From: a bacterium
GTDB taxonomy: Bacteria > Hydrothermota > Tepidihabitantia > Tepidihabitantales > Tepidihabitantaceae
Assembly (NCBI GenBank): GCA_035505375.1
Contig: DATJQV010000086.1
Coordinates: 1-55,814 of the forward strand
DNA length: 55,814 nt
Direction of reading: 5' to 3'
Shown: in pieces, positions 1-55,814 of the stretch
How positions within the stretch are numbered: the first letter of the stretch is position 1
Layout: each line of letters begins with the position of its first letter
Notes under the pieces: model-generated
The model's input: the letters and a program-made list of their open reading frames with translations, nothing else
Databases searched by the model: none
Told to the model about the DNA's origin: nothing
Program-made: the position numbers and the translations under genes

Positions 1-1
1 G

Positions 2-421
2 ATACCGATTCTTCAGGCAGTCCAGGAGGAGCAGGGCTTTCTTTCGGAGGACGCCGTCGTCAGCATCGGCCGACACCTGCGGATACCCGCAAGCAAGGTG
101 TTCGGCGTGGCGACGTTCTATAATCAGTTCCGGTTCCAACCTAAGGGCAAGTACCACGTAATGGTCTGCCGGGGAACTGCGTGTCACGTGAAGGGCTCGC
201 AGAAGGGACTGGAGATGGTCACCAAGCTTCTGAAGGTCGAGCCGGGCAAGACGACCCGTGACAAGCTGTTCAGCCTTGAGGTTGTGGCTTGCATGGGCGC
301 CTGCGGATTGGCGCCGGTCGTGAACGTCAACGGCCAGTTCTACGCCAAGGTGACGCCGCTCAAGCTGCAGCGGATCATCGAGGAGTGCCGGGCAAAGGAG
401 CGGGCCAATGTCAAAGCCTGA
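2..421 (+). CDS. hydC: HydC/NuoE-like [2Fe-2S] subunit of hydrogenase 1 (5' end outside window)
   Basis: This is a thioredoxin-like [2Fe-2S] subunit of the NuoE/HydC family, which in trimeric [FeFe] hydrogenases passes electrons to or from the flavin subunit. The frame is open from base 2 with no start, so the gene begins before the window. The family core VFGVATFYNQF is followed by the ligand pattern CRGTACHVKG and, later, CMGACGLAP, giving the four expected cysteines. It overlaps the next gene by 14 nt, which suggests translational coupling. The GTG inside the conserved VFGVATFY stretch is not a plausible start, because family members continue upstream of it. Confidence 0.93.
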   Translation: MPILQAVQEEQGFLSEDAVVSIGRHLRIPASKVFGVATFYNQFRFQPKGKYHVMVCRGTACHVKGSQKGLEMVTKLLKVEPGKTTRDKLFSLEVVACMGACGLAPVVNVNGQFYAKVTPLKLQRIIEECRAKERANVKA

Positions 422-3400
422 TGTGAACGTAGCCGGAGCCTGCTGGGACAAGCCCCCGATGCCGGCGCCCGAGCTGCTCAAGGCGCTGAAGTCCGGCCCG
501 TTTTCGACGCCGAACCAGGCGGGACTGATCGCCTCACTGCGACGCGAGAAGGTCACAAGGCCGGTGATATTCATCGGAACCGGAACCTGCGGACTCGGAG
601 CCGGCGCGGCCAAGACGGTCGAGGCCATCAAGGAATACCTCAAGAACAACAAGATTGACGCCGACCTGGTCGAGGTCGGCTGCGTCGGCATCTGCTCGGA
701 TGAGCCGATTGTCGACGTGCAGTTGCCGGGCCGAAACCGGGTCAGCTTCCGCACAGTGACGGCTGAGAAGGTCACGAAGGTGCTTGACGCAGTTCTTGGC
801 AAGAACGGCGACCTGGGCAAAGTGCCGGAACTTGTACTCGGCCAGTACCGGTGCGACTGCATCGGCCAGTGCGAGTGCGAGGAATGGGCCAAGGTGCCCT
901 ACGTGGATAAGCATCCGTTCTTCGTGCTACAGAAGCGCTGGGTGCTCGCCAACTCCGGACTCATCGACCCCAACAACATCGACGAGTACATTGCCCGGGG
1001 CGGTTACTCGGCCATGCACAAGGTGCTCCATTCGATGACGCCGGATGAGGTCTGCGAGGCGACGGTGAAGTCGGGCCTGCGCGGACGGGGCGGCGGCGGG
1101 TTCCCGGCCGGCAAGAAGTGGCAGATGGCGCGGGCCTCGGCCGGCGACCAGAAGTACCTCATCTGCAATGCCGATGAGGGCGACCCGGGCGCCTTCATGG
1201 ACCGCGCGGTGTGCGAGTCGGACCCGTTCCGGCTGCTAGAAGGGATGGTCATTGCCGCATACGGAATCGGCGCGACCAAGGCTTACATCTACATCCGCGC
1301 TGAGTACCCGCTGGCCGTGCGCAACCTCAAGGCCGCCATCATCAAGGCCAAAGAGTACGGCCTGCTCGGCGAGAACATCCTCGGTTCGCACTTCAACCTT
1401 GAGATAGTCATCAAGATGGGCGCGGGCGCATTCGTCTGCGGCGAGGAGACGGCCTTGATGCACTCGGTTGAGGGCAAGCGGGGCATGCCGCGACCGCGGC
1501 CACCCTACCCCACGACTTCAGGGTTGTTCGGCAAACCCACAGTCATCAATAACGTCGAGACATTGGCGAACGTGGCAGCCCTGATGCAGATGGGCTGGGA
1601 GAAGTTCGCTGCGGTCGGCACCCAGGGGTCCAAGGGCACCAAAGTCTTCGCGCTGTCCGGTCTCGTGAACCGCACCGGCCTTGTGGAAGTGCCGATGGGC
1701 ACGACTATCCGACAGGTGGTGTTCGATGTGGGTGGTGGGATACCGAATAACAAGAAGTGCAAGGCAGTGCAGATTGGCGGGCCGTCGGGCGGCTGCATTC
1801 CGGAGCCGCACATGGATGTCGCCTGTGACTACGAAGCGCTGAAGAACTTCGGCGCCATCATGGGCTCGGGCGGGCTCGTCGTGATGGACGAGAACACCTG
1901 CATGGTGGACGTGGCGAAGTTCTTTATGGAGTTCATTCAGAACGAGAGCTGCGGCAAGTGCATTCCGTGCCGCGAGGGCACGCGCAGGATGCTTGAAATC
2001 CTCCAGGCCATCACCCGGCCCCGACGCAAGGAAGAGGATACGGACGCGTTGCTCCGGTTCCAGGGCATCATGTACCTCAAAGAGCTGGGCGAGAACATCC
2101 GCAAGACCTCGTTGTGCGGGCTCGGCCAGACCGCGCCCAACCCGGTGCTTTCGACATTGCGTTGGTTCCGTGACGAGTATGAGGCGCACATCTTCGAGCG
2201 TCGCTGCCCGGCCGGCGCGTGTAAGGAATTGGTCGGCGCGCCATGCCAGACCGGCTGCCCGGTTGGCACCGAGGTCTGGCGCTATGTGGCGCATGTGGGC
2301 CGCGGCGAGTACTCCGACGCGTATCGCGTCATCCGCACCGCGAACCCATTCCCGTCGGCTTGCGCGCGGGTCTGCAACCACCCGTGTGAGGACGTCTGCC
2401 GCTGCGGCACGACCGGCGGCGAACCCATCGCCATCCGGACGCTCAAGCGGTTCGTTGTGGACACGGTGGACCCGTCGAGCTACAAGCCGGTGGTGAAGAA
2501 GGCGAAGCCGGACGCGCCCAAGGTGGCGGTCATCGGTGCCGGGCCTTCGGGCCTGGCTGCCGCGCATCAGCTTTCGCTCGCCGGCTACCCGGTCACAATC
2601 TTCGAGAAAGAGAAGAAGGCGGGCGGGATGCTTGTGTGCGCGATACCGGCCTATCGGCTGCCGCGCGAGACACTGCAGAAGGAGATCGACTCCCTGCTCA
2701 ATGAGAACATCGAGCTGAAACTCGGCAAGGCGCTGGGCCGCGACTTCACCATCGAGAGCCTGCAGAAAGACGGCTACAAGGCGATCTACATCGCAACCGG
2801 CTCGCACAAGTCGAAGAAGCTCGGGCTTGATGGTGAGGACGCACAGGGCGTCATCCCGGGCATCAAGTTTCTGAAGGCCTACAACCTCGACGGCGAGGAA
2901 CTCGCCAAGGGCCGCGTCGGCATTATCGGCGGCGGCAACTCGGCGCTCGACGCCGCGCGCGTGGCAATGAGGCAGCAGGCGGTGAGCGACGTTACTATCT
3001 TCTATCGCCGGACCCGGGCCGAGATGCCGGCGTACCCTGAGGAGATCGATGCCGCGCTGGAAGAGGGCATCAAGGTGGTCGAACTAGTCGCGCCGACTAG
3101 GCTGATCACCGAGGAAGTCGGAAGCCAAAAGCCAAAAGCCAGAAGCCAAAACGCAAGGCTCAAGGCGGTCGAGTTCATCAAGAACGAGTTGGGTGAGCGG
3201 GATGCCAGCGGCCGGGCCAGGCCGGTGCCGGTGAAGGGTTCCGAATACCAGGTCGAGCTCGATACGCTCATCGCTGCCATCAGCGAAGACCCCGAGTCCG
3301 AACCGCTGTCCGGCCTCTCGGTCGCGAAGAACGGATCTTTAGTCGTGAACGCCGAGAACTACACCGCGGGCCGGCCGGGTGTGTTCGGCGGTGGCGACGT

Positions 3401-3713
3401 GGTTACCGGCCCGAACACGGTCATCGACTCCATCGCCGCGGGCAAGAACGCGGCGATGATGGTTGACCGTTACCTGTCGGGCAAACAGATGAAGGTCCTG
3501 AAGCGGGTGAAACTGCCGACCGTCTATATCGAGCCGGTCGCCGAACCCGAAGAGGAAGGCGAGGCGGCACACCGGGTTGAGCACGCCCTGCTGGCGGCGC
3601 GCGAACGGCAGAAGAATTTCCGTGAGGTCGAACTCTGCCCGGGCGCGGAGGCGGCGCAGTGCGAGGCGCGCAGGTGCCTGCGTTGCGACGTCGAGTTTAC
3701 CCAGCCGATTTGA
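408..3713 (+). CDS. hydB: HydB/NuoF flavoprotein fused to GltD/NfnB-like NADPH oxidoreductase
   Basis: A 1,101-residue fusion. Domains in order: a thioredoxin-like domain (about 50-130; TCGLGAG, GCVGIC); a Cys-rich linker with C149, C151, C155 and C157; NuoF FMN/NADH core (about 195-430; GRGGGGFPAG, NADEGDPGAF, GAFVCGEETAL); SLBB; the N3-type [4Fe-4S] site (ESCGKCIPCREG plus TSLCGLGQ); then a GltD-like half with a two-cluster Fe-S domain (CPAGACKEL, CQTGC, CNHPCEDVCRCG), FAD fold (VIGAGPSGLAAA), NAD(P)H fold (GIIGGGNSALDAAR) and the C-terminal GGGDVVTGPNTV. Known: HydB uses NAD(H), and NfnB/GltD-type halves use NADPH. Inference: one polypeptide may connect both nucleotides to the hydrogenase. 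Bases 3118-3160 look like an in-frame short-repeat insertion in the GltD half. Confidence 0.9.
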   Translation: MSKPDVNVAGACWDKPPMPAPELLKALKSGPFSTPNQAGLIASLRREKVTRPVIFIGTGTCGLGAGAAKTVEAIKEYLKNNKIDADLVEVGCVGICSDEPIVDVQLPGRNRVSFRTVTAEKVTKVLDAVLGKNGDLGKVPELVLGQYRCDCIGQCECEEWAKVPYVDKHPFFVLQKRWVLANSGLIDPNNIDEYIARGGYSAMHKVLHSMTPDEVCEATVKSGLRGRGGGGFPAGKKWQMARASAGDQKYLICNADEGDPGAFMDRAVCESDPFRLLEGMVIAAYGIGATKAYIYIRAEYPLAVRNLKAAIIKAKEYGLLGENILGSHFNLEIVIKMGAGAFVCGEETALMHSVEGKRGMPRPRPPYPTTSGLFGKPTVINNVETLANVAALMQMGWEKFAAVGTQGSKGTKVFALSGLVNRTGLVEVPMGTTIRQVVFDVGGGIPNNKKCKAVQIGGPSGGCIPEPHMDVACDYEALKNFGAIMGSGGLVVMDENTCMVDVAKFFMEFIQNESCGKCIPCREGTRRMLEILQAITRPRRKEEDTDALLRFQGIMYLKELGENIRKTSLCGLGQTAPNPVLSTLRWFRDEYEAHIFERRCPAGACKELVGAPCQTGCPVGTEVWRYVAHVGRGEYSDAYRVIRTANPFPSACARVCNHPCEDVCRCGTTGGEPIAIRTLKRFVVDTVDPSSYKPVVKKAKPDAPKVAVIGAGPSGLAAAHQLSLAGYPVTIFEKEKKAGGMLVCAIPAYRLPRETLQKEIDSLLNENIELKLGKALGRDFTIESLQKDGYKAIYIATGSHKSKKLGLDGEDAQGVIPGIKFLKAYNLDGEELAKGRVGIIGGGNSALDAARVAMRQQAVSDVTIFYRRTRAEMPAYPEEIDAALEEGIKVVELVAPTRLITEEVGSQKPKARSQNARLKAVEFIKNELGERDASGRARPVPVKGSEYQVELDTLIAAISEDPESEPLSGLSVAKNGSLVVNAENYTAGRPGVFGGGDVVTGPNTVIDSIAAGKNAAMMVDRYLSGKQMKVLKRVKLPTVYIEPVAEPEEEGEAAHRVEHALLAARERQKNFREVELCPGAEAAQCEARRCLRCDVEFTQPI

Positions 3714-3721
3714 GGTGAAAG

Positions 3722-5449
3722 ATGAGTAATCTTACGATTGAGGTTAACGGCCGGAAGGTCGAAGCGAAGAAGGGCGAGACGATTCTCTCCGCCCTGAAAC
3801 GGGAAGGCGTGAAGGTCCCGACCCTCTGCTACCTCGAGAACCTGGCGCCGTCCGGTGCGTGCCGGATGTGCGTGGTCGAGGTCGAGGGGTCGGCCAACCT
3901 CGTGCCGTCCTGTTCGTTCCCGGTGGCCGAAGGGATGAAGATCAAAAGCAACTCGCCGCCGGTGATGGCGGCGCGGCGGACGATCATCGAACTGCTGCTC
4001 TCGAACCACCCGGATGACTGCCTTTACTGCATCCGTGGCGGCAACTGCCAGCTCGCGGAACTCGCCCAGGAGCACGGCGTGCGAACGCGGCGGTTCCGCG
4101 GCGAGAAGAACAAGCGCGAGAAGGACATCTCGGGCCCGAGCATCCAGCGCGACCCGGAGAAATGCATCCTTTGCGGTAAGTGCGTCCGCGTCTGCGAAGA
4201 AGTCCAGGGCGTTTCAGCCATCGACTTTGTCCAACGCGGGTCGAAGTCACTCGTGGGTACCGCCTTCAACAAGGGACTGAACGTCTCTTCCTGCATCAAT
4301 TGCGGCCAGTGCATCCTCGTCTGCCCGACCGGCGCACTCCACGAGCGAAGCTACGTGGAGGACGTGCTGAGCGCGCTCAATGACCCGGACAAGATAGTGG
4401 TGGCCCAGCACGCGCCCGCGGTTTCGGTTTCCCTCGCCGAGGAATTCGGGATGAAGCCGGGCGTCGATTTCGACGGCAAGATGGTCGCAAGCCTCCGGAA
4501 GATCGGGTTCGACCGGGTGTTCGATACGTCGTTCACTGCCGACCTGACAATCATGGAGGAAGGTTCGGAACTCGTCCACCGCATCAAGACCGGCGGCGTG
4601 CTGCCAATGATGACCTCCTGCTCGCCGGGCTGGATCAAGTTCGTCGAGCAGTTCTACCCGGATATGATGCCCAATCTTTCCACCTGCAAGTCGCCGCAGC
4701 AGATGATGGGCGCCATCTTGAAGACCTTCTACGCCGAGCGCGAGAAGCTCGACCCGAAGAAGATCGTGTCAGTTTCGATCATGCCGTGTACCGCGAAGAA
4801 GTTCGAGTGCCAGCGGCCGGAGATGGGACGCGACTTCAACCAGGACGTTGACTATGTGCTCACCACTCGTGAGCTGGCCCAGCTCTTCCGGATGACCGGC
4901 GTCGATCCGAACACGGTCGAGCCCGAGGCGGCCGACACGCCGTTCGGCGAGCGGTCGAGCGCGGGCAAGCTATTTGGCGCGTCCGGCGGCGTTATGGAGG
5001 CGGCGGTCCGCTCCGCCTACTTCCTGCTAACCGGGCAGGAACTGGCCGAGCTCAAGATGGAAGACCTGCGCGGCATGAAGGGTTCCAAGGAGGTGAAGGT
5101 GAAGATCGGCGACCTCGAAGTCGGGGCCGCGGTCGTATCCAACCTCCAGAATGCCCGCAAGCTGCTCGACGAGGTCAAGGCCGGCCGCAAGGACATCCAC
5201 TTCATCGAAGTGATGACCTGTCCGGGCGGCTGCATCAACGGCGGCGGGCAGCCCATCGGCGCGGACCTCGAAGCGGTCAAGGCGCGGATGAAGGCGCTCT
5301 ACCAGATCGACCGCGACGCGACCCTCCGCGTCAGCCACAAGAACAAGTGGGTCCAGCGGCTCTACGACGAGTATTTGGGAAAGCCGCTCGGCGAGCGCAG
5401 CCACAAGCTGCTCCATACCAAGTATGCCAAGCGCGACGTGATGGTCTAG
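3722..5449 (+). CDS. hydA: [FeFe] hydrogenase catalytic subunit HydA (hydrogenase 1)
   Basis: Catalytic subunit of an NAD-linked trimeric [FeFe] hydrogenase, 575 residues. Seen: an N-terminal [2Fe-2S] domain (C36, C47, C50, C64), a His-Cys3 cluster site (HPDDCLYC...GGNC), two [4Fe-4S] motifs (CILCGKCVRVC, CINCGQCILVC), then the H-cluster motifs TSCSPGW (C300), MPCTAKKFE and TCPGGCINGGGQP, and a small-subunit-like tail ending SHKLLHTKYAKRDVMV. All three H-cluster motifs are intact. TSCSPGW has Ser where many monomeric enzymes have a second Cys, and the same variant occurs in the second HydA. It lies 8 nt after hydB with AGGTGA before the ATG. No H-cluster maturase genes are in the window. Confidence 0.96.
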   Translation: MSNLTIEVNGRKVEAKKGETILSALKREGVKVPTLCYLENLAPSGACRMCVVEVEGSANLVPSCSFPVAEGMKIKSNSPPVMAARRTIIELLLSNHPDDCLYCIRGGNCQLAELAQEHGVRTRRFRGEKNKREKDISGPSIQRDPEKCILCGKCVRVCEEVQGVSAIDFVQRGSKSLVGTAFNKGLNVSSCINCGQCILVCPTGALHERSYVEDVLSALNDPDKIVVAQHAPAVSVSLAEEFGMKPGVDFDGKMVASLRKIGFDRVFDTSFTADLTIMEEGSELVHRIKTGGVLPMMTSCSPGWIKFVEQFYPDMMPNLSTCKSPQQMMGAILKTFYAEREKLDPKKIVSVSIMPCTAKKFECQRPEMGRDFNQDVDYVLTTRELAQLFRMTGVDPNTVEPEAADTPFGERSSAGKLFGASGGVMEAAVRSAYFLLTGQELAELKMEDLRGMKGSKEVKVKIGDLEVGAAVVSNLQNARKLLDEVKAGRKDIHFIEVMTCPGGCINGGGQPIGADLEAVKARMKALYQIDRDATLRVSHKNKWVQRLYDEYLGKPLGERSHKLLHTKYAKRDVMV

Positions 5450-5461
5450 AAGGTGACGAAA

Positions 5462-5854
5462 ATGGATACACCAAAGAAGATAATGGTCGTCGACGACGAC
5501 ATCGACCTGCTCGAACAGGTTGCGACGATCCTGGCTGGGGATGGCTACGAGGTCCAAAAGGCCCAGGGCCAGGAGGAGGCCGAAGAGCTGCTTACGGGCT
5601 TCATCCCGGACCTGGCGGTGCTCGACCTGATGATGGAGAACATGGATTCCGGTTTCGTCCTGTGTCACAACATCAAGAAGCTTTACCCCGGCACGCCGGT
5701 TATCATCCTGACCGCGGTCCAGGCCGCTACCGGTCTCGACTTCAAGGCCCGGTCCGCCGAGGCCGGCTCGTGGGTCAAGGCCGACATCCTGATGGACAAG
5801 CCGGTCCGGCCCGAGCAACTGAAGGCTGAAGTCAGGCGACTGCTAGCGAAATAG
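5462..5854 (+). CDS. Stand-alone response-regulator receiver protein
   Basis: A CheY-like receiver domain with no output domain, 130 residues. The acidic pocket VVDDDID, the phospho-acceptor D55 in AVLDLMM and the switch Thr in IILTAVQ are present. Between beta4 and the conserved Lys (MDKPV) it has a longer than usual segment containing ATGLDF and GSWVKADI. A second receiver, before hydrogenase 2, has a related but shorter segment. The ATG at 5462 was chosen because AAGGTGA ends 5 nt upstream; a GTG at 5453 would overlap that site. It follows hydA by only 12 nt, so it is very likely part of the hydrogenase operon and a partner of the kinases downstream. Confidence 0.9.
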   Translation: MDTPKKIMVVDDDIDLLEQVATILAGDGYEVQKAQGQEEAEELLTGFIPDLAVLDLMMENMDSGFVLCHNIKKLYPGTPVIILTAVQAATGLDFKARSAEAGSWVKADILMDKPVRPEQLKAEVRRLLAK

Positions 5855-5880
5855 GTCCTATATGACCTATAGGACCTATA
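5854..5880. repeat. Three tandem 9-bp units, also an inverted repeat
   Basis: Three consecutive 9-mers (GGTCCTATA, TGACCTATA, GGACCTATA) fill most of the 33-bp gap between the receiver and the sensory hydrogenase. The outer copies also form a perfect inverted repeat with 9-bp arms (5854-5862 and 5868-5876), so a small hairpin or operator is possible. A related 9-bp-phased tract lies inside the next gene. Confidence 0.8.
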
Positions 5881-5887
5881 CCCTGCC

Positions 5888-7942
5888 GTGACCCCTGAGC
5901 TCACCGGCCTTGTCCTGACGATACCGGAGAAGTGCCGGGTCTGCTACACCTGTGTGCGCGAGTGCCCGGCTAAGGCGATACGGATTCGCGCCGGTCAGGC
6001 CGAGGTCGTGCCCGAGCGCTGTATCGGCTGCGGCAACTGCGTCCGGGTCTGCTCCCAGCACGCCAAGCGGGTGTACGACTCCGCGACGCTCGTTCGCGGC
6101 CTGCTGGACCGGAATAGGACGGATCCGACGGATCGGTCTGATCGGACCGATGCTCCGCTGGTCGCCTGTGTCGCGCCGAGCTTCCCGGCCGAGTTCGGCA
6201 TCGCCGACTACCAGTCGCTTGCCGGCATCGACCACCGCCGGTTGGTCGGGATGATTCGCCGCCTCGGCTTCGACCGGGTCGTTGAGGTCGCCTACGGAGC
6301 AGACCTCGTTGCCCGACGCTATCGGAAGCTGATCTCCGAACAGCCGAACGCCCGTTTCATCGCCACCACCTGCCCGGCAATCGTCCTCTACGTTGAGAAG
6401 TACCATCCGGAGTTGGTGCCGTTTCTTGCCCCGGTAGTATCGCCCATGATCGCCACGGCTCGGGTCGTCCACAAGCGCTACGGCGCCGATGCCCGGGTCG
6501 TCTTCATCGGTCCTTGCATAGCGAAGAAGGCCGAGGCGGCGGCCGAACGCTACCGGGACGACGTCACCGCCGCGCTCACTTTCATGGAGCTGCGCCAGTT
6601 GTTCGAAGAACGCGGCGTGACTGCCGAGTCGGTCGAGCCCTCGGAGTTCGATCCTCCTCACCCGGGCAAAGGGATGCTCTTTTCGGTCAAGCGCGGTATC
6701 CTGCAGGCCGCGGGCATCGAGGAGGACCTGGTCGCGGGAGACGTGGTCGCCGCGGACGGCGGCTCGGAGTTCGGTCATGCCCTGCACGAATTCTCCGAAG
6801 GCCATCTCGACGTCCGCTTGCTCGAAGTGCTCTCCTGCAAGGGCGGCTGTATCATGGGCGCCGGGGCAGGCACACGCGCCCCGCTCTTCAGCCGCCGGGC
6901 CGCAGTGAGCCGCTATGTACGAGAGCGCCTGGCTGCAGGTGGAGCTCAGCCCGAATCCACCGACGTAGACCTTAACGCTTGGTTCTATCCCGACGAACGG
7001 TCGATGCCGATTCCATCACAGGACGAAATCGCATCCATCCTTACCCGAATGGGGAAAAAGGACCCGGGTGACGAGCTCAACTGCGGTGCGTGCGGGTACG
7101 AGACCTGCCGCGAGCACGCCATTGCCATCTTCGACGGGCTGGCCGAGAGCGAGATGTGTCTGCCCGCGACCATCGCCCGGCTGAACGAAGCCATCGGCGA
7201 ACTCGGCGTCACCAACCGTCAACTTGCCAGCGCCCAGCAGGCGCTGGTCCAGTCCGAGAAGCTCGCCAGCATGGGCCAGCTTGCCGCCGGTATCGCCCAC
7301 GAGGTGAACAACCCGCTCGGCGTCGTGTTGCTCTACAGCCAGCTCTTGCTCGAAGAGTGCGATCCGAACTCGGAGCAGTACGCAGATCTGAAGAAGGTCG
7401 CCGAGCAGGCGGACCGGTGCAAGAAGATCGTCTCCGGCCTGCTCAACTTCGCCCGCAAGAACCAGGTGAATCTCAAGCCGGTGAGAATCGACGAGTTCAT
7501 GTCGGCCTGCAGGCACGCGGTCGTGGTGCCGGAACGGGTCAAGCTGGTCATGGAGAGCCGGGTTGCCGACGCCGACATTGAACTCGACCCCGACCAGATG
7601 ATGCAGGTCTTCACCAACCTGATGAACAACGCGATTGAAGCGATGCCGGGCGAAGGAATCCTCACGGTCCGCGCCGAGGGCGACGCCGAATCGGTGCAGG
7701 TGAGCATCAGCGACACCGGCGTCGGCATACCCAAGGAGAATGTCAAGAAGGTATTCGAACCGTTCTTCACGACCAAACAGGGCGGCAAGGGTACCGGCCT
7801 CGGTCTTGCCATCTGCTACGGAATCGTCAAGATGCACCGCGGAAGCATCGTGGTTCAGTCGAATACCGACCCTAGGACCGGGCCGACCGGCACGACGATG
7901 ACTGTGAAGCTACCGCGTCACCCGCAGGGCGGACTGGAATGA
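5888..7942 (+). CDS. hydS: Sensory [FeFe]-hydrogenase fused to histidine kinase (HydS, group C1-like)
   Basis: 684 residues. Domains in order: two ferredoxin motifs (CRVCYTCVREC, CIGCGNCVRVC); an H-cluster-binding hydrogenase domain with divergent motifs TTCPAIV, GPCIAKKAEA and SCKGGCIMGAG; a [4Fe-4S] domain (NCGACGYETC, ending in a Cys near SEMC); a coiled stretch; then HisKA with H471 in GIAHEVNNPLG and a HATPase domain (NLMNNAIEAM, DTGVGIP, GKGTGLGL). Known: hydrogenase-kinase fusions are placed in the putative H2-sensing group C and are thought to signal rather than turn over H2 in bulk. The cluster-ligand cysteines are retained. The start is a GTG with no clear ribosome-binding site. A 9-bp repeat tract (6115-6150) encodes a T/S-D-R-rich linker between ferredoxin and hydrogenase domains. 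Confidence 0.9.
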   Translation: MTPELTGLVLTIPEKCRVCYTCVRECPAKAIRIRAGQAEVVPERCIGCGNCVRVCSQHAKRVYDSATLVRGLLDRNRTDPTDRSDRTDAPLVACVAPSFPAEFGIADYQSLAGIDHRRLVGMIRRLGFDRVVEVAYGADLVARRYRKLISEQPNARFIATTCPAIVLYVEKYHPELVPFLAPVVSPMIATARVVHKRYGADARVVFIGPCIAKKAEAAAERYRDDVTAALTFMELRQLFEERGVTAESVEPSEFDPPHPGKGMLFSVKRGILQAAGIEEDLVAGDVVAADGGSEFGHALHEFSEGHLDVRLLEVLSCKGGCIMGAGAGTRAPLFSRRAAVSRYVRERLAAGGAQPESTDVDLNAWFYPDERSMPIPSQDEIASILTRMGKKDPGDELNCGACGYETCREHAIAIFDGLAESEMCLPATIARLNEAIGELGVTNRQLASAQQALVQSEKLASMGQLAAGIAHEVNNPLGVVLLYSQLLLEECDPNSEQYADLKKVAEQADRCKKIVSGLLNFARKNQVNLKPVRIDEFMSACRHAVVVPERVKLVMESRVADADIELDPDQMMQVFTNLMNNAIEAMPGEGILTVRAEGDAESVQVSISDTGVGIPKENVKKVFEPFFTTKQGGKGTGLGLAICYGIVKMHRGSIVVQSNTDPRTGPTGTTMTVKLPRHPQGGLE
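6115..6150 (+). repeat. In-frame 9-bp tandem repeat inside hydS
   Basis: Four 9-bp units (TAGGACGGA, TCCGACGGA, TCGGTCTGA, TCGGACCGA) sit in phase with the reading frame and encode a (T/S)-D-x linker. The pattern resembles the intergenic 9-mers at 5854-5880. Conserved domains on both sides are intact, so the tract looks like an insertion tolerated in a linker. Confidence 0.7.
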
Positions 7943-7969
7943 GACCCGCGCCGAGAAAGCAGGTGTAGA

Positions 7970-9109
7970 ATGGAAAGACTGAAGCTCCTGGTGGTGGACG
8001 ACGAGCAGCCGATGCGCGAGGGCGTGATGCGGGCGCTGCGTAAGTTCACCGTGAGCCTGCCCTATGCCGAGGACGACTACGGCTTCGACATGTTCGAGGC
8101 GGGAACCGGCGAAGAAGCTCTTGAGCTCATCGAAAAGAACCCGCCGGACCTGGTGCTGCTCGACTACAAGCTGCCGGGCATCAAGGGCCTCGATGTGCTC
8201 GACAGCATCACCCAGCGCCAGCTCGACATCCTGACCGTGATGATAACGGCCTATGCGTCGCTCGAGACCGCGGTCAGCGCCACTCGGTACGGCGCGTACG
8301 ACTTCCTGGCCAAGCCGTTCACGCCCGAGGAGCTGCGCGGCGCGGTGCAAAAGGCGACCAAGCATCTTGTGCTTTCGCGGCAGGCGCGCAAGCTCTCGGA
8401 GGAAAAACGCCGGGTCCGGTTCGAGTTTATCTCGGTGCTGGCGCACGAACTCAAGTCCCCGCTGGCAGCGGTCGAAGGCTACCTGCGGATAATCCAGGAG
8501 AAATCCGCAGGCGATAGCCTCGCCGCGTACGAGACGATGGTCGGACGTTCGCTGACGAGGCTCGAGGGGATGCGCAAGATGATATTCGATATCCTCGACC
8601 TGACCCGCATCGAGTCCGGGCAGAAGAAACGCGAGCTCGTTGAGACCGACCTGCGTGAGGCGGCCCAGGCGGCAATCGAGACCGCGCTGCAGTCGGCCCG
8701 GGATCGCGGCGTGGCCATCGAACTGCACGCGCCGGAACGGGCGCCGCTGCTGGCTGACCGCGGCGAACTCGACATCATCTTCAACAACCTGGTGTCCAAT
8801 GCCGTCAAGTACAACCGTGAGAACGGTCGGGTTGACCTCACGATCGCCGTTGATGACGAAGTGGCGACAGTAGCCTGTCGCGACACCGGCATCGGGTTGA
8901 GCGAGACCGAGGCCCAACAGCTCTTCCGGGAGTTCATCCGCATCAAGAACGCCAAGACCAAGAACATCCTGGGCTCGGGGCTCGGCCTCTCAACGGTCAA
9001 GAAGCTCGCGACCGAGTACTACGGCGGTGACGTCCGGGTTGAGTCGACGCCGGACGTCGGCAGTACCTTCACCGTCACCCTGCGCCGTCGCCCGGCGGCG
9101 CAACGTTAG
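7970..9109 (+). CDS. Receiver-histidine kinase hybrid
   Basis: 379 residues: an N-terminal receiver (VVDDEQPMREG, phospho-acceptor in LVLLDYKLPG, MITAY, AKPFTPEEL) followed by HisKA with H159 in SVLAHELKSPLAA and a HATPase domain (NNLVSNAVKYN, DTGIGLSE, GSGLGLS). No membrane segment or extra sensory domain is visible, so it is a soluble relay kinase whose input is probably phosphorylation of its own receiver. It follows the sensory hydrogenase by 27 nt and is the last gene of the first operon. Inference: it relays or integrates the signal from the H2 sensor to the two stand-alone receivers. Neither this gene nor its neighbours carries a DNA-binding domain. Confidence 0.9.
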   Translation: MERLKLLVVDDEQPMREGVMRALRKFTVSLPYAEDDYGFDMFEAGTGEEALELIEKNPPDLVLLDYKLPGIKGLDVLDSITQRQLDILTVMITAYASLETAVSATRYGAYDFLAKPFTPEELRGAVQKATKHLVLSRQARKLSEEKRRVRFEFISVLAHELKSPLAAVEGYLRIIQEKSAGDSLAAYETMVGRSLTRLEGMRKMIFDILDLTRIESGQKKRELVETDLREAAQAAIETALQSARDRGVAIELHAPERAPLLADRGELDIIFNNLVSNAVKYNRENGRVDLTIAVDDEVATVACRDTGIGLSETEAQQLFREFIRIKNAKTKNILGSGLGLSTVKKLATEYYGGDVRVESTPDVGSTFTVTLRRRPAAQR

Positions 9110-9257
9110 CCCTTCCGCGAACCGAGTCCGGGGGCTTACCACCAAGGAACAGAGAGGAAGGGATGAAATCGGAAAGGCTGAATCGGGAAAGGTCGGAGTC
9201 CGGACATTCATCCTTCATCCCTCCGCCTTCATCCTTTCACCTGGCCCCTGCCGCGGC

Positions 9258-9285
9258 TTGAAAGCCCGCCCCGTTGTGCTAAGAT
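9258..9285 (+). promoter_or_regulatory. Promoter for the hydrogenase 2 operon
   Basis: TTGAAA (9258-9263), a 16-nt spacer and TAAGAT (9280-9285) lie in the only sizeable gap of the hydrogenase island. The receiver at 9367 follows with a GGAG ribosome-binding site about 6 nt before its GTG. This predicts that hydrogenase 2 can be transcribed independently of hydrogenase 1. Confidence 0.5.
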
Positions 9286-9366
9286 ACATCCTTTAGGTTG
9301 CGCTCCGTCTCATCCGTCACACAATCCACGGCCCGGACCTAAAGACAGATATCAAAAGGAGTTCAC

Positions 9367-9738
9367 GTGCCGAAGGTACTTATCGTTGACGACGACCCCG
9401 ATATCGTCGATTCACTGAAACTCGTCCTGTCGGCTGAAGGGTACGCAGTGGCGGCGGCCACGAGCCGGGTCGAAGCCATGCAGGCGGCCGAGCGGGAAAA
9501 ACCGGACCTTATTATCCTTGACGTCATGATGGAGCAGCCGGACGACGGTCTGGTGGTCGCCCAGGATCTGCGCCACAAGGGCGTGAGGACGCCCATCATT
9601 ATCCTGTCCTCGATCGGTCATGTGACCGGGTACAAGTTCGGCAAGGATTCGGAAGTGGCCCCGGTGGACGACTTCGTGTCGAAGCCGGTCGCGCCCAAAG
9701 ACCTGGTCGCCAAGGTCAAGAAATTCCTGAGGAAATGA
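9367..9738 (+). CDS. Stand-alone response-regulator receiver protein, hydrogenase 2 operon
   Basis: A 123-residue receiver domain. It shows the acidic pocket IVDDDPDIVDS, the phospho-acceptor in LIILDVMME, Ser as switch residue in ILSSIG, and SKPVAPKD for the conserved Lys. Like the receiver at 5462 it has an unusual beta4-alpha4 segment with V/A-TGYKF, so the two look like paralogues. The GTG start has AGGAG upstream. Its stop is 2 nt before the chosen hydC start, so it is first in the operon receiver-hydC-hydB-hydA. Without an output domain it probably acts by protein contact, perhaps with a kinase or the hydrogenase itself. Confidence 0.9.
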   Translation: MPKVLIVDDDPDIVDSLKLVLSAEGYAVAAATSRVEAMQAAEREKPDLIILDVMMEQPDDGLVVAQDLRHKGVRTPIIILSSIGHVTGYKFGKDSEVAPVDDFVSKPVAPKDLVAKVKKFLRK

Positions 9739-9740
9739 CG

Positions 9741-10265
9741 ATGTTGGCAACTGAAAGAGAATCACTCCGCCACGAAATCGCGGAATTGGCGGAGAAGTAT
9801 GAGCACAAGCGCGACGGGATGATGCCCATTCTCGAGGCCGTCCAGGAGAAGTACCGTTGCGTATCCGATTTCGCGATGCAGGAAATCGCCCGCCAGCTCG
9901 GCGTGTTCCCGACCGAGGTTTACGGCGTGGCGTCGTTCTACTCGTTCCTTTCCACCGAGCCAAGGGGCAAGTTCGCCATCCGACTCTGTCGTACCCTTTC
10001 CTGCGACTTCGCGGGCAAGAAGGAAGTAGCTCGCCAGCTCGAGAACGAACTCGCTGTCGGGTTCGGCCGCACCACGCAGGACGGGCTCTTCTCGCTTGAG
10101 TACTGCAACTGCCTGGGCATGTGCGACCACGGGCCGGCGCTGCTCGTGAACAACGACGTGTACACCGAGGTCAGCCCGGAGTTGGTATCGGACATCCTCG
10201 AAAAGTACCGGAGGATGTTCGGCCCGGCATCGCAGTTGGAGGAAAAGGAGACGCACCATGGCTAG
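9741..10265 (+). CDS. hydC: HydC/NuoE-like [2Fe-2S] subunit of hydrogenase 2
   Basis: A 174-residue NuoE-family protein with the N-terminal helical bundle (AQ-rich LRHEIAELAEKY...MMPILEAVQEKY) and the core GVFPTEVYGVASFYSFL. The four [2Fe-2S] cysteines are in CRTLSCDF and CNCLGMCD. It links the cluster chain to the HydB flavin in NAD-linked hydrogenases. The ATG at 9741 is preferred because AGGA lies 7 nt upstream; an ATG at 9735 overlapping the previous stop (ATGA) is the alternative. The 3' end overlaps hydB by 8 nt. Confidence 0.93.
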   Translation: MLATERESLRHEIAELAEKYEHKRDGMMPILEAVQEKYRCVSDFAMQEIARQLGVFPTEVYGVASFYSFLSTEPRGKFAIRLCRTLSCDFAGKKEVARQLENELAVGFGRTTQDGLFSLEYCNCLGMCDHGPALLVNNDVYTEVSPELVSDILEKYRRMFGPASQLEEKETHHG

Positions 10266-11439
10266 TGCAATTCACATCATGGAGCGCTACGAAGCCGGTT
10301 CGGGAGTGAAGAAGGCGCTCTCGATGTCGCGGACCGACGTCATCCGGACCGTGCGTGAGTCCGGCATCCGCGGTCGCGGCGGCGCCGGGTTTCCGACTGC
10401 GGTGAAGTGGAACCTGTGCGCGGCGGCCCAGGCCCCGAAGAAGTTCATCATCTGCAACGCCGACGAGGGCGAGCCGGGTACGTTCAAGGACCGTCTGCTT
10501 CTGACCGAGCGGCCCGAGGCCCTGTTCGACGGCATCACCATCGGTGGCTATGCTATCGGTGCGAAACTCGGGATCATTTACCTCCGTGCCGAATATGCCT
10601 ACATGCGGCCCGGGCTGGACGCTGCTCTGGCAGCCCGGCGCAAGAACAAGCTGCTGGGTAAGAAAGTGCTCGGCAAGAGCTTCGAGTTCGACATCGAAAT
10701 CCGCATGGGCGCCGGCGCCTACGTCTGCGGTGAGGAGACCGCGCTCATCGAGTCGCTTGAGGGCTCGCGCGGCGAGCCCCGCAACCGGCCGCCCTACCCG
10801 GTGAACACCGGGCTCGTCGGCGCGCCGACCTCAGTGAATAACGTCGAGACCCTCATCGCCTGCGCGCATATCCTGGTAAAGGGGCCGGAGTGGTTCAAGA
10901 AACTTGGCACCGAGATCTCAACCGGGTCCAAGTTGCTCTCGGTCTCCGGCGACTGCGCCCGGCCCGGCGTCTACGAGGTCGGGTTCGGCACCACGATCAA
11001 GGACCTGCTGAAGCTCGTCGAGGGCGAGGGGGCCAAGGCGGTGCAGGTCGGCGGCGCGTCGGGACGGACCGTCCCGGCGAAGCAGTTCGACCGCAAGCTG
11101 GGTTTCGAGGACCTCGCGACCGGCGGCTCGATAATCGTCATCGGACCGCAGCGCGACATGCTCGACGTGGCCGAGAATTTCCTCGACTTCTTCGTCGAGG
11201 AGTCCTGCGGCCAGTGCACGCCCTGCCGCGAAGGAAACCCGAAACTGCTGGAGGGCGTGCGCCTGCTGCAACAGGGACGCTGCTCCATCAACTACCTGCG
11301 CGAGCTGCAGAGCCTCGGACGCACGATGCAGGTGGCGTCCAAGTGCGGGCTCGGCCAATCGAGCGCCAATGCGTTCCTCGACATAACCGAGCAATTCCGG
11401 TCGGAAATCCTGGGCCGCGTGCCCGCGAGCAAGGAGTAG
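10258..11439 (+). CDS. hydB: Minimal HydB/NuoF NADH-binding flavoprotein of hydrogenase 2
   Basis: 393 residues containing only the NuoF core: GRGGAGFPT, CNADEGEPGTF and the Gly-rich NADH/FMN region, GAYVCGEETAL, an SLBB domain, and the [4Fe-4S] site ESCGQCTPCREG plus SKCGLGQ. It lacks the N-terminal thioredoxin-like [2Fe-2S] domain and the C-terminal double [4Fe-4S] domain found in Thermotoga-type bifurcating HydB. From memory of the family, such short HydB subunits occur in NADH-dependent, non-bifurcating enzymes of syntrophs. I infer the same here, with moderate confidence. Strong AAGGAG precedes the ATG, and the gene overlaps hydC. Confidence 0.94.
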   Translation: MASAIHIMERYEAGSGVKKALSMSRTDVIRTVRESGIRGRGGAGFPTAVKWNLCAAAQAPKKFIICNADEGEPGTFKDRLLLTERPEALFDGITIGGYAIGAKLGIIYLRAEYAYMRPGLDAALAARRKNKLLGKKVLGKSFEFDIEIRMGAGAYVCGEETALIESLEGSRGEPRNRPPYPVNTGLVGAPTSVNNVETLIACAHILVKGPEWFKKLGTEISTGSKLLSVSGDCARPGVYEVGFGTTIKDLLKLVEGEGAKAVQVGGASGRTVPAKQFDRKLGFEDLATGGSIIVIGPQRDMLDVAENFLDFFVEESCGQCTPCREGNPKLLEGVRLLQQGRCSINYLRELQSLGRTMQVASKCGLGQSSANAFLDITEQFRSEILGRVPASKE

Positions 11440-11445
11440 TCCAAG

Positions 11446-13449
11446 ATGCCAAGGACGAAGTCGGAAGCTAGAAGTCAGAAGTCAGAAGTCAAGACGGCAA
11501 AGCAGGAAGCCGGTAAGTCCAGCAAAGTCGCCCCGGGCACCACTGCCCCGACCAGCGAGAAGCCGATGACCATCACCGCCGGCAAGCCGGGCGATATCGG
11601 CGGCCTCGTGTCGGTGAAGATCGACGACCTCGACATCAAGGTGCCGTTCGGCACAACCATCCTCCAGGCGGCCAAGACCGTCGGCATCCGCATCCCGACG
11701 CTCTGCTACCACGAGGACCTGTGTCTTGCCGGGGTCTGCCGCATCTGCTCGGTCGAGGTGTCAAAGCAGCGGACGCTCCAGACCGCCTGCACGTTCCCCA
11801 TTACCGAACCGATTACCGTCAGCACGACCAGCCAGCGCGTCCGGCAGGCGCGCCGCCACATTCTCGACCTCCTTCTCTCCAAGCACTATGGCGAGTGCTA
11901 TTCCTGTTTCCGCAACAACAACTGCGAGCTGCAGGCGCTGGCCAAAGAATACGGCGTGGATTTCTTCCGGTTCGGCCACCCGGACAAGCCGCGCTTCGAG
12001 ATTGACCGCTCCAGCTACTCGGTGGTGCGCGACATGAACAAGTGCGTGCTCTGCCGGCGCTGCGTCCGGACCTGTGTTGACCTGCAGTCGGTCGGGGTCT
12101 ACAGCGCGGCGCACCGGAGCGAGAAGACGAAGATCGAGACCTTTGAGGACCGGCCGCTCGCCGACGTCATCTGTATCAACTGCGGCCAGTGCATCAACCG
12201 CTGCCCGACCGGCGCGCTCCGGGCCAAGGATCCGTCGGACGAAATCTGGGCCGCGATTGACGACCCCAAGAAACACGTCGTGATGCAGACCGCGCCCAGC
12301 CCGCGTGCCGCAATCGGCGAGGAGTTCGGGCTTGAGGCCGGCACCTCGATGACGGGGGAGATGAACACCGCCCTGCGCCGCGCCGGGTTCGATATGATCT
12401 TCGACACCAACACGACCGCCGACCTCACCATAATCGAGGAAGGCACCGAACTGCTGACCCGGCTGTACAAGGCGCTGGTCAAGAAGGAAGAGGCGTTCCT
12501 GCCCCAGTTTACCTCCTGTTCGCCGGGCTGGGTCAAGTTCATCGAGCACTTCTATCCCGAGTACCTGCCCTGGATGTCGAGCTGCAAGTCCCCGCAGCAG
12601 ATGTTCGGCGCGCTCATCAAGAGCTACTACGCCCAGAAGCAGAACCTGAACCCGGCCGACATCGTGACGGTGTCGCTGATGCCATGCTCGGCCAAGAAGT
12701 TCGAGGCGAACCGGCCGGAGATGCGCTCATCCGGGTATAAGGACGTTGACTACGGCCTGACCACCCGCGAGACCGCGCAGATGATCAAGGAAGCCGGCAT
12801 CGACCTGCCGCACATGCCCAAATCCCATTTCGACCTGCCGTTCGGCGACGCCTCTGGCGCCGGCCTCATCTTCGGCGCGTCCGGCGGCGTCATGGAAGCG
12901 GCGCTCCGGACCGTGGTTGAGGTCGTGACGGGCTTGAAGGCCGAGCAGGTCTTCACCGACGCCTGCATCATCCCGGTGCGCGGGTTCGAGGGCGTCAAGT
13001 ACATGGAAATCAAGGTGCCTCAGACCGGCCCGATGCTCGACCTGTTCAAGCCGCTCATCAAGAAAGGCAAGCTGGGCAAGGACTGGTCGTGGCTCAAGGG
13101 CGCGACGCTCAAGGTCGCGGTGGCCCACGGCACGGCCAACGCCCGCAAAGTGATGGAAGACATCAAGGCGGGGGGCAAGTTCTCCCAGTGCCAGTTCATC
13201 GAGTTCATGGCCTGCCCCGGCGGTTGCCTCGGCGGTGGCGGCCAACCGATTCCGACCTCGCCCGCGATTCGCAAGGCCCGGGCCAAGGCCATCTACGCCG
13301 AAGACATGGGGCTCGCTATCCGCAAGTCGCACGAGAACCCGTACGTGCTGAAGCTCTACGCGGAGTTCCTCACCGATGGGCCTTGCGGCGAGGTGAGCCA
13401 CAAGTACCTGCACACCCACTACACGCCCCGCGGCGACTACCTCGTCTAG
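11446..13449 (+). CDS. hydA: [FeFe] hydrogenase catalytic subunit HydA (hydrogenase 2)
   Basis: 667 residues. After a Lys/Ser-rich N-terminal extension (about 1-40) come a [2Fe-2S] domain (CYHEDLCLAGVCRIC), a His-Cys3 site (HYGECYSCFRNNNC), two [4Fe-4S] motifs (CVLCRRCVRTC, CINCGQCINRC) and intact H-cluster motifs TSCSPGW (C358), MPCSAKKFE and ACPGGCLGGGGQP, ending SHKYLHTHYTPRGDYLV. The extension is encoded by a 7-bp repeat (about 11462-11496, unit close to GAAGTCA) of the kind also seen between genes in this window. A downstream ATG at 11566 could be the original start, but GGAG before 11446 supports the longer form. This is the last gene of the operon, with a hairpin 17 nt after the stop. 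Confidence 0.96.
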   Translation: MPRTKSEARSQKSEVKTAKQEAGKSSKVAPGTTAPTSEKPMTITAGKPGDIGGLVSVKIDDLDIKVPFGTTILQAAKTVGIRIPTLCYHEDLCLAGVCRICSVEVSKQRTLQTACTFPITEPITVSTTSQRVRQARRHILDLLLSKHYGECYSCFRNNNCELQALAKEYGVDFFRFGHPDKPRFEIDRSSYSVVRDMNKCVLCRRCVRTCVDLQSVGVYSAAHRSEKTKIETFEDRPLADVICINCGQCINRCPTGALRAKDPSDEIWAAIDDPKKHVVMQTAPSPRAAIGEEFGLEAGTSMTGEMNTALRRAGFDMIFDTNTTADLTIIEEGTELLTRLYKALVKKEEAFLPQFTSCSPGWVKFIEHFYPEYLPWMSSCKSPQQMFGALIKSYYAQKQNLNPADIVTVSLMPCSAKKFEANRPEMRSSGYKDVDYGLTTRETAQMIKEAGIDLPHMPKSHFDLPFGDASGAGLIFGASGGVMEAALRTVVEVVTGLKAEQVFTDACIIPVRGFEGVKYMEIKVPQTGPMLDLFKPLIKKGKLGKDWSWLKGATLKVAVAHGTANARKVMEDIKAGGKFSQCQFIEFMACPGGCLGGGGQPIPTSPAIRKARAKAIYAEDMGLAIRKSHENPYVLKLYAEFLTDGPCGEVSHKYLHTHYTPRGDYLV

Positions 13450-13466
13450 ACCGAGCCAAACCTCAA

Positions 13467-13493
13467 AAGCGCCCCGCCCCGCGCGGGGCGCTT
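13467..13493 (+). terminator. Hairpin ending the hydrogenase 2 operon
   Basis: Perfect 10-bp arms AAGCGCCCCG (13467-13476) and CGGGGCGCTT (13484-13493) with a 7-nt loop, 17 nt after the hydA stop. There is no long U-tract (CTTAGCTTCC follows), which is common in GC-rich genomes. Confidence 0.75.
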
Positions 13494-13568
13494 AGCTTCC
13501 GCGCGAGCGGACCAAACCAACGGGGTGAGAAATGCACGTGCTGCGGCCATTTGCAGTCCAAGGCTGAG

Positions 13569-13597
13569 TAGACAGAGTCAGCCGGCCGCGCTACAAT
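13569..13597 (+). promoter_or_regulatory. Promoter of the DUF4258-DUF2283 pair, leaderless type
   Basis: TAGACA (13569-13574), a 17-nt spacer, and TACAAT (13592-13597), with the GTG start only 6 nt further on. A transcript would begin at or next to the start codon. The same geometry recurs at many promoters in this window. Confidence 0.6.
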
Positions 13598-13603
13598 CGC
13601 TCC

Positions 13604-13861
13604 GTGAAGACTATTCGGCTGTCCCGCCACGCCCGTGAGAACATCGGGTTCCGCGGGGCGACCGAGGAAGAGGTCGTTGAGGCAATCAGGCAGGCTGAGT
13701 GGCAACCGGCCGAGCGCGGCAGGTTCGACTGCCGCCGGGAGTTCCCCTTCGGTCAGGACTGGAACGGACGTCACTACTCAACCAAGCAGGTGCGGCCGGT
13801 GTTTGTGGACGAACTTGCGGAGATTGTTGTCGTGACGGTTTATGTGTACTATGTACCGTAA
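13604..13861 (+). CDS. DUF4258-like small protein, possible toxin
   Basis: An 85-residue protein beginning MKTIRLSRHARENIGFRG, with a conserved early RHAR/GFRGA segment, an EEEVVEAIRQ helix and a C-terminal beta stretch (VVVTVYVYYVP). This matches the DUF4258 pattern, a family often found next to small DUF2283 proteins in toxin-antitoxin-like pairs. The DUF2283 gene follows 12 nt later. Function as a toxin is inferred from context only. A promoter with the -10 box 6 nt before the GTG suggests a leaderless mRNA. Confidence 0.7.
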   Translation: MKTIRLSRHARENIGFRGATEEEVVEAIRQAEWQPAERGRFDCRREFPFGQDWNGRHYSTKQVRPVFVDELAEIVVVTVYVYYVP

Positions 13862-13873
13862 CGGAGCAACACG

Positions 13874-14092
13874 ATGAGAATATCGTACGATTCGGAAGTC
13901 GATGCGCTGTACATCAGGTTCATTGAGACCACGGTGACGACCAAACACGTCGCCGATGGTATCGCGGTTGACTACGCCGCCGACGGCCGGATTGCGGGCA
14001 TCGAGGTACTCGACGCGCGCAAACGGTTTGGCGACGAGCAGATTCTCCGGCGCGTCGTGCTCGAGGACCTGGTTCCGACCCCTGCCGTCTAG
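13874..14092 (+). CDS. DUF2283 family protein
   Basis: A 72-residue protein with the characteristic DUF2283 opening MRISYDSEVDALYIRF and GIAVDYAADGRIAGIEVLDA. Members are small beta-rich proteins of unknown function commonly paired with DUF4258. GGAG lies 8 nt before the ATG, so it is translated from the same mRNA as the upstream gene. It may be the antitoxin of the pair; this is inference from gene order. Confidence 0.8.
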   Translation: MRISYDSEVDALYIRFIETTVTTKHVADGIAVDYAADGRIAGIEVLDARKRFGDEQILRRVVLEDLVPTPAV

Positions 14093-14256
14093 CGCGCCCG
14101 CGTCCCCCTCTCGACCCTTGGAATCCCGGATCCCTTCCTCAGCAATTCTGCATTCTGCTATCTCGTTTGTGACATCTGATTTGTCGGAAGTCCGCCACAA
14201 GCGGTGAGCGGTTAGCCGTCGGCTGCCAGCCGTCAGATGTCGCAACTGCCCTACGG

Positions 14257-14280
14257 CTCCGCGGCGACTACCTGGTCTAG
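14257..14280 (+). pseudogene. Possible remnant of a hydA 3' end
   Basis: The last codons RGDYLV-stop of hydA (13431-13449) recur here: 22 of 23 bases are identical from CCGCGGCGACTACCT through GTCTAG. As at the hydA end, a GC-rich hairpin follows about 20 nt later. Nothing upstream resembles the rest of hydA, so at most a gene tail survives. Chance similarity in GC-rich DNA cannot be excluded. Confidence 0.35.
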
Positions 14281-14299
14281 GCTCGACCGACCACAAGAT

Positions 14300-14325
14300 C
14301 GATGCCCCGCTTACGCGGGGCATCG
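14300..14325. terminator. Bidirectional hairpin terminator
   Basis: Perfect 11-bp arms CGATGCCCCGC (14300-14310) and GCGGGGCATCG (14315-14325) around a TTAC loop. It lies 42 nt beyond the stop of the minus-strand membrane gene and after the hydA-like tail on the plus strand, so it could serve either direction. Confidence 0.7.
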
Positions 14326-14367
14326 CTTACTTTGCCGGCGGGGCGTCGCCTTCGGCTCAGCGGCCGC

Positions 14368-14580
14368 TCAGCGGGTTTGCCCGCCCATCACCGTCAGCCC
14401 GGCCAAGATCACGAGCAGTCCGACGACGATGAATACAATATCCATCGTCTTGGCCCGGCCGGCCAGCACGAAGGCGAGCCCGAAGACGGCCGTGACCGCT
14501 CCCGCCACCAGGGTGATTGTCCGAAGCCGCTTGGAACGCTGCTCATCGGTGAGCGGCGCCTTCATCCCAGGGTCAGACAC
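14368..14580 (-). CDS. Small two-helix membrane protein
   Basis: A 70-residue protein with a short charged N-terminus (LTDEQRSKRLR) and two hydrophobic segments, about residues 21-41 (TITLVAGAVTAVFGLAFVLA) and 47-65 (IVFIVVGLLVILAGLTVMG). No family is recognised. The GTG start has a strong GGGAGG 5 nt upstream. A degenerate copy of the promoter repeat used by DUF2130 lies some 200 bp upstream. It is probably an inner-membrane protein of unknown role. Confidence 0.65.
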   Translation of the reverse strand: MSDPGMKAPLTDEQRSKRLRTITLVAGAVTAVFGLAFVLAGRAKTMDIVFIVVGLLVILAGLTVMGGQTR

Positions 14581-14779
14581 TTTGCCTCCCTTCGCGTCCG
14601 GTCGAGAACCGACCTCGCATATTCCTCATGCCATCGACCAAAAGCCGCAATCAGGCATGGCCGCTCAACCCGGTGCGCCATTCCACGCCACTACTTCCGC
14701 CCGTCTCAAATCTGGAATGTGAAGGAGCCCCGCGCGCGTCAGGAATCGGCGACCTCGTCACCGGAGCTTCCCAGTCACG

Positions 14780-14820
14780 GATTGGCTATCGGACTCGCGG
14801 GCGGGCGTGTCGAATGGGCA
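14780..14820 (-). repeat. Degenerate third copy of the promoter-leader repeat
   Basis: The core ACTCGCGGGCGGGCG followed by a GTCGAAT-like end matches the promoter regions at about 15823-15853 and 17150-17190. On the minus strand this copy would give TCGACA as a -35-like box and ATAGCC as a poor -10. It lies between the SDR end and the small membrane gene. Confidence 0.5.
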
Positions 14821-14860
14821 TGCTGAAATCGGAGAGTGCCACTCGCCGCCACCAGCAAGT

Positions 14861-15739
14861 CTAGAGCCGCTTCCGGAGAATCCAGTCCGCAGCCGATTGG
14901 GGCAGCGCTTCGAGAAGACGGGCAGCATTTACCATGTGCCCGACCGCATACCGGCGCTTGGGGCGTCGGGCCGAAAGCGCCTTGAGGACGACTTCCGCCA
15001 CTTTTGCCGGGTCCGTCCGCTTGCGGTCGAATTCGGCCATCTCCTTCTCCCAACGACGCAGGATATCCTGATAGAGCGCAACCCGTGCGGGCGGCCCTTG
15101 CCGGAGCAGGTCCTCCACGTCGGCCGTGGTCCTCAAACCGGCCGGCGTCCGGATGCCCCCGCAGTGGATTCTGACAATGGGAATTCCCCAGGGCTTGAGC
15201 TCCATGTCCAGCGTGCGGACAACGCAGTTGACGGCGAAGTCGGAGGCGTGGATGCTCGCCACAAAGGCAGTGGGCATCAGCGCCGGGGTCATGATCCAGA
15301 GGATTCGCCCCTTGGCCTGACGAATCAGCGGCAGGCATTGCTGAACCAGGTCAACGGAACCAATCACGCGGGCCTCCAGCTCAGCGCGGAATCGCCCAAG
15401 GTCGAGCAGCTCCACCGGGGCCGGCTGACCACCCCCGGCATTGTTAACGAGCGCGAACAGACCCGCCAACTTGCGGCGGCGCAGTTCGTCCGCCGCGAAC
15501 TGCACGGCCCGGGTGATATTTTCGTGGCTCGTGACGTCAAGCGGGCAGACCGGCACGAGGTCCGGCAAGTTCAGCGCGCGCAGCGCATCGGCATCCGCGT
15601 CCCGTCGAACCCCTGCCAGCACGGTGAAACCATGTCTGGCCAGCGCCTGCGCGCTCTCGCGGCCGATGCCTGAAGAACAGCCAGTGATCAGTACCGCGCT
15701 GCCTCTGCCCGATGGACTATCTGGTGCTGCTGTAGCCAT
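14861..15739 (-). CDS. Short-chain dehydrogenase-like protein lacking catalytic Tyr and Lys
   Basis: 292 residues. The Rossmann signature TGCSSGIG and NNAG motif of classical SDRs are present, plus HCGGIRTPAG in the usual post-active-site position, and the overall look is of retinol or hydroxybutyrate dehydrogenase-like SDRs. The active-site YxxxK is absent: the aligned stretch reads ASIHASDFAV, with Ile and Asp in place of Tyr and Lys. It may therefore bind NAD(P) without normal SDR catalysis, or use other residues. The ATG has GGAGG 7 nt upstream. A 9-codon leader ORF and a promoter-like repeat precede it. Confidence 0.85.
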   Translation of the reverse strand: MATAAPDSPSGRGSAVLITGCSSGIGRESAQALARHGFTVLAGVRRDADADALRALNLPDLVPVCPLDVTSHENITRAVQFAADELRRRKLAGLFALVNNAGGGQPAPVELLDLGRFRAELEARVIGSVDLVQQCLPLIRQAKGRILWIMTPALMPTAFVASIHASDFAVNCVVRTLDMELKPWGIPIVRIHCGGIRTPAGLRTTADVEDLLRQGPPARVALYQDILRRWEKEMAEFDRKRTDPAKVAEVVLKALSARRPKRRYAVGHMVNAARLLEALPQSAADWILRKRL

Positions 15740-15788
15740 GGTTATCCTCCGCTGTGCTCGCTACATAACGAGTGCGCGATGGTTTCTC

Positions 15789-15818
15789 CTACGTCAGGGC
15801 CGTATTCGGCTCGGACAT
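15789..15818 (-). other. Candidate 9-residue leader peptide ORF upstream of the SDR gene
   Basis: ATG at 15818 opens MSEPNTALT-stop. Its start and flanks match the beginning of the DUF2130 transcript, which reads MTEPTEL. The ATG is 7 nt after a weak -10 box (TGGAAT). The SDR ATG follows 49 nt after the leader stop. Translation is untested. Confidence 0.35.
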
Positions 15819-15825
15819 GGGCTGG

Positions 15826-15854
15826 ATTCCAGGACTCGCGGGCGGGCGTAATTG
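15826..15854 (-). promoter_or_regulatory. Second copy of the promoter repeat, before the SDR gene
   Basis: On the minus strand: CAATTA as a weak -35 (15854-15849), 17-nt spacer, TGGAAT (15831-15826). The spacer CGCCCGCCCGCGAGTCC is nearly the same as that of the DUF2130 promoter. Confidence 0.4.
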
Positions 15855-15862
15855 ACTATGTG

Positions 15863-17116
15863 TCATGTCTCTCCGTGAGTGCCCTCGTGCGGGATAGCTT
15901 TCAGTTCCAGGTTCGGGATCTTCGGGAGGGCTGCGCCGATGATTCCCTCCAAGTCGCCGTACATGCCGGTGGTGTTTGTCACGACACGTTCTATCTGCTT
16001 CTCACGTGCCGCCCAGATCTTGGTCATGGACCGCTTCTCAGCGTCCAGTTCGGTCTTCATTGCTACGAAAGCCTCGACGATGGCCTCGACGCGGTGCTTG
16101 AACTCCGAGCCGGACAGGTAGTCGTACAGCATCTCCAGCTTGCCTTGCTTGCCGACGGAGGCAGTTCGCGCAGAGGTCACGAGAATCAGACTCTCGCGGA
16201 GGGCCTGCCCAAGGCTAATCGCGCACGATTGGCTCGTGACCCACACGCCTTCGTGCTGGCCGAATGCCTCCATGCCTTTGGGCATGGCTGTCGTCAACAA
16301 CACGGCCAACTCCGCCTTGGCCTCGCGCTTGTCTTCCTTCAGCTTCTCGACCCAGCCTGAACTCCAGCTCTTGGTCCGCTTGGCTTCCCAGACAATCGCG
16401 CCGCACGGTCGTCCCGCGTGGTCGCAGACGCGCTGAATCACGTCCGCGCCCCTCTTGCCCTTCGGCACCGGGTCAATGGTGTCGTACGGGAACGCGTCCC
16501 TGAGTTGCTGTTCCATGTCCAGTTCCAGCGTCTCGCCCTGCGCCTGTTGGGAGCCCTGCTCGGCCTTGCGCTTCAGCTCGTCTATCGTGGCCTTCAGACC
16601 TTCGATCATCTTATCCTTGTCCGAGTCGCGCAGCCGGTGCTGTTCATCGGCTGCCTTCAAGGCATCCTCTGTGAGCTTCTTCCGTTCCGCGTCGAGACGA
16701 CGAGCGACCTCCAACTCCATGTTCTTCTTCTCGGCCTCAAGCTCCCGCTGCCTCTTCCGAATCTCCAGTTCGTTCTTCTGCGCCTGCTCCAGCGCCGTGT
16801 CCTTCTCGGCCACCTGGTTCTGCAGGTCGGCAACCGCTAAGGCCACGGACTCGGTCGCCTTCTTCTTCGCCTCAGCCTCAACTCGGACGCGCTCCTCTGC
16901 CAGCCGCTTCGAGACAGTCTCATCTACTGTCTTACGTGACTCCTCCAACTGCTTCTCGCGTGTGGCCAGTGCTTCGCGCTCCCTGGCTAGTTCACGTTCT
17001 TTCGCCTGCGTCTTGGACTCATACTCTTTGCGTATCTCCTCGCTGAGGCGGCTCGATATTGCCTCTGTCAGCGGGATTTCGGTTCCACATTCTGGGCACC
17101 TAATGGTCTGGACCAT
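15863..17116 (-). CDS. DUF2130 coiled-coil protein with PD-(D/E)xK-like C-terminus
   Basis: 417 residues. A short N-terminal CPECGTEIPL motif is followed by a long Glu/Lys/Arg-rich coiled coil (about 20-200), then the DUF2130 domain with GADVIQRVCD and IVWEAKRTKSWSSGW. The Asp and the E-A-K resemble a PD-(D/E)xK nuclease core, which is the fold proposed for this family. It lies beside a restriction-modification operon on the same strand, so a nucleic-acid role is plausible but not shown. The ATG at 17116 has GGGAGG 7 nt upstream. An in-frame ATG at 17149, 6 nt after a good -10 box, would add 11 residues if the message is read as leaderless. Confidence 0.85.
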   Translation of the reverse strand: MVQTIRCPECGTEIPLTEAISSRLSEEIRKEYESKTQAKERELAREREALATREKQLEESRKTVDETVSKRLAEERVRVEAEAKKKATESVALAVADLQNQVAEKDTALEQAQKNELEIRKRQRELEAEKKNMELEVARRLDAERKKLTEDALKAADEQHRLRDSDKDKMIEGLKATIDELKRKAEQGSQQAQGETLELDMEQQLRDAFPYDTIDPVPKGKRGADVIQRVCDHAGRPCGAIVWEAKRTKSWSSGWVEKLKEDKREAKAELAVLLTTAMPKGMEAFGQHEGVWVTSQSCAISLGQALRESLILVTSARTASVGKQGKLEMLYDYLSGSEFKHRVEAIVEAFVAMKTELDAEKRSMTKIWAAREKQIERVVTNTTGMYGDLEGIIGAALPKIPNLELKAIPHEGTHGET

Positions 17117-17155
17117 GGTAATCCTCCCAAGTTCTGTCGGCTCGGTCATGGCCGG

Positions 17156-17184
17156 ATTCTAGAAGTCGAGGGCGGGCGTGTCAA
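17156..17184 (-). promoter_or_regulatory. Promoter of the DUF2130 gene
   Basis: On the minus strand: consensus TTGACA (17184-17179), a 17-nt spacer and TAGAAT (17161-17156). An in-frame ATG (17149) begins 6 nt later and a Shine-Dalgarno-preceded ATG (17116) 33 nt after that. This is the best of three copies of this promoter repeat. Confidence 0.7.
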
Positions 17185-17338
17185 ATGGGCGGGCCGGGGT
17201 CAGAGGTCTCTATTGCTTCGCCGGAAATGCGTGAAGTGTCCCTCGCCACCTCCCGCGACAATCGCAATCTCGTCATCGGACCATCCCAGCCGCGCGTCCG
17301 GAATCTCTTGCTGTATCACCGGGGCCTACCCGACGAGG

Positions 17339-18841
17339 TCAATCGTCGGAGACAGACAGATGGGCTCGCCCCAAGACAGGTTGCCCGCCGATGGCGGCCT
17401 CCAGTTCGTGAATCGCCTGGTCTTCGAACGCGTTGGCCTGTTCTTTCTTCTCGAACGCTTCAACGACCGGCTTGCCGATTCGCTCTTGCACATCAGGCGG
17501 GGCGTCGGGAAGCCAGATGGCGGCTGTGTCGTCAGCGGTGAGTTCGTCCACGACGCCGCCGTATATCTTGCTGGTCAACTGAAGCTGCCCGTATGTCGTC
17601 ATCAAGAACGCCGCCAGATAGCCGGCGTGAGACCGGCCCTCTCTCGGAACGATGCGCTCGATATGCTGAGACGCAGCCCATCCTTCGTGAGCGTGCGGGG
17701 CAACGGTGACGCGGCCTATCGTGCCAGAGCAAGTCACTAGAACCCAACCTGCTCGGATAGTCCAAGGTGTCAGGTCCTTGTGCGCGGTCCGAGACAGGTA
17801 CTTCAGGTCGATCGGTCGCCTCTCCGGGATGTGAGACCCCTGCAGGAACGGCACACCGTGTTCGCGCCTAACATATATCCGACGGAAACGCGGAGCCACG
17901 TAGGGTTCAGCCAACGCGCCGAGTTTCACGAGGGGATACTTGCCTTTCTCCATTTGGCTTACGCAAGTACGCGCCAAAGGCAGATGGAATGAAACGTCAA
18001 ACCGGCCAGTAAGATCAGACGCCTTCAGGCTGAACGCCTTGGGGTGATGGTCGATGCCATCGCCGGCTGTTGGGCGGATGTACGGAATCTGCCTATCGTC
18101 GAATGGAGCGATCCCCAGTTCCCGATAGAGCAGACCGTCCGCTTCGTCAAGCAGGTCATTTGCCTCATCGCGAAGCCTGTATGCCTGCATGACCGTGTCG
18201 TGTATCGTCTGCTGCTGGCCATCCGGAAGGAGTGGAACGGGGATACCCGCAAGGTGATGAGGTTCGAGGTGCGACACGGTCGCACCGTACTCCTCGCGAG
18301 TCATCAGCGCCTGCCCAATCCAGGATGTAAGGTAAGCGTAGAGATAACCTAGAGGAACGACTGACTCAATCCGCAGCAGGTCGTGAGTCAGAAAGAACTG
18401 TTCAAGGCGCTTGGTGGCGATGCAGCAGCGACCCACGACGCCTGAGCACGTGACGAGAATCCATCCGGCCTGGGCGAAATGACGTTGAGCGTCGTCGGGG
18501 GCTTTGTCCTTGGCGACCCATCGCACGCTGGACGGGCGAAACGCGAGTGCCTCGGACGCGCTCAGGTATGGCCATCCCTTCGTGGGGTCCCTGGTGTAGA
18601 TGCGCTTGAATCGCGGGAGGTTGAACACCTTGCTTGTAATGCGGCGGTCGTTCAGCGAGATCGTCGGCAAGCCAGCCGCCTCCAACGCACGGAGCGCTGT
18701 GACGGCGGCCGTGGCGTAGTAGGCGGAGTCCAGACGGGCGTCGCCCGCCAATAGCCACTTGGCTTCGACTCCAAAGTGCTGAGGCAGAGATTTCGGCTCG
18801 GCTGCCGGCGCAGGCAGGGCCTGAGCTGCTGATGTCCTCAT
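17339..18841 (-). CDS. hsdS: Type I-like specificity subunit HsdS with two target-recognition domains
   Basis: About 500 residues in two similar halves, each with the same local pattern: AGWILVTCSGVVGR in the first and AGWVLVTCSGTIGR in the second, followed by H-D/I-ER-type segments and helical spacers (AYRLRDEANDLLDEADGLL, EAFEKKEQANAFEDQ). That is the two-TRD layout of HsdS, which reads a bipartite target. The ATG at 18841 overlaps the methylase stop (ATGA), indicating coupling; a GTG at 18877 is less likely. It is the last gene of the operon, and no hsdR translocase gene is present in the window. Confidence 0.88.
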   Translation of the reverse strand: MRTSAAQALPAPAAEPKSLPQHFGVEAKWLLAGDARLDSAYYATAAVTALRALEAAGLPTISLNDRRITSKVFNLPRFKRIYTRDPTKGWPYLSASEALAFRPSSVRWVAKDKAPDDAQRHFAQAGWILVTCSGVVGRCCIATKRLEQFFLTHDLLRIESVVPLGYLYAYLTSWIGQALMTREEYGATVSHLEPHHLAGIPVPLLPDGQQQTIHDTVMQAYRLRDEANDLLDEADGLLYRELGIAPFDDRQIPYIRPTAGDGIDHHPKAFSLKASDLTGRFDVSFHLPLARTCVSQMEKGKYPLVKLGALAEPYVAPRFRRIYVRREHGVPFLQGSHIPERRPIDLKYLSRTAHKDLTPWTIRAGWVLVTCSGTIGRVTVAPHAHEGWAASQHIERIVPREGRSHAGYLAAFLMTTYGQLQLTSKIYGGVVDELTADDTAAIWLPDAPPDVQERIGKPVVEAFEKKEQANAFEDQAIHELEAAIGGQPVLGRAHLSVSDD

Positions 18842-20778
18842 GTGGGTTGCCTGCGGAGTCTGCCTTGGGTCAGCCACTGTTCAAAGAGCGGGGCCACATT
18901 AGCGACCTCGTCGTCCCGAACTCTGCGGAGTTCGTGCTTCTCAACACTTGAGGCTGCGCCGCCTGCGTCAATGACGGGCACGGTAATCGCCGTAAGGCGT
19001 TCTACCTCTTCGCCCTCGGGCGTCCTCACCCATAGGTCGTTGCCGCGCCGGTCGAAGCCGGAGGTCTTGCACAGTGCCATGAAAACCTCGTAGTCCTGAA
19101 TAGCCTTGCTGGCCTCCTCAAGGCGCATCTCGTCTGCGCTCTTCTTCTCCAGTATGAGGACACTAGTCTGCGTGCCTGTGCCGCTGAAAGCTAGGAAGGT
19201 CTCAACTGGAAGGTCGATGCTAGCGATGATGCGGCAGCGTTTGAGTATCCATCGTCGGACGAACCCGAGTCCAGGGTTGCTGAGTATGCTGTCCGGCAAG
19301 ACAATCGCCAACCTGCCCCCGGGCTTGAGGAGTTGCCAACATCGTTCTATGAAGAGCTGCTCGGGTGGCATGGAACCGCGAGGACTGGGGGTTTCGTACT
19401 TCGGCAGCTCAAATTGGTCCAGCACGTGCGGGTCCGTGACGACGAGACCCGGGCCCGCCCCGAACGGCGGATTAGTATAGATGATGTCAATCGTGTTTGG
19501 CTTGATCTTGGCCTTGACGTCGTCGCGCCACTCGCCCGTCGGGAGGAGCGAGTTGGATTGGTAGACGTTCGTACTCCCGTCGCCGTGCATCACTAGATTC
19601 ATCTGTGCTGCCCGGACTAGCTCTGGGTTGATATCAATGCCAAACAGGAGGCGGTCGCAGATGTCCTTGAGCCGTGCCGCTGCTTTGTCAGACGCTTGGA
19701 CTGTGTCCTTCCATTTCTGTTCTTCTATCGAGCGAGCATGGTCTCGCCAGAGGTTCATCTGAGCCCTCAGGAATCCGCCGGTCCCGCAAGCCAGGTCCAG
19801 CACCTTGAGCGAGAGCCATTTGTCCGCAGGGTAGGTTGCCATCACCATTCGCACGGCCATCTGGCAGACGTTTGGTGGGGTGAAGAACTCCCCGCGGCTT
19901 CCGCGCAGGTTTTCGCGAACGATCTCTTGGTAGGCTTCGCCTTTGACGTCAGCAGTTGTGAGCAGCAATGAGTAGCGTCGTAGCTCGCTGACTATGTAGG
20001 CCAGCACCGGGTCACTCAACTCGATACGGTCATGTGGGGCGAAGATGTAGGGGAACTGCTCCTTGACCTCTTTGAACATTTCGTCTATCCGCTGCCTGAG
20101 TCTACGTTGCCCGAGCACTGAACGTCGTTCTTCGGTAGACACATCGAAGCGCATCTGGCCGGTGGTGTTCTGCTCGTCGTAGACCTTGCAGAAGAAGAGT
20201 TTGAGCAGTTCGTTGAAGGCCTTGTCCTTGGGCATCCCGTCGTTTGCGTAGATGTAGTTGTGGCAACGCTTGAACACATCACGGAGACCCTCGGCGGGCT
20301 TCAGTTGGTCGAAGGTAATACGTGGGGCCTGAGTCTTGCCGTAGGGTGGGATGTCTGCAACTATGACCGGGCTGCGCCGGTCTTCTTCCGTGGAAACCTC
20401 ATATGCCTGAAGCTCGGAGCCTACCCATATGCCCCACTTGGCCTTGAAGCAGGCGGCCAAGTAGGACTTGAGTTGCTCAACTCCACTGTCACGATCCGTA
20501 GGTCTGACGACTTCCGGTTTGGTCTCCGCAATCAGGAATACCTCTTCCTGCTTGTGGTCGCGGTCGTGGCTGAAGATGGCAATGTCAACGCGTTTCTTTG
20601 CACGACCGACGTTAACGGTGAACTCCAGTTCGATGTCCTCTTTCGGATAGCCGTACTCCTCCACGAGACTGCGAGCGACACGCTGGCGAACGTGCTCCTC
20701 GGGCGTATCCTTGCGCAGCTTACCTGTGATGTAACACCGAATCATGCCGGGCGGAATGAACTGAATCTCGTCACTCAT
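18838..20778 (-). CDS. hsdM: N6-adenine methylase with fused HsdR-N-type nuclease domain
   Basis: 646 residues. The N-terminal part (about 10-150) matches the HsdR N-terminal nuclease family: VGRAKKRVDIAIF supplies an Asp and VFLIAETKPEV supplies the E-x-K of a PD-(D/E)xK site. The rest is an HsdM-like methylase with a helical N-domain, GEFFTPPNV, SAM motif LDLACGTGGF and catalytic NPPFG in DIIYTNPPFGAG. Nuclease plus methylase in one chain with a separate S subunit resembles BcgI-type IIB/IIG layouts rather than classical type I. The ATG at 20778 has AGGAGG 7 nt upstream; the 33 codons before it in the open frame are not needed. Confidence 0.88.
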   Translation of the reverse strand: MSDEIQFIPPGMIRCYITGKLRKDTPEEHVRQRVARSLVEEYGYPKEDIELEFTVNVGRAKKRVDIAIFSHDRDHKQEEVFLIAETKPEVVRPTDRDSGVEQLKSYLAACFKAKWGIWVGSELQAYEVSTEEDRRSPVIVADIPPYGKTQAPRITFDQLKPAEGLRDVFKRCHNYIYANDGMPKDKAFNELLKLFFCKVYDEQNTTGQMRFDVSTEERRSVLGQRRLRQRIDEMFKEVKEQFPYIFAPHDRIELSDPVLAYIVSELRRYSLLLTTADVKGEAYQEIVRENLRGSRGEFFTPPNVCQMAVRMVMATYPADKWLSLKVLDLACGTGGFLRAQMNLWRDHARSIEEQKWKDTVQASDKAAARLKDICDRLLFGIDINPELVRAAQMNLVMHGDGSTNVYQSNSLLPTGEWRDDVKAKIKPNTIDIIYTNPPFGAGPGLVVTDPHVLDQFELPKYETPSPRGSMPPEQLFIERCWQLLKPGGRLAIVLPDSILSNPGLGFVRRWILKRCRIIASIDLPVETFLAFSGTGTQTSVLILEKKSADEMRLEEASKAIQDYEVFMALCKTSGFDRRGNDLWVRTPEGEEVERLTAITVPVIDAGGAASSVEKHELRRVRDDEVANVAPLFEQWLTQGRLRRQPT

Positions 20779-20831
20779 TGTCGTACCTCCTGGGAATGAC
20801 CGTATGACCGCCACGGGGCCGCCCTCTACGC

Positions 20832-21632
20832 TCAGCTTGTTGCATAGCCGTCCTGGACTTGCTCGAAGCCGACCCACGTGAACCAGTCCTTGAGCTCAAG
20901 GAACTCGGCCCAGCGGTTGACCATGGCGATGTCGTCTTCGTAGGTGGCGGACGGGCCTTGCGCGGTCAGGGCGGCTAGCGCGTTGCCTTGGTCCTCGAAG
21001 CCGGCACGCTCAAAGCGCCCAAGCAGGGGCTTTGCCGTATGCTCGCTTAGCAGCTTGAAGAACGTGTGGTTCATGACATGGGCTGCCTGGTATGTCTTTC
21101 CGGGCGTGAAGTCGCGGACTCTCGGTGTGAGTGCCTGCGCAGCTTCGTCGCGCTGCCCGAGGAGCGACTGCATCTGGTCGTCGCGCAAGGCCGGGTACTC
21201 GTCGTACAGCCACTTCTCGATGGCGATGTCCGAGGGGTAGTTGGTCAGTTGCCGCACGAGTCCGTGGTACAGCATATTGAAGTACTCCGGCGCCTTGTCG
21301 CTCTGAATGGTGCGGCTTATTCGCTCGATGTCTGCCAGCATCGGCTTGAGGGCCGCGGTCATTGTTTCGCGGTTGGATGCGGGCACGAGCCTACGTTCTT
21401 CCGGTACGGAGCACATTCTTATGGCATGGGCGCATTCGTGGGCAATCAGGTGGTTCAGGATGCCGCCGCGCACGGACCGGTAGTGGATGAGGTGCGACGG
21501 CATCCCGCGCCGTGCTATCTTGATGGCGGCGTGCGGAACGAGGTCTTTCTTCTCTACGAGGTTGAAGCCCTTGCCGGTAATCTCGCTCACGCGCGCCATG
21601 ACGGCGCGGACCGAGTCGCTCAGTTCAAGCAC
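20832..21632 (-). CDS. Putative zinc metallopeptidase (HExxH)
   Basis: 266 residues with HECAHAIRM (about residues 65-73), an HExxH zinc-binding motif in a predicted helix (LIAHECAHAI), preceded by a basic beta region (HAAIKIARRGMPSHLIHYR). No signal peptide or membrane segment is visible, so it should be cytoplasmic. I do not recognise a named family. The gene overlaps the TPR gene by 8 nt and lies 53 nt before the nuclease-methylase, all on one strand. Context suggests a joint transcription unit with the restriction-modification genes, although its link to them is unproven. Confidence 0.65.
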   Translation of the reverse strand: MLELSDSVRAVMARVSEITGKGFNLVEKKDLVPHAAIKIARRGMPSHLIHYRSVRGGILNHLIAHECAHAIRMCSVPEERRLVPASNRETMTAALKPMLADIERISRTIQSDKAPEYFNMLYHGLVRQLTNYPSDIAIEKWLYDEYPALRDDQMQSLLGQRDEAAQALTPRVRDFTPGKTYQAAHVMNHTFFKLLSEHTAKPLLGRFERAGFEDQGNALAALTAQGPSATYEDDIAMVNRWAEFLELKDWFTWVGFEQVQDGYATS

Positions 21633-22503
21633 CAGGCGCTCCGTCTGACTCGAAGAGCTTGCGGGCGGCCACGTATTCGCGGGCGAAGTCCATGCCGACG
21701 TCGACGCTGGGGTCTATCCGGCGGAAGCCGACGTACATGATGCTGACGAGATGCAGGCCGCTGAATTCTCCGGGCAGGCACTTGAGCCGGTACTTGCGGT
21801 CGGGGTTGTTGACGTCGAGGCCGGAACGGCCGAGCAGGCCGATCTCGAACGTGACCTCGCGGACGTACTCGTCCGGCTTGTCCTTGAACAGCTCCAGTGC
21901 GCCGAGGCAGTAGAAGACCGCATCGGGCCGCAAGTCCTGCTGGTGAAGGTCGCGGTTGAGGATCTCGCGCCGCATCTCTTTGGCGTCTTCGGTCTGGGGC
22001 AGCTTGCCGAGCGCGAGGTAGCGTCTGAGATATTTGTCCGCTTCCTCGAACTGCTCTTGCTTGAACAGGCAGAGACCGAGGCCGTAGAGCGAGAGCGGGT
22101 CATCGGGCAGCTTTTCGAGCGCGTGCCGGAGGTGTGCTATCGCTTTGTCGTAGTCGCCTTCCTTGCCGAGGAGGCCGCCGAGGTTGCGCAGGGCATAGGC
22201 GTTGTCGGGCTCAAGCTCAAGGGCTTTAGCGAAGTTGGCTTTGGCTGCGGCCATCTCGCCGCGGCGCGACAGGGCGAAGCCGAGGGCCACGTAGGCGTTG
22301 GTCCTGGCCGGGTCAAGTTCAAGACAGCGCCGGAGGAGTTCGACTGCGCGGTCCGGCTCATCCATGTTGGTGCAAAGCATGCCGAGGTTGTAGAGGACGT
22401 CGGAGTTTGCGGGTTCTTCATCGAGTTGGAGCTCAAGCAGTTGCCGGGCCTCGGGAAGCCTGTGCTGCTTCAGCAATTCGAGGGCTCGCTGGAACCTGTC
22501 CAT
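21625..22503 (-). CDS. TPR-repeat protein, first gene of the restriction-modification operon
   Basis: 292 residues. Residues 1 to about 180 are five to six tetratricopeptide repeats (for example SDVLYNLGMLCTNMDEPDRA and NAYALRNLGGLLGKEGDYDKA), a protein-protein interaction scaffold. The C-terminal 110 residues are a distinct globular region (KYRLKCLPGEFSGLHLVSI) I do not recognise. A strong promoter lies 9 nt before the ATG. The stop overlaps the zincin start, so the two are almost certainly co-translated and may work as a pair. Confidence 0.8.
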   Translation of the reverse strand: MDRFQRALELLKQHRLPEARQLLELQLDEEPANSDVLYNLGMLCTNMDEPDRAVELLRRCLELDPARTNAYVALGFALSRRGEMAAAKANFAKALELEPDNAYALRNLGGLLGKEGDYDKAIAHLRHALEKLPDDPLSLYGLGLCLFKQEQFEEADKYLRRYLALGKLPQTEDAKEMRREILNRDLHQQDLRPDAVFYCLGALELFKDKPDEYVREVTFEIGLLGRSGLDVNNPDRKYRLKCLPGEFSGLHLVSIMYVGFRRIDPSVDVGMDFAREYVAARKLFESDGAPGA

Positions 22504-22512
22504 TGGGCCTCT

Positions 22513-22540
22513 ACTATACCGTGCTGCCGTATGCAGTCAA
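22513..22540 (-). promoter_or_regulatory. Promoter of the TPR-zincin-HsdM-HsdS operon
   Basis: On the minus strand: TTGACT (22540-22535), a 16-nt spacer and TATAGT (22518-22513). The ATG at 22503 is 9 nt beyond the -10 box, so the mRNA should have almost no leader. Confidence 0.65.
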
Positions 22541-22605
22541 TGACCAAGCCGCTTCTGGACGAGGCGCAGGACCAGGCACGACCCCGAACGGTCGGCACGC
22601 GGTCT

Positions 22606-22732
22606 GGCGGACGGGGATGACCGCTGGCAGCGGACAGCGGGCGGCTAACGGCTCACGGCTGACAGCTATCGACACGCGGGAACGGGCCTGAACGCGGAAT
22701 CTACTGCCAGCACAAGCGCAGGCTGCAGACGG
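22606..22732 (+). repeat. Left direct repeat flanking the AbiE module
   Basis: Shares with 24548-24693 the blocks GGCGGACGGGGATGA and CTGGCAG, then GGGAACGGGCCTG, GCGGAATCTAC and GCCAGCACAAGC, ending GCAGACGG. The copies are imperfect and differ by about 19 nt in length. They bracket abiEi and abiEii. Confidence 0.75.
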
Positions 22733-22847
22733 TCTCTCCGATTAGCGGCCGGAGCGGAATCTACAACTTCGTAGAATTGGCCAGGCCCGGCTTTTCGGCG
22801 TATCTGCTTGCGGCGCGGGATGGTCTGTATGTAAGTTTCCCCATTTA

Positions 22848-22875
22848 TTGACAAGTGGGGAAGATTCGATACACT
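22848..22875 (+). promoter_or_regulatory. Promoter of abiE, leaderless type
   Basis: Consensus TTGACA (22848-22853), 16-nt spacer, TACACT (22870-22875), then 7 nt to the abiEi ATG. AAGTTTCCCCA and GTGGGGAAGAT around the -35 box form an inverted repeat (CCCCA/TGGGG), a plausible operator for autoregulation. Confidence 0.65.
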
Positions 22876-22882
22876 GGGCTCG

Positions 22883-23485
22883 ATGGTTGAGCGTAAGAAG
22901 CTTGCCACGGCGTTCCGCGCCCAGGGTTGGGTGCTGACGGCCGCTCAGCTTGCAGGGCTTGGCGTCTATCCGCGGCGGCAGCAGGAGCTGCTGGCTGCGG
23001 GCTGGATGGAGCGCGTCGGCCGCGGGCTCTATCGGTGGCAGGAGGCGGACATCACCGAGCAGCACAGTCTGGTCATCGCGCAGCGGCTGGCGCCGCGCGG
23101 CGTGGTTTGCCTGGTCTCTGCCCTCGTGTTCCACCGGCTGACGACCCAGCGAACGCCGGAGGTGTGGATGGCCTTTGAGCGAGACAGGGACAAGCCTCCG
23201 GCAAGACCGGCGGTCAGGATGCACCCGGTAAAGTTCTCCGGCCCCGCCTTCCGGGAGGGCATCGAGCAGCACCGGGTCGAGGCTACTGAGCTGCGCGTGT
23301 ACTCGGTTGCCAAGACCGTGGTGGACTGTTTCAAGTTCCGGAACAAGGTCGGCTTGGACGTGGCGCTGGAGGCGCTGCGCGAGGGTTGGCGCGAGCGGCG
23401 GTTCGTGATGGATGATATCACGCGGCTGGCCCGTCTGCTCCGCGTAGCGAACGTCATGCAGCCATACATCGAGTCGCTGGTGTGA
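22883..23485 (+). CDS. abiEi: AbiEi-family antitoxin/transcriptional regulator
   Basis: 200 residues. The N-terminus is a winged-helix-like region (TAAQLAGLGVYPRRQQELLAAGWMERVGRGLYR), and the C-terminal part carries the AbiEi pattern (YSVAKTVVDCFKFRNKVGLDVALEALREGW). Known: AbiEi is the antitoxin and autorepressor of the type IV AbiE toxin-antitoxin and phage-abortive system. Its last 4 nt overlap the next gene (GTGA). The promoter places the transcript start at the ATG. The antitoxin is intact although its partner gene carries a stop codon. Confidence 0.9.
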   Translation: MVERKKLATAFRAQGWVLTAAQLAGLGVYPRRQQELLAAGWMERVGRGLYRWQEADITEQHSLVIAQRLAPRGVVCLVSALVFHRLTTQRTPEVWMAFERDRDKPPARPAVRMHPVKFSGPAFREGIEQHRVEATELRVYSVAKTVVDCFKFRNKVGLDVALEALREGWRERRFVMDDITRLARLLRVANVMQPYIESLV

Positions 23486-24420
23486 AGCGTCCCGCTCCGA
23501 CTGCCTTCGCCAGTTCAGTTCGAGATCGTCTGAAGGTAATTGCCGACCGTCGGCGCGAGGACTTCCAGGATGTGCTGCTGCGCTTCGGGGTCGAGCGGCT
23601 GCTGTATCGTCTCTGCCGTTCGGAGTGGCGGGACCGGTTTGTGTTGAAGGGGGCGATGCTCTTCGCCGTCTGGGCCGAGCGGCCGCATAGGGCTACGCGA
23701 GACGTGGACCTCTTGGGGTTCGGAGAAGTGACGGTTGCGGCGATGGAGCGCATCTTCCGTTCGCTCTGCTCAATGGAAGTCGAGCCGGATGGTTTGGTCT
23801 TTCGCGCCGCCACGGTCGCCGGAGAGCGTATTCGCGTCGGCCGCGGGTACGAGGGAGTTCGCATTACCCTGCGCGCCGAGCTCGCGCGAGCGGTGATTCC
23901 GCTTTAGGTCGACATCGGGGCCGGCGACCGCGTCGTGCCTCCGCCGGAGCTCGTTGCACTGCCTACACTTCTGACCATGACGGCCCCGCGACTCCGGGTC
24001 TACTCGCGTTACAGCGTCGTCGCCGAGAAACTCGAGGCACTCGTCGAGAAGGGGCTGGCCACGAGCAGAATGAAGGACCTTGTCGACATTCTGTTCCTGA
24101 GCCGCACGCACGGATTCGATGGCCCGACTCTCGTTCGCGCGATTGCATCGACATTCGACCGTCGCAAAACGCCCTTTCCTGCGGGAATACCCGAGGCCCT
24201 CGGGGACGCGTTCGTCTCGTCGTCGGCAAAGGATGCCCAGTGGCGGGCGTTCGTGCGCAGGAGCCGTCTGGTTGACGGCGTATCCGGGCTGGACGACGTT
24301 GTCCCGGTGCTGCGCGATTTCCTGCTGCCACCACTTGCTGCGGCGCGCGACGGCGCGCGCTTCGCACCGCAGTGGATACCGGGCAAGGGCTGGCGGGTGC
24401 GCGGGACAACCAGCGGCTGA
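23482..24420 (+). pseudogene. abiEii: AbiEii nucleotidyltransferase toxin interrupted by one amber codon
   Basis: One frame from GTG 23482 to TGA 24418-24420 would give about 312 residues, but TAG at 23905-23907 splits it after residue 141. The first part has FVLKGAMLFAVW and RATRDVDLLGFG, the nucleotidyltransferase core. The part after the stop resumes at once with VDIGAGDRVVPPP, VVAEKLEALVEKG and SRMKDLVDI, typical of the AbiEii second half. In relatives the residue before V/I-D-I-G-x-G-D is usually Gln, so a single CAG-to-TAG change explains the break. Probably inactive; readthrough or a sequencing error is possible. Confidence 0.85.
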
Positions 24421-24547
24421 CGGAACAGCAGTCGATACGCCGATGGTCAGGACAGGGCCAAGCCAAACACCTGCTCGTGGATCGGGACCAGCACTTCCGG
24501 CCCGCGGCCGGAGCGGGACGACCGACGGCTCACAGCAAACGGCCATT

Positions 24548-24693
24548 GGCGGACGGGGATGACGGCTGGCAGCCTACAGCCAGCAGCTCACAGCCGACAG
24601 CAGACAGCAGACTGTCATGGCAGGACGGGAACGGGCCTGGGCGCGGAATCTACAGCCAGCACAAGCACAAGCTGAAGCGCAAGCCGCAGACGG
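24548..24693 (+). repeat. Right direct repeat flanking the AbiE module
   Basis: Partner of 22606-22732. It contains additional short CAGC/CAGA-rich repeats (GCTCACAGCCGACAGCAGAC). The two copies suggest that the AbiE cassette was inserted between, or duplicated with, this element. Confidence 0.75.
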
Positions 24694-24888
24694 CATTTCG
24701 TTCTGATAGGCAACTCCTGGCACGCGGGACGCGGGCAGATTTCGGGCCAAAAGCAGCAAAAAGAACTGAAGGCTTAGTGATTCTCCCCGGGAGGGCGTAA
24801 CCTGGTCACTATCAGTCGGTTAAGCCCTGTTTGGTCGCGGAAAGTCTGCATATAGGGGTCGCCTGGGGGCTAGCCTTTGAAGAAGGAA
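24694..24888. other. Intergenic stretch with no recognised gene
   Basis: No open frame with family resemblance, good ribosome-binding site or promoter is visible. It separates the AbiE right repeat from the phased array that follows. Confidence 0.5.
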
Positions 24889-25177
24889 TAGGTTAAGGTT
24901 AAGGCTAAGGTTAAGAAGCAGGTTTGAAGGGAGCTTTTGGACGAGCTTTGACGCGAGCTTTCGACCGAGCTTTGCGGCGAGCGATGAAAGAAGCGATGCG
25001 CTGAGCTTTGAGGCGAGCGATGCGCGATGTGATGTGACGAGCTTTGAACTGAGCAATGGAAGATGCTATGAAGTAAGCTCTTGAGTATGCATTCTGCGAT
25101 GCTTTCCGGCGAGCCCTGAGACGAGCTTTCCAACGTGCTTTCAGATGAGGTTTGCAGCGATGATTCAGCGCAGCGAC
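24889..25177. repeat. Degenerate array with strict 12-bp phase (array 1)
   Basis: A short GGTTAA-type 6-bp tract (about 24891-24915) leads into about 21 degenerate 12-bp units with consensus near GACGAGCTTTGN. The GAG, GTG or GAT block recurs at 24931, 24943, 24955, 24967, 24979, 25003, 25015, 25039, 25051, 25111, 25123, 25135, 25147 and 25159, always a multiple of 12 apart with no indel over 240 bp. The plus frames contain TGA stops. Minus frames are open and would give tetrapeptide repeats, but no start signal supports them. An RHH-PIN module begins about 110 bp later. Confidence 0.8.
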
Positions 25178-25251
25178 AAAGAGAGGGACGATGCAGCGGA
25201 GCGGTCGAAGTCAGAAGTCAGATGCCAGAGGTCAGAGTGCAGAAGTCGGAA

Positions 25252-25280
25252 TTGACAGGCAGGCAGGCCTGTCTTACATT
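25252..25280 (+). promoter_or_regulatory. Promoter of the RHH-PIN module
   Basis: TTGACA (25252-25257), 17-nt spacer, TACATT (25275-25280), 9 nt before the ATG. The spacer is made of GGCAGGCAGGCCTGTC, whose CAGGC/GCCTG palindrome could be an operator for the RHH protein. Confidence 0.65.
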
Positions 25281-25289
25281 GTATTACAT

Positions 25290-25511
25290 ATGAAATCAAG
25301 CACGCTCACCATCCGGCTGGACCCGGACCTCGACCGGCTGCTGACCAAGGCAAGCCGCCGGTCCGGCCGGAACCGCAGTCAGGTCGCCCGGGAAGCCCTG
25401 CGCCGTCAGCTTCGCATCAGCCAGTTCGAGCGGCTGCGTCAGCGGGTGATGCCTTTTGCCGAGGCCCGCGGCTACCTGACTGATGAAGACGTGTTTGCCG
25501 ACGTTTCGTGA
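25290..25511 (+). CDS. Ribbon-helix-helix antitoxin
   Basis: 73 residues. The N-terminus MKSSTLTIRLDPDLDRLLTK is a classic RHH beta-strand and first helix, followed by GRNRSQVAREALRRQL for the second helix. The rest (ISQFERLRQRVMPFAEARGYLTDEDVF) is a toxin-binding tail. Such proteins repress their own promoter and neutralise the partner toxin. It overlaps the PIN gene by 4 nt (GTGA). The ATG at 25290 is preferred over upstream in-frame codons because the promoter ends 9 nt before it. Confidence 0.88.
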   Translation: MKSSTLTIRLDPDLDRLLTKASRRSGRNRSQVAREALRRQLRISQFERLRQRVMPFAEARGYLTDEDVFADVS

Positions 25512-25930
25512 GGGTCTTCCTCGATACTAATGTACTGGTCGCCGCCGTGGCGACGCGCGGCCTGTGCGCCGACGTCTTTCGCGCCGTCCTGGCCTCGCAC
25601 GAGCTGGTCGTCTCGCAACAGGTGTTGGACGAGGTCAGGCGCGTCCTCCGATTGAAGCTGGGAGTCAGGCCGGGCCCGGTTGCCGACTTCATCCGGCTGC
25701 TCGAGCAGGAGGCCGAGGTCGCCTCGCCTGCCCGGCTTCCCGAAATCGAACTGAATGACCGTGACGACCTGCCGATACTTGGGGCGGCGATTGCGGTCCG
25801 GGCAGAGGTGTTCGTCACGGGCGACCGGGAGCTGGTGGAGCTGGTGACGGTCGAGGGCATGCGGATCGTGTCGCCCCGTCAGTTCTGGGAGGGGCTGAAG
25901 TCAGGGCGACCACGCGGCGGCAGAGGCTGA
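25508..25930 (+). CDS. PIN-domain toxin (VapC-like ribonuclease)
   Basis: 140 residues with MRVFLDTNVLVAA, a conserved Glu in QVLDEVRRVL, DDLPILGAA and VFVTGDRELVEL, giving the acidic metal-binding residues of a PIN-domain RNase. Known: the family cleaves RNA, often tRNA or rRNA, when freed from the antitoxin. The gene looks complete, unlike the AbiE and RelE toxins in this window. It starts at a GTG overlapping the RHH gene. Confidence 0.9.
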   Translation: MRVFLDTNVLVAAVATRGLCADVFRAVLASHELVVSQQVLDEVRRVLRLKLGVRPGPVADFIRLLEQEAEVASPARLPEIELNDRDDLPILGAAIAVRAEVFVTGDRELVELVTVEGMRIVSPRQFWEGLKSGRPRGGRG

Positions 25931-25991
25931 CGGCCGGCAGTTAGCGACGTCCGGGCGCGGGACGATCGTGGTCATGTCCCGCCTTGTTGTG

Positions 25992-26049
25992 CTCCTCACC
26001 CCAACCCTCTCCTCATGGAGGAGAGGGAGAGCGGAGCGAAGGTGAGGAG
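25992..26049. repeat. Nested inverted repeat, REP-like
   Basis: Outer arms CTCCTCACC (25992-26000) and GGTGAGGAG (26041-26049) enclose inner arms CCCTCTCCTC (26005-26014) and GAGGAGAGGG (26018-26027). This CTCACCCC...CCTCTCC type is a recurrent intergenic palindrome in many bacteria. A degenerate relative is at about 36940-36990. Confidence 0.75.
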
Positions 26050-26438
26050 GACTAAGTTCTGCGCGTCGCGTTGGTCCGGAAGCGCTTGAACCGATGCCCG
26101 GGGAGGGTATACTCGCAGTGTCGGAGTCAGAACTCCGAAGCCCAAATCCCGAACACCGAGTCAAACTGTACTGGAAGCGACTGAACGGAAGAGTATCCGC
26201 AGGTTGCACAGATTACGCAGATTGAGTGGCGTCGGACCGGAGATTGGCGAGTCATGCAGACGACGCGGATGAAGTGACGGTAAGAGGTCAAGGTCAAGGC
26301 AGAGGAGTAAGTGCAGATGACGCAGATTCCGGCCCGAACCCCGGAACCCTTGAACCCAGGGACCCCGTACGAAATGCATCCGCAGATTACGCAGATTACA
26401 CAGATTTCACGGAACTTGGTACCGTAAGAGGAGTAACT
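26050..26438. other. Intergenic region rich in 9-bp GCAGATTAC-type repeats
   Basis: Runs of a unit close to GCAGATTAC occur around 26205-26224 and 26382-26404, with related GATGACGCAGATT copies between. The frame is open into nrdJ but encodes ADY/DDAD-type repeats, so I treat it as upstream of the true start. Confidence 0.55.
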
Positions 26439-28346
26439 TTGGCAGAGCAGCACAGCGTGTTTCCGAATCAGGCCTCAGAGTTCGTCGCCCTGACCCACTA
26501 TTGCCGGTGGCGTGAGGAGGACGGACGACGCGAGACGTGGGATGAGGTCGTGGACCGCGTCGTTTCGTTCCTGCGCGACCATACGCCGGGTCGCGAAAAC
26601 GTGCCGACCCGGGTCTGGGAACGGATACGGGACGGGCTCGCGACGTTCAGCGTGATGCCGTCGATGCGGCTGGTGGCGACCGCGGGCCCGGTCGTGCTCA
26701 AGGACAATAGCTGCATCTACAATTGCGCCTACTTCCCGATTCGGGACCTGCGATGCTTCTCCGAGTTGATGTTCCTCTTGATGTGCGGTTCGGGCGTCGG
26801 GTTCTCGGTGGAGCGGGAGTTCGTGAACCAGCTCCCGGTGGTGGCGCAGCCGGGCGTGGACAGCCGCGACGATTACGTTATCGAGGATTCACGCGAGGGC
26901 TGGGCCAAGGCGTTCCTTTTCGCCCTCGAAACATGGTTCGCGGGCGAGTCGGTGCACTTCGACTTTTCCCACATCCGCCCGTATGGCGCGCGGCTGAAGC
27001 AGATGGGCGGCAGGGCGTCCGGCTCCGAATCGCTCGTGCGGCTGTTCGCCGACGTCGAGGCAATCGTGCGCCATGCCGCAGGCCGTCGTCTGACGTCGCT
27101 GGAGTGCCACGACATCTGCTGCCTCGTCGCCGAGAAGATAGTCATGGGCGGCAAGCGGCGTTCGGCCATGATTTCGTTCTCGGATATCGATGACGAGGAG
27201 ATGCGCCACGCCAAGGATTTCTCGCGCGGCCCGGTCCCGTCCTACCGGTTCATCGCCAACAACAGCGTCGCCTATACGAAGAAGCCGGACCCGATCGTGT
27301 TCATGAACGAGTGGGCCGCGATGGCCGCCTCGGGCTCGGGCGAGCGCGGTATGCTGAATGTCGGCGCAGTGCCGGTGGCCTGTTCGACGACCCGCAAGTA
27401 CCGCGGCGACGAGCGGACCAATCCCTGCGGTGAGATCATCCTGCGGCCGCACCAGTTCTGCAACCTGTCCGAGGTGGTGCTGCGGCCGGATGACGACATC
27501 GGCATGCTGGTCGACAAGGTGAAGACCGCGGCATGGTTGGGAGTAATCCAAGGAACCTTCACTTTCTTCCCCTTCCTGCGCAAGGAGTGGACGGAGAACT
27601 GCAACGAGGAACGGCTGGCAGGTGTTTCGCTGACCGGGCAGATGGACCATCCCTCGCTCCTGACCGAGAAGGTGCTCGAGCAGTTGAAGACCGTGGTCGA
27701 GCGCACGGTCGAGGAAGCCGCCCGCTGCCTCGGGGTGTCGGCGGCCACCGCCTATACTTGCGTCAAGCCATCGGGCACGGTATCGCAACTGGTCGACTCC
27801 GCCAGCGGACTGCACCCGCGGTGGAGCCGCTTCTACCTGCGCCGGTACCGGATTGCGGCCAACGACCCGGTACTTGCTTTGCTCCGCGCCCAAGGGCTGC
27901 CGTGGGAGCCGGAAACCGGACAGACGCGCGACAACTTCACGACTGCAGTGGTCACCTTCCCGGTCCAGGCGCCCGCGACCGCGGTCTTCCGCGACCAGAT
28001 GGACGCGCTGAAGCAGCTCGACTGGTACCGGAAGGTGCAGCAGCACTGGTGCACGCACAACGCCTCCTGCACGGTGTACGTGAAGCCGGACGAGTGGCTG
28101 AAGGTCGCGAACTACGTGTACGAGCACTGGGACGAGATCGTCGGCGTCACGTTCTACCCCTACACCGACGCTGAGTACGAGCTTGCGCCGTTCGAGGAGA
28201 TAGACGAGGCGACGTACCGCGACCGCGCGGCGAAGTTCCCGAAGCTCGACTTCTCGCAGTTGGGCAAGTTCGAGGCGATGACCGGCGACACGACCACCGT
28301 GGACGTCGAGCCGGCCTGCTTCGCCGGCCGCTGCGAGATCCTGTAG
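26439..28346 (+). CDS. nrdJ: Adenosylcobalamin-dependent (class II) ribonucleotide reductase
   Basis: About 635 residues from a TTG start with AGGAG 5 nt upstream. It makes deoxyribonucleotides without oxygen using B12. Seen: NSCIYNCAYFPIRDL and LLMCGSGVGFSVE at the substrate and active-site region, GERGMLNVGAVPVACSTT, NPCGEI with the thiyl-radical loop, PSGTVSQLVDSASG, and C-terminal CFAGRCEIL with redox cysteines. The pattern is closest to the monomeric RTPR-like subgroup. The frame extends 71 codons further upstream but encodes only low-complexity repeat peptides, which argues against the longer start. No class I or III partner genes are nearby. Confidence 0.92.
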   Translation: MAEQHSVFPNQASEFVALTHYCRWREEDGRRETWDEVVDRVVSFLRDHTPGRENVPTRVWERIRDGLATFSVMPSMRLVATAGPVVLKDNSCIYNCAYFPIRDLRCFSELMFLLMCGSGVGFSVEREFVNQLPVVAQPGVDSRDDYVIEDSREGWAKAFLFALETWFAGESVHFDFSHIRPYGARLKQMGGRASGSESLVRLFADVEAIVRHAAGRRLTSLECHDICCLVAEKIVMGGKRRSAMISFSDIDDEEMRHAKDFSRGPVPSYRFIANNSVAYTKKPDPIVFMNEWAAMAASGSGERGMLNVGAVPVACSTTRKYRGDERTNPCGEIILRPHQFCNLSEVVLRPDDDIGMLVDKVKTAAWLGVIQGTFTFFPFLRKEWTENCNEERLAGVSLTGQMDHPSLLTEKVLEQLKTVVERTVEEAARCLGVSAATAYTCVKPSGTVSQLVDSASGLHPRWSRFYLRRYRIAANDPVLALLRAQGLPWEPETGQTRDNFTTAVVTFPVQAPATAVFRDQMDALKQLDWYRKVQQHWCTHNASCTVYVKPDEWLKVANYVYEHWDEIVGVTFYPYTDAEYELAPFEEIDEATYRDRAAKFPKLDFSQLGKFEAMTGDTTTVDVEPACFAGRCEIL

Positions 28347-28773
28347 TGCGGACAGGGGGCGGATAGACCAGAATTCAGAGACCAGAAACCAGAGTGCAGA
28401 ATTGGCGGACAGTGAGTCTTGCCACCAAGACACCAAGGCACGAAGAGTAGGGAGCAGAATCCAAGCGTTGGGACACATCCGCGACGCGTCCCCTACAAGA
28501 CTGTCCCTGTCTTCCAGAAACCCGAAGCTCGAAACACGAATGACGATTGAAGCTCGAAGGATAGAATGGGGACTGTACCGCTCCAAGTCCGACGCTGGCA
28601 CTCAGTGGGACTGTCCCTGCCTCCCCTCGCGTTCGCAGTCGACACGCCATCTCTGTTGTCGGGCTGAGCTGCAGCTCCATAATAAGGTCGGTCCTCAGGC
28701 CGAGGCGAGCACGAGGTTGAGACGGAGGTCCAGCCGGGGAATCGGCTTCCTGCAGCGGCCGCAGGCGAAGTGC
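28347..28773. other. Intergenic stretch with short dispersed repeats
   Basis: Contains CAGAATTCAGAGACCAG-type repeats (28368-28402), an ACCAAGACACCAAGGCACG tract (28425-28443), and several copies of the GGGACTGTCCC-like core (about 28495, 28570, 28610). No gene is recognised. Confidence 0.55.
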
Positions 28774-28801
28774 TTGACACGAGAGCATTCTTGAGTAAGA
28801 G
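28774..28801 (+). promoter_or_regulatory. Promoter of the exported two-domain protein
   Basis: TTGACA (28774-28779), 16-nt spacer, TAAGAG (28796-28801), with the ATG 8 nt later. The -35 box is perfect and the -10 weak. There is no Shine-Dalgarno sequence. Confidence 0.5.
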
Positions 28802-28809
28802 TTGCTGCC

Positions 28810-30042
28810 ATGAGTAAGATCACTTTCGGCGTTCCGAGGTCGGGTTTCGGTTCCGGTGCCCGCGGTGCGGCCCTTCTTCTTCTGTTCCTTTTGCTCGCTG
28901 CTTCAGCCGGCGGCCAGCAGTTGGACACGATTTTCTTCGACAAGTTCCCGCCCGGCGACACTGGATGGGATCTGCTGAACGACTCCCTCACAGTCATGCA
29001 GCTTGTCGATGGCGGCCTCGTGATCGACCAGCAACTTAATAAGGCGGCTGCTTCGTGGGCTCCGACGCTGCTTGAGCCGCAGCGTGATTTCGTCATCGAG
29101 TGCGTGCTGGAGAACACCGGGGGGAGCGAAGACGCGATGTTCGGCCTCGTGTGGGGCTTGAAGGACGCCGACAACTCGTGGTACTTTCTCATATCAGGCC
29201 AGGGCAATTATCTCGTGGCCAAGTCTTCGCCCGACTCGCTCTTGAAGCTCGCCCGGGGAACCTCCGAGGGCGTCGCCAAGGGTGGCGCGAAGAACCGGTT
29301 GACGGTGAGTCGCCACGCCGATTCGGTAACCTGCTCCGTCAACGGTGCGGCCGTCGCCACTGTTCCCTTCGATTCGGTCTTCGGCACCGGGGTCGGGCCG
29401 ATGGTCGTGGATTCGGCGCGGGTGATCGTGCGTGAGGTCGGAGTCTTTCAGCCGGCAATCCCGGCCCCGCCGGTTCCGTCGGACTGGATGACCATCATGC
29501 ACGAGGACTTCGGGACGAATGCGCGGGGATGGTCCGAGCGCGACAACGACTCGGTCTACCTGTCGCTCCGTGACGGCCGGTACATCTTTGAGCTCAAAGT
29601 GCCGAGCATATCCTGGAACACGCACGCCGAGGCGGACATCAACTCAGCCTACGATTTCGACATCAGCGCGGTCATCGACAAGGTCGGCGGCGTGGACAAT
29701 AACGGCTACGGGATTGCCTGGGGTCATGATTCGGAGGGGAACGGCTTCAAGTTCCTCGTTTCCGGCGACGGCCATTACAAGGTGGCGGGCCCGGACACGA
29801 CGTTCATGAAGTGGACGGCGAGCCCGTTCATTCACAGGGGCAACGCCCGGAACAAGCTGAGCATTCGTCGCACCGGCGAGACGATCAGCTTCTATGTAAA
29901 TGACCGGTTTCTGAACCGTATGCCGTTTTTGCCGTTTGTCGGGCAGGGGCTCGGATTCGACCTCGACAGCAATATCCGCATCGAGGCGACGAGCCTTATC
30001 GTGAAGCAACCGCTCCATCGGATCGGCCGGGTTCATCAGTAG
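28810..30042 (+). CDS. Exported protein with two concanavalin/DUF1080-like domains
   Basis: 410 residues. A long signal peptide (ARGAALLLLFLLLAASAGGQQ, cleavage near residue 37) precedes two similar beta-rich domains, about 40-215 and 225-395. Each has a D/E-D-F/K-F start, an IxGLVWG or GYGIAWG strand, Y-x-F-L-I/V-SG-x-G-x-Y, and R-N/K-L-S/T-x-R followed by S-x-x-V-N. The pattern resembles glycan-binding jelly-roll domains (LamG/DUF1080), so carbohydrate or surface binding is plausible. It stands alone between repeat-rich gaps. Confidence 0.75.
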   Translation: MSKITFGVPRSGFGSGARGAALLLLFLLLAASAGGQQLDTIFFDKFPPGDTGWDLLNDSLTVMQLVDGGLVIDQQLNKAAASWAPTLLEPQRDFVIECVLENTGGSEDAMFGLVWGLKDADNSWYFLISGQGNYLVAKSSPDSLLKLARGTSEGVAKGGAKNRLTVSRHADSVTCSVNGAAVATVPFDSVFGTGVGPMVVDSARVIVREVGVFQPAIPAPPVPSDWMTIMHEDFGTNARGWSERDNDSVYLSLRDGRYIFELKVPSISWNTHAEADINSAYDFDISAVIDKVGGVDNNGYGIAWGHDSEGNGFKFLVSGDGHYKVAGPDTTFMKWTASPFIHRGNARNKLSIRRTGETISFYVNDRFLNRMPFLPFVGQGLGFDLDSNIRIEATSLIVKQPLHRIGRVHQ

Positions 30043-30094
30043 CCGTCGCGCCCGGCGGCGGCTCTAGTACGGAAGTTGCGGGTGAATAGCACCT

Positions 30095-30757
30095 ATGTCT
30101 AACAAGACCATATATCTGAACGACCGGCTGTACGAATACCTGCTGGGTGCTTCGCTGAGAGAACCGGCGGTACTCCGTGAGTTACGCGAGGAGACGCGGC
30201 CGATGCCCGAGGCCGACTGCCAGATTTCTCCTGAGCAAGGGCAGCTCATGGGACTACTGCTGCGGGTGATGGGCGCGAAGCGGGTGCTCGAGGTCGGGAC
30301 CTTCACCGGCTACAGCTCGACCGCCATGGCGCTTGCCCTGCCCGAGGACGGAAAGGTCGTCACCTGTGACCGGAGCGAGGAATGGACCGCTATTGCGCGA
30401 CGGTACTGGAAGAAGGCGGGTGTGGAGCGGCGCATCGAGTTGCGGCTCGGCGAGGCGGAGGAGACGCTGAAGCAGCTCGCCAAGGAACTCGGGCGCGACA
30501 GTTTCGACTTTGCCTTCATCGACGCCGACAAGACCAAGGACGGCATCTACTTTGAGCAATGCCTCGGGCTGGTACGGACCGGAGGCCTCATCGCCATCGA
30601 CAATACCTTGTGGAGCGGGAGGGTGGCGGACCGAGCGAAGCGGGACGCGGATACGAGGGCTATCCGCGCATTCAACGCCGAGCGGGTGAAGGACGAGCGG
30701 ATTGACCTGAGCCTGGTCCCGATTGCCGACGGCCTGACCCTCTGCCGGAAACGCTAG
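30095..30757 (+). CDS. SAM-dependent O-methyltransferase (CCoAOMT-like family 3)
   Basis: 220 residues with an N-terminal helical segment, the SAM motif VLEVGTFTGYSSTAMALALP, VVTCDRSEEW, and DFAFIDADKTKDGIYFEQCLGLVRTGGLIAIDNTLWSG, which carries the metal-binding Asp and Asn of the catechol or caffeoyl-CoA O-methyltransferase family. It is cytoplasmic. Substrates of bacterial members vary widely and cannot be told from sequence. No clear ribosome-binding site precedes the ATG, and it follows the exported protein by 52 nt. Confidence 0.88.
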   Translation: MSNKTIYLNDRLYEYLLGASLREPAVLRELREETRPMPEADCQISPEQGQLMGLLLRVMGAKRVLEVGTFTGYSSTAMALALPEDGKVVTCDRSEEWTAIARRYWKKAGVERRIELRLGEAEETLKQLAKELGRDSFDFAFIDADKTKDGIYFEQCLGLVRTGGLIAIDNTLWSGRVADRAKRDADTRAIRAFNAERVKDERIDLSLVPIADGLTLCRKR

Positions 30758-30971
30758 AAGGCGATAACAGACAATTGAGAAGTCAGAATCCGGAAACCAG
30801 AATTCAGAATCACTGAATCAGACTGGTCAACCACGGATGGACACAGATGCACACTAGTGCCGGTTCAGGATTTCTGACATCTAGCCTCTGACATCTGACT
30901 TCGGCCGGATAACTCCTCTGGTTACACTTTACTTGTAGCCGCCCGCGTCTAGACTGACCGCCGACCACGAG

Positions 30972-31862
30972 ATGAAAGCCAGCAGTCAGAATCGGTCCGT
31001 TGCCGCACTCGCCGCGGGCGCGGCGATTGTCAGCTTCACCGGGCCAATAGTGCGGGTGCTGGCGGTAGCGCCGACTGTCACGGCCTTCTACCGAATGGTC
31101 TTCGGCGGCGCGATTCTGCTCATCATCGTTCTCTTCGCGCGTGAGCGACTAAGGCTGGACCGTGCCTCAATCCTGCTTGCTGCGGCCGCGGCGCTGTCTT
31201 TCGCATTTGATATGACCATGTGGAACCGGAGCATTCGCCTCGTTGGTCCAGGTCTTGCGACCATTCTCGTAGGCTGCCAGGTGTTTCCGATGGCAGGGAT
31301 TGGGCTTGCCTTCTACAAGGAGAAGCTGACGTGGCGGTTGGCTCTGTCGGTGCCGTTGGCAATTTTCGGCCTAGCGATGATAGTCGGCGTTGACTGGCGA
31401 CTCGGCAGCGCCGGATTTCGCCATGGTGTCTTGTTCGGACTCGGCAGCGCCTGCTGCTACACCGGCTACCTGGTCGCCTTGCGTCGGCTACAGCATGGAG
31501 CCGGCTTGGGCGGGCGGGTGGCGAACATGGCGACCGTGTCGGTCTGCTGTGCCGCATTCCTTGGCATCATCGCGTTTGTCCAGCGAGAGAGGTTTGCGAT
31601 ACCGAACGCGCCGAGCCTCGGCCTGCTCGTGTCATTGGGCGTCATCGGGCAGGTCCTCGCCTGGGTGCTGATGTCCGGCGGGCTGCCGCGAGTGCGCCGC
31701 TCGCTTGCGGGCCTCACCTTGCTTCTGCAACCGGTGCTTGCATCGATCTGGGACGTGCTCTTCTTCAAGCATCCCGTGACCATCCTGCAAGGCGCGGGAG
31801 CAGTTGTGACGCTGGGCGCCATCTATCTTGGAACCATCGCCGGTCCGGGCGAGGTCGAGTAG
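30972..31862 (+). CDS. EamA/DMT-family transporter
   Basis: 296 residues with about ten hydrophobic segments in two repeated EamA halves, each carrying the family pattern (FTGPIVRVLAVAPTVTAFYRM in the first; LLLQPVLASIWDVLFFKHPVTILQGAGAVVTLGAIYLG in the second). These inner-membrane permeases export amino acids, nucleosides or other metabolites; the substrate here is unknown. A possible promoter, TTTACT-16-TAGACT, ends 16 nt before the ATG. The preceding 200 bp contain CAGAATTCAGAAT and GGATGGACACAGATG short repeats. Confidence 0.88.
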   Translation: MKASSQNRSVAALAAGAAIVSFTGPIVRVLAVAPTVTAFYRMVFGGAILLIIVLFARERLRLDRASILLAAAAALSFAFDMTMWNRSIRLVGPGLATILVGCQVFPMAGIGLAFYKEKLTWRLALSVPLAIFGLAMIVGVDWRLGSAGFRHGVLFGLGSACCYTGYLVALRRLQHGAGLGGRVANMATVSVCCAAFLGIIAFVQRERFAIPNAPSLGLLVSLGVIGQVLAWVLMSGGLPRVRRSLAGLTLLLQPVLASIWDVLFFKHPVTILQGAGAVVTLGAIYLGTIAGPGEVE

Positions 31863-31914
31863 TTTCCGGGAGTCCGGACGAAGTCAGAAGTCAGAATACA
31901 GAAGGCAGAATGTC

Positions 31915-32008
31915 GACGAAAATCGGGGACAGTCCCTCGGAGCGGCTGCGTCGGACGTGCCCGGGGCACCGTAGGAACGAGCGCCGCGGTACAGTCCCCG
32001 TTTTCGTC
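31915..32008. repeat. Inverted-repeat element with GGGGAC arms
   Basis: Arms GACGAAAATCGGGGAC (31915-31930) and GTCCCCGTTTTCGTC (31994-32008) are complementary except for one extra base, separated by a GC-rich 63-nt centre. Other copies of the GGGACTGTCCC core lie near 28490-28615. This looks like a REP or miniature element. Confidence 0.65.
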
Positions 32009-32044
32009 AGAGCCAAAAGCCAAAACTGCCGGAGGGAGCGAGGC

Positions 32045-33154
32045 CTAGCTGACAGTCAGTTCGCCGGCGAGATCCTTGCTGAGAAGTCGCCGTACATCGG
32101 TTGGCGTGAGATTCTTGTCGCCGAGCAGGACCATGAGTTTCACCAGCGCGGTCTCGGGCGTAATATCACGGCCGGACACGACTCCGGCCTCAAGCAGGCG
32201 GGTGCTTGCTTCGTAGCGTTCCAGTTCCACGCGTCCGCCGCCACACTGAGTGACAGCAATCGCCACGACCCCGCGCTTCACTGCGGCCGCAATCGGGTCA
32301 AGCACACGCGCATCGGACGGGACCGTGCCCGCACCATAGGTCATGAGGACCACACCCTTGAGCTTCGGGTCAGAGAGCACGTCCTGCAGAATCGACGCTT
32401 CCTGGATGCCGGGGAAGAAGATGACCGAGGCGACGTTGGGCTCGATGTGGCTGCGCAGGTGAAGGTGCGAGCCAGGCGTCCGCAGGACACGTCGGTCGAC
32501 CACAATGCTCTCGCCGGCCGCGGCCAGCGGCGGGTAGTTGGGCGACTGGAACGCTTCGAATCCGGACGACGTCACTTTGCGGCTGCGGTTGCCGCGAAGC
32601 AGCGCCTCGTGGAAGAAGATCGAGACCTCGGGCACGGCCGGAAGGCCGGAGTGTCTCGGGTTGGCGATGAGCAGCGAGGTCAGGAGGTTCTGCAGCGCGT
32701 CATTGCGGACGTTGGCGAGGTGCGGGCGCTGGGCCCCGGTCAGGACGACCGGCTTGGCCAGACCTTCGAGCATGAGGCTGAGCGCCGAGGCAGTGTAGAC
32801 CATGGTGTCGGTGCCGTGGAGCACGACGAAGCCTTCATAACGGTCGTAGCTTTCTTCGATGACGCGCGCCAACTCGACCCAGTAGTCGGGGCCGATGTTG
32901 CACGAGTCGAGCGGCTCGAGGCTCGCACCGTCGACGTTGAACCCGATGTAGCGCGGGTTGGTGCTGCCGTCCGCGAGTTGCGGGGAGAGCGACGAGGTAC
33001 GGCGGCGGAACTCGGCCCAGTCCACGACCACGAGCGGGCTTTTCGGGTCTTGCGGGTCGCGGGGCATCGAGCCGATGGTGCCGCCGGTGTAGACGACAAG
33101 CACGCCCGAGCCGCGGTTACCTGGGTCATAGCTATGCTGCGCTGCGGCGGTCAT
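32045..33154 (-). CDS. ansA: Type I L-asparaginase
   Basis: 369 residues. Hydrolyses asparagine to aspartate and ammonia. The first catalytic Thr motif is VVYTGGTIGSM, and the second is VVLHGTDTMVYTASALS. VVLTGAQRPHLANVRNDA and the C-terminal small domain are also present. No signal peptide is seen, consistent with a cytoplasmic type I enzyme. A promoter with its -10 box 7 nt before the ATG is visible on the minus strand. It is divergent from the SGNH protein gene. Confidence 0.92.
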   Translation of the reverse strand: MTAAAQHSYDPGNRGSGVLVVYTGGTIGSMPRDPQDPKSPLVVVDWAEFRRRTSSLSPQLADGSTNPRYIGFNVDGASLEPLDSCNIGPDYWVELARVIEESYDRYEGFVVLHGTDTMVYTASALSLMLEGLAKPVVLTGAQRPHLANVRNDALQNLLTSLLIANPRHSGLPAVPEVSIFFHEALLRGNRSRKVTSSGFEAFQSPNYPPLAAAGESIVVDRRVLRTPGSHLHLRSHIEPNVASVIFFPGIQEASILQDVLSDPKLKGVVLMTYGAGTVPSDARVLDPIAAAVKRGVVAIAVTQCGGGRVELERYEASTRLLEAGVVSGRDITPETALVKLMVLLGDKNLTPTDVRRLLSKDLAGELTVS

Positions 33155-33161
33155 CGGGCAG

Positions 33162-33189
33162 AATCTAGCCGCGATATCACGCGAGTCAA
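33162..33189 (-). promoter_or_regulatory. Promoter of ansA, leaderless type
   Basis: On the minus strand: TTGACT (33189-33184), 16-nt spacer, TAGATT (33167-33162), 7 nt before the ATG at 33154. No Shine-Dalgarno sequence fits in the remaining leader. Confidence 0.6.
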
Positions 33190-33327
33190 ACGCGCGTTAT
33201 CGGGCACTCGGCCAAAGCCGGAAGTCAGAAGACAGACCGCAGAAGGCAGAAATCACTGAACGGCCGACGATGCGCATCTATGTCCATCGGTGTTCATCCG
33301 CGGTTGGTACCTTCCGCACGGCGCGGC

Positions 33328-33356
33328 TTGACGAGGGGCCGTTCGCACCCGACAAT
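33328..33356 (+). promoter_or_regulatory. Promoter of the SGNH protein gene
   Basis: TTGACG (33328-33333), 17-nt spacer, GACAAT (33351-33356), 9 nt before the ATG at 33366. It decides the start: upstream in-frame codons would lie before the transcript. Confidence 0.5.
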
Positions 33357-33365
33357 CATCTTGAA

Positions 33366-34322
33366 ATGGTCCGCCTGCGCGTTGTAGCTCTCGTCATTGC
33401 TCTGGCCGCGCTGGCTCAGGCCGATGACTCCCTGCGCGTGCTCTTCATCGGCAACAGCCTCACCTACGTGAACGACCTTCCCGGGCTCTTTGCGGGACTG
33501 TCCGAGGCAGGCGGCAAGCCGGTGCGGACCGATGCCAGCACATTCGGCGGCTACTCGCTTGAGGACCACACGAAGACGCAGGCAACGCTCGACAAGATTG
33601 CGCAGGACTCGTGGTCCTTCGTCGTGTTGCAGGAGCAGAGCATCATTCCGACAATCCCCTACTGGCGATACAACAGCATGTACCCGGCTTCCCGCCGGCT
33701 CGACTCGCTCATCAAGCTCCAGGGCGCGAAGACCGCCTTCTATATGACGTGGGGCTACAAGTACGGCGGTCAGCATAACTACGGTGATTCCTTGAGTCCT
33801 GACTTCCAAGACTACTTCGAGATGCAGGAGAGCCTGCGGGTTGCGTACGAGGGGATTGCGAAGGAACTGTCGTCCACCTTGGTGCCGGTCGGAATGGCGT
33901 TCGCCCGGGCGCGTCACACCGACTCGCTCGTCGACTTGTGGCAGGTTGACTCCTGTCACCCAATGCTCGAGGGCACCTACCTCGGGGCGTGCGTGTTCTA
34001 CGCGGTACTGTATGAGTCGAACCCGGTTGGCCTGCAGTTCTACGGAGGTCTGGATTCAGCGACGGCGCGGTTCTGCCAGGAGATGGCGTGGCAAACCGTG
34101 TCGGGCATAGCTGACGCGCCGGGGGCCGCGCGACAGCGGGTCGGGTCAGGTGCGTTCGCGCTGCAATCTCTGCCCGCAGGGATGACCGTGTACAACCAGG
34201 CGGGAGCGAACGTCACGGCGAGGGCTACAGCTCTGCCGCGCGGGGTCTACTTCCTGCGAGAAGGGCATCAAGACGCAAGCCACAAGCCGCAAGCCGTTCG
34301 CAAGGTCGTCGTTGTCCGCTAG
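33366..34322 (+). CDS. Exported SGNH-hydrolase-like protein with C-terminal sorting-like tail
   Basis: About 318 residues. Signal peptide MVRLRVVALVIALAALAQADD; then LRVLFIGNSLTYVNDLPG with the GNS block and Ser nucleophile, FVVLQEQS, and DSCHPMLEGTYLGA as the D-x-x-H catalytic end, as in DUF4886/SGNH hydrolases. The last 60 residues (LPAGMTVYNQAGANVTARATALPRGVYFL...KVVVVR) look like the beta-rich C-terminal domains used by Por/type IX secretion. That tail is interrupted by GCAAGCCACAAGCCGCAAGCC, a short repeat encoding a S/H-K-P-Q stretch. It is likely a secreted esterase or deacetylase; the substrate is unknown. Confidence 0.75.
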   Translation: MVRLRVVALVIALAALAQADDSLRVLFIGNSLTYVNDLPGLFAGLSEAGGKPVRTDASTFGGYSLEDHTKTQATLDKIAQDSWSFVVLQEQSIIPTIPYWRYNSMYPASRRLDSLIKLQGAKTAFYMTWGYKYGGQHNYGDSLSPDFQDYFEMQESLRVAYEGIAKELSSTLVPVGMAFARARHTDSLVDLWQVDSCHPMLEGTYLGACVFYAVLYESNPVGLQFYGGLDSATARFCQEMAWQTVSGIADAPGAARQRVGSGAFALQSLPAGMTVYNQAGANVTARATALPRGVYFLREGHQDASHKPQAVRKVVVVR

Positions 34323-34370
34323 TGTCGAAGTGAACGACAGCCGATTGTCCTATTGGGAGAGGAGCAAGGA

Positions 34371-34748
34371 ATGGCAGATCACAAAGTAAAGGGACTGGCG
34401 TTCGCATCGGTGTATGTTGATGACTTCGATAAGGCGTATGAGTTCTACGCCGGCGTGCTGGGTCTGGAGAAGGAGTATGACATGGGCAGCGCAGCGTGCT
34501 TCTTCAAGCTTCCCGACAGCACTGGGCTGTACCTGCAGGGGAAGAACAAGACCGCGATCTACGCCGGAGACACAATGCGGACAGCGCTTGTCTTCTCGGT
34601 CGATTCAGCCAACGCAACGCATAAGCGACTCAAGGCCGCCGGCGTCCGGTTCATCCAAGAGGAACCGATGCACATGGGCGGCGAGCAGTACTGGTTCCAG
34701 TTCTATGACCCGGCTGGCAATATCCTCGAAGCCCTCGGCGGCAAGTAG
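34371..34748 (+). CDS. VOC-family (glyoxalase/bleomycin-resistance fold) protein
   Basis: 125 residues. One vicinal-oxygen-chelate module pair: LAFASVYVDDFDKAYEFYAGVLGLE at the start and QYWFQFYDPAGNILEALGG at the end, with the usual F-Y-x-x-x-L-G-L and D-P-x-G-N motifs. VOC proteins include lyases, dioxygenases and binding proteins, so the specific reaction is unknown. AGGAG lies 6 nt before the ATG. It may begin the short plus-strand run leading to the acyl-ACP-reductase-like gene, although 94 nt separate it from the next gene. Confidence 0.88.
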   Translation: MADHKVKGLAFASVYVDDFDKAYEFYAGVLGLEKEYDMGSAACFFKLPDSTGLYLQGKNKTAIYAGDTMRTALVFSVDSANATHKRLKAAGVRFIQEEPMHMGGEQYWFQFYDPAGNILEALGGK

Positions 34749-34842
34749 ATGAACCGAAAGGAATCGAGGGTTCCAGGATTCGAGGGGTCGAGTGTCGGCA
34801 CTAGAATCCTAGAATCCTTGACCCTTGGACTCCTTTGGTGAC

Positions 34843-35406
34843 ATGGCGATGGACACGGGGCAAACGGTCATCATCAACCGAGCGCCGGTATTGGCGTTGT
34901 GGGCCACGGTTGTAGCCGAGCGGCTGGGGTTCAGCCGCGACGAGGCGCTGTCGCTGGGCAAGGCGGTCACCGGCCTGAACGCACAGAGCAAGGGGCAACG
35001 GCTGGGCATATACACGAGGAGTGAGGAAGGAGGCGGGAGGAGAGAGGAAAGAAGGAAACGCCTGGAGGAGCAGACGGGCGGCAAGCTGGACGCGGTGGAG
35101 TTGATGGGACGCGAGATTCCGGTAGTCAGGACTCCGGAAGGGATACGGGCGGTGAATAAGGACAAACCGGTGTTACCAGAGAGCACTCAGGTGTATCTCG
35201 AATCCAAGTTCGGTGAGCACCTCGCTGCCGTCCGTGCGGCGATGGAAGATTTGGCCCGGTCATTCGAACCGGACGTTCTGGCGGCGCGGGCATTTGCATT
35301 GTACGCGCAGTTTCGGCCCGAGATTCCCGAAGGCGTGAAAGGCTGGGGAGCGAAGGGGAGGCTTGATACTGACCTCATCCGGTCGCTTGGCGGCGCCGCG
35401 AAATGA
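34843..35406 (+). CDS. Conserved protein of unknown function
   Basis: About 187 residues. The N-terminal half (VIINRAPVLALWATVVAERLGFSRDEALSLGKAVTGLNAQSKGQRLGIY) belongs to a conserved family I have seen only as hypothetical proteins; the C-terminus has LARSFEPDVLAARAFALYAQFRPEIP and LDTDLIRSLGG. The middle (about residues 64-80, EEGGGRREERRKRLEEQ) is encoded by a GGAGGAAAGA-like purine tract and looks like a repeat insertion. GGTGA is 7 nt before a second ATG at 34849, so the start could be there. Its stop overlaps the next start (ATGA). Confidence 0.7.
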   Translation: MAMDTGQTVIINRAPVLALWATVVAERLGFSRDEALSLGKAVTGLNAQSKGQRLGIYTRSEEGGGRREERRKRLEEQTGGKLDAVELMGREIPVVRTPEGIRAVNKDKPVLPESTQVYLESKFGEHLAAVRAAMEDLARSFEPDVLAARAFALYAQFRPEIPEGVKGWGAKGRLDTDLIRSLGGAAK

Positions 35407-36455
35407 CTCCGACAGGCAAGCCGGGTTCCTTCGGGTTCGTCGTGCATCCGCCGACGTTGAGACACGTGCGCAAGGCCATGCCCGCGATGCGCTACCTCCC
35501 TGAAGGTCTGGTCTTGTCCCTCATCAAATACCAGAAGCCCTATCTCATTTCTCGCGTGCGCCGGATCAGCTCCCTTCTCGGACACGAAATTCAGGGCTTC
35601 TTCGTCGTCTGTCCGCTGCTGCCGACGCAGATGCTCAGCCTTGAGACCGGGCCCGTCATAGACCGCATCGTCGCCGCCGGCAGAATCGCCGAGCGGCTGG
35701 GGGCGAAGATTCTGGGTCTCGGCGGGTACACGTCAATCGTCGGTGACAAGGGACATACCGTCGCGTCACGTCTCAGCCTGGCCGTGACCAGCGGCAGCGC
35801 GATGACCGCCTGGTCCTCGGTCGAGGCGATTCGGCGGCTGGCCAAGCAGCGCGGCGTGGATCTGTCTAAGTCGACACTTGCCGTCATCGGTGCGTCCGGC
35901 TCCATCGGGACGCTTTGCACGACGGTGCTGGCGCCCGCGGTCAAAAGGGTGCTCATCAATGCCAGGCACCAGGAGAAGCTGGAACGGCTGCGCTCCGACA
36001 TCGCGAAGTCCTGCGCGACCGAGGTGGGCGTGGAGATGGACGCACACAGGGCGGTAGCGGCCGCCGACCTTGTCATCACTACGACCAGCGCTCCGGATGC
36101 ATTGTTCTCGGCCGATGAACTGAGGTCGGGGAGCATTGTTGCCGATGTGTCGGTGCCCAAGAACATCTCAAAGGTAGAGCATCAGCGGAGTGATGTGACC
36201 GTGGTGGATGGCGGCCGCGTGAAACTGCCAGGCAAACCCGAGTTCAGTGTCGACATCGGCCTCTCGCGGGGCGTAGTATATGCCTGCATGGCCGAGACCA
36301 TGGCGCTGGCGCTCGAAGGCAGGTTCGAGAACTTCTCCCTCGGCGACAACATCAGCCCGGTCAAGGTCGAGGAAATAGGACAAATCGGGCGGAAGCACGG
36401 GTTTGACGTGTGGCTCGGCGAAAGCGCCGCGGAGATTGAAGAAGAGGAGCGATGA
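35403..36455 (+). CDS. Acyl-ACP-reductase-like NAD(P)H oxidoreductase
   Basis: 350 residues, resembling the cyanobacterial long-chain acyl-[ACP] reductase (AAR). The shared landmarks are an early GFVVHPPTLRHVRKA segment, LGLGGYTSIV, the cofactor loop VIGASGSIGTLC, a middle D-G-G-x-V block (VVDGGRVKLPGKPEFSVDIGLSRG), and YACMAETMALALEGRFENFSLG, in which C295 aligns with the AAR cysteine that carries the acyl thioester. Known: AAR reduces acyl-ACP to fatty aldehyde. Inference: this protein reduces an acyl thioester to an aldehyde, but no aldehyde decarbonylase is nearby and the substrate is unknown. It is translationally coupled to the upstream unknown gene. Confidence 0.72.
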   Translation: MTPTGKPGSFGFVVHPPTLRHVRKAMPAMRYLPEGLVLSLIKYQKPYLISRVRRISSLLGHEIQGFFVVCPLLPTQMLSLETGPVIDRIVAAGRIAERLGAKILGLGGYTSIVGDKGHTVASRLSLAVTSGSAMTAWSSVEAIRRLAKQRGVDLSKSTLAVIGASGSIGTLCTTVLAPAVKRVLINARHQEKLERLRSDIAKSCATEVGVEMDAHRAVAAADLVITTTSAPDALFSADELRSGSIVADVSVPKNISKVEHQRSDVTVVDGGRVKLPGKPEFSVDIGLSRGVVYACMAETMALALEGRFENFSLGDNISPVKVEEIGQIGRKHGFDVWLGESAAEIEEEER

Positions 36456-36474
36456 CGATAGAGGGAGGTGCCTG

Positions 36475-36927
36475 ATGACTGCCAGCCTGCTGAGTCTCGT
36501 CCAGTCGATGGTCACGCCGGTGGTGATGATATCGGCATGCGGATTGTTGCTGCTTTCAGTCTCGAACAAACTCGGCCGCATCGTCGACCGGACCCGCGAA
36601 CTGAACTCCGAGGACCGGGGTCTTTCGAATGACATCGACACGGTCCGGCGTCTCTCCATCCGGAACCAGATTGACCTCCTGCTCAGGCGCGCCCTGCTGC
36701 TCCGCAACGCCTGCGGGCTTCTGTACCTTGCGGTCGCGGTCTTCGCCCTAACGTCGCTCTGCGTAGGCCTGTCCAGCGTGGCGCGGGGGTTCGAGGTCCT
36801 GATGCTCGTGCTCTTCGTCATCGGGCTAGCGACCGTTGTCTGGGCCGGAATTCTCGCCTACCTCGAAATCCGCCTGTCTCACCAGGCAATCACCGAGGAG
36901 ATAAAGGAGCTGAGGCTGCACGGCTAG
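36475..36927 (+). CDS. DUF2721 membrane protein
   Basis: 150 residues with the DUF2721 layout: an N-terminal hydrophobic segment (SMVTPVVMISACGLLLLSVSNKLGRIVDRTREL), a charged loop (RRLSIRNQIDLLLRRALLLRNA) and two more helices. Function is unknown in the family. The ATG has GGGAGG 8 nt upstream and lies 19 nt after the AAR-like gene, so co-transcription is likely. Confidence 0.82.
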   Translation: MTASLLSLVQSMVTPVVMISACGLLLLSVSNKLGRIVDRTRELNSEDRGLSNDIDTVRRLSIRNQIDLLLRRALLLRNACGLLYLAVAVFALTSLCVGLSSVARGFEVLMLVLFVIGLATVVWAGILAYLEIRLSHQAITEEIKELRLHG

Positions 36928-36939
36928 CGGATGTTGTTC

Positions 36940-36990
36940 ACCCCCTCCCTCTACTCGCAGGGCGGAGGGCGGACGGAGCCGGCGTGAGGG
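36940..36990. repeat. Degenerate CACCCCCTCCCTC palindrome
   Basis: CACCCCCTCCCTCTACTCGC followed by GGCGGAGGG and GGCGTGAGGGG forms an imperfect inverted repeat after the DUF2721 stop. It is related in style to the element at 25992-26049 and may act as a terminator. Confidence 0.5.
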
Positions 36991-37025
36991 GCAATACCCG
37001 TGACGATCGACCACCTGTCGCTGCA

Positions 37026-37054
37026 TTGACCTAGACTATGAGCATGTCTATAAT
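37026..37054 (+). promoter_or_regulatory. Promoter of glmM-glmS
   Basis: TTGACC (37026-37031), 17-nt spacer, perfect TATAAT (37049-37054). The glmM ATG is 12 nt further, giving a leader of only about five bases. Confidence 0.7.
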
Positions 37055-37066
37055 TCCAGTCACGGC

Positions 37067-38458
37067 ATGACGTCCCCCATCTTCGGTATTTCAGGGCTCC
37101 GCGGAATCGTCGGAGACAGCCTCCTTCCCGAGACCGTAGCCCGCTACGCTGCCGCCTTCGGCACGTTTGTCGGCCATGGCACGGTCGCGCTCGGCCGCGA
37201 CTGCCGTGCTTCGGGCGAGATGATGTACACGGCGGCAACTGCCGGTCTGGTGTCGGTCGGCTGCGAGGTCATGCAGCTTGACATCTGCCCGACGCCGACA
37301 GTCGTCTACGTCACCCGGCGCGGCACCGTCGCCGGTGCGGTCATGCTCACTGCCAGCCACAATCCCGAGCAGTGGAACGGCATGAAATTTGTCAGCCGCG
37401 AAGGGCAGTTCCTGTCTCCGGACGAGGTGGCCGCATTCCGCAAGCTCGTCAAAGGCAAGGGCGCGAAGTATGCGGACTGGGACGCACTGCGGCCGGTCAA
37501 GAAGAACCCGAACGCAATCTACGCCCACATCAACTCGATACTCTCGAACGAGCTGTTCCGCGGGATCCGGCCGGCGTTGATCGAGCGGAAGCTGAAGGTC
37601 GGCGTGGACGCGGTGAACGGCGCGGCCTCGGTCGCTGCCTGCCAACTGGTCGAGGCGCTCGGCGCCGAACCGGTCCGGCTCTTTTGCAGCATCGAACCGA
37701 TGAAGCAGGGCGCGTTGTTCCCGCGCAAGCCCGAGCCCGAGGCGCAGAATCTCGGCGACCTCTGCAACATGGTGCGCGAGCGGAAGCTCGACCTCGGGAT
37801 TGCCTTCGATCCGGACGGCGACCGCTTTAGTTGCGTCGACGAAACCGGCGTCCCGCTCGGCGAAGAGGCGACCATCTGCCTTGCCTGCAAGTACGTGCTG
37901 CCCCGGCGAAAAGGGCTGGTGGTGGTCAATCTGTCAACGACCCGAGCGGTTGATGATGTCTGCACCGAGTTGGGCGTCGTGGTCGAGCGCGTTCCGGTGG
38001 GCGAGGCGAACGTGGCTGACCGGATGGAGAAGGTTCAAGCGGTGCTGGGTGGCGAAGGCAACGGCGGAGTGATCCTGCCGGACCTGAACTTCACCCGCGA
38101 TGGACTTGTGGCCGCGGCCACGGTAATCGGGCTCGTGAGCCAGGGGCGTGAACCGCTCTCGGCCATCGGAGCAACCCTGCCCAAGTACCAGATGGTCAAG
38201 ACCTCAATGAGTCTGAGCCGTGAGCAATTCACCGAGCGCAGTGAGAAGCTGGCCAAGGCGTTCGAGGGCGCGGCGGTTGACCGGCAGGACGGCCTGAAGT
38301 TCAGCATTGAGGATTCCTGGGTGCACGTCCGGCCGTCGAACACCGAGCCGATTGTGCGAATCATCGCCGAGGCGAAGACGGACGTGCAGGCAAAAGCGGT
38401 CGTCGAGAAGATCCGCCAGGCCCTGAGCGCCAACGGGAAAGAACCAGAGAAGAAATGA
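37067..38458 (+). CDS. glmM: Phosphoglucosamine mutase
   Basis: 463 residues of the alpha-D-phosphohexomutase family, converting glucosamine-6-phosphate to glucosamine-1-phosphate for peptidoglycan and lipopolysaccharide precursors. The four family landmarks are present: FGISGLRG, the phosphoserine loop LTASHNPEQWNG, metal loop DPDGDR, sugar loop GEGNGG and phosphate loop RPSNTEP. The assignment as GlmM rather than phosphomannomutase rests on its position directly before glmS; sequence alone would also allow a general phosphomannomutase or phosphoglucomutase. Confidence 0.85.
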   Translation: MTSPIFGISGLRGIVGDSLLPETVARYAAAFGTFVGHGTVALGRDCRASGEMMYTAATAGLVSVGCEVMQLDICPTPTVVYVTRRGTVAGAVMLTASHNPEQWNGMKFVSREGQFLSPDEVAAFRKLVKGKGAKYADWDALRPVKKNPNAIYAHINSILSNELFRGIRPALIERKLKVGVDAVNGAASVAACQLVEALGAEPVRLFCSIEPMKQGALFPRKPEPEAQNLGDLCNMVRERKLDLGIAFDPDGDRFSCVDETGVPLGEEATICLACKYVLPRRKGLVVVNLSTTRAVDDVCTELGVVVERVPVGEANVADRMEKVQAVLGGEGNGGVILPDLNFTRDGLVAAATVIGLVSQGREPLSAIGATLPKYQMVKTSMSLSREQFTERSEKLAKAFEGAAVDRQDGLKFSIEDSWVHVRPSNTEPIVRIIAEAKTDVQAKAVVEKIRQALSANGKEPEKK

Positions 38459-38465
38459 ACCAGGC

Positions 38466-38535
38466 AAACCAGAATTCAGAATCCAGAGTCCTGAGTGCAG
38501 GGTTTTCGGACACTCTGAATTCTGTTTTCTGGTTT
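38466..38535 (+). repeat. Long imperfect hairpin between glmM and glmS
   Basis: Arms of 24 nt (38466-38489 and 38512-38535) pair at 21 positions with a 22-nt loop. The sequence is built of the same CAGAATTCAGAAT units found elsewhere between genes. It could attenuate or stabilise the glmM-glmS message. It bears no resemblance to the glmS ribozyme core that I can see. Confidence 0.65.
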
Positions 38536-38566
38536 CTGAGTTCTGAATTGTCCGGAGCTCGCTAGT

Positions 38567-40390
38567 ATGTGTGGTATCGTTGGCTACATCGGGCCGCGTA
38601 ACCTGACCAACGTCATCATGGTCGGGCTCGAGCGGCTCGAGTACCGTGGCTACGATTCCTGTGGAATCGCCGCGGTTGACGGTGGCCTGACGCTAAGGAA
38701 GACCGCGGGCCGGCTGCAGAAGCTCAAGGAGATACTCGCGAGCAACCCGGTGACTGGCAACCTCGGGGTAGGTCACACGCGCTGGGCCACCCATGGCAAG
38801 GTCACTGACGAGAACGCCCACCCGTTTACGGGCTGTTACGGCCGCATGGCGGTGGTGCACAACGGCATCATCGAGAACTACCGTGAACTGCGCCAGCGGC
38901 TGGTCGCGGCCGGGCATAAGTTCGTATCTGGCACCGACTCCGAGACCATCATCCACCTGATCGAGTCCCACCACGAGAAGGACCTTGTTGCTGCAGTGCG
39001 CAAGACCGCGGCCGAACTCGTGGGGTCGTACGCTGTCGTCGTCATTTCGGCCGACGAGCCGGACCGGATGGTGGTGCTGAAAGCGGGCAGTCCGTTGGTC
39101 ATCGGCCAGGGCGAGGGTGAATACGTGGTCGCGTCCGATGCGCAGGCGCTGGTCGGCATCGCCCGGCGGATGATCGCCATGCAGGACGGCGACCTCGCAG
39201 TCATAAAACGCGATTCGCTCGAGCTGACCAACCCGGTCGGCAGGCGCGTCCAGCGCCAGTTCTCCGCCATCGACCTCAAAGCCAAGGCTCTCACCAAGGG
39301 CCGGTACCCGCACTTCATGCGCAAGGAGATTTACGAGCAGCCGAAGGTCATCAGCGATGGCATACAGCACCGTTTCCGGGACCGGCGCGTCATGCTCGAC
39401 CCCGAGTTCCTGCTCTACCCGGACGAAGTGGAGAAGGTCGCGCGGGTCGTCATCCAGGCCTGCGGTACCTCGTACCACGCGGGTCTTATCGGCCGGTACT
39501 ACTTCGAGAAGTTCTGCCGCATCCCGGTCTCGGTCGAAATCAGCTCCGAGCTCCGTACGTCCGAGTTCATCTACGAAGGCGACACCCTGATGATTCCCAT
39601 CAGCCAGTCGGGGGAGACCGCGGATACGCTCGCCGCCCTGCGCGAGGCCTCTGCCCGCGATATCCATTCACTGGCGGTGCTCAACACGAAGCGTTCCTCC
39701 ATCGACCGCGAGGCCGACTCGTCGGTCTACATCCACGCCGGTCCGGAAATCGGCGTCGCCTCGACCAAGGCGTACACCGCCGAGATACTCACGCTGCTCT
39801 CGCTTGCGCTCTATTTCGCCCGGGTGCGCAAGACAATGCCCGACGACAAGTTCGACGACATCGTCCACCACTGCCGCGAGCTGCCGGCGCAGATGCGGCA
39901 GGCGCTGGCCCTCGACGCGAAGGTCAAGGCGACCGCGGAGCGGCTCGCGCACGCCCACGATTTCCTCTTCCTCGGCCGCGGCATCAACTACCCGTCGGCG
40001 CTCGAGGGCGCGCTCAAACTCAAGGAAGTTGCCTACGTCCACGCGACCGGGCTGCCGGCCGGCGAGATGAAGCACGGGCCGATTGCCCTGATTTCCGAGA
40101 ACACCCCGGTCATCGGCATCGCGCCGCACGACTCGGTTTACGACAAGATGCTCTCGAACCTGGCCGAGTCCAAGGCGCGCAAGGGACTCATAATCGCCGT
40201 CGGCAACGAAGACGACGAAGCGCTCGCGGAACTGGCCGATACGGTGTTCCCGGTCCCGGCCGCGCCCGAGTACCTGATGCCGTTGCTTGTGGCGATTCCA
40301 CTCCAGCTCTTTGCCTACCACGCGGCGGTCATCCGTGGCTGCGACGTCGATAAGCCACGGAATCTCGCCAAGAGCGTCACAGTCGAATAA
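38567..40390 (+). CDS. glmS: Glutamine-fructose-6-phosphate transaminase (isomerising)
   Basis: 607 residues. It makes glucosamine-6-phosphate from fructose-6-phosphate and glutamine. The N-terminal glutaminase starts MCGIVGYIG with the catalytic Cys2, followed by LGVGHTRWATHG, HNGIIENY and GTDSET. Two SIS domains follow (ACGTSYHAG...SQSGETADTL, and LGRGINYPSALEGALKLKEVAYVHA) and the C-terminal loop ends DKPRNLAKSVTVE as expected. It forms a cell-wall precursor unit with glmM upstream. The length is typical of the family. Confidence 0.97.
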   Translation: MCGIVGYIGPRNLTNVIMVGLERLEYRGYDSCGIAAVDGGLTLRKTAGRLQKLKEILASNPVTGNLGVGHTRWATHGKVTDENAHPFTGCYGRMAVVHNGIIENYRELRQRLVAAGHKFVSGTDSETIIHLIESHHEKDLVAAVRKTAAELVGSYAVVVISADEPDRMVVLKAGSPLVIGQGEGEYVVASDAQALVGIARRMIAMQDGDLAVIKRDSLELTNPVGRRVQRQFSAIDLKAKALTKGRYPHFMRKEIYEQPKVISDGIQHRFRDRRVMLDPEFLLYPDEVEKVARVVIQACGTSYHAGLIGRYYFEKFCRIPVSVEISSELRTSEFIYEGDTLMIPISQSGETADTLAALREASARDIHSLAVLNTKRSSIDREADSSVYIHAGPEIGVASTKAYTAEILTLLSLALYFARVRKTMPDDKFDDIVHHCRELPAQMRQALALDAKVKATAERLAHAHDFLFLGRGINYPSALEGALKLKEVAYVHATGLPAGEMKHGPIALISENTPVIGIAPHDSVYDKMLSNLAESKARKGLIIAVGNEDDEALAELADTVFPVPAAPEYLMPLLVAIPLQLFAYHAAVIRGCDVDKPRNLAKSVTVE

Positions 40391-40409
40391 GTGAGGCAAA
40401 AGGCCTCAC
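40391..40409 (+). terminator. Small hairpin after glmS
   Basis: Arms GTGAGGC (40391-40397) and GCCTCAC (40403-40409) around AAAAG immediately follow the glmS stop and precede the lipoprotein ATG at 40415. There is no U-tract; it could instead regulate translation of the next gene. Confidence 0.4.
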
Positions 40410-40414
40410 GCAAT

Positions 40415-41377
40415 ATGAAATACGCAAGAAGATCAGCAGTCGCAGCCGTGATGTTTCTGGTCGCCTTGAGCTGCCAGCGGGCCGACAATACGCGACCTGG
40501 CGTAGTCTCGACCTACCCGGCGAGCGGCACTTCCGGGGTCCCATCTAATACCCAAATCCGCATGGCCTTCTCCGAAGCAATGGATACGGCGTCGGTCAGG
40601 GCAGCCTTCAGCATGACACCGGCAGCCATGGGCAAGTTCGAATGGGCCGGCGACTCGGTGGTGTACTGGCAGCCGGATAATCTGCTCAGCGTCCAGACAT
40701 CGTACTCTTTCAGCGTGGAGACCAGCGCTACCGACTTGGCCGGTAACCAGCTCAAGCCGAACGGTCCGTTCCAGTTCAACACCACTGACACGTCAGCCCC
40801 GCCAGCCATGGTCTACATGTTGGGCCGGTCGGCGATGGCCGGCTGGTTCAGCCACTGGGGCGGAAGTCCGTATACGCACGGCCGATTCACGCTGTACTAC
40901 CACGCGGTCGATTCGCCGCCGGGCATCGTCACCAGCGCTCAGGCGATAATCGACAGCCTGGTGCTCTGCGACGAGCCGGTTCTCTTCTTCAAACTCTCCT
41001 ACGAGGATTTCGCGGGCCGCGACTCCGTGACCGCGCAGCAGAACCTCGACCGCAACGTCGCCTATGTAGACTCGGTGTACACTGCGGCCCGCGGCCGCGG
41101 ATTGAAGATGATTGTCGGCAATGCCCTGCCGCAGGTCGCGGTCGCCACCGACCAATGGCTCGTGTGGAACCATCGGCACTACAACCAGCGGCTTCTCGAC
41201 CTCGCGGCGCAGCACCCCGATACTCTCCGCGTGTTCAACTTCTATTCGGTGCTGGCCGACAGCGCAGGCAACCTCAATCCGACGTACGCCACGAGCTCCT
41301 CCGATTCGCGCCCCAACGGCGCCGGGTACACCGCGCTCGACTCCGCCTACTTCCCTTTCCTGGAAGCGTACTATTAG
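40415..41377 (+). CDS. Lipoprotein with Ig-like (Big_5) domain
   Basis: About 320 residues. The signal ends in a lipobox (MFLVALSC), so the mature protein starts at a lipidated Cys. Residues about 30-125 match a bacterial Ig-like Big_5 domain (PASGTSGVPSNTQIRMAFSEAMDTASV, DNLLSVQTSYSFSV, DLAGNQLKPNGPFQF). The C-terminal 190 residues look alpha/beta (ILYYHAVDS, PVLFFKLSYEDFAG, GLKMIVGNALPQVA, HPDTLRVFNFYSVLAD) in the manner of SGNH-like proteins, but I see no clear catalytic triad. It is probably envelope-bound, with unknown role. Confidence 0.75.
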   Translation: MKYARRSAVAAVMFLVALSCQRADNTRPGVVSTYPASGTSGVPSNTQIRMAFSEAMDTASVRAAFSMTPAAMGKFEWAGDSVVYWQPDNLLSVQTSYSFSVETSATDLAGNQLKPNGPFQFNTTDTSAPPAMVYMLGRSAMAGWFSHWGGSPYTHGRFTLYYHAVDSPPGIVTSAQAIIDSLVLCDEPVLFFKLSYEDFAGRDSVTAQQNLDRNVAYVDSVYTAARGRGLKMIVGNALPQVAVATDQWLVWNHRHYNQRLLDLAAQHPDTLRVFNFYSVLADSAGNLNPTYATSSSDSRPNGAGYTALDSAYFPFLEAYY

Positions 41378-41518
41378 GGGCCGGCGGTCGCACGACGCCG
41401 GACCGTTCATCGTACAATCTTCGACGACGTGGGCGATGGACGGGCGGTTCCCGGCGTTCAGGTCGGAACCCGCCACCGACCACCAGTCGCCGCTTTAGCG
41501 CTGCGACGGCGTCGTTTC

Positions 41519-41547
41519 TTGACCGACGACGCTATCCGAGTTAGAGT
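41519..41547 (+). promoter_or_regulatory. Candidate promoter before the sulfatase-fold gene
   Basis: TTGACC (41519-41524), 17-nt spacer, TAGAGT (41542-41547), followed 5 nt later by a GTG that opens a 40-codon frame running into the next gene. The rest of the gap 41378-41518 shows no gene. Confidence 0.5.
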
Positions 41548-41552
41548 GGCGC

Positions 41553-41675
41553 GTGAAGCTGGTACTGCAGAATGTGTTGGTCCGGCGCAGCCTCTCCAGG
41601 GCGCGAGGCGCTGAGGTCAGACTCATTCTCTCTTTTTCCCGTTCAATGGATGCGGAGGTCCGCGCGACGCCATGA
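41553..41675 (+). CDS. Possible 40-residue leader ORF coupled to the sulfatase-fold gene
   Basis: GTG at 41553 opens a 40-residue Arg- and Leu-rich peptide (start MKLVLQNVLVRRSLSRARG) ending in TGA at 41673-41675, which overlaps the next ATG as ATGA. The GTG is 5 nt after a promoter-like pair, the same geometry as other leaderless starts here. The main gene's own GGAGG is 14 nt from its ATG, too far for efficient initiation, so coupling would make sense. There is no homology to support it. Confidence 0.35.
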   Translation: MKLVLQNVLVRRSLSRARGAEVRLILSFSRSMDAEVRATP

Positions 41676-43246
41676 AGGAAGACCAGGCTAGGGTGCAGAA
41701 GGGACGCAACGCGATTCCGTTCCATCCGGTTCTGTTCGCCGTCGCACCGATTCTCTTCGTCTACGCCCACAACGGCGCCAGGTTCCCGGTCGACCCCGGC
41801 GAGATGCTCGTACCGATACTGCTGTCCCTCGCGGTGACCGCCGTTCTCTGGGCAATTCTGGGATTCCTGCTCCGCAGCGCGGCGCGGGCGGCGTTGCTCG
41901 TCACGTGCTTCCTGGTGCTCTTCTTCTCGTATGGGCACGTCGCCGGGGCGTACGAGCCCTCGGTCTACGCGAGCGGAGGGTTGCTCCTGTGCTGGGCGGC
42001 GCTGCTGGGCGTCGGAACGTGGCTGGTTGTGCAGCGTCCGAAGCGAAGGGCGCGTCGTTCATTGTTCGGGTTTACGGTCGTGCTGAACTCCGTCGCAGTC
42101 GGCATCCTCGCGGTCAATCTCCTGACCGGCGCACGGGCATTCGCCAACCGGCCGCCGCCCCCGGAGCGCGCGGCCGGGCGAGTCGAGGTCGCGCCCGGCG
42201 TGGACTACCCCGACATTTACTACATCATTACTGATTCCTACCTCCGGTCCGACGTTCTGAAGTCGCGCTACCAGGCCGACAACAGCAAGTTCCTTGCTGA
42301 ACTCAGACGTCTTGGATTCTTCGTCGCTGATCGGGCGCATTCGAACTATGCTTCGACCTATCCATCGCTGGCCTCGTCGCTCAATTTCACCTACCTGGAC
42401 AGCACGGCCAGGGCAGCTGGAACGGAATCCGACAATGCCGGTCCGCTAATCCGGATGATCCAAGGCAACCGTCTGGTCGACTTTCTACGGAGGCGAGGCT
42501 ACACGATTGTGTCGTTTGCGTCGGGTTTCACCGGTACCGACCTGGCCGGTGCCGATATTCACCTCGCTCCCCGCTGGTCGTTGACTGAGTTTCAGGGCAT
42601 TCTCGTGAACACGACGCTGCTTCGGGATGTGCTCATCCTGATGCACGAGTCGCCGGTCGTCCGGCACCGGGACCGACTGCTCTATACGCTGAAGAACCTG
42701 CCGAACGCCGGTCTCGTCCGGCATCCCGTATTTGTCTTCGCCCACATCCTCTCGCCGCACCGCCCGTTCGTCTTCCCGGTTTCGGTTGTGAAGCTGGGAA
42801 TGACGGTTCACGCTCTCGGCTACGCAAGCCAGGTGGCGCATATCAGCGGCTATCTCGTCGGTGTCGTCCATCAGATTCTCGCCCAATCACCACGACCGCC
42901 GGTTATCATAATCCAGGGCGACCACGGGCTGAAGGAGCCGATCAACTGGCGCGACTCCGCGTTTGTCGAGTTGCACCAGCGGCACGCCATCCTCTACGCG
43001 GCCTACTTGCCTCCTTGCTTAGGGCACGATGCCTCGTGTACAACGCCGGTCGAGTTGTACGATTCGATTTCTCCGGTAAACACGTTCCGGGTTATCCTCA
43101 GCCGATACTTCGATACGACAATGGCGCTGCTGCCGGACCGGAGTTACTACTCAGCATTGAATCGCCCATATCACTTCTACGATATCGAACGGCCGGAATC
43201 CTATCCGGTCGCGGCTGAGCCCGCAAGGTCCTCGGAGGGGCCGTGA
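41672..43246 (+). CDS. Membrane-anchored sulfatase/alkaline-phosphatase-fold protein
   Basis: 524 residues. Four hydrophobic segments (about 18-155) anchor the protein; the rest is an extracytoplasmic sulfatase-like domain with IYYIITDSYLRSD (metal Asp region), SNYASTYPSLASSLN (nucleophile region) and IIIQGDHGLKE (C-terminal metal motif). The arrangement is like phosphoglycerol or phosphoethanolamine transferases (LtaS/EptA type), which modify envelope polymers. The canonical Cys of true sulfatases is not seen. Substrate is unknown. Confidence 0.8.
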   Translation: MKEDQARVQKGRNAIPFHPVLFAVAPILFVYAHNGARFPVDPGEMLVPILLSLAVTAVLWAILGFLLRSAARAALLVTCFLVLFFSYGHVAGAYEPSVYASGGLLLCWAALLGVGTWLVVQRPKRRARRSLFGFTVVLNSVAVGILAVNLLTGARAFANRPPPPERAAGRVEVAPGVDYPDIYYIITDSYLRSDVLKSRYQADNSKFLAELRRLGFFVADRAHSNYASTYPSLASSLNFTYLDSTARAAGTESDNAGPLIRMIQGNRLVDFLRRRGYTIVSFASGFTGTDLAGADIHLAPRWSLTEFQGILVNTTLLRDVLILMHESPVVRHRDRLLYTLKNLPNAGLVRHPVFVFAHILSPHRPFVFPVSVVKLGMTVHALGYASQVAHISGYLVGVVHQILAQSPRPPVIIIQGDHGLKEPINWRDSAFVELHQRHAILYAAYLPPCLGHDASCTTPVELYDSISPVNTFRVILSRYFDTTMALLPDRSYYSALNRPYHFYDIERPESYPVAAEPARSSEGP

Positions 43247-43439
43247 TCCGGGGCGGGCTCGCCCGCCATTTGCCGATCGGTTCGCCATCTGAGGTTTGGA
43301 CCGAAGACGCGGCTCCCGTCGACCAAGCCGGATCGACAAGCCGTGGCTGATTCTGTCCTTCAGGGACGACAGGTAACGTGGCACGCTGACGCACGGGTAT
43401 CCGCGTTGGACGTGCGCACGGACAAGGAGGTACGTGTCC

Positions 43440-44054
43440 ATGGGTGAGGAAAGACCGGCTGACCATCGGGAAGGTCTACGTCAAGGCCACCGGATGCTCA
43501 ATGAAGATGGTCTCGTGGACATCGCGCTGGGTGTTGGACTGCTGTCCGCAGCGCTGTACCAGGGGTTGGACCCGGCCTTGCATGTCCGGTTGGCCGGACT
43601 CGCAGTCCTTGTGCCGCTGCTGATCGTGCTCGTCATTGGGGCGACAAGACGACGGCTGGTCTATCCTCGAATCGGGAAGACGCGATTACCCGCCATTGGG
43701 GCAGTGCCCGGGCTGTCGGTCATTCTGACGGTGCTGTTCTTCGCCGGGCTGATGGCATTTCTCGTCTTCGAGCGGCCCGGCCGGTGCGCGACGCCAGGCG
43801 GCTTGATTTGGCTGCTACGCGGACTCCTCCTGGCTACCGCGGCCACGCTAGTTGCGGTTGGGCTGCGCACTGGACTTGCCAGATTCTACGTCCACGCCGG
43901 GGTGATTGCCCTGAGCCTGTTCGTGGCCGGGCTGCTATTCGGGGCATCGCGCGCCGCAGCAATTCTGATGGTCGGGGTACCGGGAGCCGTGCTGCTCATC
44001 ACGGGGGTTATTGTGTTTGCCCGGTTCCTGCGCAAGTACCCAGTTCTGACATAG
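43440..44054 (+). CDS. Multi-pass membrane protein of unknown function
   Basis: About 204 residues with a polar N-terminus (EERPADHREGLRQGHRMLNEDGLVDIALG) and roughly five hydrophobic segments spread over residues 35-200. AAGGAGG lies 9 nt before the ATG at 43440; a GTG at 43434 is only 3 nt from it and less likely. I recognise no family. It stands between the sulfatase-fold gene and a lipoprotein. Confidence 0.65.
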   Translation: MGEERPADHREGLRQGHRMLNEDGLVDIALGVGLLSAALYQGLDPALHVRLAGLAVLVPLLIVLVIGATRRRLVYPRIGKTRLPAIGAVPGLSVILTVLFFAGLMAFLVFERPGRCATPGGLIWLLRGLLLATAATLVAVGLRTGLARFYVHAGVIALSLFVAGLLFGASRAAAILMVGVPGAVLLITGVIVFARFLRKYPVLT

Positions 44055-44163
44055 AACAGCCACGCAGGCACGACAACGTCGACTAAGTGAATCGAAGCAA
44101 TCGGCTTCAGCGCTGCGGCGGTGGCTTGAGGCCTGCTTTGCAGGGAATAGACAGAGCGGCGGC

Positions 44164-44175
44164 CTGTATATACAG
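44164..44175. promoter_or_regulatory. 12-bp palindrome upstream of a lipoprotein
   Basis: CTGTATATACAG is a perfect palindrome 20 nt before the ATG. It overlaps a possible -10 (TACAGT, 17 nt after TAGACA at 44149-44154). It could be an operator; no regulator is identified. Confidence 0.35.
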
Positions 44176-44195
44176 TGATGCTTACAGGAGGTCTT

Positions 44196-44933
44196 ATGAA
44201 CCGCTTTCTCATGCCTTTAGCATTTGCCGCGCTCTTGGCCGGCTGCAGTCTGCCCGCAGGCTTGGGGCAGCAGTCGAGCCAGCCGGCAGTTGCTGACCCG
44301 CCGCAGACCGTTGTCGTGCGCGAGGTGCATTACACCGACCCGGTGGTCTGTCACGACACGGTCTACGTTCCGGAGCAAGCTCCGTACCAGGAGCCGGTCT
44401 ACACCGGTGACGAGTACAATACGTACAACGAGTACAACCAATACAACGAATACACCGAGACCAATGTCTACGTCCACAAAGACATCGTAGTCCGGCCGTA
44501 TCCGCGTCAGCCGGGATGGTCGCCGCGTGAGAACAATCCACAGTGGCGTGACCGGCAGGACGGGTCGCCGAACGACCGGAACCAGCCGCGGAACCAGGAG
44601 CAGCCGAGAGTCGTGCCGCAGCCGTCGGTGCAGCGAGTTCATGCGCCGGTCGTCAGCTACCGCCAGATGCCGGTGACCCCGGTAACGCCGCCGACATCTG
44701 TGGCCCAGCCCGTGCAACAGCAGCGTCAGTCGCCGGTGCGTGGCGGCGGCACCCCGGCAACGCCGGCTCAGAAGCAGGCTCCGAAGCCGGTTCCAATTCC
44801 GCCGAATGACGGCCCCGTGACTTCAGGGTCAGCGGTGGCCGCGAAGCCGGCCGGGACCGGTTCTTCGCACGTTGCCAGTGCCGCACAACCGGTCGTGACC
44901 GACCCGGTTCAAGTTGCGGCAAACGGGCAGTAG
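44196..44933 (+). CDS. Low-complexity lipoprotein
   Basis: About 245 residues. The signal peptide MNRFLMPLAFAALLAGC ends in a lipobox. The mature part has a Tyr/Asn/Glu repeat (YNTYNEYNQYNEYTE), then Pro/Gln/Arg-rich and Pro/Ala/Thr-rich disorder. No enzymatic motif. It probably spans or lines the periplasm or cell wall as an envelope structural element. AGGAGG is 6 nt before the ATG. It ends at a strong terminator. Confidence 0.75.
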   Translation: MNRFLMPLAFAALLAGCSLPAGLGQQSSQPAVADPPQTVVVREVHYTDPVVCHDTVYVPEQAPYQEPVYTGDEYNTYNEYNQYNEYTETNVYVHKDIVVRPYPRQPGWSPRENNPQWRDRQDGSPNDRNQPRNQEQPRVVPQPSVQRVHAPVVSYRQMPVTPVTPPTSVAQPVQQQRQSPVRGGGTPATPAQKQAPKPVPIPPNDGPVTSGSAVAAKPAGTGSSHVASAAQPVVTDPVQVAANGQ

Positions 44934-44944
44934 AGTCTTCTGGA

Positions 44945-44972
44945 GCAGGGGCGGCATCATTGCCGCCCCTGC
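44945..44972 (+). terminator. Strong hairpin terminator
   Basis: Perfect 12-bp arms GCAGGGGCGGCA (44945-44956) and TGCCGCCCCTGC (44961-44972), loop TCAT, 12 nt after the lipoprotein stop. Confidence 0.8.
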
Positions 44973-45029
44973 GTCTTCGCGGCCCGCTTCTTGACTTCGG
45001 CTGCGGAGAACCGAACATTACCCACTGCA

Positions 45030-46328
45030 ATGATGACACTCGTCCTTTCTCTGTTCTGCGCACTTGCGCCTGTCCAGCAAGGTGACTCGGCTACTTCCTC
45101 ATGGCTGGAGGTTATGGGGCTGGTGCCGGACGGGCCGGCAGCAAGAGCCGGAATCCAGATTGGCGACGCTCTCGCGAGTTATGACGGGAAGGTAATAGGC
45201 TCTCGCGCTGCACTTGAGGCGGCGCAGGCTGCGGTGCGGGCAGACTCGGTTGCGGTGTCGCTCCGGCGCGGGAACAAAGAGCTGAGCTTCAAGCTGTCCA
45301 AGGGCAAGCTCGGCATCTACTTTGCTGAGTGGCAGAACGACCTGGTGCCGGACTCGGATGCCACGCTCCTCGACGACGTTCCCAACCTGAGCTGGAGCAG
45401 GACAAACAGCTTCATGGGTGCGCTGGAAGCCATCGGGCAGAGGCTCGGCGACTCCGTCGGCTACGCGTTCCTCTGCGGGGCTTCGGGCGCGGCTTTCCGG
45501 ACCCAGTTCTTCGATGGGTGGTGCCCGAGCTCGCCGGACGCGACCGTAGGATTCAACGCCGGCGATGTCGCTCTGAAGGCGTGCGGGCTCTCGGCTTCTT
45601 GGCAGCATCCTTCGGACGACGGCAAGAACAAGCCGCAGATGCTTGCCGCTGTCAGGAAGAGCATCGATGCTGGAATGCCGGTTCTCGGCATCGACATGGT
45701 GGAGATGCCGGAGTGGGGTGTCATCATCGGTTACGAGAAGAACAGCGACGAGTTGTTCTGCCACACGTATTTCGATAAACACAAGCGCTACGAGGTCGCT
45801 CGGAAGTTCCCATTCGCGGTCGGCATCCTGAAACGGGAAGGCAGGACGCCGGATGAGAACACGAGCATCAGGCGCGGATTCGATGTCGTGTTGGAAAACC
45901 TGACCACGATCAAGTATGGCCAGTACTATTCCGGACTGGCCGCGTTCGACGAGTGGACCGGGCGGCTGCGGGACGACGACTTCACCAAGCTCGACAGCGC
46001 CAAGCTGGCCAACGCCGCGCAGGCGAACGAATGGATATTCGAGCGCCTCATCGCGGACCGGAAGACCGGTATCGAGTACCTCGACACCGTGGGCAAGCGC
46101 ATGCCCGCGCTCCAACCGACCACCGATTCCCTGGCCGCGATTTACCAGCAGGAAATCGGGGTGCTTGAACCATTGGCCGCACACCTGCCGGGCCCGGGAA
46201 GCGTGAAGCCGGGCTGGCAGTGGTCGAAGGTAGACCGGGACAACGAGATTGCGATGCTCCTCAGCGCCCGTGTGTTTGAGGAGCAGACGATCCCGATGTG
46301 GAAGAAGCTGGCCGGCAGGAAGCAGTAG
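45030..46328 (+). CDS. Exported PDZ protein with papain/BtrH-like domain
   Basis: About 432 residues. A short signal peptide (MMTLVLSLFCALAPVQQG) is followed by a PDZ domain (about 20-90: VMGLVPDGPAARAGIQIGDALASYDGKVI). The remainder resembles the BtrH/C39-like peptidase-fold family: FLCGASGAAFRTQF, a middle DAGMPVLGIDMVEMPEWGVIIGYE strand pair, and a helical C-terminus. A Cys (LCGASG) could be a nucleophile, but a clear His partner is not obvious. It is probably a periplasmic peptide-binding or processing protein. A TTGACT box at 44991 is 17 nt before a poor -10. Confidence 0.65.
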   Translation: MMTLVLSLFCALAPVQQGDSATSSWLEVMGLVPDGPAARAGIQIGDALASYDGKVIGSRAALEAAQAAVRADSVAVSLRRGNKELSFKLSKGKLGIYFAEWQNDLVPDSDATLLDDVPNLSWSRTNSFMGALEAIGQRLGDSVGYAFLCGASGAAFRTQFFDGWCPSSPDATVGFNAGDVALKACGLSASWQHPSDDGKNKPQMLAAVRKSIDAGMPVLGIDMVEMPEWGVIIGYEKNSDELFCHTYFDKHKRYEVARKFPFAVGILKREGRTPDENTSIRRGFDVVLENLTTIKYGQYYSGLAAFDEWTGRLRDDDFTKLDSAKLANAAQANEWIFERLIADRKTGIEYLDTVGKRMPALQPTTDSLAAIYQQEIGVLEPLAAHLPGPGSVKPGWQWSKVDRDNEIAMLLSARVFEEQTIPMWKKLAGRKQ

Positions 46329-46362
46329 ACAGGAGACAGGGACAGTCGGCCTGCAGTAGCTG

Positions 46363-47214
46363 ATGCTGGAAAAGTACAGACCTGAGTATTACGACGAGGT
46401 TGCTGGCTTCGCCCGGAAGTGCAGCAACTTTGGCTACGTCAAGGACATTATCCGGGCGCACACGAAGCGAGGGTTCCCAGGCGAGTGCCATGTCTGGCGC
46501 GAGGACGTACGCATCGTTGCCTTTGCCGCGGCCGCATATCTGAACCCGGACGACGCCTGGCTATGGGGGATGAGAGTGGATCCGGAGTTCCGCAACAAGG
46601 GTGTTGCGGCGAAGTTCACGCGGGCGCAACTGCGCATCGTTAGGGCATCGGGTCGGACATGGGCAGGGCTCAACACGCTCGACCATCGGAAGCCGGCGCC
46701 GACCTTCCGCGTGATGGAGAAGCTCGGGTTTCGCCTTGAGGATACCTATGCCGACGACGTGTATTGGCGTCGCCCCAGGGGCGTTGCGCGGCCGCGGCTC
46801 AAGCCGTACGACGACATACTCTCCCACTTCAGCTCACTCGGTCGCAGGACCTACTTTTACCAGAGGCCGGGTTGGTTCAGTTCACGCCTGATACCGGCTC
46901 GACGCCGAGAGGTGAACCGGCTTGGGTTCACGCTTGATGGCGTTCCGCTGATGTTCAAGCAGTGGCGCTACACTGAAAAGGGACGGCGCTACTCAGGTGC
47001 TACCGTGAATCTGTTCGACCGTCCCCCGGACTTCGGGACATTCGTGCCGTCACTTCTGGCGCTCATACGAAAGCGCGGGCACGTGGTCGTGAACTACCCG
47101 GCCGAATGGCAGCACCGGTTCCGCGCGGCTGCCCGCGCCGCGATACCGAGGTCCCGGAAGAACCGTGGCTACTGGCCGAGCACCTGGCGCATCTACGGCA
47201 AAGACCTCACGTAG
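46363..47214 (+). CDS. GNAT-family N-acetyltransferase
   Basis: 283 residues. The N-terminal 135 residues have the GNAT core (VAFAAAAYLNPDDAWLWGMRVDPEFRNKGVAAKFTRAQLRIVRASG...VMEKLGFRLEDTY), in which RNKGVA is the acetyl-CoA pyrophosphate loop. The C-terminal 145 residues form a second domain rich in Arg and aromatic residues that I do not recognise, perhaps a second degenerate GNAT fold. Substrate is unknown. No promoter is evident and it follows the PDZ gene by 34 nt, so it may be co-transcribed. Confidence 0.85.
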   Translation: MLEKYRPEYYDEVAGFARKCSNFGYVKDIIRAHTKRGFPGECHVWREDVRIVAFAAAAYLNPDDAWLWGMRVDPEFRNKGVAAKFTRAQLRIVRASGRTWAGLNTLDHRKPAPTFRVMEKLGFRLEDTYADDVYWRRPRGVARPRLKPYDDILSHFSSLGRRTYFYQRPGWFSSRLIPARRREVNRLGFTLDGVPLMFKQWRYTEKGRRYSGATVNLFDRPPDFGTFVPSLLALIRKRGHVVVNYPAEWQHRFRAAARAAIPRSRKNRGYWPSTWRIYGKDLT

Positions 47215-47371
47215 TCGGTAGTCCAAATCCTCGCCGCATCCCGCTTCTCCCTCAATCGACTCACATTGTCCGCATTATACAGCTCTGTATAACGCGAGTG
47301 GGTGGGCAAGAAGCGCAGTAAGAGGCTGAATCAGAGGAGGTTGGGGTCACTCTGAGATTCGCCCTGGGGGT

Positions 47372-47647
47372 CACCCCGGGAACGGTTCCCGCGGTGGTTC
47401 CCAAAGTCATCTGGAAAGTGACTCGGAAGGCGATTCCGACGGCGATGTCCGAGGCGATTTGGGACGCGACTTGCCGGGCGATTCTCTAGGTGACTCACAG
47501 CGTGACGGGCGGCGTCACTCGGATCGTGACTCCCACTGCTACCCGTGCCGCCGCTCTGGACGTGACCTGCAGTGTGACTCGCAAAGCGACCTGCGGAAAG
47601 ACTCGGAGGATGACTCGCGAGGCGATTCGCACGGCGAACTGCCGAGT
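47372..47647. repeat. Degenerate array with strict 12-bp phase (array 2)
   Basis: About 23 units with consensus NNGGCGAYTCNN or NNNGTGACTCNN. The GAYTC block recurs at 47420, 47432, 47444, 47456, 47468, 47480, 47492, 47504, 47528, 47564, 47576, 47588, 47600, 47612 and 47624, all multiples of 12 apart with no indel. On the plus strand a frame gives D-S/L-x-G/R tetrapeptides, but no convincing start or ribosome-binding site supports translation. As with array 1, a toxin-antitoxin module follows. Confidence 0.8.
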
Positions 47648-47665
47648 TCCATGCGAGGCCGCGTC

Positions 47666-47790
47666 TTGAGGATTGAGCTTGTGCTGAGGCTGCGTCGCAG
47701 TCGCGAATGGCGGGCGGGATCTTCCGGGTTGTCCGAGGCTCCCGGAAACACGGTGCCTTCTCTGGTACCGGGGTCCACGGAGGCGCCCTT
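47666..47790 (+). repeat. Toxin-antitoxin-associated repeat, copy 1 (partial)
   Basis: Shares GAGGATTGAGCTTG, CGAATGGCGG, TGTCCGAGGCTC and GGGTCCAC blocks with copies at 48321-48614 and 49293-49622. The similarity runs up to the TTGACC promoter of the following antitoxin gene. Confidence 0.65.
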
Positions 47791-47801
47791 GGTGTCCTCG
47801 G

Positions 47802-47829
47802 TTGACCGCCCGTGGTAGGCCGGTAGAAT
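47802..47829 (+). promoter_or_regulatory. Promoter of the broken Phd-RelE module
   Basis: TTGACC (47802-47807), 16-nt spacer, TAGAAT (47824-47829), 8 nt before the ATG. AAGGTG within the 8 nt could be a very close ribosome-binding site, but most of it would lie at the transcript end. Confidence 0.55.
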
Positions 47830-47837
47830 GAAGGTGT

Positions 47838-48035
47838 ATGGCTGTTACTAGGAACCGGTTCATTGTGGACGAGAACGGCAAGCGTGTCTCGGTCGTTCTC
47901 CCGGTCAGCGACTACGAAGAGCTGCTTGAAGATCTGCACGACCTCGCGGTCGTGGCAGAGCGTCGCCACGAACCTTCCGTCTCACACGCTGCGCTCAAGA
48001 AGAGGCTGAAGGCCGGTGGCCTCCTGCCGCATTGA
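47838..48035 (+). CDS. Phd/YefM-like antitoxin
   Basis: 65 residues: MAVTRNRFIVDENGKRVSVVLPVSDYEELLEDLHDLAVV, the beta-alpha start typical of Phd/YefM-like antitoxins (D-E-x-G-x-x-x-x-V-x-L-P-x-x-x-Y-E-x-L-L-E-D), then a basic C-terminal tail. It overlaps the RelE-like reading frame by 20 nt. The antitoxin is intact although its toxin has an internal stop. Confidence 0.75.
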   Translation: MAVTRNRFIVDENGKRVSVVLPVSDYEELLEDLHDLAVVAERRHEPSVSHAALKKRLKAGGLLPH

Positions 48036-48276
48036 GTGGAAGCGCTCAGCCGAGCGCGGCCTGCGTGGCATAGACCGGAAGCAGATACCCCGCATCATCG
48101 CCGCGGTCGACAGGCTGGCGTGCAACCCGACTTCGGCCGGCAGCAGGAAGCTGGTCGGGTCCGATCGCGTCTACCGAATCTGAGTTGGTGACTATCGCGT
48201 GATATACGAGTACGATGCCGCTCCCGGGGTCGTCTGCATTTTTCATGTCCGCCACCGGCGCGAAGCATACCGGTAG
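48016..48276 (+). pseudogene. RelE-family toxin interrupted by one opal codon
   Basis: From GTG 48016 one frame runs to TAG 48274-48276 (86 codons) but has TGA at 48181-48183. Before it: IEWKRSAERGLRGIDRKQIPRII and GSRKLVGSDRVYRI. Right after it: VGDYRVIYEYD, then HVRHRREAYR. In RelE proteins the junction normally reads Y-R-I/V-R-V-G-D-Y-R, so Arg CGA became TGA by one C-to-T change. The basic catalytic residues near the C-terminus are beyond the stop, so the product should be inactive unless the stop is read through. Confidence 0.85.
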
Positions 48277-48320
48277 TCCGCGTCCGCCTCCCGACAAACA
48301 CGCACTACTCAATCTCTAAC

Positions 48321-48614
48321 CTGGGGTGTCCACATGCGCTGGTGGTGCGGCGGGTTGACTATAATGAACCGCGTGACATCGGGAGCACGGAGTAGTGCCG
48401 GGGGCTAGAGCCTATGGACTGAGGATTTGAGCTTGCGCTAGAGCTGCGACGCGGTCGCGAATGGCGGTAAGGGGCCGGGAGTCCGGTGCTGCCAATCTAG
48501 AATCGTCAATCTGGAATCTGCAATGCCGCGTTGGCGGGCGGGATTTTCCGAGATGTCCGAGGCTCCCCGAAATACGTTGCCTTCTCCGGTTCCCCGGGTC
48601 CACCGAGCTGCCCT
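48321..48614 (+). repeat. Toxin-antitoxin-associated repeat, copy 2
   Basis: Begins CTGGGGTGTCCACATGCGCT and includes GAACCGCGTGACATCGGGAG and CACGGAGTAGTGC, then the GAGCTGCGACGCGGTCGCGA block. It is clearly homologous to copy 3 over nearly its whole length and ends just before the promoter of the intact antitoxin-ParE module. Confidence 0.85.
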
Positions 48615-48623
48615 TGTATGAGG

Positions 48624-48652
48624 TTGACACGTCGGGGCGAACTCTCTACACT
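48624..48652 (+). promoter_or_regulatory. Promoter of the intact antitoxin-ParE module
   Basis: Consensus TTGACA (48624-48629), 17-nt spacer, TACACT (48647-48652), then 7 nt to the GTG. This sets the start of the antitoxin at 48660 and implies a leaderless mRNA. Confidence 0.65.
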
Positions 48653-48659
48653 CAGTCCT

Positions 48660-48917
48660 GTGAAACGAGTCAGACAGTCAGAGGATGCCGAAGCGTCCGC
48701 CGTAGACGGCTCAGTGTTTGACCTGAGTCCGGCCGAGAAAATGCAGTTGGTCGAAGACCTGTGGGACGACCTCGCGGCCGTGCCGGACAGGGTGCCGGTC
48801 CGCGACTGGCAGAAGGCGGAACTGGTTCGCCGCAAAGCGAATCTGGCCCGAAACCCGGGCGCCGGCCTGGCCTGGGAAGAAGTCATGCGCCGCGTTCGTA
48901 GCCGCAGTGGCCGTTAG
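48660..48917 (+). CDS. Addiction-module antitoxin component (TIGR02574-like)
   Basis: 85 residues. The central segment LSPAEKMQLVEDLWDDLAAVPDRVPVRDWQKAELVRRKANLARNPGAGLAWEEV is diagnostic for the small putative addiction-module component family that accompanies ParE/RelE toxins. It overlaps the toxin by 11 nt. An open frame extends 43 codons further upstream, but into the repeat and across the promoter, so GTG 48660 is preferred. Confidence 0.85.
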   Translation: MKRVRQSEDAEASAVDGSVFDLSPAEKMQLVEDLWDDLAAVPDRVPVRDWQKAELVRRKANLARNPGAGLAWEEVMRRVRSRSGR

Positions 48918-49218
48918 GGTCGTCGCGGCCCCTGAGGCCGAGCAGGACGTTGCCGACGCCTATGCCTGGTACGAAAGTCAGCGTGTGGGGCTCGGAGAGG
49001 AGTTCCTGGGTTGCCTCGATGCCTGCATTGAGGCAACTCGTCGTTCACCCAATACGCACGCGACTATCTTCAGGAGATTTCGGCGCGCCCTGCTCCGGCG
49101 CTTCCCTTACGCAGTGTTCTACGAGTACGATTCAGGCGTTGTGACCGTTTTCGGCGTATTCCACACATCGCGACACCCGTTGAGGTGGATAGAACGGGCG
49201 ACGAGGGATAGAGGCTAG
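48907..49218 (+). CDS. ParE/RelE-family toxin
   Basis: 103 residues: VRVVAAPEAEQDVADAYAWYESQRVGLGEEFL, RRALLRRFPYAVFYEYDSGVVTVFGVFHTSRHPLRW. This is the typical ParE fold pattern, where toxins inhibit gyrase or cut ribosome-bound mRNA. It is full length and intact, in contrast to the neighbouring RelE gene. The GTG start lies inside the antitoxin gene. Confidence 0.9.
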   Translation: MAVRVVAAPEAEQDVADAYAWYESQRVGLGEEFLGCLDACIEATRRSPNTHATIFRRFRRALLRRFPYAVFYEYDSGVVTVFGVFHTSRHPLRWIERATRDRG

Positions 49219-49292
49219 ACACCAGCCAACCGTTCTCTGCTGACCGACGCCGAGTTGTCCTGCCCGCCAATCCGCAATCTACAATCTCGTGT

Positions 49293-49622
49293 CTGGAGTC
49301 TCCACATGCGCTGGTGGTGCGGCTGGTTCATTATCATGAACCGCGTGACATCGGGAGCACGGAGTAGTGCTGGGGACTAGGGACTATGGACTGAGGACGG
49401 CGGACTTGGGCCTGCGCGTGGGCTAGCTTTGCTTGTGGTTTGGGCTATCCAAGTACTCGAACTGCGACGCGGTCGCGAATGGCGGTAAGGGGGTGGGAGT
49501 CCAGTACTGCCAGTCTAGGATCGTCAATCTAGAATCTGCAATGCCTCGTTGGCGGGCGGAGTCTTCCAGGATGTCCGAGGCTCACCGAAATGCGGCGACT
49601 GCCCTGGTTCCCCTGGTCTGCC
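49293..49622 (+). repeat. Toxin-antitoxin-associated repeat, copy 3
   Basis: Homologous to copy 2 (CTCCACATGCGCTGGTGGTGC, GAACCGCGTGACATCGGGAG, CACGGAGTAGTGCTGGG, ACTGCGACGCGGTCGCGA), with about 60 extra bases near 49396-49458. No toxin-antitoxin gene follows it; the convergent TSDGGY gene ends at 49641. Confidence 0.85.
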
Positions 49623-49640
49623 ATGGCCAGCGGTGTTCTG

Positions 49641-50789
49641 CTAGCGCCTTCGTTCGGGCGCGAGCTTGGTCACGTATAGGTTATCGTGGCGCATACCGGT
49701 AACGACATAACCTCCGTCAGCAGTCTGGCGTATGCAGTGGCCTGAATAGCTGCCAGAAAGCGTGTCGGTCCATATCTGCGTGCCATTGGACGATGTACGC
49801 ACCAGAGTTGCTATGTCGCCTGCCTTGTAACTCGGTCTCGTCGTCCCGGCGATAATGTAGCCGCCGTCCGATGTCTGTTCGATACAGTGTCCTCGGCTGA
49901 CCTCGCTCGGCATGAACGTGTCAGCCCAAACGCTGTCTCGATTTGCGTTGGTCTTGAGCAGGTAAATACTCGTGTACCCTTGCTTGGCACCGGTCGCGGC
50001 ATAGCCTCCGTCTGAAGTCTGTATGACCGAGTTAGCACTCATCAGGCTTCCGAAAGTCTTTATTAGCTGCTGCTGAACCCCGAGCGAGTCAACTTTCAGG
50101 AGCGTCCTGGTGCCGATGATGTACCCGCCGTCAGAAGTCCTGCGCAGTGACAGTTCTTCATCTCTGCCGTTGAGGTCGTAGAAGACATTGTATAGGTGAC
50201 TCCATCTGAGGTTTCCGCTGCTGTTCGTTCTCCAGAGTATGACAGCGCTGTCATCCAGGAATCGTTGCGCGACAACGGTATAGGCGGTGTCAGCTAGTCT
50301 GACGACTGAAATAGCATTGGCTGAAAACTCGTTCGCAAGGCAGGTTCGCCAGACCTCGTTCCCCAGCGCATTTACTTTGAGGAGGCACGGATCCCAGTGA
50401 CTCTGATTGGCAGATGCGCCGCCAGCGACAATGTATCCGCCGTCGGAGGTCTGCACGACTGACGACCCCATCATGCCGCCGGCCGCCTTGAATGTCCTCA
50501 CCCACGGGGTATCTCCGGATGCGTACAACTTGACCAGCAGGACCGCATATCCCGTGGTACTGTCATTGGAGTCGGTCGTACCGACGACGATATAGCCGCC
50601 GTCGGACGTCTGTTGAACGCAATGGCCGGCGGCCCCACCCCATCCCGGAAAGGTCCTTGTCCACTGCACCGCTGGCGGCTTGGCGGCGAGGGCCGGAAGT
50701 GCTGCCGCCAGCAGGGCGGCCAGAAGCCACGATATGCGCATGCGGATTGCAGGGTGAGTAGCGAGAGCAGAGCCGGACGCCAAGCGCAT
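49641..50789 (-). CDS. Exported protein with six TSDGGY repeats
   Basis: 382 residues. After a signal peptide (WLLAALLAAALPALA) come six copies of a motif near QTSDGGYIVxG (for example HCVQQTSDGGYIVVG and HCIEQTSDGGYIIAG), spaced by about 50 residues with LVKL/LLKVN strands. These are propeller-like repeats common in exported proteins of candidate phyla. No catalytic motif. The longer start at 50789 is used because a TTGACA promoter ends 12 nt before it; an internal ATG at 50741 right before the signal peptide is the alternative. Confidence 0.8.
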   Translation of the reverse strand: MRLASGSALATHPAIRMRISWLLAALLAAALPALAAKPPAVQWTRTFPGWGGAAGHCVQQTSDGGYIVVGTTDSNDSTTGYAVLLVKLYASGDTPWVRTFKAAGGMMGSSVVQTSDGGYIVAGGASANQSHWDPCLLKVNALGNEVWRTCLANEFSANAISVVRLADTAYTVVAQRFLDDSAVILWRTNSSGNLRWSHLYNVFYDLNGRDEELSLRRTSDGGYIIGTRTLLKVDSLGVQQQLIKTFGSLMSANSVIQTSDGGYAATGAKQGYTSIYLLKTNANRDSVWADTFMPSEVSRGHCIEQTSDGGYIIAGTTRPSYKAGDIATLVRTSSNGTQIWTDTLSGSYSGHCIRQTADGGYVVTGMRHDNLYVTKLAPERRR

Positions 50790-50801
50790 ACACTCGCGAA
50801 C

Positions 50802-50829
50802 AGGCTATTGCGTGGACGGCAAATGTCAA
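50802..50829 (-). promoter_or_regulatory. Promoter of the TSDGGY-repeat gene
   Basis: On the minus strand: TTGACA (50829-50824), 16-nt spacer, TAGCCT (50807-50802), 12 nt before the ATG at 50789. Confidence 0.55.
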
Positions 50830-51134
50830 GCGCTGGCGGGCCGACTGGCGATTGGCGACTGTCGACTAGAGTCCGGATCGTAGGACGTCTGTGGAATCGG
50901 CGTAATCTGCGGACAATCTCTTCGTCCGTTTCGTGTCCTTTCGTGTCTTCGTGGCGATCTGCCCGACCATCTGCGTAATCTGCGGTTAGTCTCCGCGTCG
51001 GCTTCGTGTCTTTTGCTTTACCACCCGCGCCGCCATCCCGAAGCTCAAGAGGAATCGTGACTACAGGCCTAGCGCCTGGCGTATCCAATGCAGAACATTG
51101 ACCCGGTAGCGGCCGGGCCGCAGCCGACATTACC
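50830..51134. other. Intergenic stretch with short repeats
   Basis: Contains repeated GGCGTAATCTGCGG / GCGTAATCTGCGG and TTCGTGTC units (50898-51010), reverse-orientation relatives of the GCAGATTAC repeats near nrdJ. No gene is recognised. Confidence 0.55.
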
Positions 51135-51155
51135 GTGGGCGCGGGACGCGCCACA
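51135..51155 (-). terminator. Hairpin after the first PilB-like gene
   Basis: GTGGGCGCG and CGCGCCACAC form a GGCGCG/CGCGCC stem with a bulge, 5 nt beyond the stop of the minus-strand gene. Confidence 0.45.
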
Positions 51156-51160
51156 CGGTT

Positions 51161-52426
51161 CTAGAGCTCGTTGATAGTCTCCGGGTCCATTATGTAGCCG
51201 AGTCCGCCCTTCAAGACCACTTCCTTCAATGTCGTGAGCCCGGCCTTGACTTTCGTCATGCCGGCAGCGTACAGGCCTCTTTGTTCCACTGCGCCGTAGG
51301 ATTGGCGCAGGGCGCTGGGTTGCGGGCGGTTCAGCGCGATGTCGCGGAGGGCATCGGTCACCGGCACCACCGCGAAGACCCCGACCTGGCCTCTGTACCC
51401 GGTCCCCATGCACTGTTCGCAGCCGCGGCCTTTGGCTACCTTCTGGCCGGGCTTGATACCCAGAAACTGCCTCTCGATCGAGCCCGGCGCGACACTCTGC
51501 TTGCAGGACGGGCAGACCCGTCGGAGAACGCGCTGCCCGACTATGCCCTCGAGACCGGTGGCGAGCAGGAACGGGTCGACGCCCAGTCCCAGCAGTCCGG
51601 AAATCGCCTCAACCGCGTCGCCGGCGTTCAGCGAGCTCAGTACCAGACGGCCGCCAAGAGCGGTCCTCAGGGCGGCGTGCGTGGTATCGACGTCGCCCAG
51701 GTCGCCGACCATGACCACGTCGGGGTCCTGGCGAGTGATTACGCGCAGGGCTGCCGCGTAGTCGTAGCCGGAGCGCGGGTCGACCTGCGACTGGATGATG
51801 TTGGGCAGGTTATACTCGATCGGGTACTCCAGGGTGACCACCCTTTTGTCGCTCCTGGCCAGTTCGCTCAGCATCGCGTACAGAGTCGTGGTTTTGCCGC
51901 TGCCGGCCGGGCCCACGACCAGAATCAGGCCGCGTGGCTTTGCCAGCATCTTGCGCAAGCAGGTCAGCGCCGCGGGCTCGAATCCCAGCTTGCCCAGCGG
52001 CACGAGCGAGTTGCAGTCGCGCATCCGCAGGGTCAGGCTCTCACCTTGCGACGTCGGCAGACTGTGAACCGCGAAGTCGACCTCGCGGCCGTCGACAAGT
52101 GCGCCATAATGTCCATCGCTGGGCAGGCGTTCGTCTTCGAGTTTCATCCGGGCCATCTTGCGAATCCTGGTGAGCACGCCTTCCGGCAGGCTCTGGTCGG
52201 GTGGTTGGACCAGTCGCAGCGTTCCGTCAACGCGGAAATGGATAGACAACCCCGGGTGTCGTTCTTCGATGTGGATGTCGGACGCGCGCTCACGGACCGC
52301 GCGGATTAGCAGCATGTTGACCCATCTCTCGACGGTCGTGTCCGGTGCCGGCTTCGGGGGCCGTCCGGTTTCTTCTGGTGCCGTAGCGGGCTTGGTGACC
52401 CGCCGGTTCTGCTTCTTCTCTTTCAT
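51161..52426 (-). CDS. PilB/GspE-like secretion ATPase, copy 1
   Basis: 421 residues. It has a short basic N-terminus (MKEKKQNRRV), the N2-type domain (ASDIHIEERHPGLSIHFRVDGTLR), Walker A GPAGSGKTTTLYA, the Asp box (VTLEYPIEYNLPNIIQSQVDPRSG) and two CxxC zinc pairs (CPSC, CEQC). The usual Walker B glutamate block GEIRDxET reads GDLGDVDT, so Glu is Asp and Arg is Gly. It lacks the N1 domain of full-length PilB. Type IV pilus or type II secretion motors power assembly, and whether this one hydrolyses ATP normally is doubtful. GGGAGGAG precedes the ATG. Copy 2 lies just upstream. Confidence 0.88.
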   Translation of the reverse strand: MKEKKQNRRVTKPATAPEETGRPPKPAPDTTVERWVNMLLIRAVRERASDIHIEERHPGLSIHFRVDGTLRLVQPPDQSLPEGVLTRIRKMARMKLEDERLPSDGHYGALVDGREVDFAVHSLPTSQGESLTLRMRDCNSLVPLGKLGFEPAALTCLRKMLAKPRGLILVVGPAGSGKTTTLYAMLSELARSDKRVVTLEYPIEYNLPNIIQSQVDPRSGYDYAAALRVITRQDPDVVMVGDLGDVDTTHAALRTALGGRLVLSSLNAGDAVEAISGLLGLGVDPFLLATGLEGIVGQRVLRRVCPSCKQSVAPGSIERQFLGIKPGQKVAKGRGCEQCMGTGYRGQVGVFAVVPVTDALRDIALNRPQPSALRQSYGAVEQRGLYAAGMTKVKAGLTTLKEVVLKGGLGYIMDPETINEL

Positions 52427-52591
52427 ATTCTCCTCCCTCGACTACTTCACTGGCATATCCCTCGGATTCGTGGTTCCCATTCAGGCTTGAGCTTCGCGGA
52501 ACCAGTTGCCATGGACTGAGACGGCGGGAACCCGACCGTCTACGCCCAAGGATAGGCAGCCTGCGGGCAAAGTCCTTAGCAGAGTCCGGCG
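52427..52591 (-). promoter_or_regulatory. Leader of PilB copy 1 with shared element
   Basis: On the minus strand GGCAAC, GCGAAGC, AAGCC and GAATGGGAAC (52510-52473) match in order an element in the copy 2 leader. GGACT-16-TATCCT upstream is a weaker form of the copy 2 promoter. The two leaders seem to have been duplicated with the genes. Confidence 0.5.
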
Positions 52592-53836
52592 TTAGAGCGG
52601 AGGAACCACGCGCATTACTTCTTCGAAGGTGGTGAGCCCGGCTTTGGCCTTCTCCGCGCTGTCTTGGTACAGGGCTCCTATTTCGGCTTTGCGATAGAGC
52701 TGGCGCAGGGCGTTCGGCTGCGGGCGGGTAAGCACGAGGTCGCGAATCTCTTCGGTCACCGGCAGGACCGCGAAGACCCCGACGCGCCCTTTGTAGCCGG
52801 TGCCCTTGCATTCCTGGCAGCCGCGACCCTTGGCCAGCTTCTGACCGGGCTTCAGCCCCAGCCATTGACTCGCCGCCTCGCTCGGCGCAATGCTCTGCTT
52901 GCACGACGGGCAGACCTGGCGGAGCACCCGCTGTTCAATCACGCCTTCAAGGCCGTTGCCGAGCAGTAGCGGGTCGACTCCCATCCCCAAAAGGCGGGCA
53001 ATCGCCTCGGCCGCGTCGTTCGCGTGAATCGAACTCAGTACCAGGTGCCCGCCCAGGACGGTCTGAAGGGCAGCCTGGGCAGTCTCGAGGTCGCCCAGCC
53101 CGCCGACCATGACCACGTCCGGGTCTTGGCGCGTGACCACGCGTAGAGCGGTTGCGTAGTCGTACCCGGAGCGCGGGTCAATCTGCGACTGGGCGACATT
53201 GGCCATGTCGAACTCTATCGGGTACTCGAGCGTGACGACCTTCTTGTCGCTCTTGCCTATCTCGCTGAGCAATGCGTACAGGGTCGTGGTCTTGCCGCTG
53301 CCCGCCGGGCCTGCGACCAGAATCAGGCCGCGCGGCTTGCCCATCATCTCACGTACCTTCGTCAGTGTTGCGGGCGGGAACCCCAGCCGGTCCATCGGGA
53401 TAAGCGTAGCGCGGTCCAGCACGCGCAGGGCCAGGCTCTCTCCATAGGAAGTCGGCAGGCTGTGAACCCGGAAGTCGATCTCGCGGCCGTCCACAATCGC
53501 ACCGTAGCGTCCATCCTTGGGCATGCGCTCGTCTTCCATCTTCATCCTTGACATCTTCTTGATCCGGGAAACCACGCTCTCCTGCAGACTCTGCTCGGGT
53601 GCGGGGACCGGTCGCAGCGTGCCGTCAACGCGGAAGCGGACCGTCAGTCCTTCGGCTCCCGGCTCGATGTGAATCGCGTCGGCCCGCTGGCGCACGGCAT
53701 CGACTATCATCCGGTTGACCCAGCTCTCTGCGGTCGTGGCCGGGGCCGGCTTCGCGGCCTTTACGGTCGCTTGCGGTGCCTCTACAGGCTTGGCGGCGGG
53801 CTTGGCGACCCGCCGGTTCTGTTTCTTCTCTTTCAC
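52592..53836 (-). CDS. PilB/GspE-like secretion ATPase, copy 2
   Basis: 414 residues, a close paralogue of copy 1, sharing the MKEKKQNRRV start, ADAIHIEPGAEGLTVRFRVDGTLR, GPAGSGKTTTLYA, EYPIEFDMANVAQSQIDPRSG, and zinc pairs CPSC and CQEC. The Walker B block is GGLGDLET, with Gly instead of the catalytic Glu. The GTG at 53836 has AAGGAGGA 5 nt upstream and aligns with the copy 1 start; the frame is open further upstream but through the leader. No pilin, PilC or PilT genes are in the window. It could be a regulatory or assembly partner of copy 1. Confidence 0.88.
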   Translation of the reverse strand: MKEKKQNRRVAKPAAKPVEAPQATVKAAKPAPATTAESWVNRMIVDAVRQRADAIHIEPGAEGLTVRFRVDGTLRPVPAPEQSLQESVVSRIKKMSRMKMEDERMPKDGRYGAIVDGREIDFRVHSLPTSYGESLALRVLDRATLIPMDRLGFPPATLTKVREMMGKPRGLILVAGPAGSGKTTTLYALLSEIGKSDKKVVTLEYPIEFDMANVAQSQIDPRSGYDYATALRVVTRQDPDVVMVGGLGDLETAQAALQTVLGGHLVLSSIHANDAAEAIARLLGMGVDPLLLGNGLEGVIEQRVLRQVCPSCKQSIAPSEAASQWLGLKPGQKLAKGRGCQECKGTGYKGRVGVFAVLPVTEEIRDLVLTRPQPNALRQLYRKAEIGALYQDSAEKAKAGLTTFEEVMRVVPPL

Positions 53837-53992
53837 CTTCTCCTCCTTCTTACTGATTCGCTGATCACGTCCTCCGATCTCGGGGATGTTGGCATTCCGG
53901 CTTATGCCTTCAAGTGACGGATTGCCAGCGACCGGGGCGGCGCGAACCTGTCTATCTCCATACGATGATAGACCAACCTCGGACAAAGTCAA
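53837..53992 (-). promoter_or_regulatory. Promoter and structured leader of PilB copy 2
   Basis: On the minus strand TTGACT (53992-53987), 16-nt spacer, TATCAT (53970-53965) predicts a leader of about 120 nt. It contains GGCAAT, TTGAAGGCAT, AAGCC and GAATGCCAAC (53926-53888), with GGCAT/ATGCC able to pair. The element is shared with copy 1. A riboswitch is possible, but I cannot match a known class. Confidence 0.5.
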
Positions 53993-54098
53993 CCACCCGG
54001 ACTTGCAGACGCCAGCCGGGGCATGGCCGCCGGCGTTCCATCTCGGCCGCAGAATCTGAATCCTGTATTCTGTATTCTGTCTACTGTATACTTCCGCC

Positions 54099-55814
54099 AT
54101 GCCTGACCTTCCTCAATGGCTTGAGGGCCTGAACCCGCAGCAATTGCAGGCCGTCACTCATGGTGACGGGCCGCTGCTCATCATCGCCGGCGCGGGCACG
54201 GGCAAGACCAATACGCTTGCACACCGAGTGGCCTGGCTGATTCACCAGGGCGTGCAGCCGGGCCGGATTCTGCTGCTCACGTTCACGCGCCGGGCTGCGC
54301 AGGAGATGCTCAATCGCGCCCGCTCAGTGCTCGGCGCACGACGCATTACGCCAGACGCATTACGCCAGACGCCGGAAGCCGGAGGCGTCGAGCGTGGAGC
54401 GTGGAGCGTGGAGCGTATCTGGGGCGGCACGTTCCACTCGATGGCGAACCGGCTGCTGCGCACCTACGGCCGCGTCGTGGGCTTGCAGCCGGACTTCACC
54501 GTGATGGACGAATCGGACTCGTCCGACATGCTGGGCCTGATTCGGGCGCAGATGGGCCTCACATCGAAGGAGAAGCGTTTCCCGCGGAAGTCGACCATTC
54601 GTTCCATCTACTCGCGGGTCGTGAATTCGCGCGAGCCGCTCGGAACGGTGCTCAAGAAGGACTACCCTTGGTGCGTCGAGGCCGAGGAGGGTCTCCGAGC
54701 CATCTTCAACACCTACACCAAGCGGAAGGGCGCGCGGCAGGTGCTGGACTACGATGACCTGCTCTTGTTCTGGGACCATGCGCTCGCGGATGAGACGGTC
54801 GCCGACGCGATGGCCGCGCGGTTCGACCACATCCTCGTGGACGAGTACCAGGACACGAATATCATCCAGGCTGAAATCCTCCAGCGCCTGCGGCAGAAGA
54901 ACCACAACATCACAGTCGTCGGCGACGACTGCCAGTCCATCTACTCGTTCCGGGCCGCGACTATCAAGAATATCCTCGACTTCCCGGAGCAATTCCCGGG
55001 CGCGACGGTGGTAACGCTGGAACAGAACTACCGTTCGGTCCAGCCGATTCTCGACGTAGGAAACGCGGTGATGAAGCCGGCCCCTCATCGCTACACGAAG
55101 AACCTCACGGCGGTGCGGGAGGGGAAGCAGAAGCCGGTGCTCGTGACCTGTCGGGACGAGGACGAGCAGGTGAAGGTCGTCTGCGACCAGATACTGGAAC
55201 ACCTGGAGCAGGGCATCAAGCTGCAACAGCAGGCGGTGCTGTTCCGGGCCGGGCATCATTCGGACCAGCTTGAAATCGAGCTGGCCCGCCGCAACATCCC
55301 GTTCCACAAATACGGCGGCCTGAAGTTCCTCGAAGCCGCGCACGTGAAGGACCTGCTCGCGCTTCTGCGTATCCTTGAGAACCCGCGTGACGACATGAGC
55401 TGGTTCCGCGTGTTGGAGATGCTCGAGGGCGTGGGTCCGAGGACGGTGGAGCGGTTCGTCGCCGACCTTGAGGCGCGAACCTACGACCTCGCGGTACTTG
55501 GCCAGATTACCATGCCGGCGGCCGCGCACGACCAGTACCAGGCGCTGTCACAGACCCTGCTGGCCCTGCGTAAGGAAGAGCTTCCGGTCGCGGTCCAGGT
55601 CGAGCGGCTGCGACGGTACTACGAGCCGTTCCTCGCCATCCTCTATGACAACCCGAAGCCGAGGCTGCGCGATCTCGAACAGCTTGAAGCGATTGCGCAG
55701 CGGTACACGTCGCGCGCCAACTTCATCTCAGACCTGACGCTCGACCCGCCGAACTCGACCGCGGACTTCGCCGGGCCGCCGTTCAAGGACGAGGACTGGC
55801 TCGTGCTTTCGACG
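54099..55814 (+). CDS. uvrD: UvrD/PcrA/Rep-family DNA helicase (3' end outside window)
   Basis: At least 572 residues of a superfamily 1A 3'-to-5' helicase for repair or replication. Seen: LNPQQLQAV (Q-motif), LIIAGAGTGKTNTL (motif I), LLLTFTRRAAQEML (Ia), ILVDEYQDTN (II), VVGDDCQSIYSFRAA (III), LEQNYRS (IV). Between motif Ia and GTFHSMANRLL, where relatives have a short loop, about 30 residues (ARRITPDALRQTPEAGG, then GAWSV) are encoded by tandem repeats (two ACGCATTACGCCAG units and several 7-bp GCGTGGA units, 54340-54415). TATACT lies 6 nt before the ATG, suggesting a leaderless start. Confidence 0.93.
   Translation, partial: MPDLPQWLEGLNPQQLQAVTHGDGPLLIIAGAGTGKTNTLAHRVAWLIHQGVQPGRILLLTFTRRAAQEMLNRARSVLGARRITPDALRQTPEAGGVERGAWSVERIWGGTFHSMANRLLRTYGRVVGLQPDFTVMDESDSSDMLGLIRAQMGLTSKEKRFPRKSTIRSIYSRVVNSREPLGTVLKKDYPWCVEAEEGLRAIFNTYTKRKGARQVLDYDDLLLFWDHALADETVADAMAARFDHILVDEYQDTNIIQAEILQRLRQKNHNITVVGDDCQSIYSFRAATIKNILDFPEQFPGATVVTLEQNYRSVQPILDVGNAVMKPAPHRYTKNLTAVREGKQKPVLVTCRDEDEQVKVVCDQILEHLEQGIKLQQQAVLFRAGHHSDQLEIELARRNIPFHKYGGLKFLEAAHVKDLLALLRILENPRDDMSWFRVLEMLEGVGPRTVERFVADLEARTYDLAVLGQITMPAAAHDQYQALSQTLLALRKEELPVAVQVERLRRYYEPFLAILYDNPKPRLRDLEQLEAIAQRYTSRANFISDLTLDPPNSTADFAGPPFKDEDWLVLST

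Follow-up and report, generated by a model that had tools for sequence, protein, structure and literature searches.

The question raised by this locus is whether two adjacent genes, one encoding a nuclease fused to an HsdM-like methylase (M) and the other an HsdS-like specificity subunit (S), could constitute a restriction enzyme that cuts DNA without a translocase. The genes lie in a stretch of 55,814 nucleotides from a bacterium of the phylum Hydrothermota (contig DATJQV010000086.1 of assembly GCA_035505375.1), which is hereafter referred to as the window. An earlier, sequence-only reading had predicted cutting near the site without translocation, as in BcgI-type enzymes, but by an enzyme built from the nuclease domain of a type I R subunit.

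The open reading frame of M, whose ATG start at 20778 has an AGGAGG sequence 7 nt upstream, matches the Pfam families HSDR_N_2 (E 1.3e-20) and then N6_Mtase (E 5.2e-27), and contains no motor domain according to Pfam. It is also the sole HSDR_N_2 match over the cut-off in the 3.6-Mb genome. The AlphaFold2 (AF2) model of full-length M has a mean pLDDT of 87 and ends in a lone C-terminal helix. S matches Pfam Methylase_S, and an internal repeat comparison shows its two halves to be homologous (30% identity over 218 columns, E 4e-27), which is the mark of a predicted HsdS with two target-recognition domains (TRDs). The sequence-only reading had described just such a fusion and a separate two-TRD HsdS; both descriptions hold, the coupling of S to M through an ATGA overlap adds to them, and the coordinates given for the pair, 17339-20778, were exact. 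The features of the locus are collected in Table 1.

Table 1. Features of the M/S locus, in window coordinates
Feature	Position	Strand	Description or basis
M (RM) gene	18838..20778	-	646 aa; nuclease, multi-helical connector, N6-adenine methylase and C-terminal helical tail
S gene	17339..18841	-	500 aa; target-recognition halves aa ~20-234 and ~267-476; Methylase_S, MAD5 kin
ATGA, overlap of M stop and S start	18838..18841	-	Sequence
AGGAGG ribosome-binding site of M	20786..20791	-	Sequence
PD-(D/E)XK nuclease domain of M, aa ~26-140	20359..20703	-	AF2 domain model and fold matches
E52 of M (BsaXI E73)	20623..20625	-	53-row alignment; BsaXI alignment; BsaXI E73A inactive (PMC11997821)
D65 of M (BsaXI D90)	20584..20586	-	53-row alignment; BsaXI alignment; mutation data (PMC11997821)
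E85-T86-K87 of M, ExK motif (BsaXI E105/K107)	20518..20526	-	Alignments; mutation data (PMC11997821)
Q102-x-x-x-Y106 of M, QxxxY motif	20461..20475	-	Invariant in alignment; motif described in PMC4454674
NPPF, aa 436-439 of M, catalytic motif IV of N6-adenine methylase	19462..19473	-	Alignment
C-terminal helix of M, aa 625-643	18850..18906	-	AF2 model; tail like BcgI-type RM subunits and M.EcoKI (PMC11997821)

The nuclease active site can be judged against that of BsaXI, a Type IIB enzyme made of RM and S subunits for which structures are available (PDB 8w0p, 8w2p, and 8w2q; PMC11997821). Replacing E73, D90, E105, or K107 abolishes cleavage by BsaXI (PMC11997821), and these residues align with E52, D65, E85, and K87 of M. 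All four, together with Q102 and Y106, are invariant in 53 relatives; the QxxxY motif formed by the latter two is known in RecB-like nucleases and EcoR124I HsdR (PMC4454674). In the AF2 model of the nuclease domain (pLDDT 91.5), the succession of helix, three strands, helix, and strand is that of the PD-(D/E)XK fold, with E52, D65, and E85 on successive strands. BsaXI is the only PDB fold match to this domain below E 0.001 (E 1.7e-5), followed by Cas4 and an HsdR (3h1t), all with modest TM-scores of about 0.4. The active site does not have a mutated look, its residues being intact in both the confident model and the alignments. Of the 92 loci, from 19 phyla, where M lies next to S, 90 have the four catalytic residues and QxxxY intact. 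The remaining two, which are very distant relatives, retain D, ExK, and QxxxY and are ambiguous solely at the column of E52. Judged by these residues, the bare pairs have the appearance of complete nuclease-methylases.

The resemblance to BsaXI extends over the whole of M. A profile of M finds BsaXI in the PDB with E 2.7e-62, in co-linear pieces, compared to 1.7e-27 for the best HsdM, and the top three fold matches of the full model are the BsaXI structures (E 6.3e-26 over 650 columns). BsaXI, like M/S, combines an RM fusion with a two-TRD S and has no translocase; its nuclease is likewise of the HSDR_N_2 type with the same four essential residues, and its connector and N6-methylase are co-linear with those of M. 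However, M is much shorter (646 versus 916 aa), lacks the knob and the paddle, and is only ~20% identical, and BsaXI has a known target. Two paddle residues, D816 and E823, are important for cleavage by BsaXI as well, although the paddle is absent from the other known Type IIB enzymes too (PMC11997821). Sequence comparison with BcgI-type enzymes involved BsaXI alone; BcgI, BveI, HpyUM, and Hso63250II (Type IIB, RM + S) are like the pair by published description, in gene content, in the order nuclease-connector-methylase, and in the lone C-terminal helix (PMC11997821). Because the N-terminus of BsaXI itself matches HSDR_N_2 (38.2 bits, cut-off 25), Type IIB enzymes normally carry the sort of nuclease domain found in Type I R subunits, which removes the contrast drawn by the sequence-only reading. 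The self-contained, translocase-free enzyme that it predicted stands, but its claim to novelty fails, since the best PDB match to M has the same kind of nuclease. The pair belongs to a known kind of enzyme, and its nuclease type is not new.

Relatives were collected by an alignment scan covering one genome per species, from which the best 80 of at least 442 confirmed loci were used; a single-protein query of the genome contigs gave zero matches, and it was the alignment query that recovered relatives. Those among the matches listed come from about 19 phyla, archaea included. The gene-content survey comprised 94 relatives and 1.24 Mb of flanking DNA, with 8 kb on both sides at only 33 loci. M itself (at 92 loci) and S (at 90) alone recurred widely; the family after them reached 7. 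One HsdR-like match turned up in these flanks with the six motors of the window's own genome as queries, a set to which strongly diverged HsdRs would be invisible; two loci were flagged when large open reading frames were filtered for Walker/DEAH motifs. No genes of MADS, the methylation-associated defense system, were found in the flanks of the 92 surveyed loci where M lies next to S. With no recurrent third gene or linked HsdR in the surveyed flanks, M and S are very likely the whole system, and their recurrence together at ~90 independent loci rules out a chance association.

The pair has spread horizontally, given that its closest relative among the matches listed (71% identity) is in a Desulfobaccales metagenome-assembled genome, and that five genomes from the same genus as the window's organism are without it. 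Bare pairs also occur on plasmids of Tessaracoccus, Paenarthrobacter, and Skermanella. In a Mycobacterium abscessus prophage (L136:9962-13305), a bare pair with an intact active site sits between the terminase and primase genes.

In its features, M/S agrees with the RM + S enzymes of Type IIB: a nuclease-methylase fusion, a coupled two-TRD S, the residues essential in BsaXI, and no translocase. It shares with Type I systems the two-TRD S, the N6-methylase core, and an HSDR_N-type nuclease, but differs from them in having no motor domain and no linked hsdR, and in the fusion of its nuclease to the methylase; the HsdR translocase of its own that a Type I system requires was not found. M and S could nevertheless methylate as part of a Type I system, with an unlinked HsdR translocating and cleaving, and the genome does contain five HsdR-like motors. 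A search with the HSDR_N profile gave six matches, namely these motors and a shorter helicase, all on other contigs, so that the hsdR gene reported as absent nearby is indeed missing from M's contig. However, no motor lacks a partner. Four (C16, C75, C28, and C17) each share a contig with their own N6 methylase, and the fifth (C64) runs toward a contig end encoding an apparent HsdM N-terminus; the remaining HsdM part and an HsdS begin at the edge of contig C22, and the two contigs are probably halves of one broken Type I locus. The shorter helicase (C32; 638 aa, with no HSDR_N call at the protein level) also adjoins its own methylase. The genome search that had been proposed as a test of the pair's independence thus ended with every HsdR-like motor beside a methylase gene of its own. 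As a linked HsdR is also missing in the relatives, apart from the single match, and the intact nuclease of M would be redundant, we consider a Type I system with a distant HsdR to be improbable. The C16 HsdR (L168:517-3948, minus strand; 1143 aa) carries a GIY-YIG nuclease domain besides HSDR_N (aa 605-674, E 7.7e-14), located between the motor and T1R_D3-like domains, and is separated from its methylase by a gene for a 1088-aa DEAD-box helicase.

A different kinship, which the sequence-only reading did not recognize, is that with MADS. The best NCBIfam matches are MAD2 for M (NF047738; 569 bits, cut-off 720) and MAD5 for S (NF047740; 371 bits, cut-off 400). These are the closest curated families, with the same domain order, 34-37% identity to M, and homology to S, and they might suggest that the pair is what is left of a MADS system after loss of other mad genes, or a variant acting with unlinked ones. 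Real MADS loci, however, have added MAD6, MAD7, and MAD8 (and others), and a search whose positive control worked found no MAD7 in the window's genome or in 146 further genomes of the phylum. The eight MADS loci that we found come from Piscinibacter (MAD2 at 1015 bits, plus MAD3, MAD6, MAD7, and MAD8), Hymenobacter (MAD2 at 844 bits), Bacteroides and Phocaeicola, and, in four cases, a viral collection. Their MAD2 proteins have lost ExK and QxxxY in all eight loci, whereas 90 of the 92 M + S loci keep the full set; the Fisher p of 2e-10 for this contrast is overstated, as one or two origins are enough to account for MADS on the tree and the 8 and 90 loci do not amount to 98 independent events. 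Indeed, in a tree of the methylase part, the MADS proteins form one or two groups, apart from the M of the window. With its intact active site and about 90 relatives that are equally bare pairs, the M/S pair is very improbable as a MADS remnant. The dead nucleases of MADS bear on another alternative, namely that the nuclease fold is kept for DNA binding or assembly and that M + S is a solitary methylase. Relatives of this sort do exist, both in MADS and as an orphan MAD2-like methylase on a Streptomyces plasmid (L135:11887-14103), which has a destroyed nuclease motif and no S or MADS genes nearby. However, selection would not keep the catalytic set and QxxxY in a non-cutting domain across 90 loci and 19 phyla, and relatives living with other effectors did lose active-site residues. 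A purely modifying role is therefore unlikely, although less so than the other two alternatives.

We thus regard M/S as most likely a restriction-modification system of the BcgI/BsaXI kind (Type IIB, RM + S) that is complete with its two genes, and in which the cutting, its geometry, the assembly, and the independence from ATP are predicted from sequence and homology. Two M and one S would form an (RM)2S complex, whose two TRDs would read a bipartite target, with each M methylating an adenine in one half-site; the two TRDs and the N6 methylase are consistent with a bipartite target methylated on adenine in both halves. DNA with an unmodified site would be cleaved by the N-terminal PD-(D/E)XK domains a short, constant distance away from that site, probably on each side of it, in a reaction with Mg2+ and SAM as cofactors but no ATP. 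New target specificities might be found in such a broadly spread Type IIB-like clade with intact active sites.

More interesting than the pair itself is the finding that its counterpart in MADS has a dead nuclease. On the methylase tree, the MADS proteins fall in one or two groups and ExK is kept by most outer relatives, so that the simpler polarity is a loss of the active site on the way to MADS; it represents one or two historical events, not many. We infer that MADS recruited this pair, the nuclease of which then decayed. More likely than not, MADS arose from this widespread stand-alone pair by keeping the methylase and S for self-marking, losing the nuclease active site, and moving the attack to added Mad proteins. 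If so, whether a MAD2-like protein has ExK or not would tell MADS methylases and complete restriction enzymes apart. Checking these residues is a simple aid to automated annotation, in which the scores of bare pairs fall not far below those required by the MAD2 and MAD5 models. A 2026 review (PMC12904381) lists as unknown how MADS achieves restriction; that its methylase appears here as a nuclease-dead branch of a nuclease-competent family argues against DNA attack by this domain.

Three neighboring genes, encoding a TPR protein (21625-22503), a HECAH protein (20832-21632), and a DUF2130 protein (15863-17149), were considered as extra subunits and rejected, being found beside M in no surveyed relative; none of the three proteins matches a mad family in NCBIfam. 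The HECAH protein (minus strand, 266 aa) has a zinc-protease-like motif but no counterpart among the families of Pfam, NCBIfam, or PADLOC; its gene overlaps with its start the end of the upstream TPR gene, and ends about 50 bases before M. The DUF2130 protein (minus strand), encoded just downstream of S, contains a D...EAK stretch reminiscent of PD-(D/E)XK motifs. An AbiEi/AbiEii toxin-antitoxin pair (22883-24420, plus strand) also lies beside the M/S system. Its second gene matches only the first part of AbiEii profiles and another open reading frame on this strand starts at 23935, which may mean that AbiEii is split. Elsewhere in the window, a hydrogenase cluster (408-13449) includes a gene (5888-7942, plus strand) in which an iron-only hydrogenase catalytic domain is fused to a histidine kinase.
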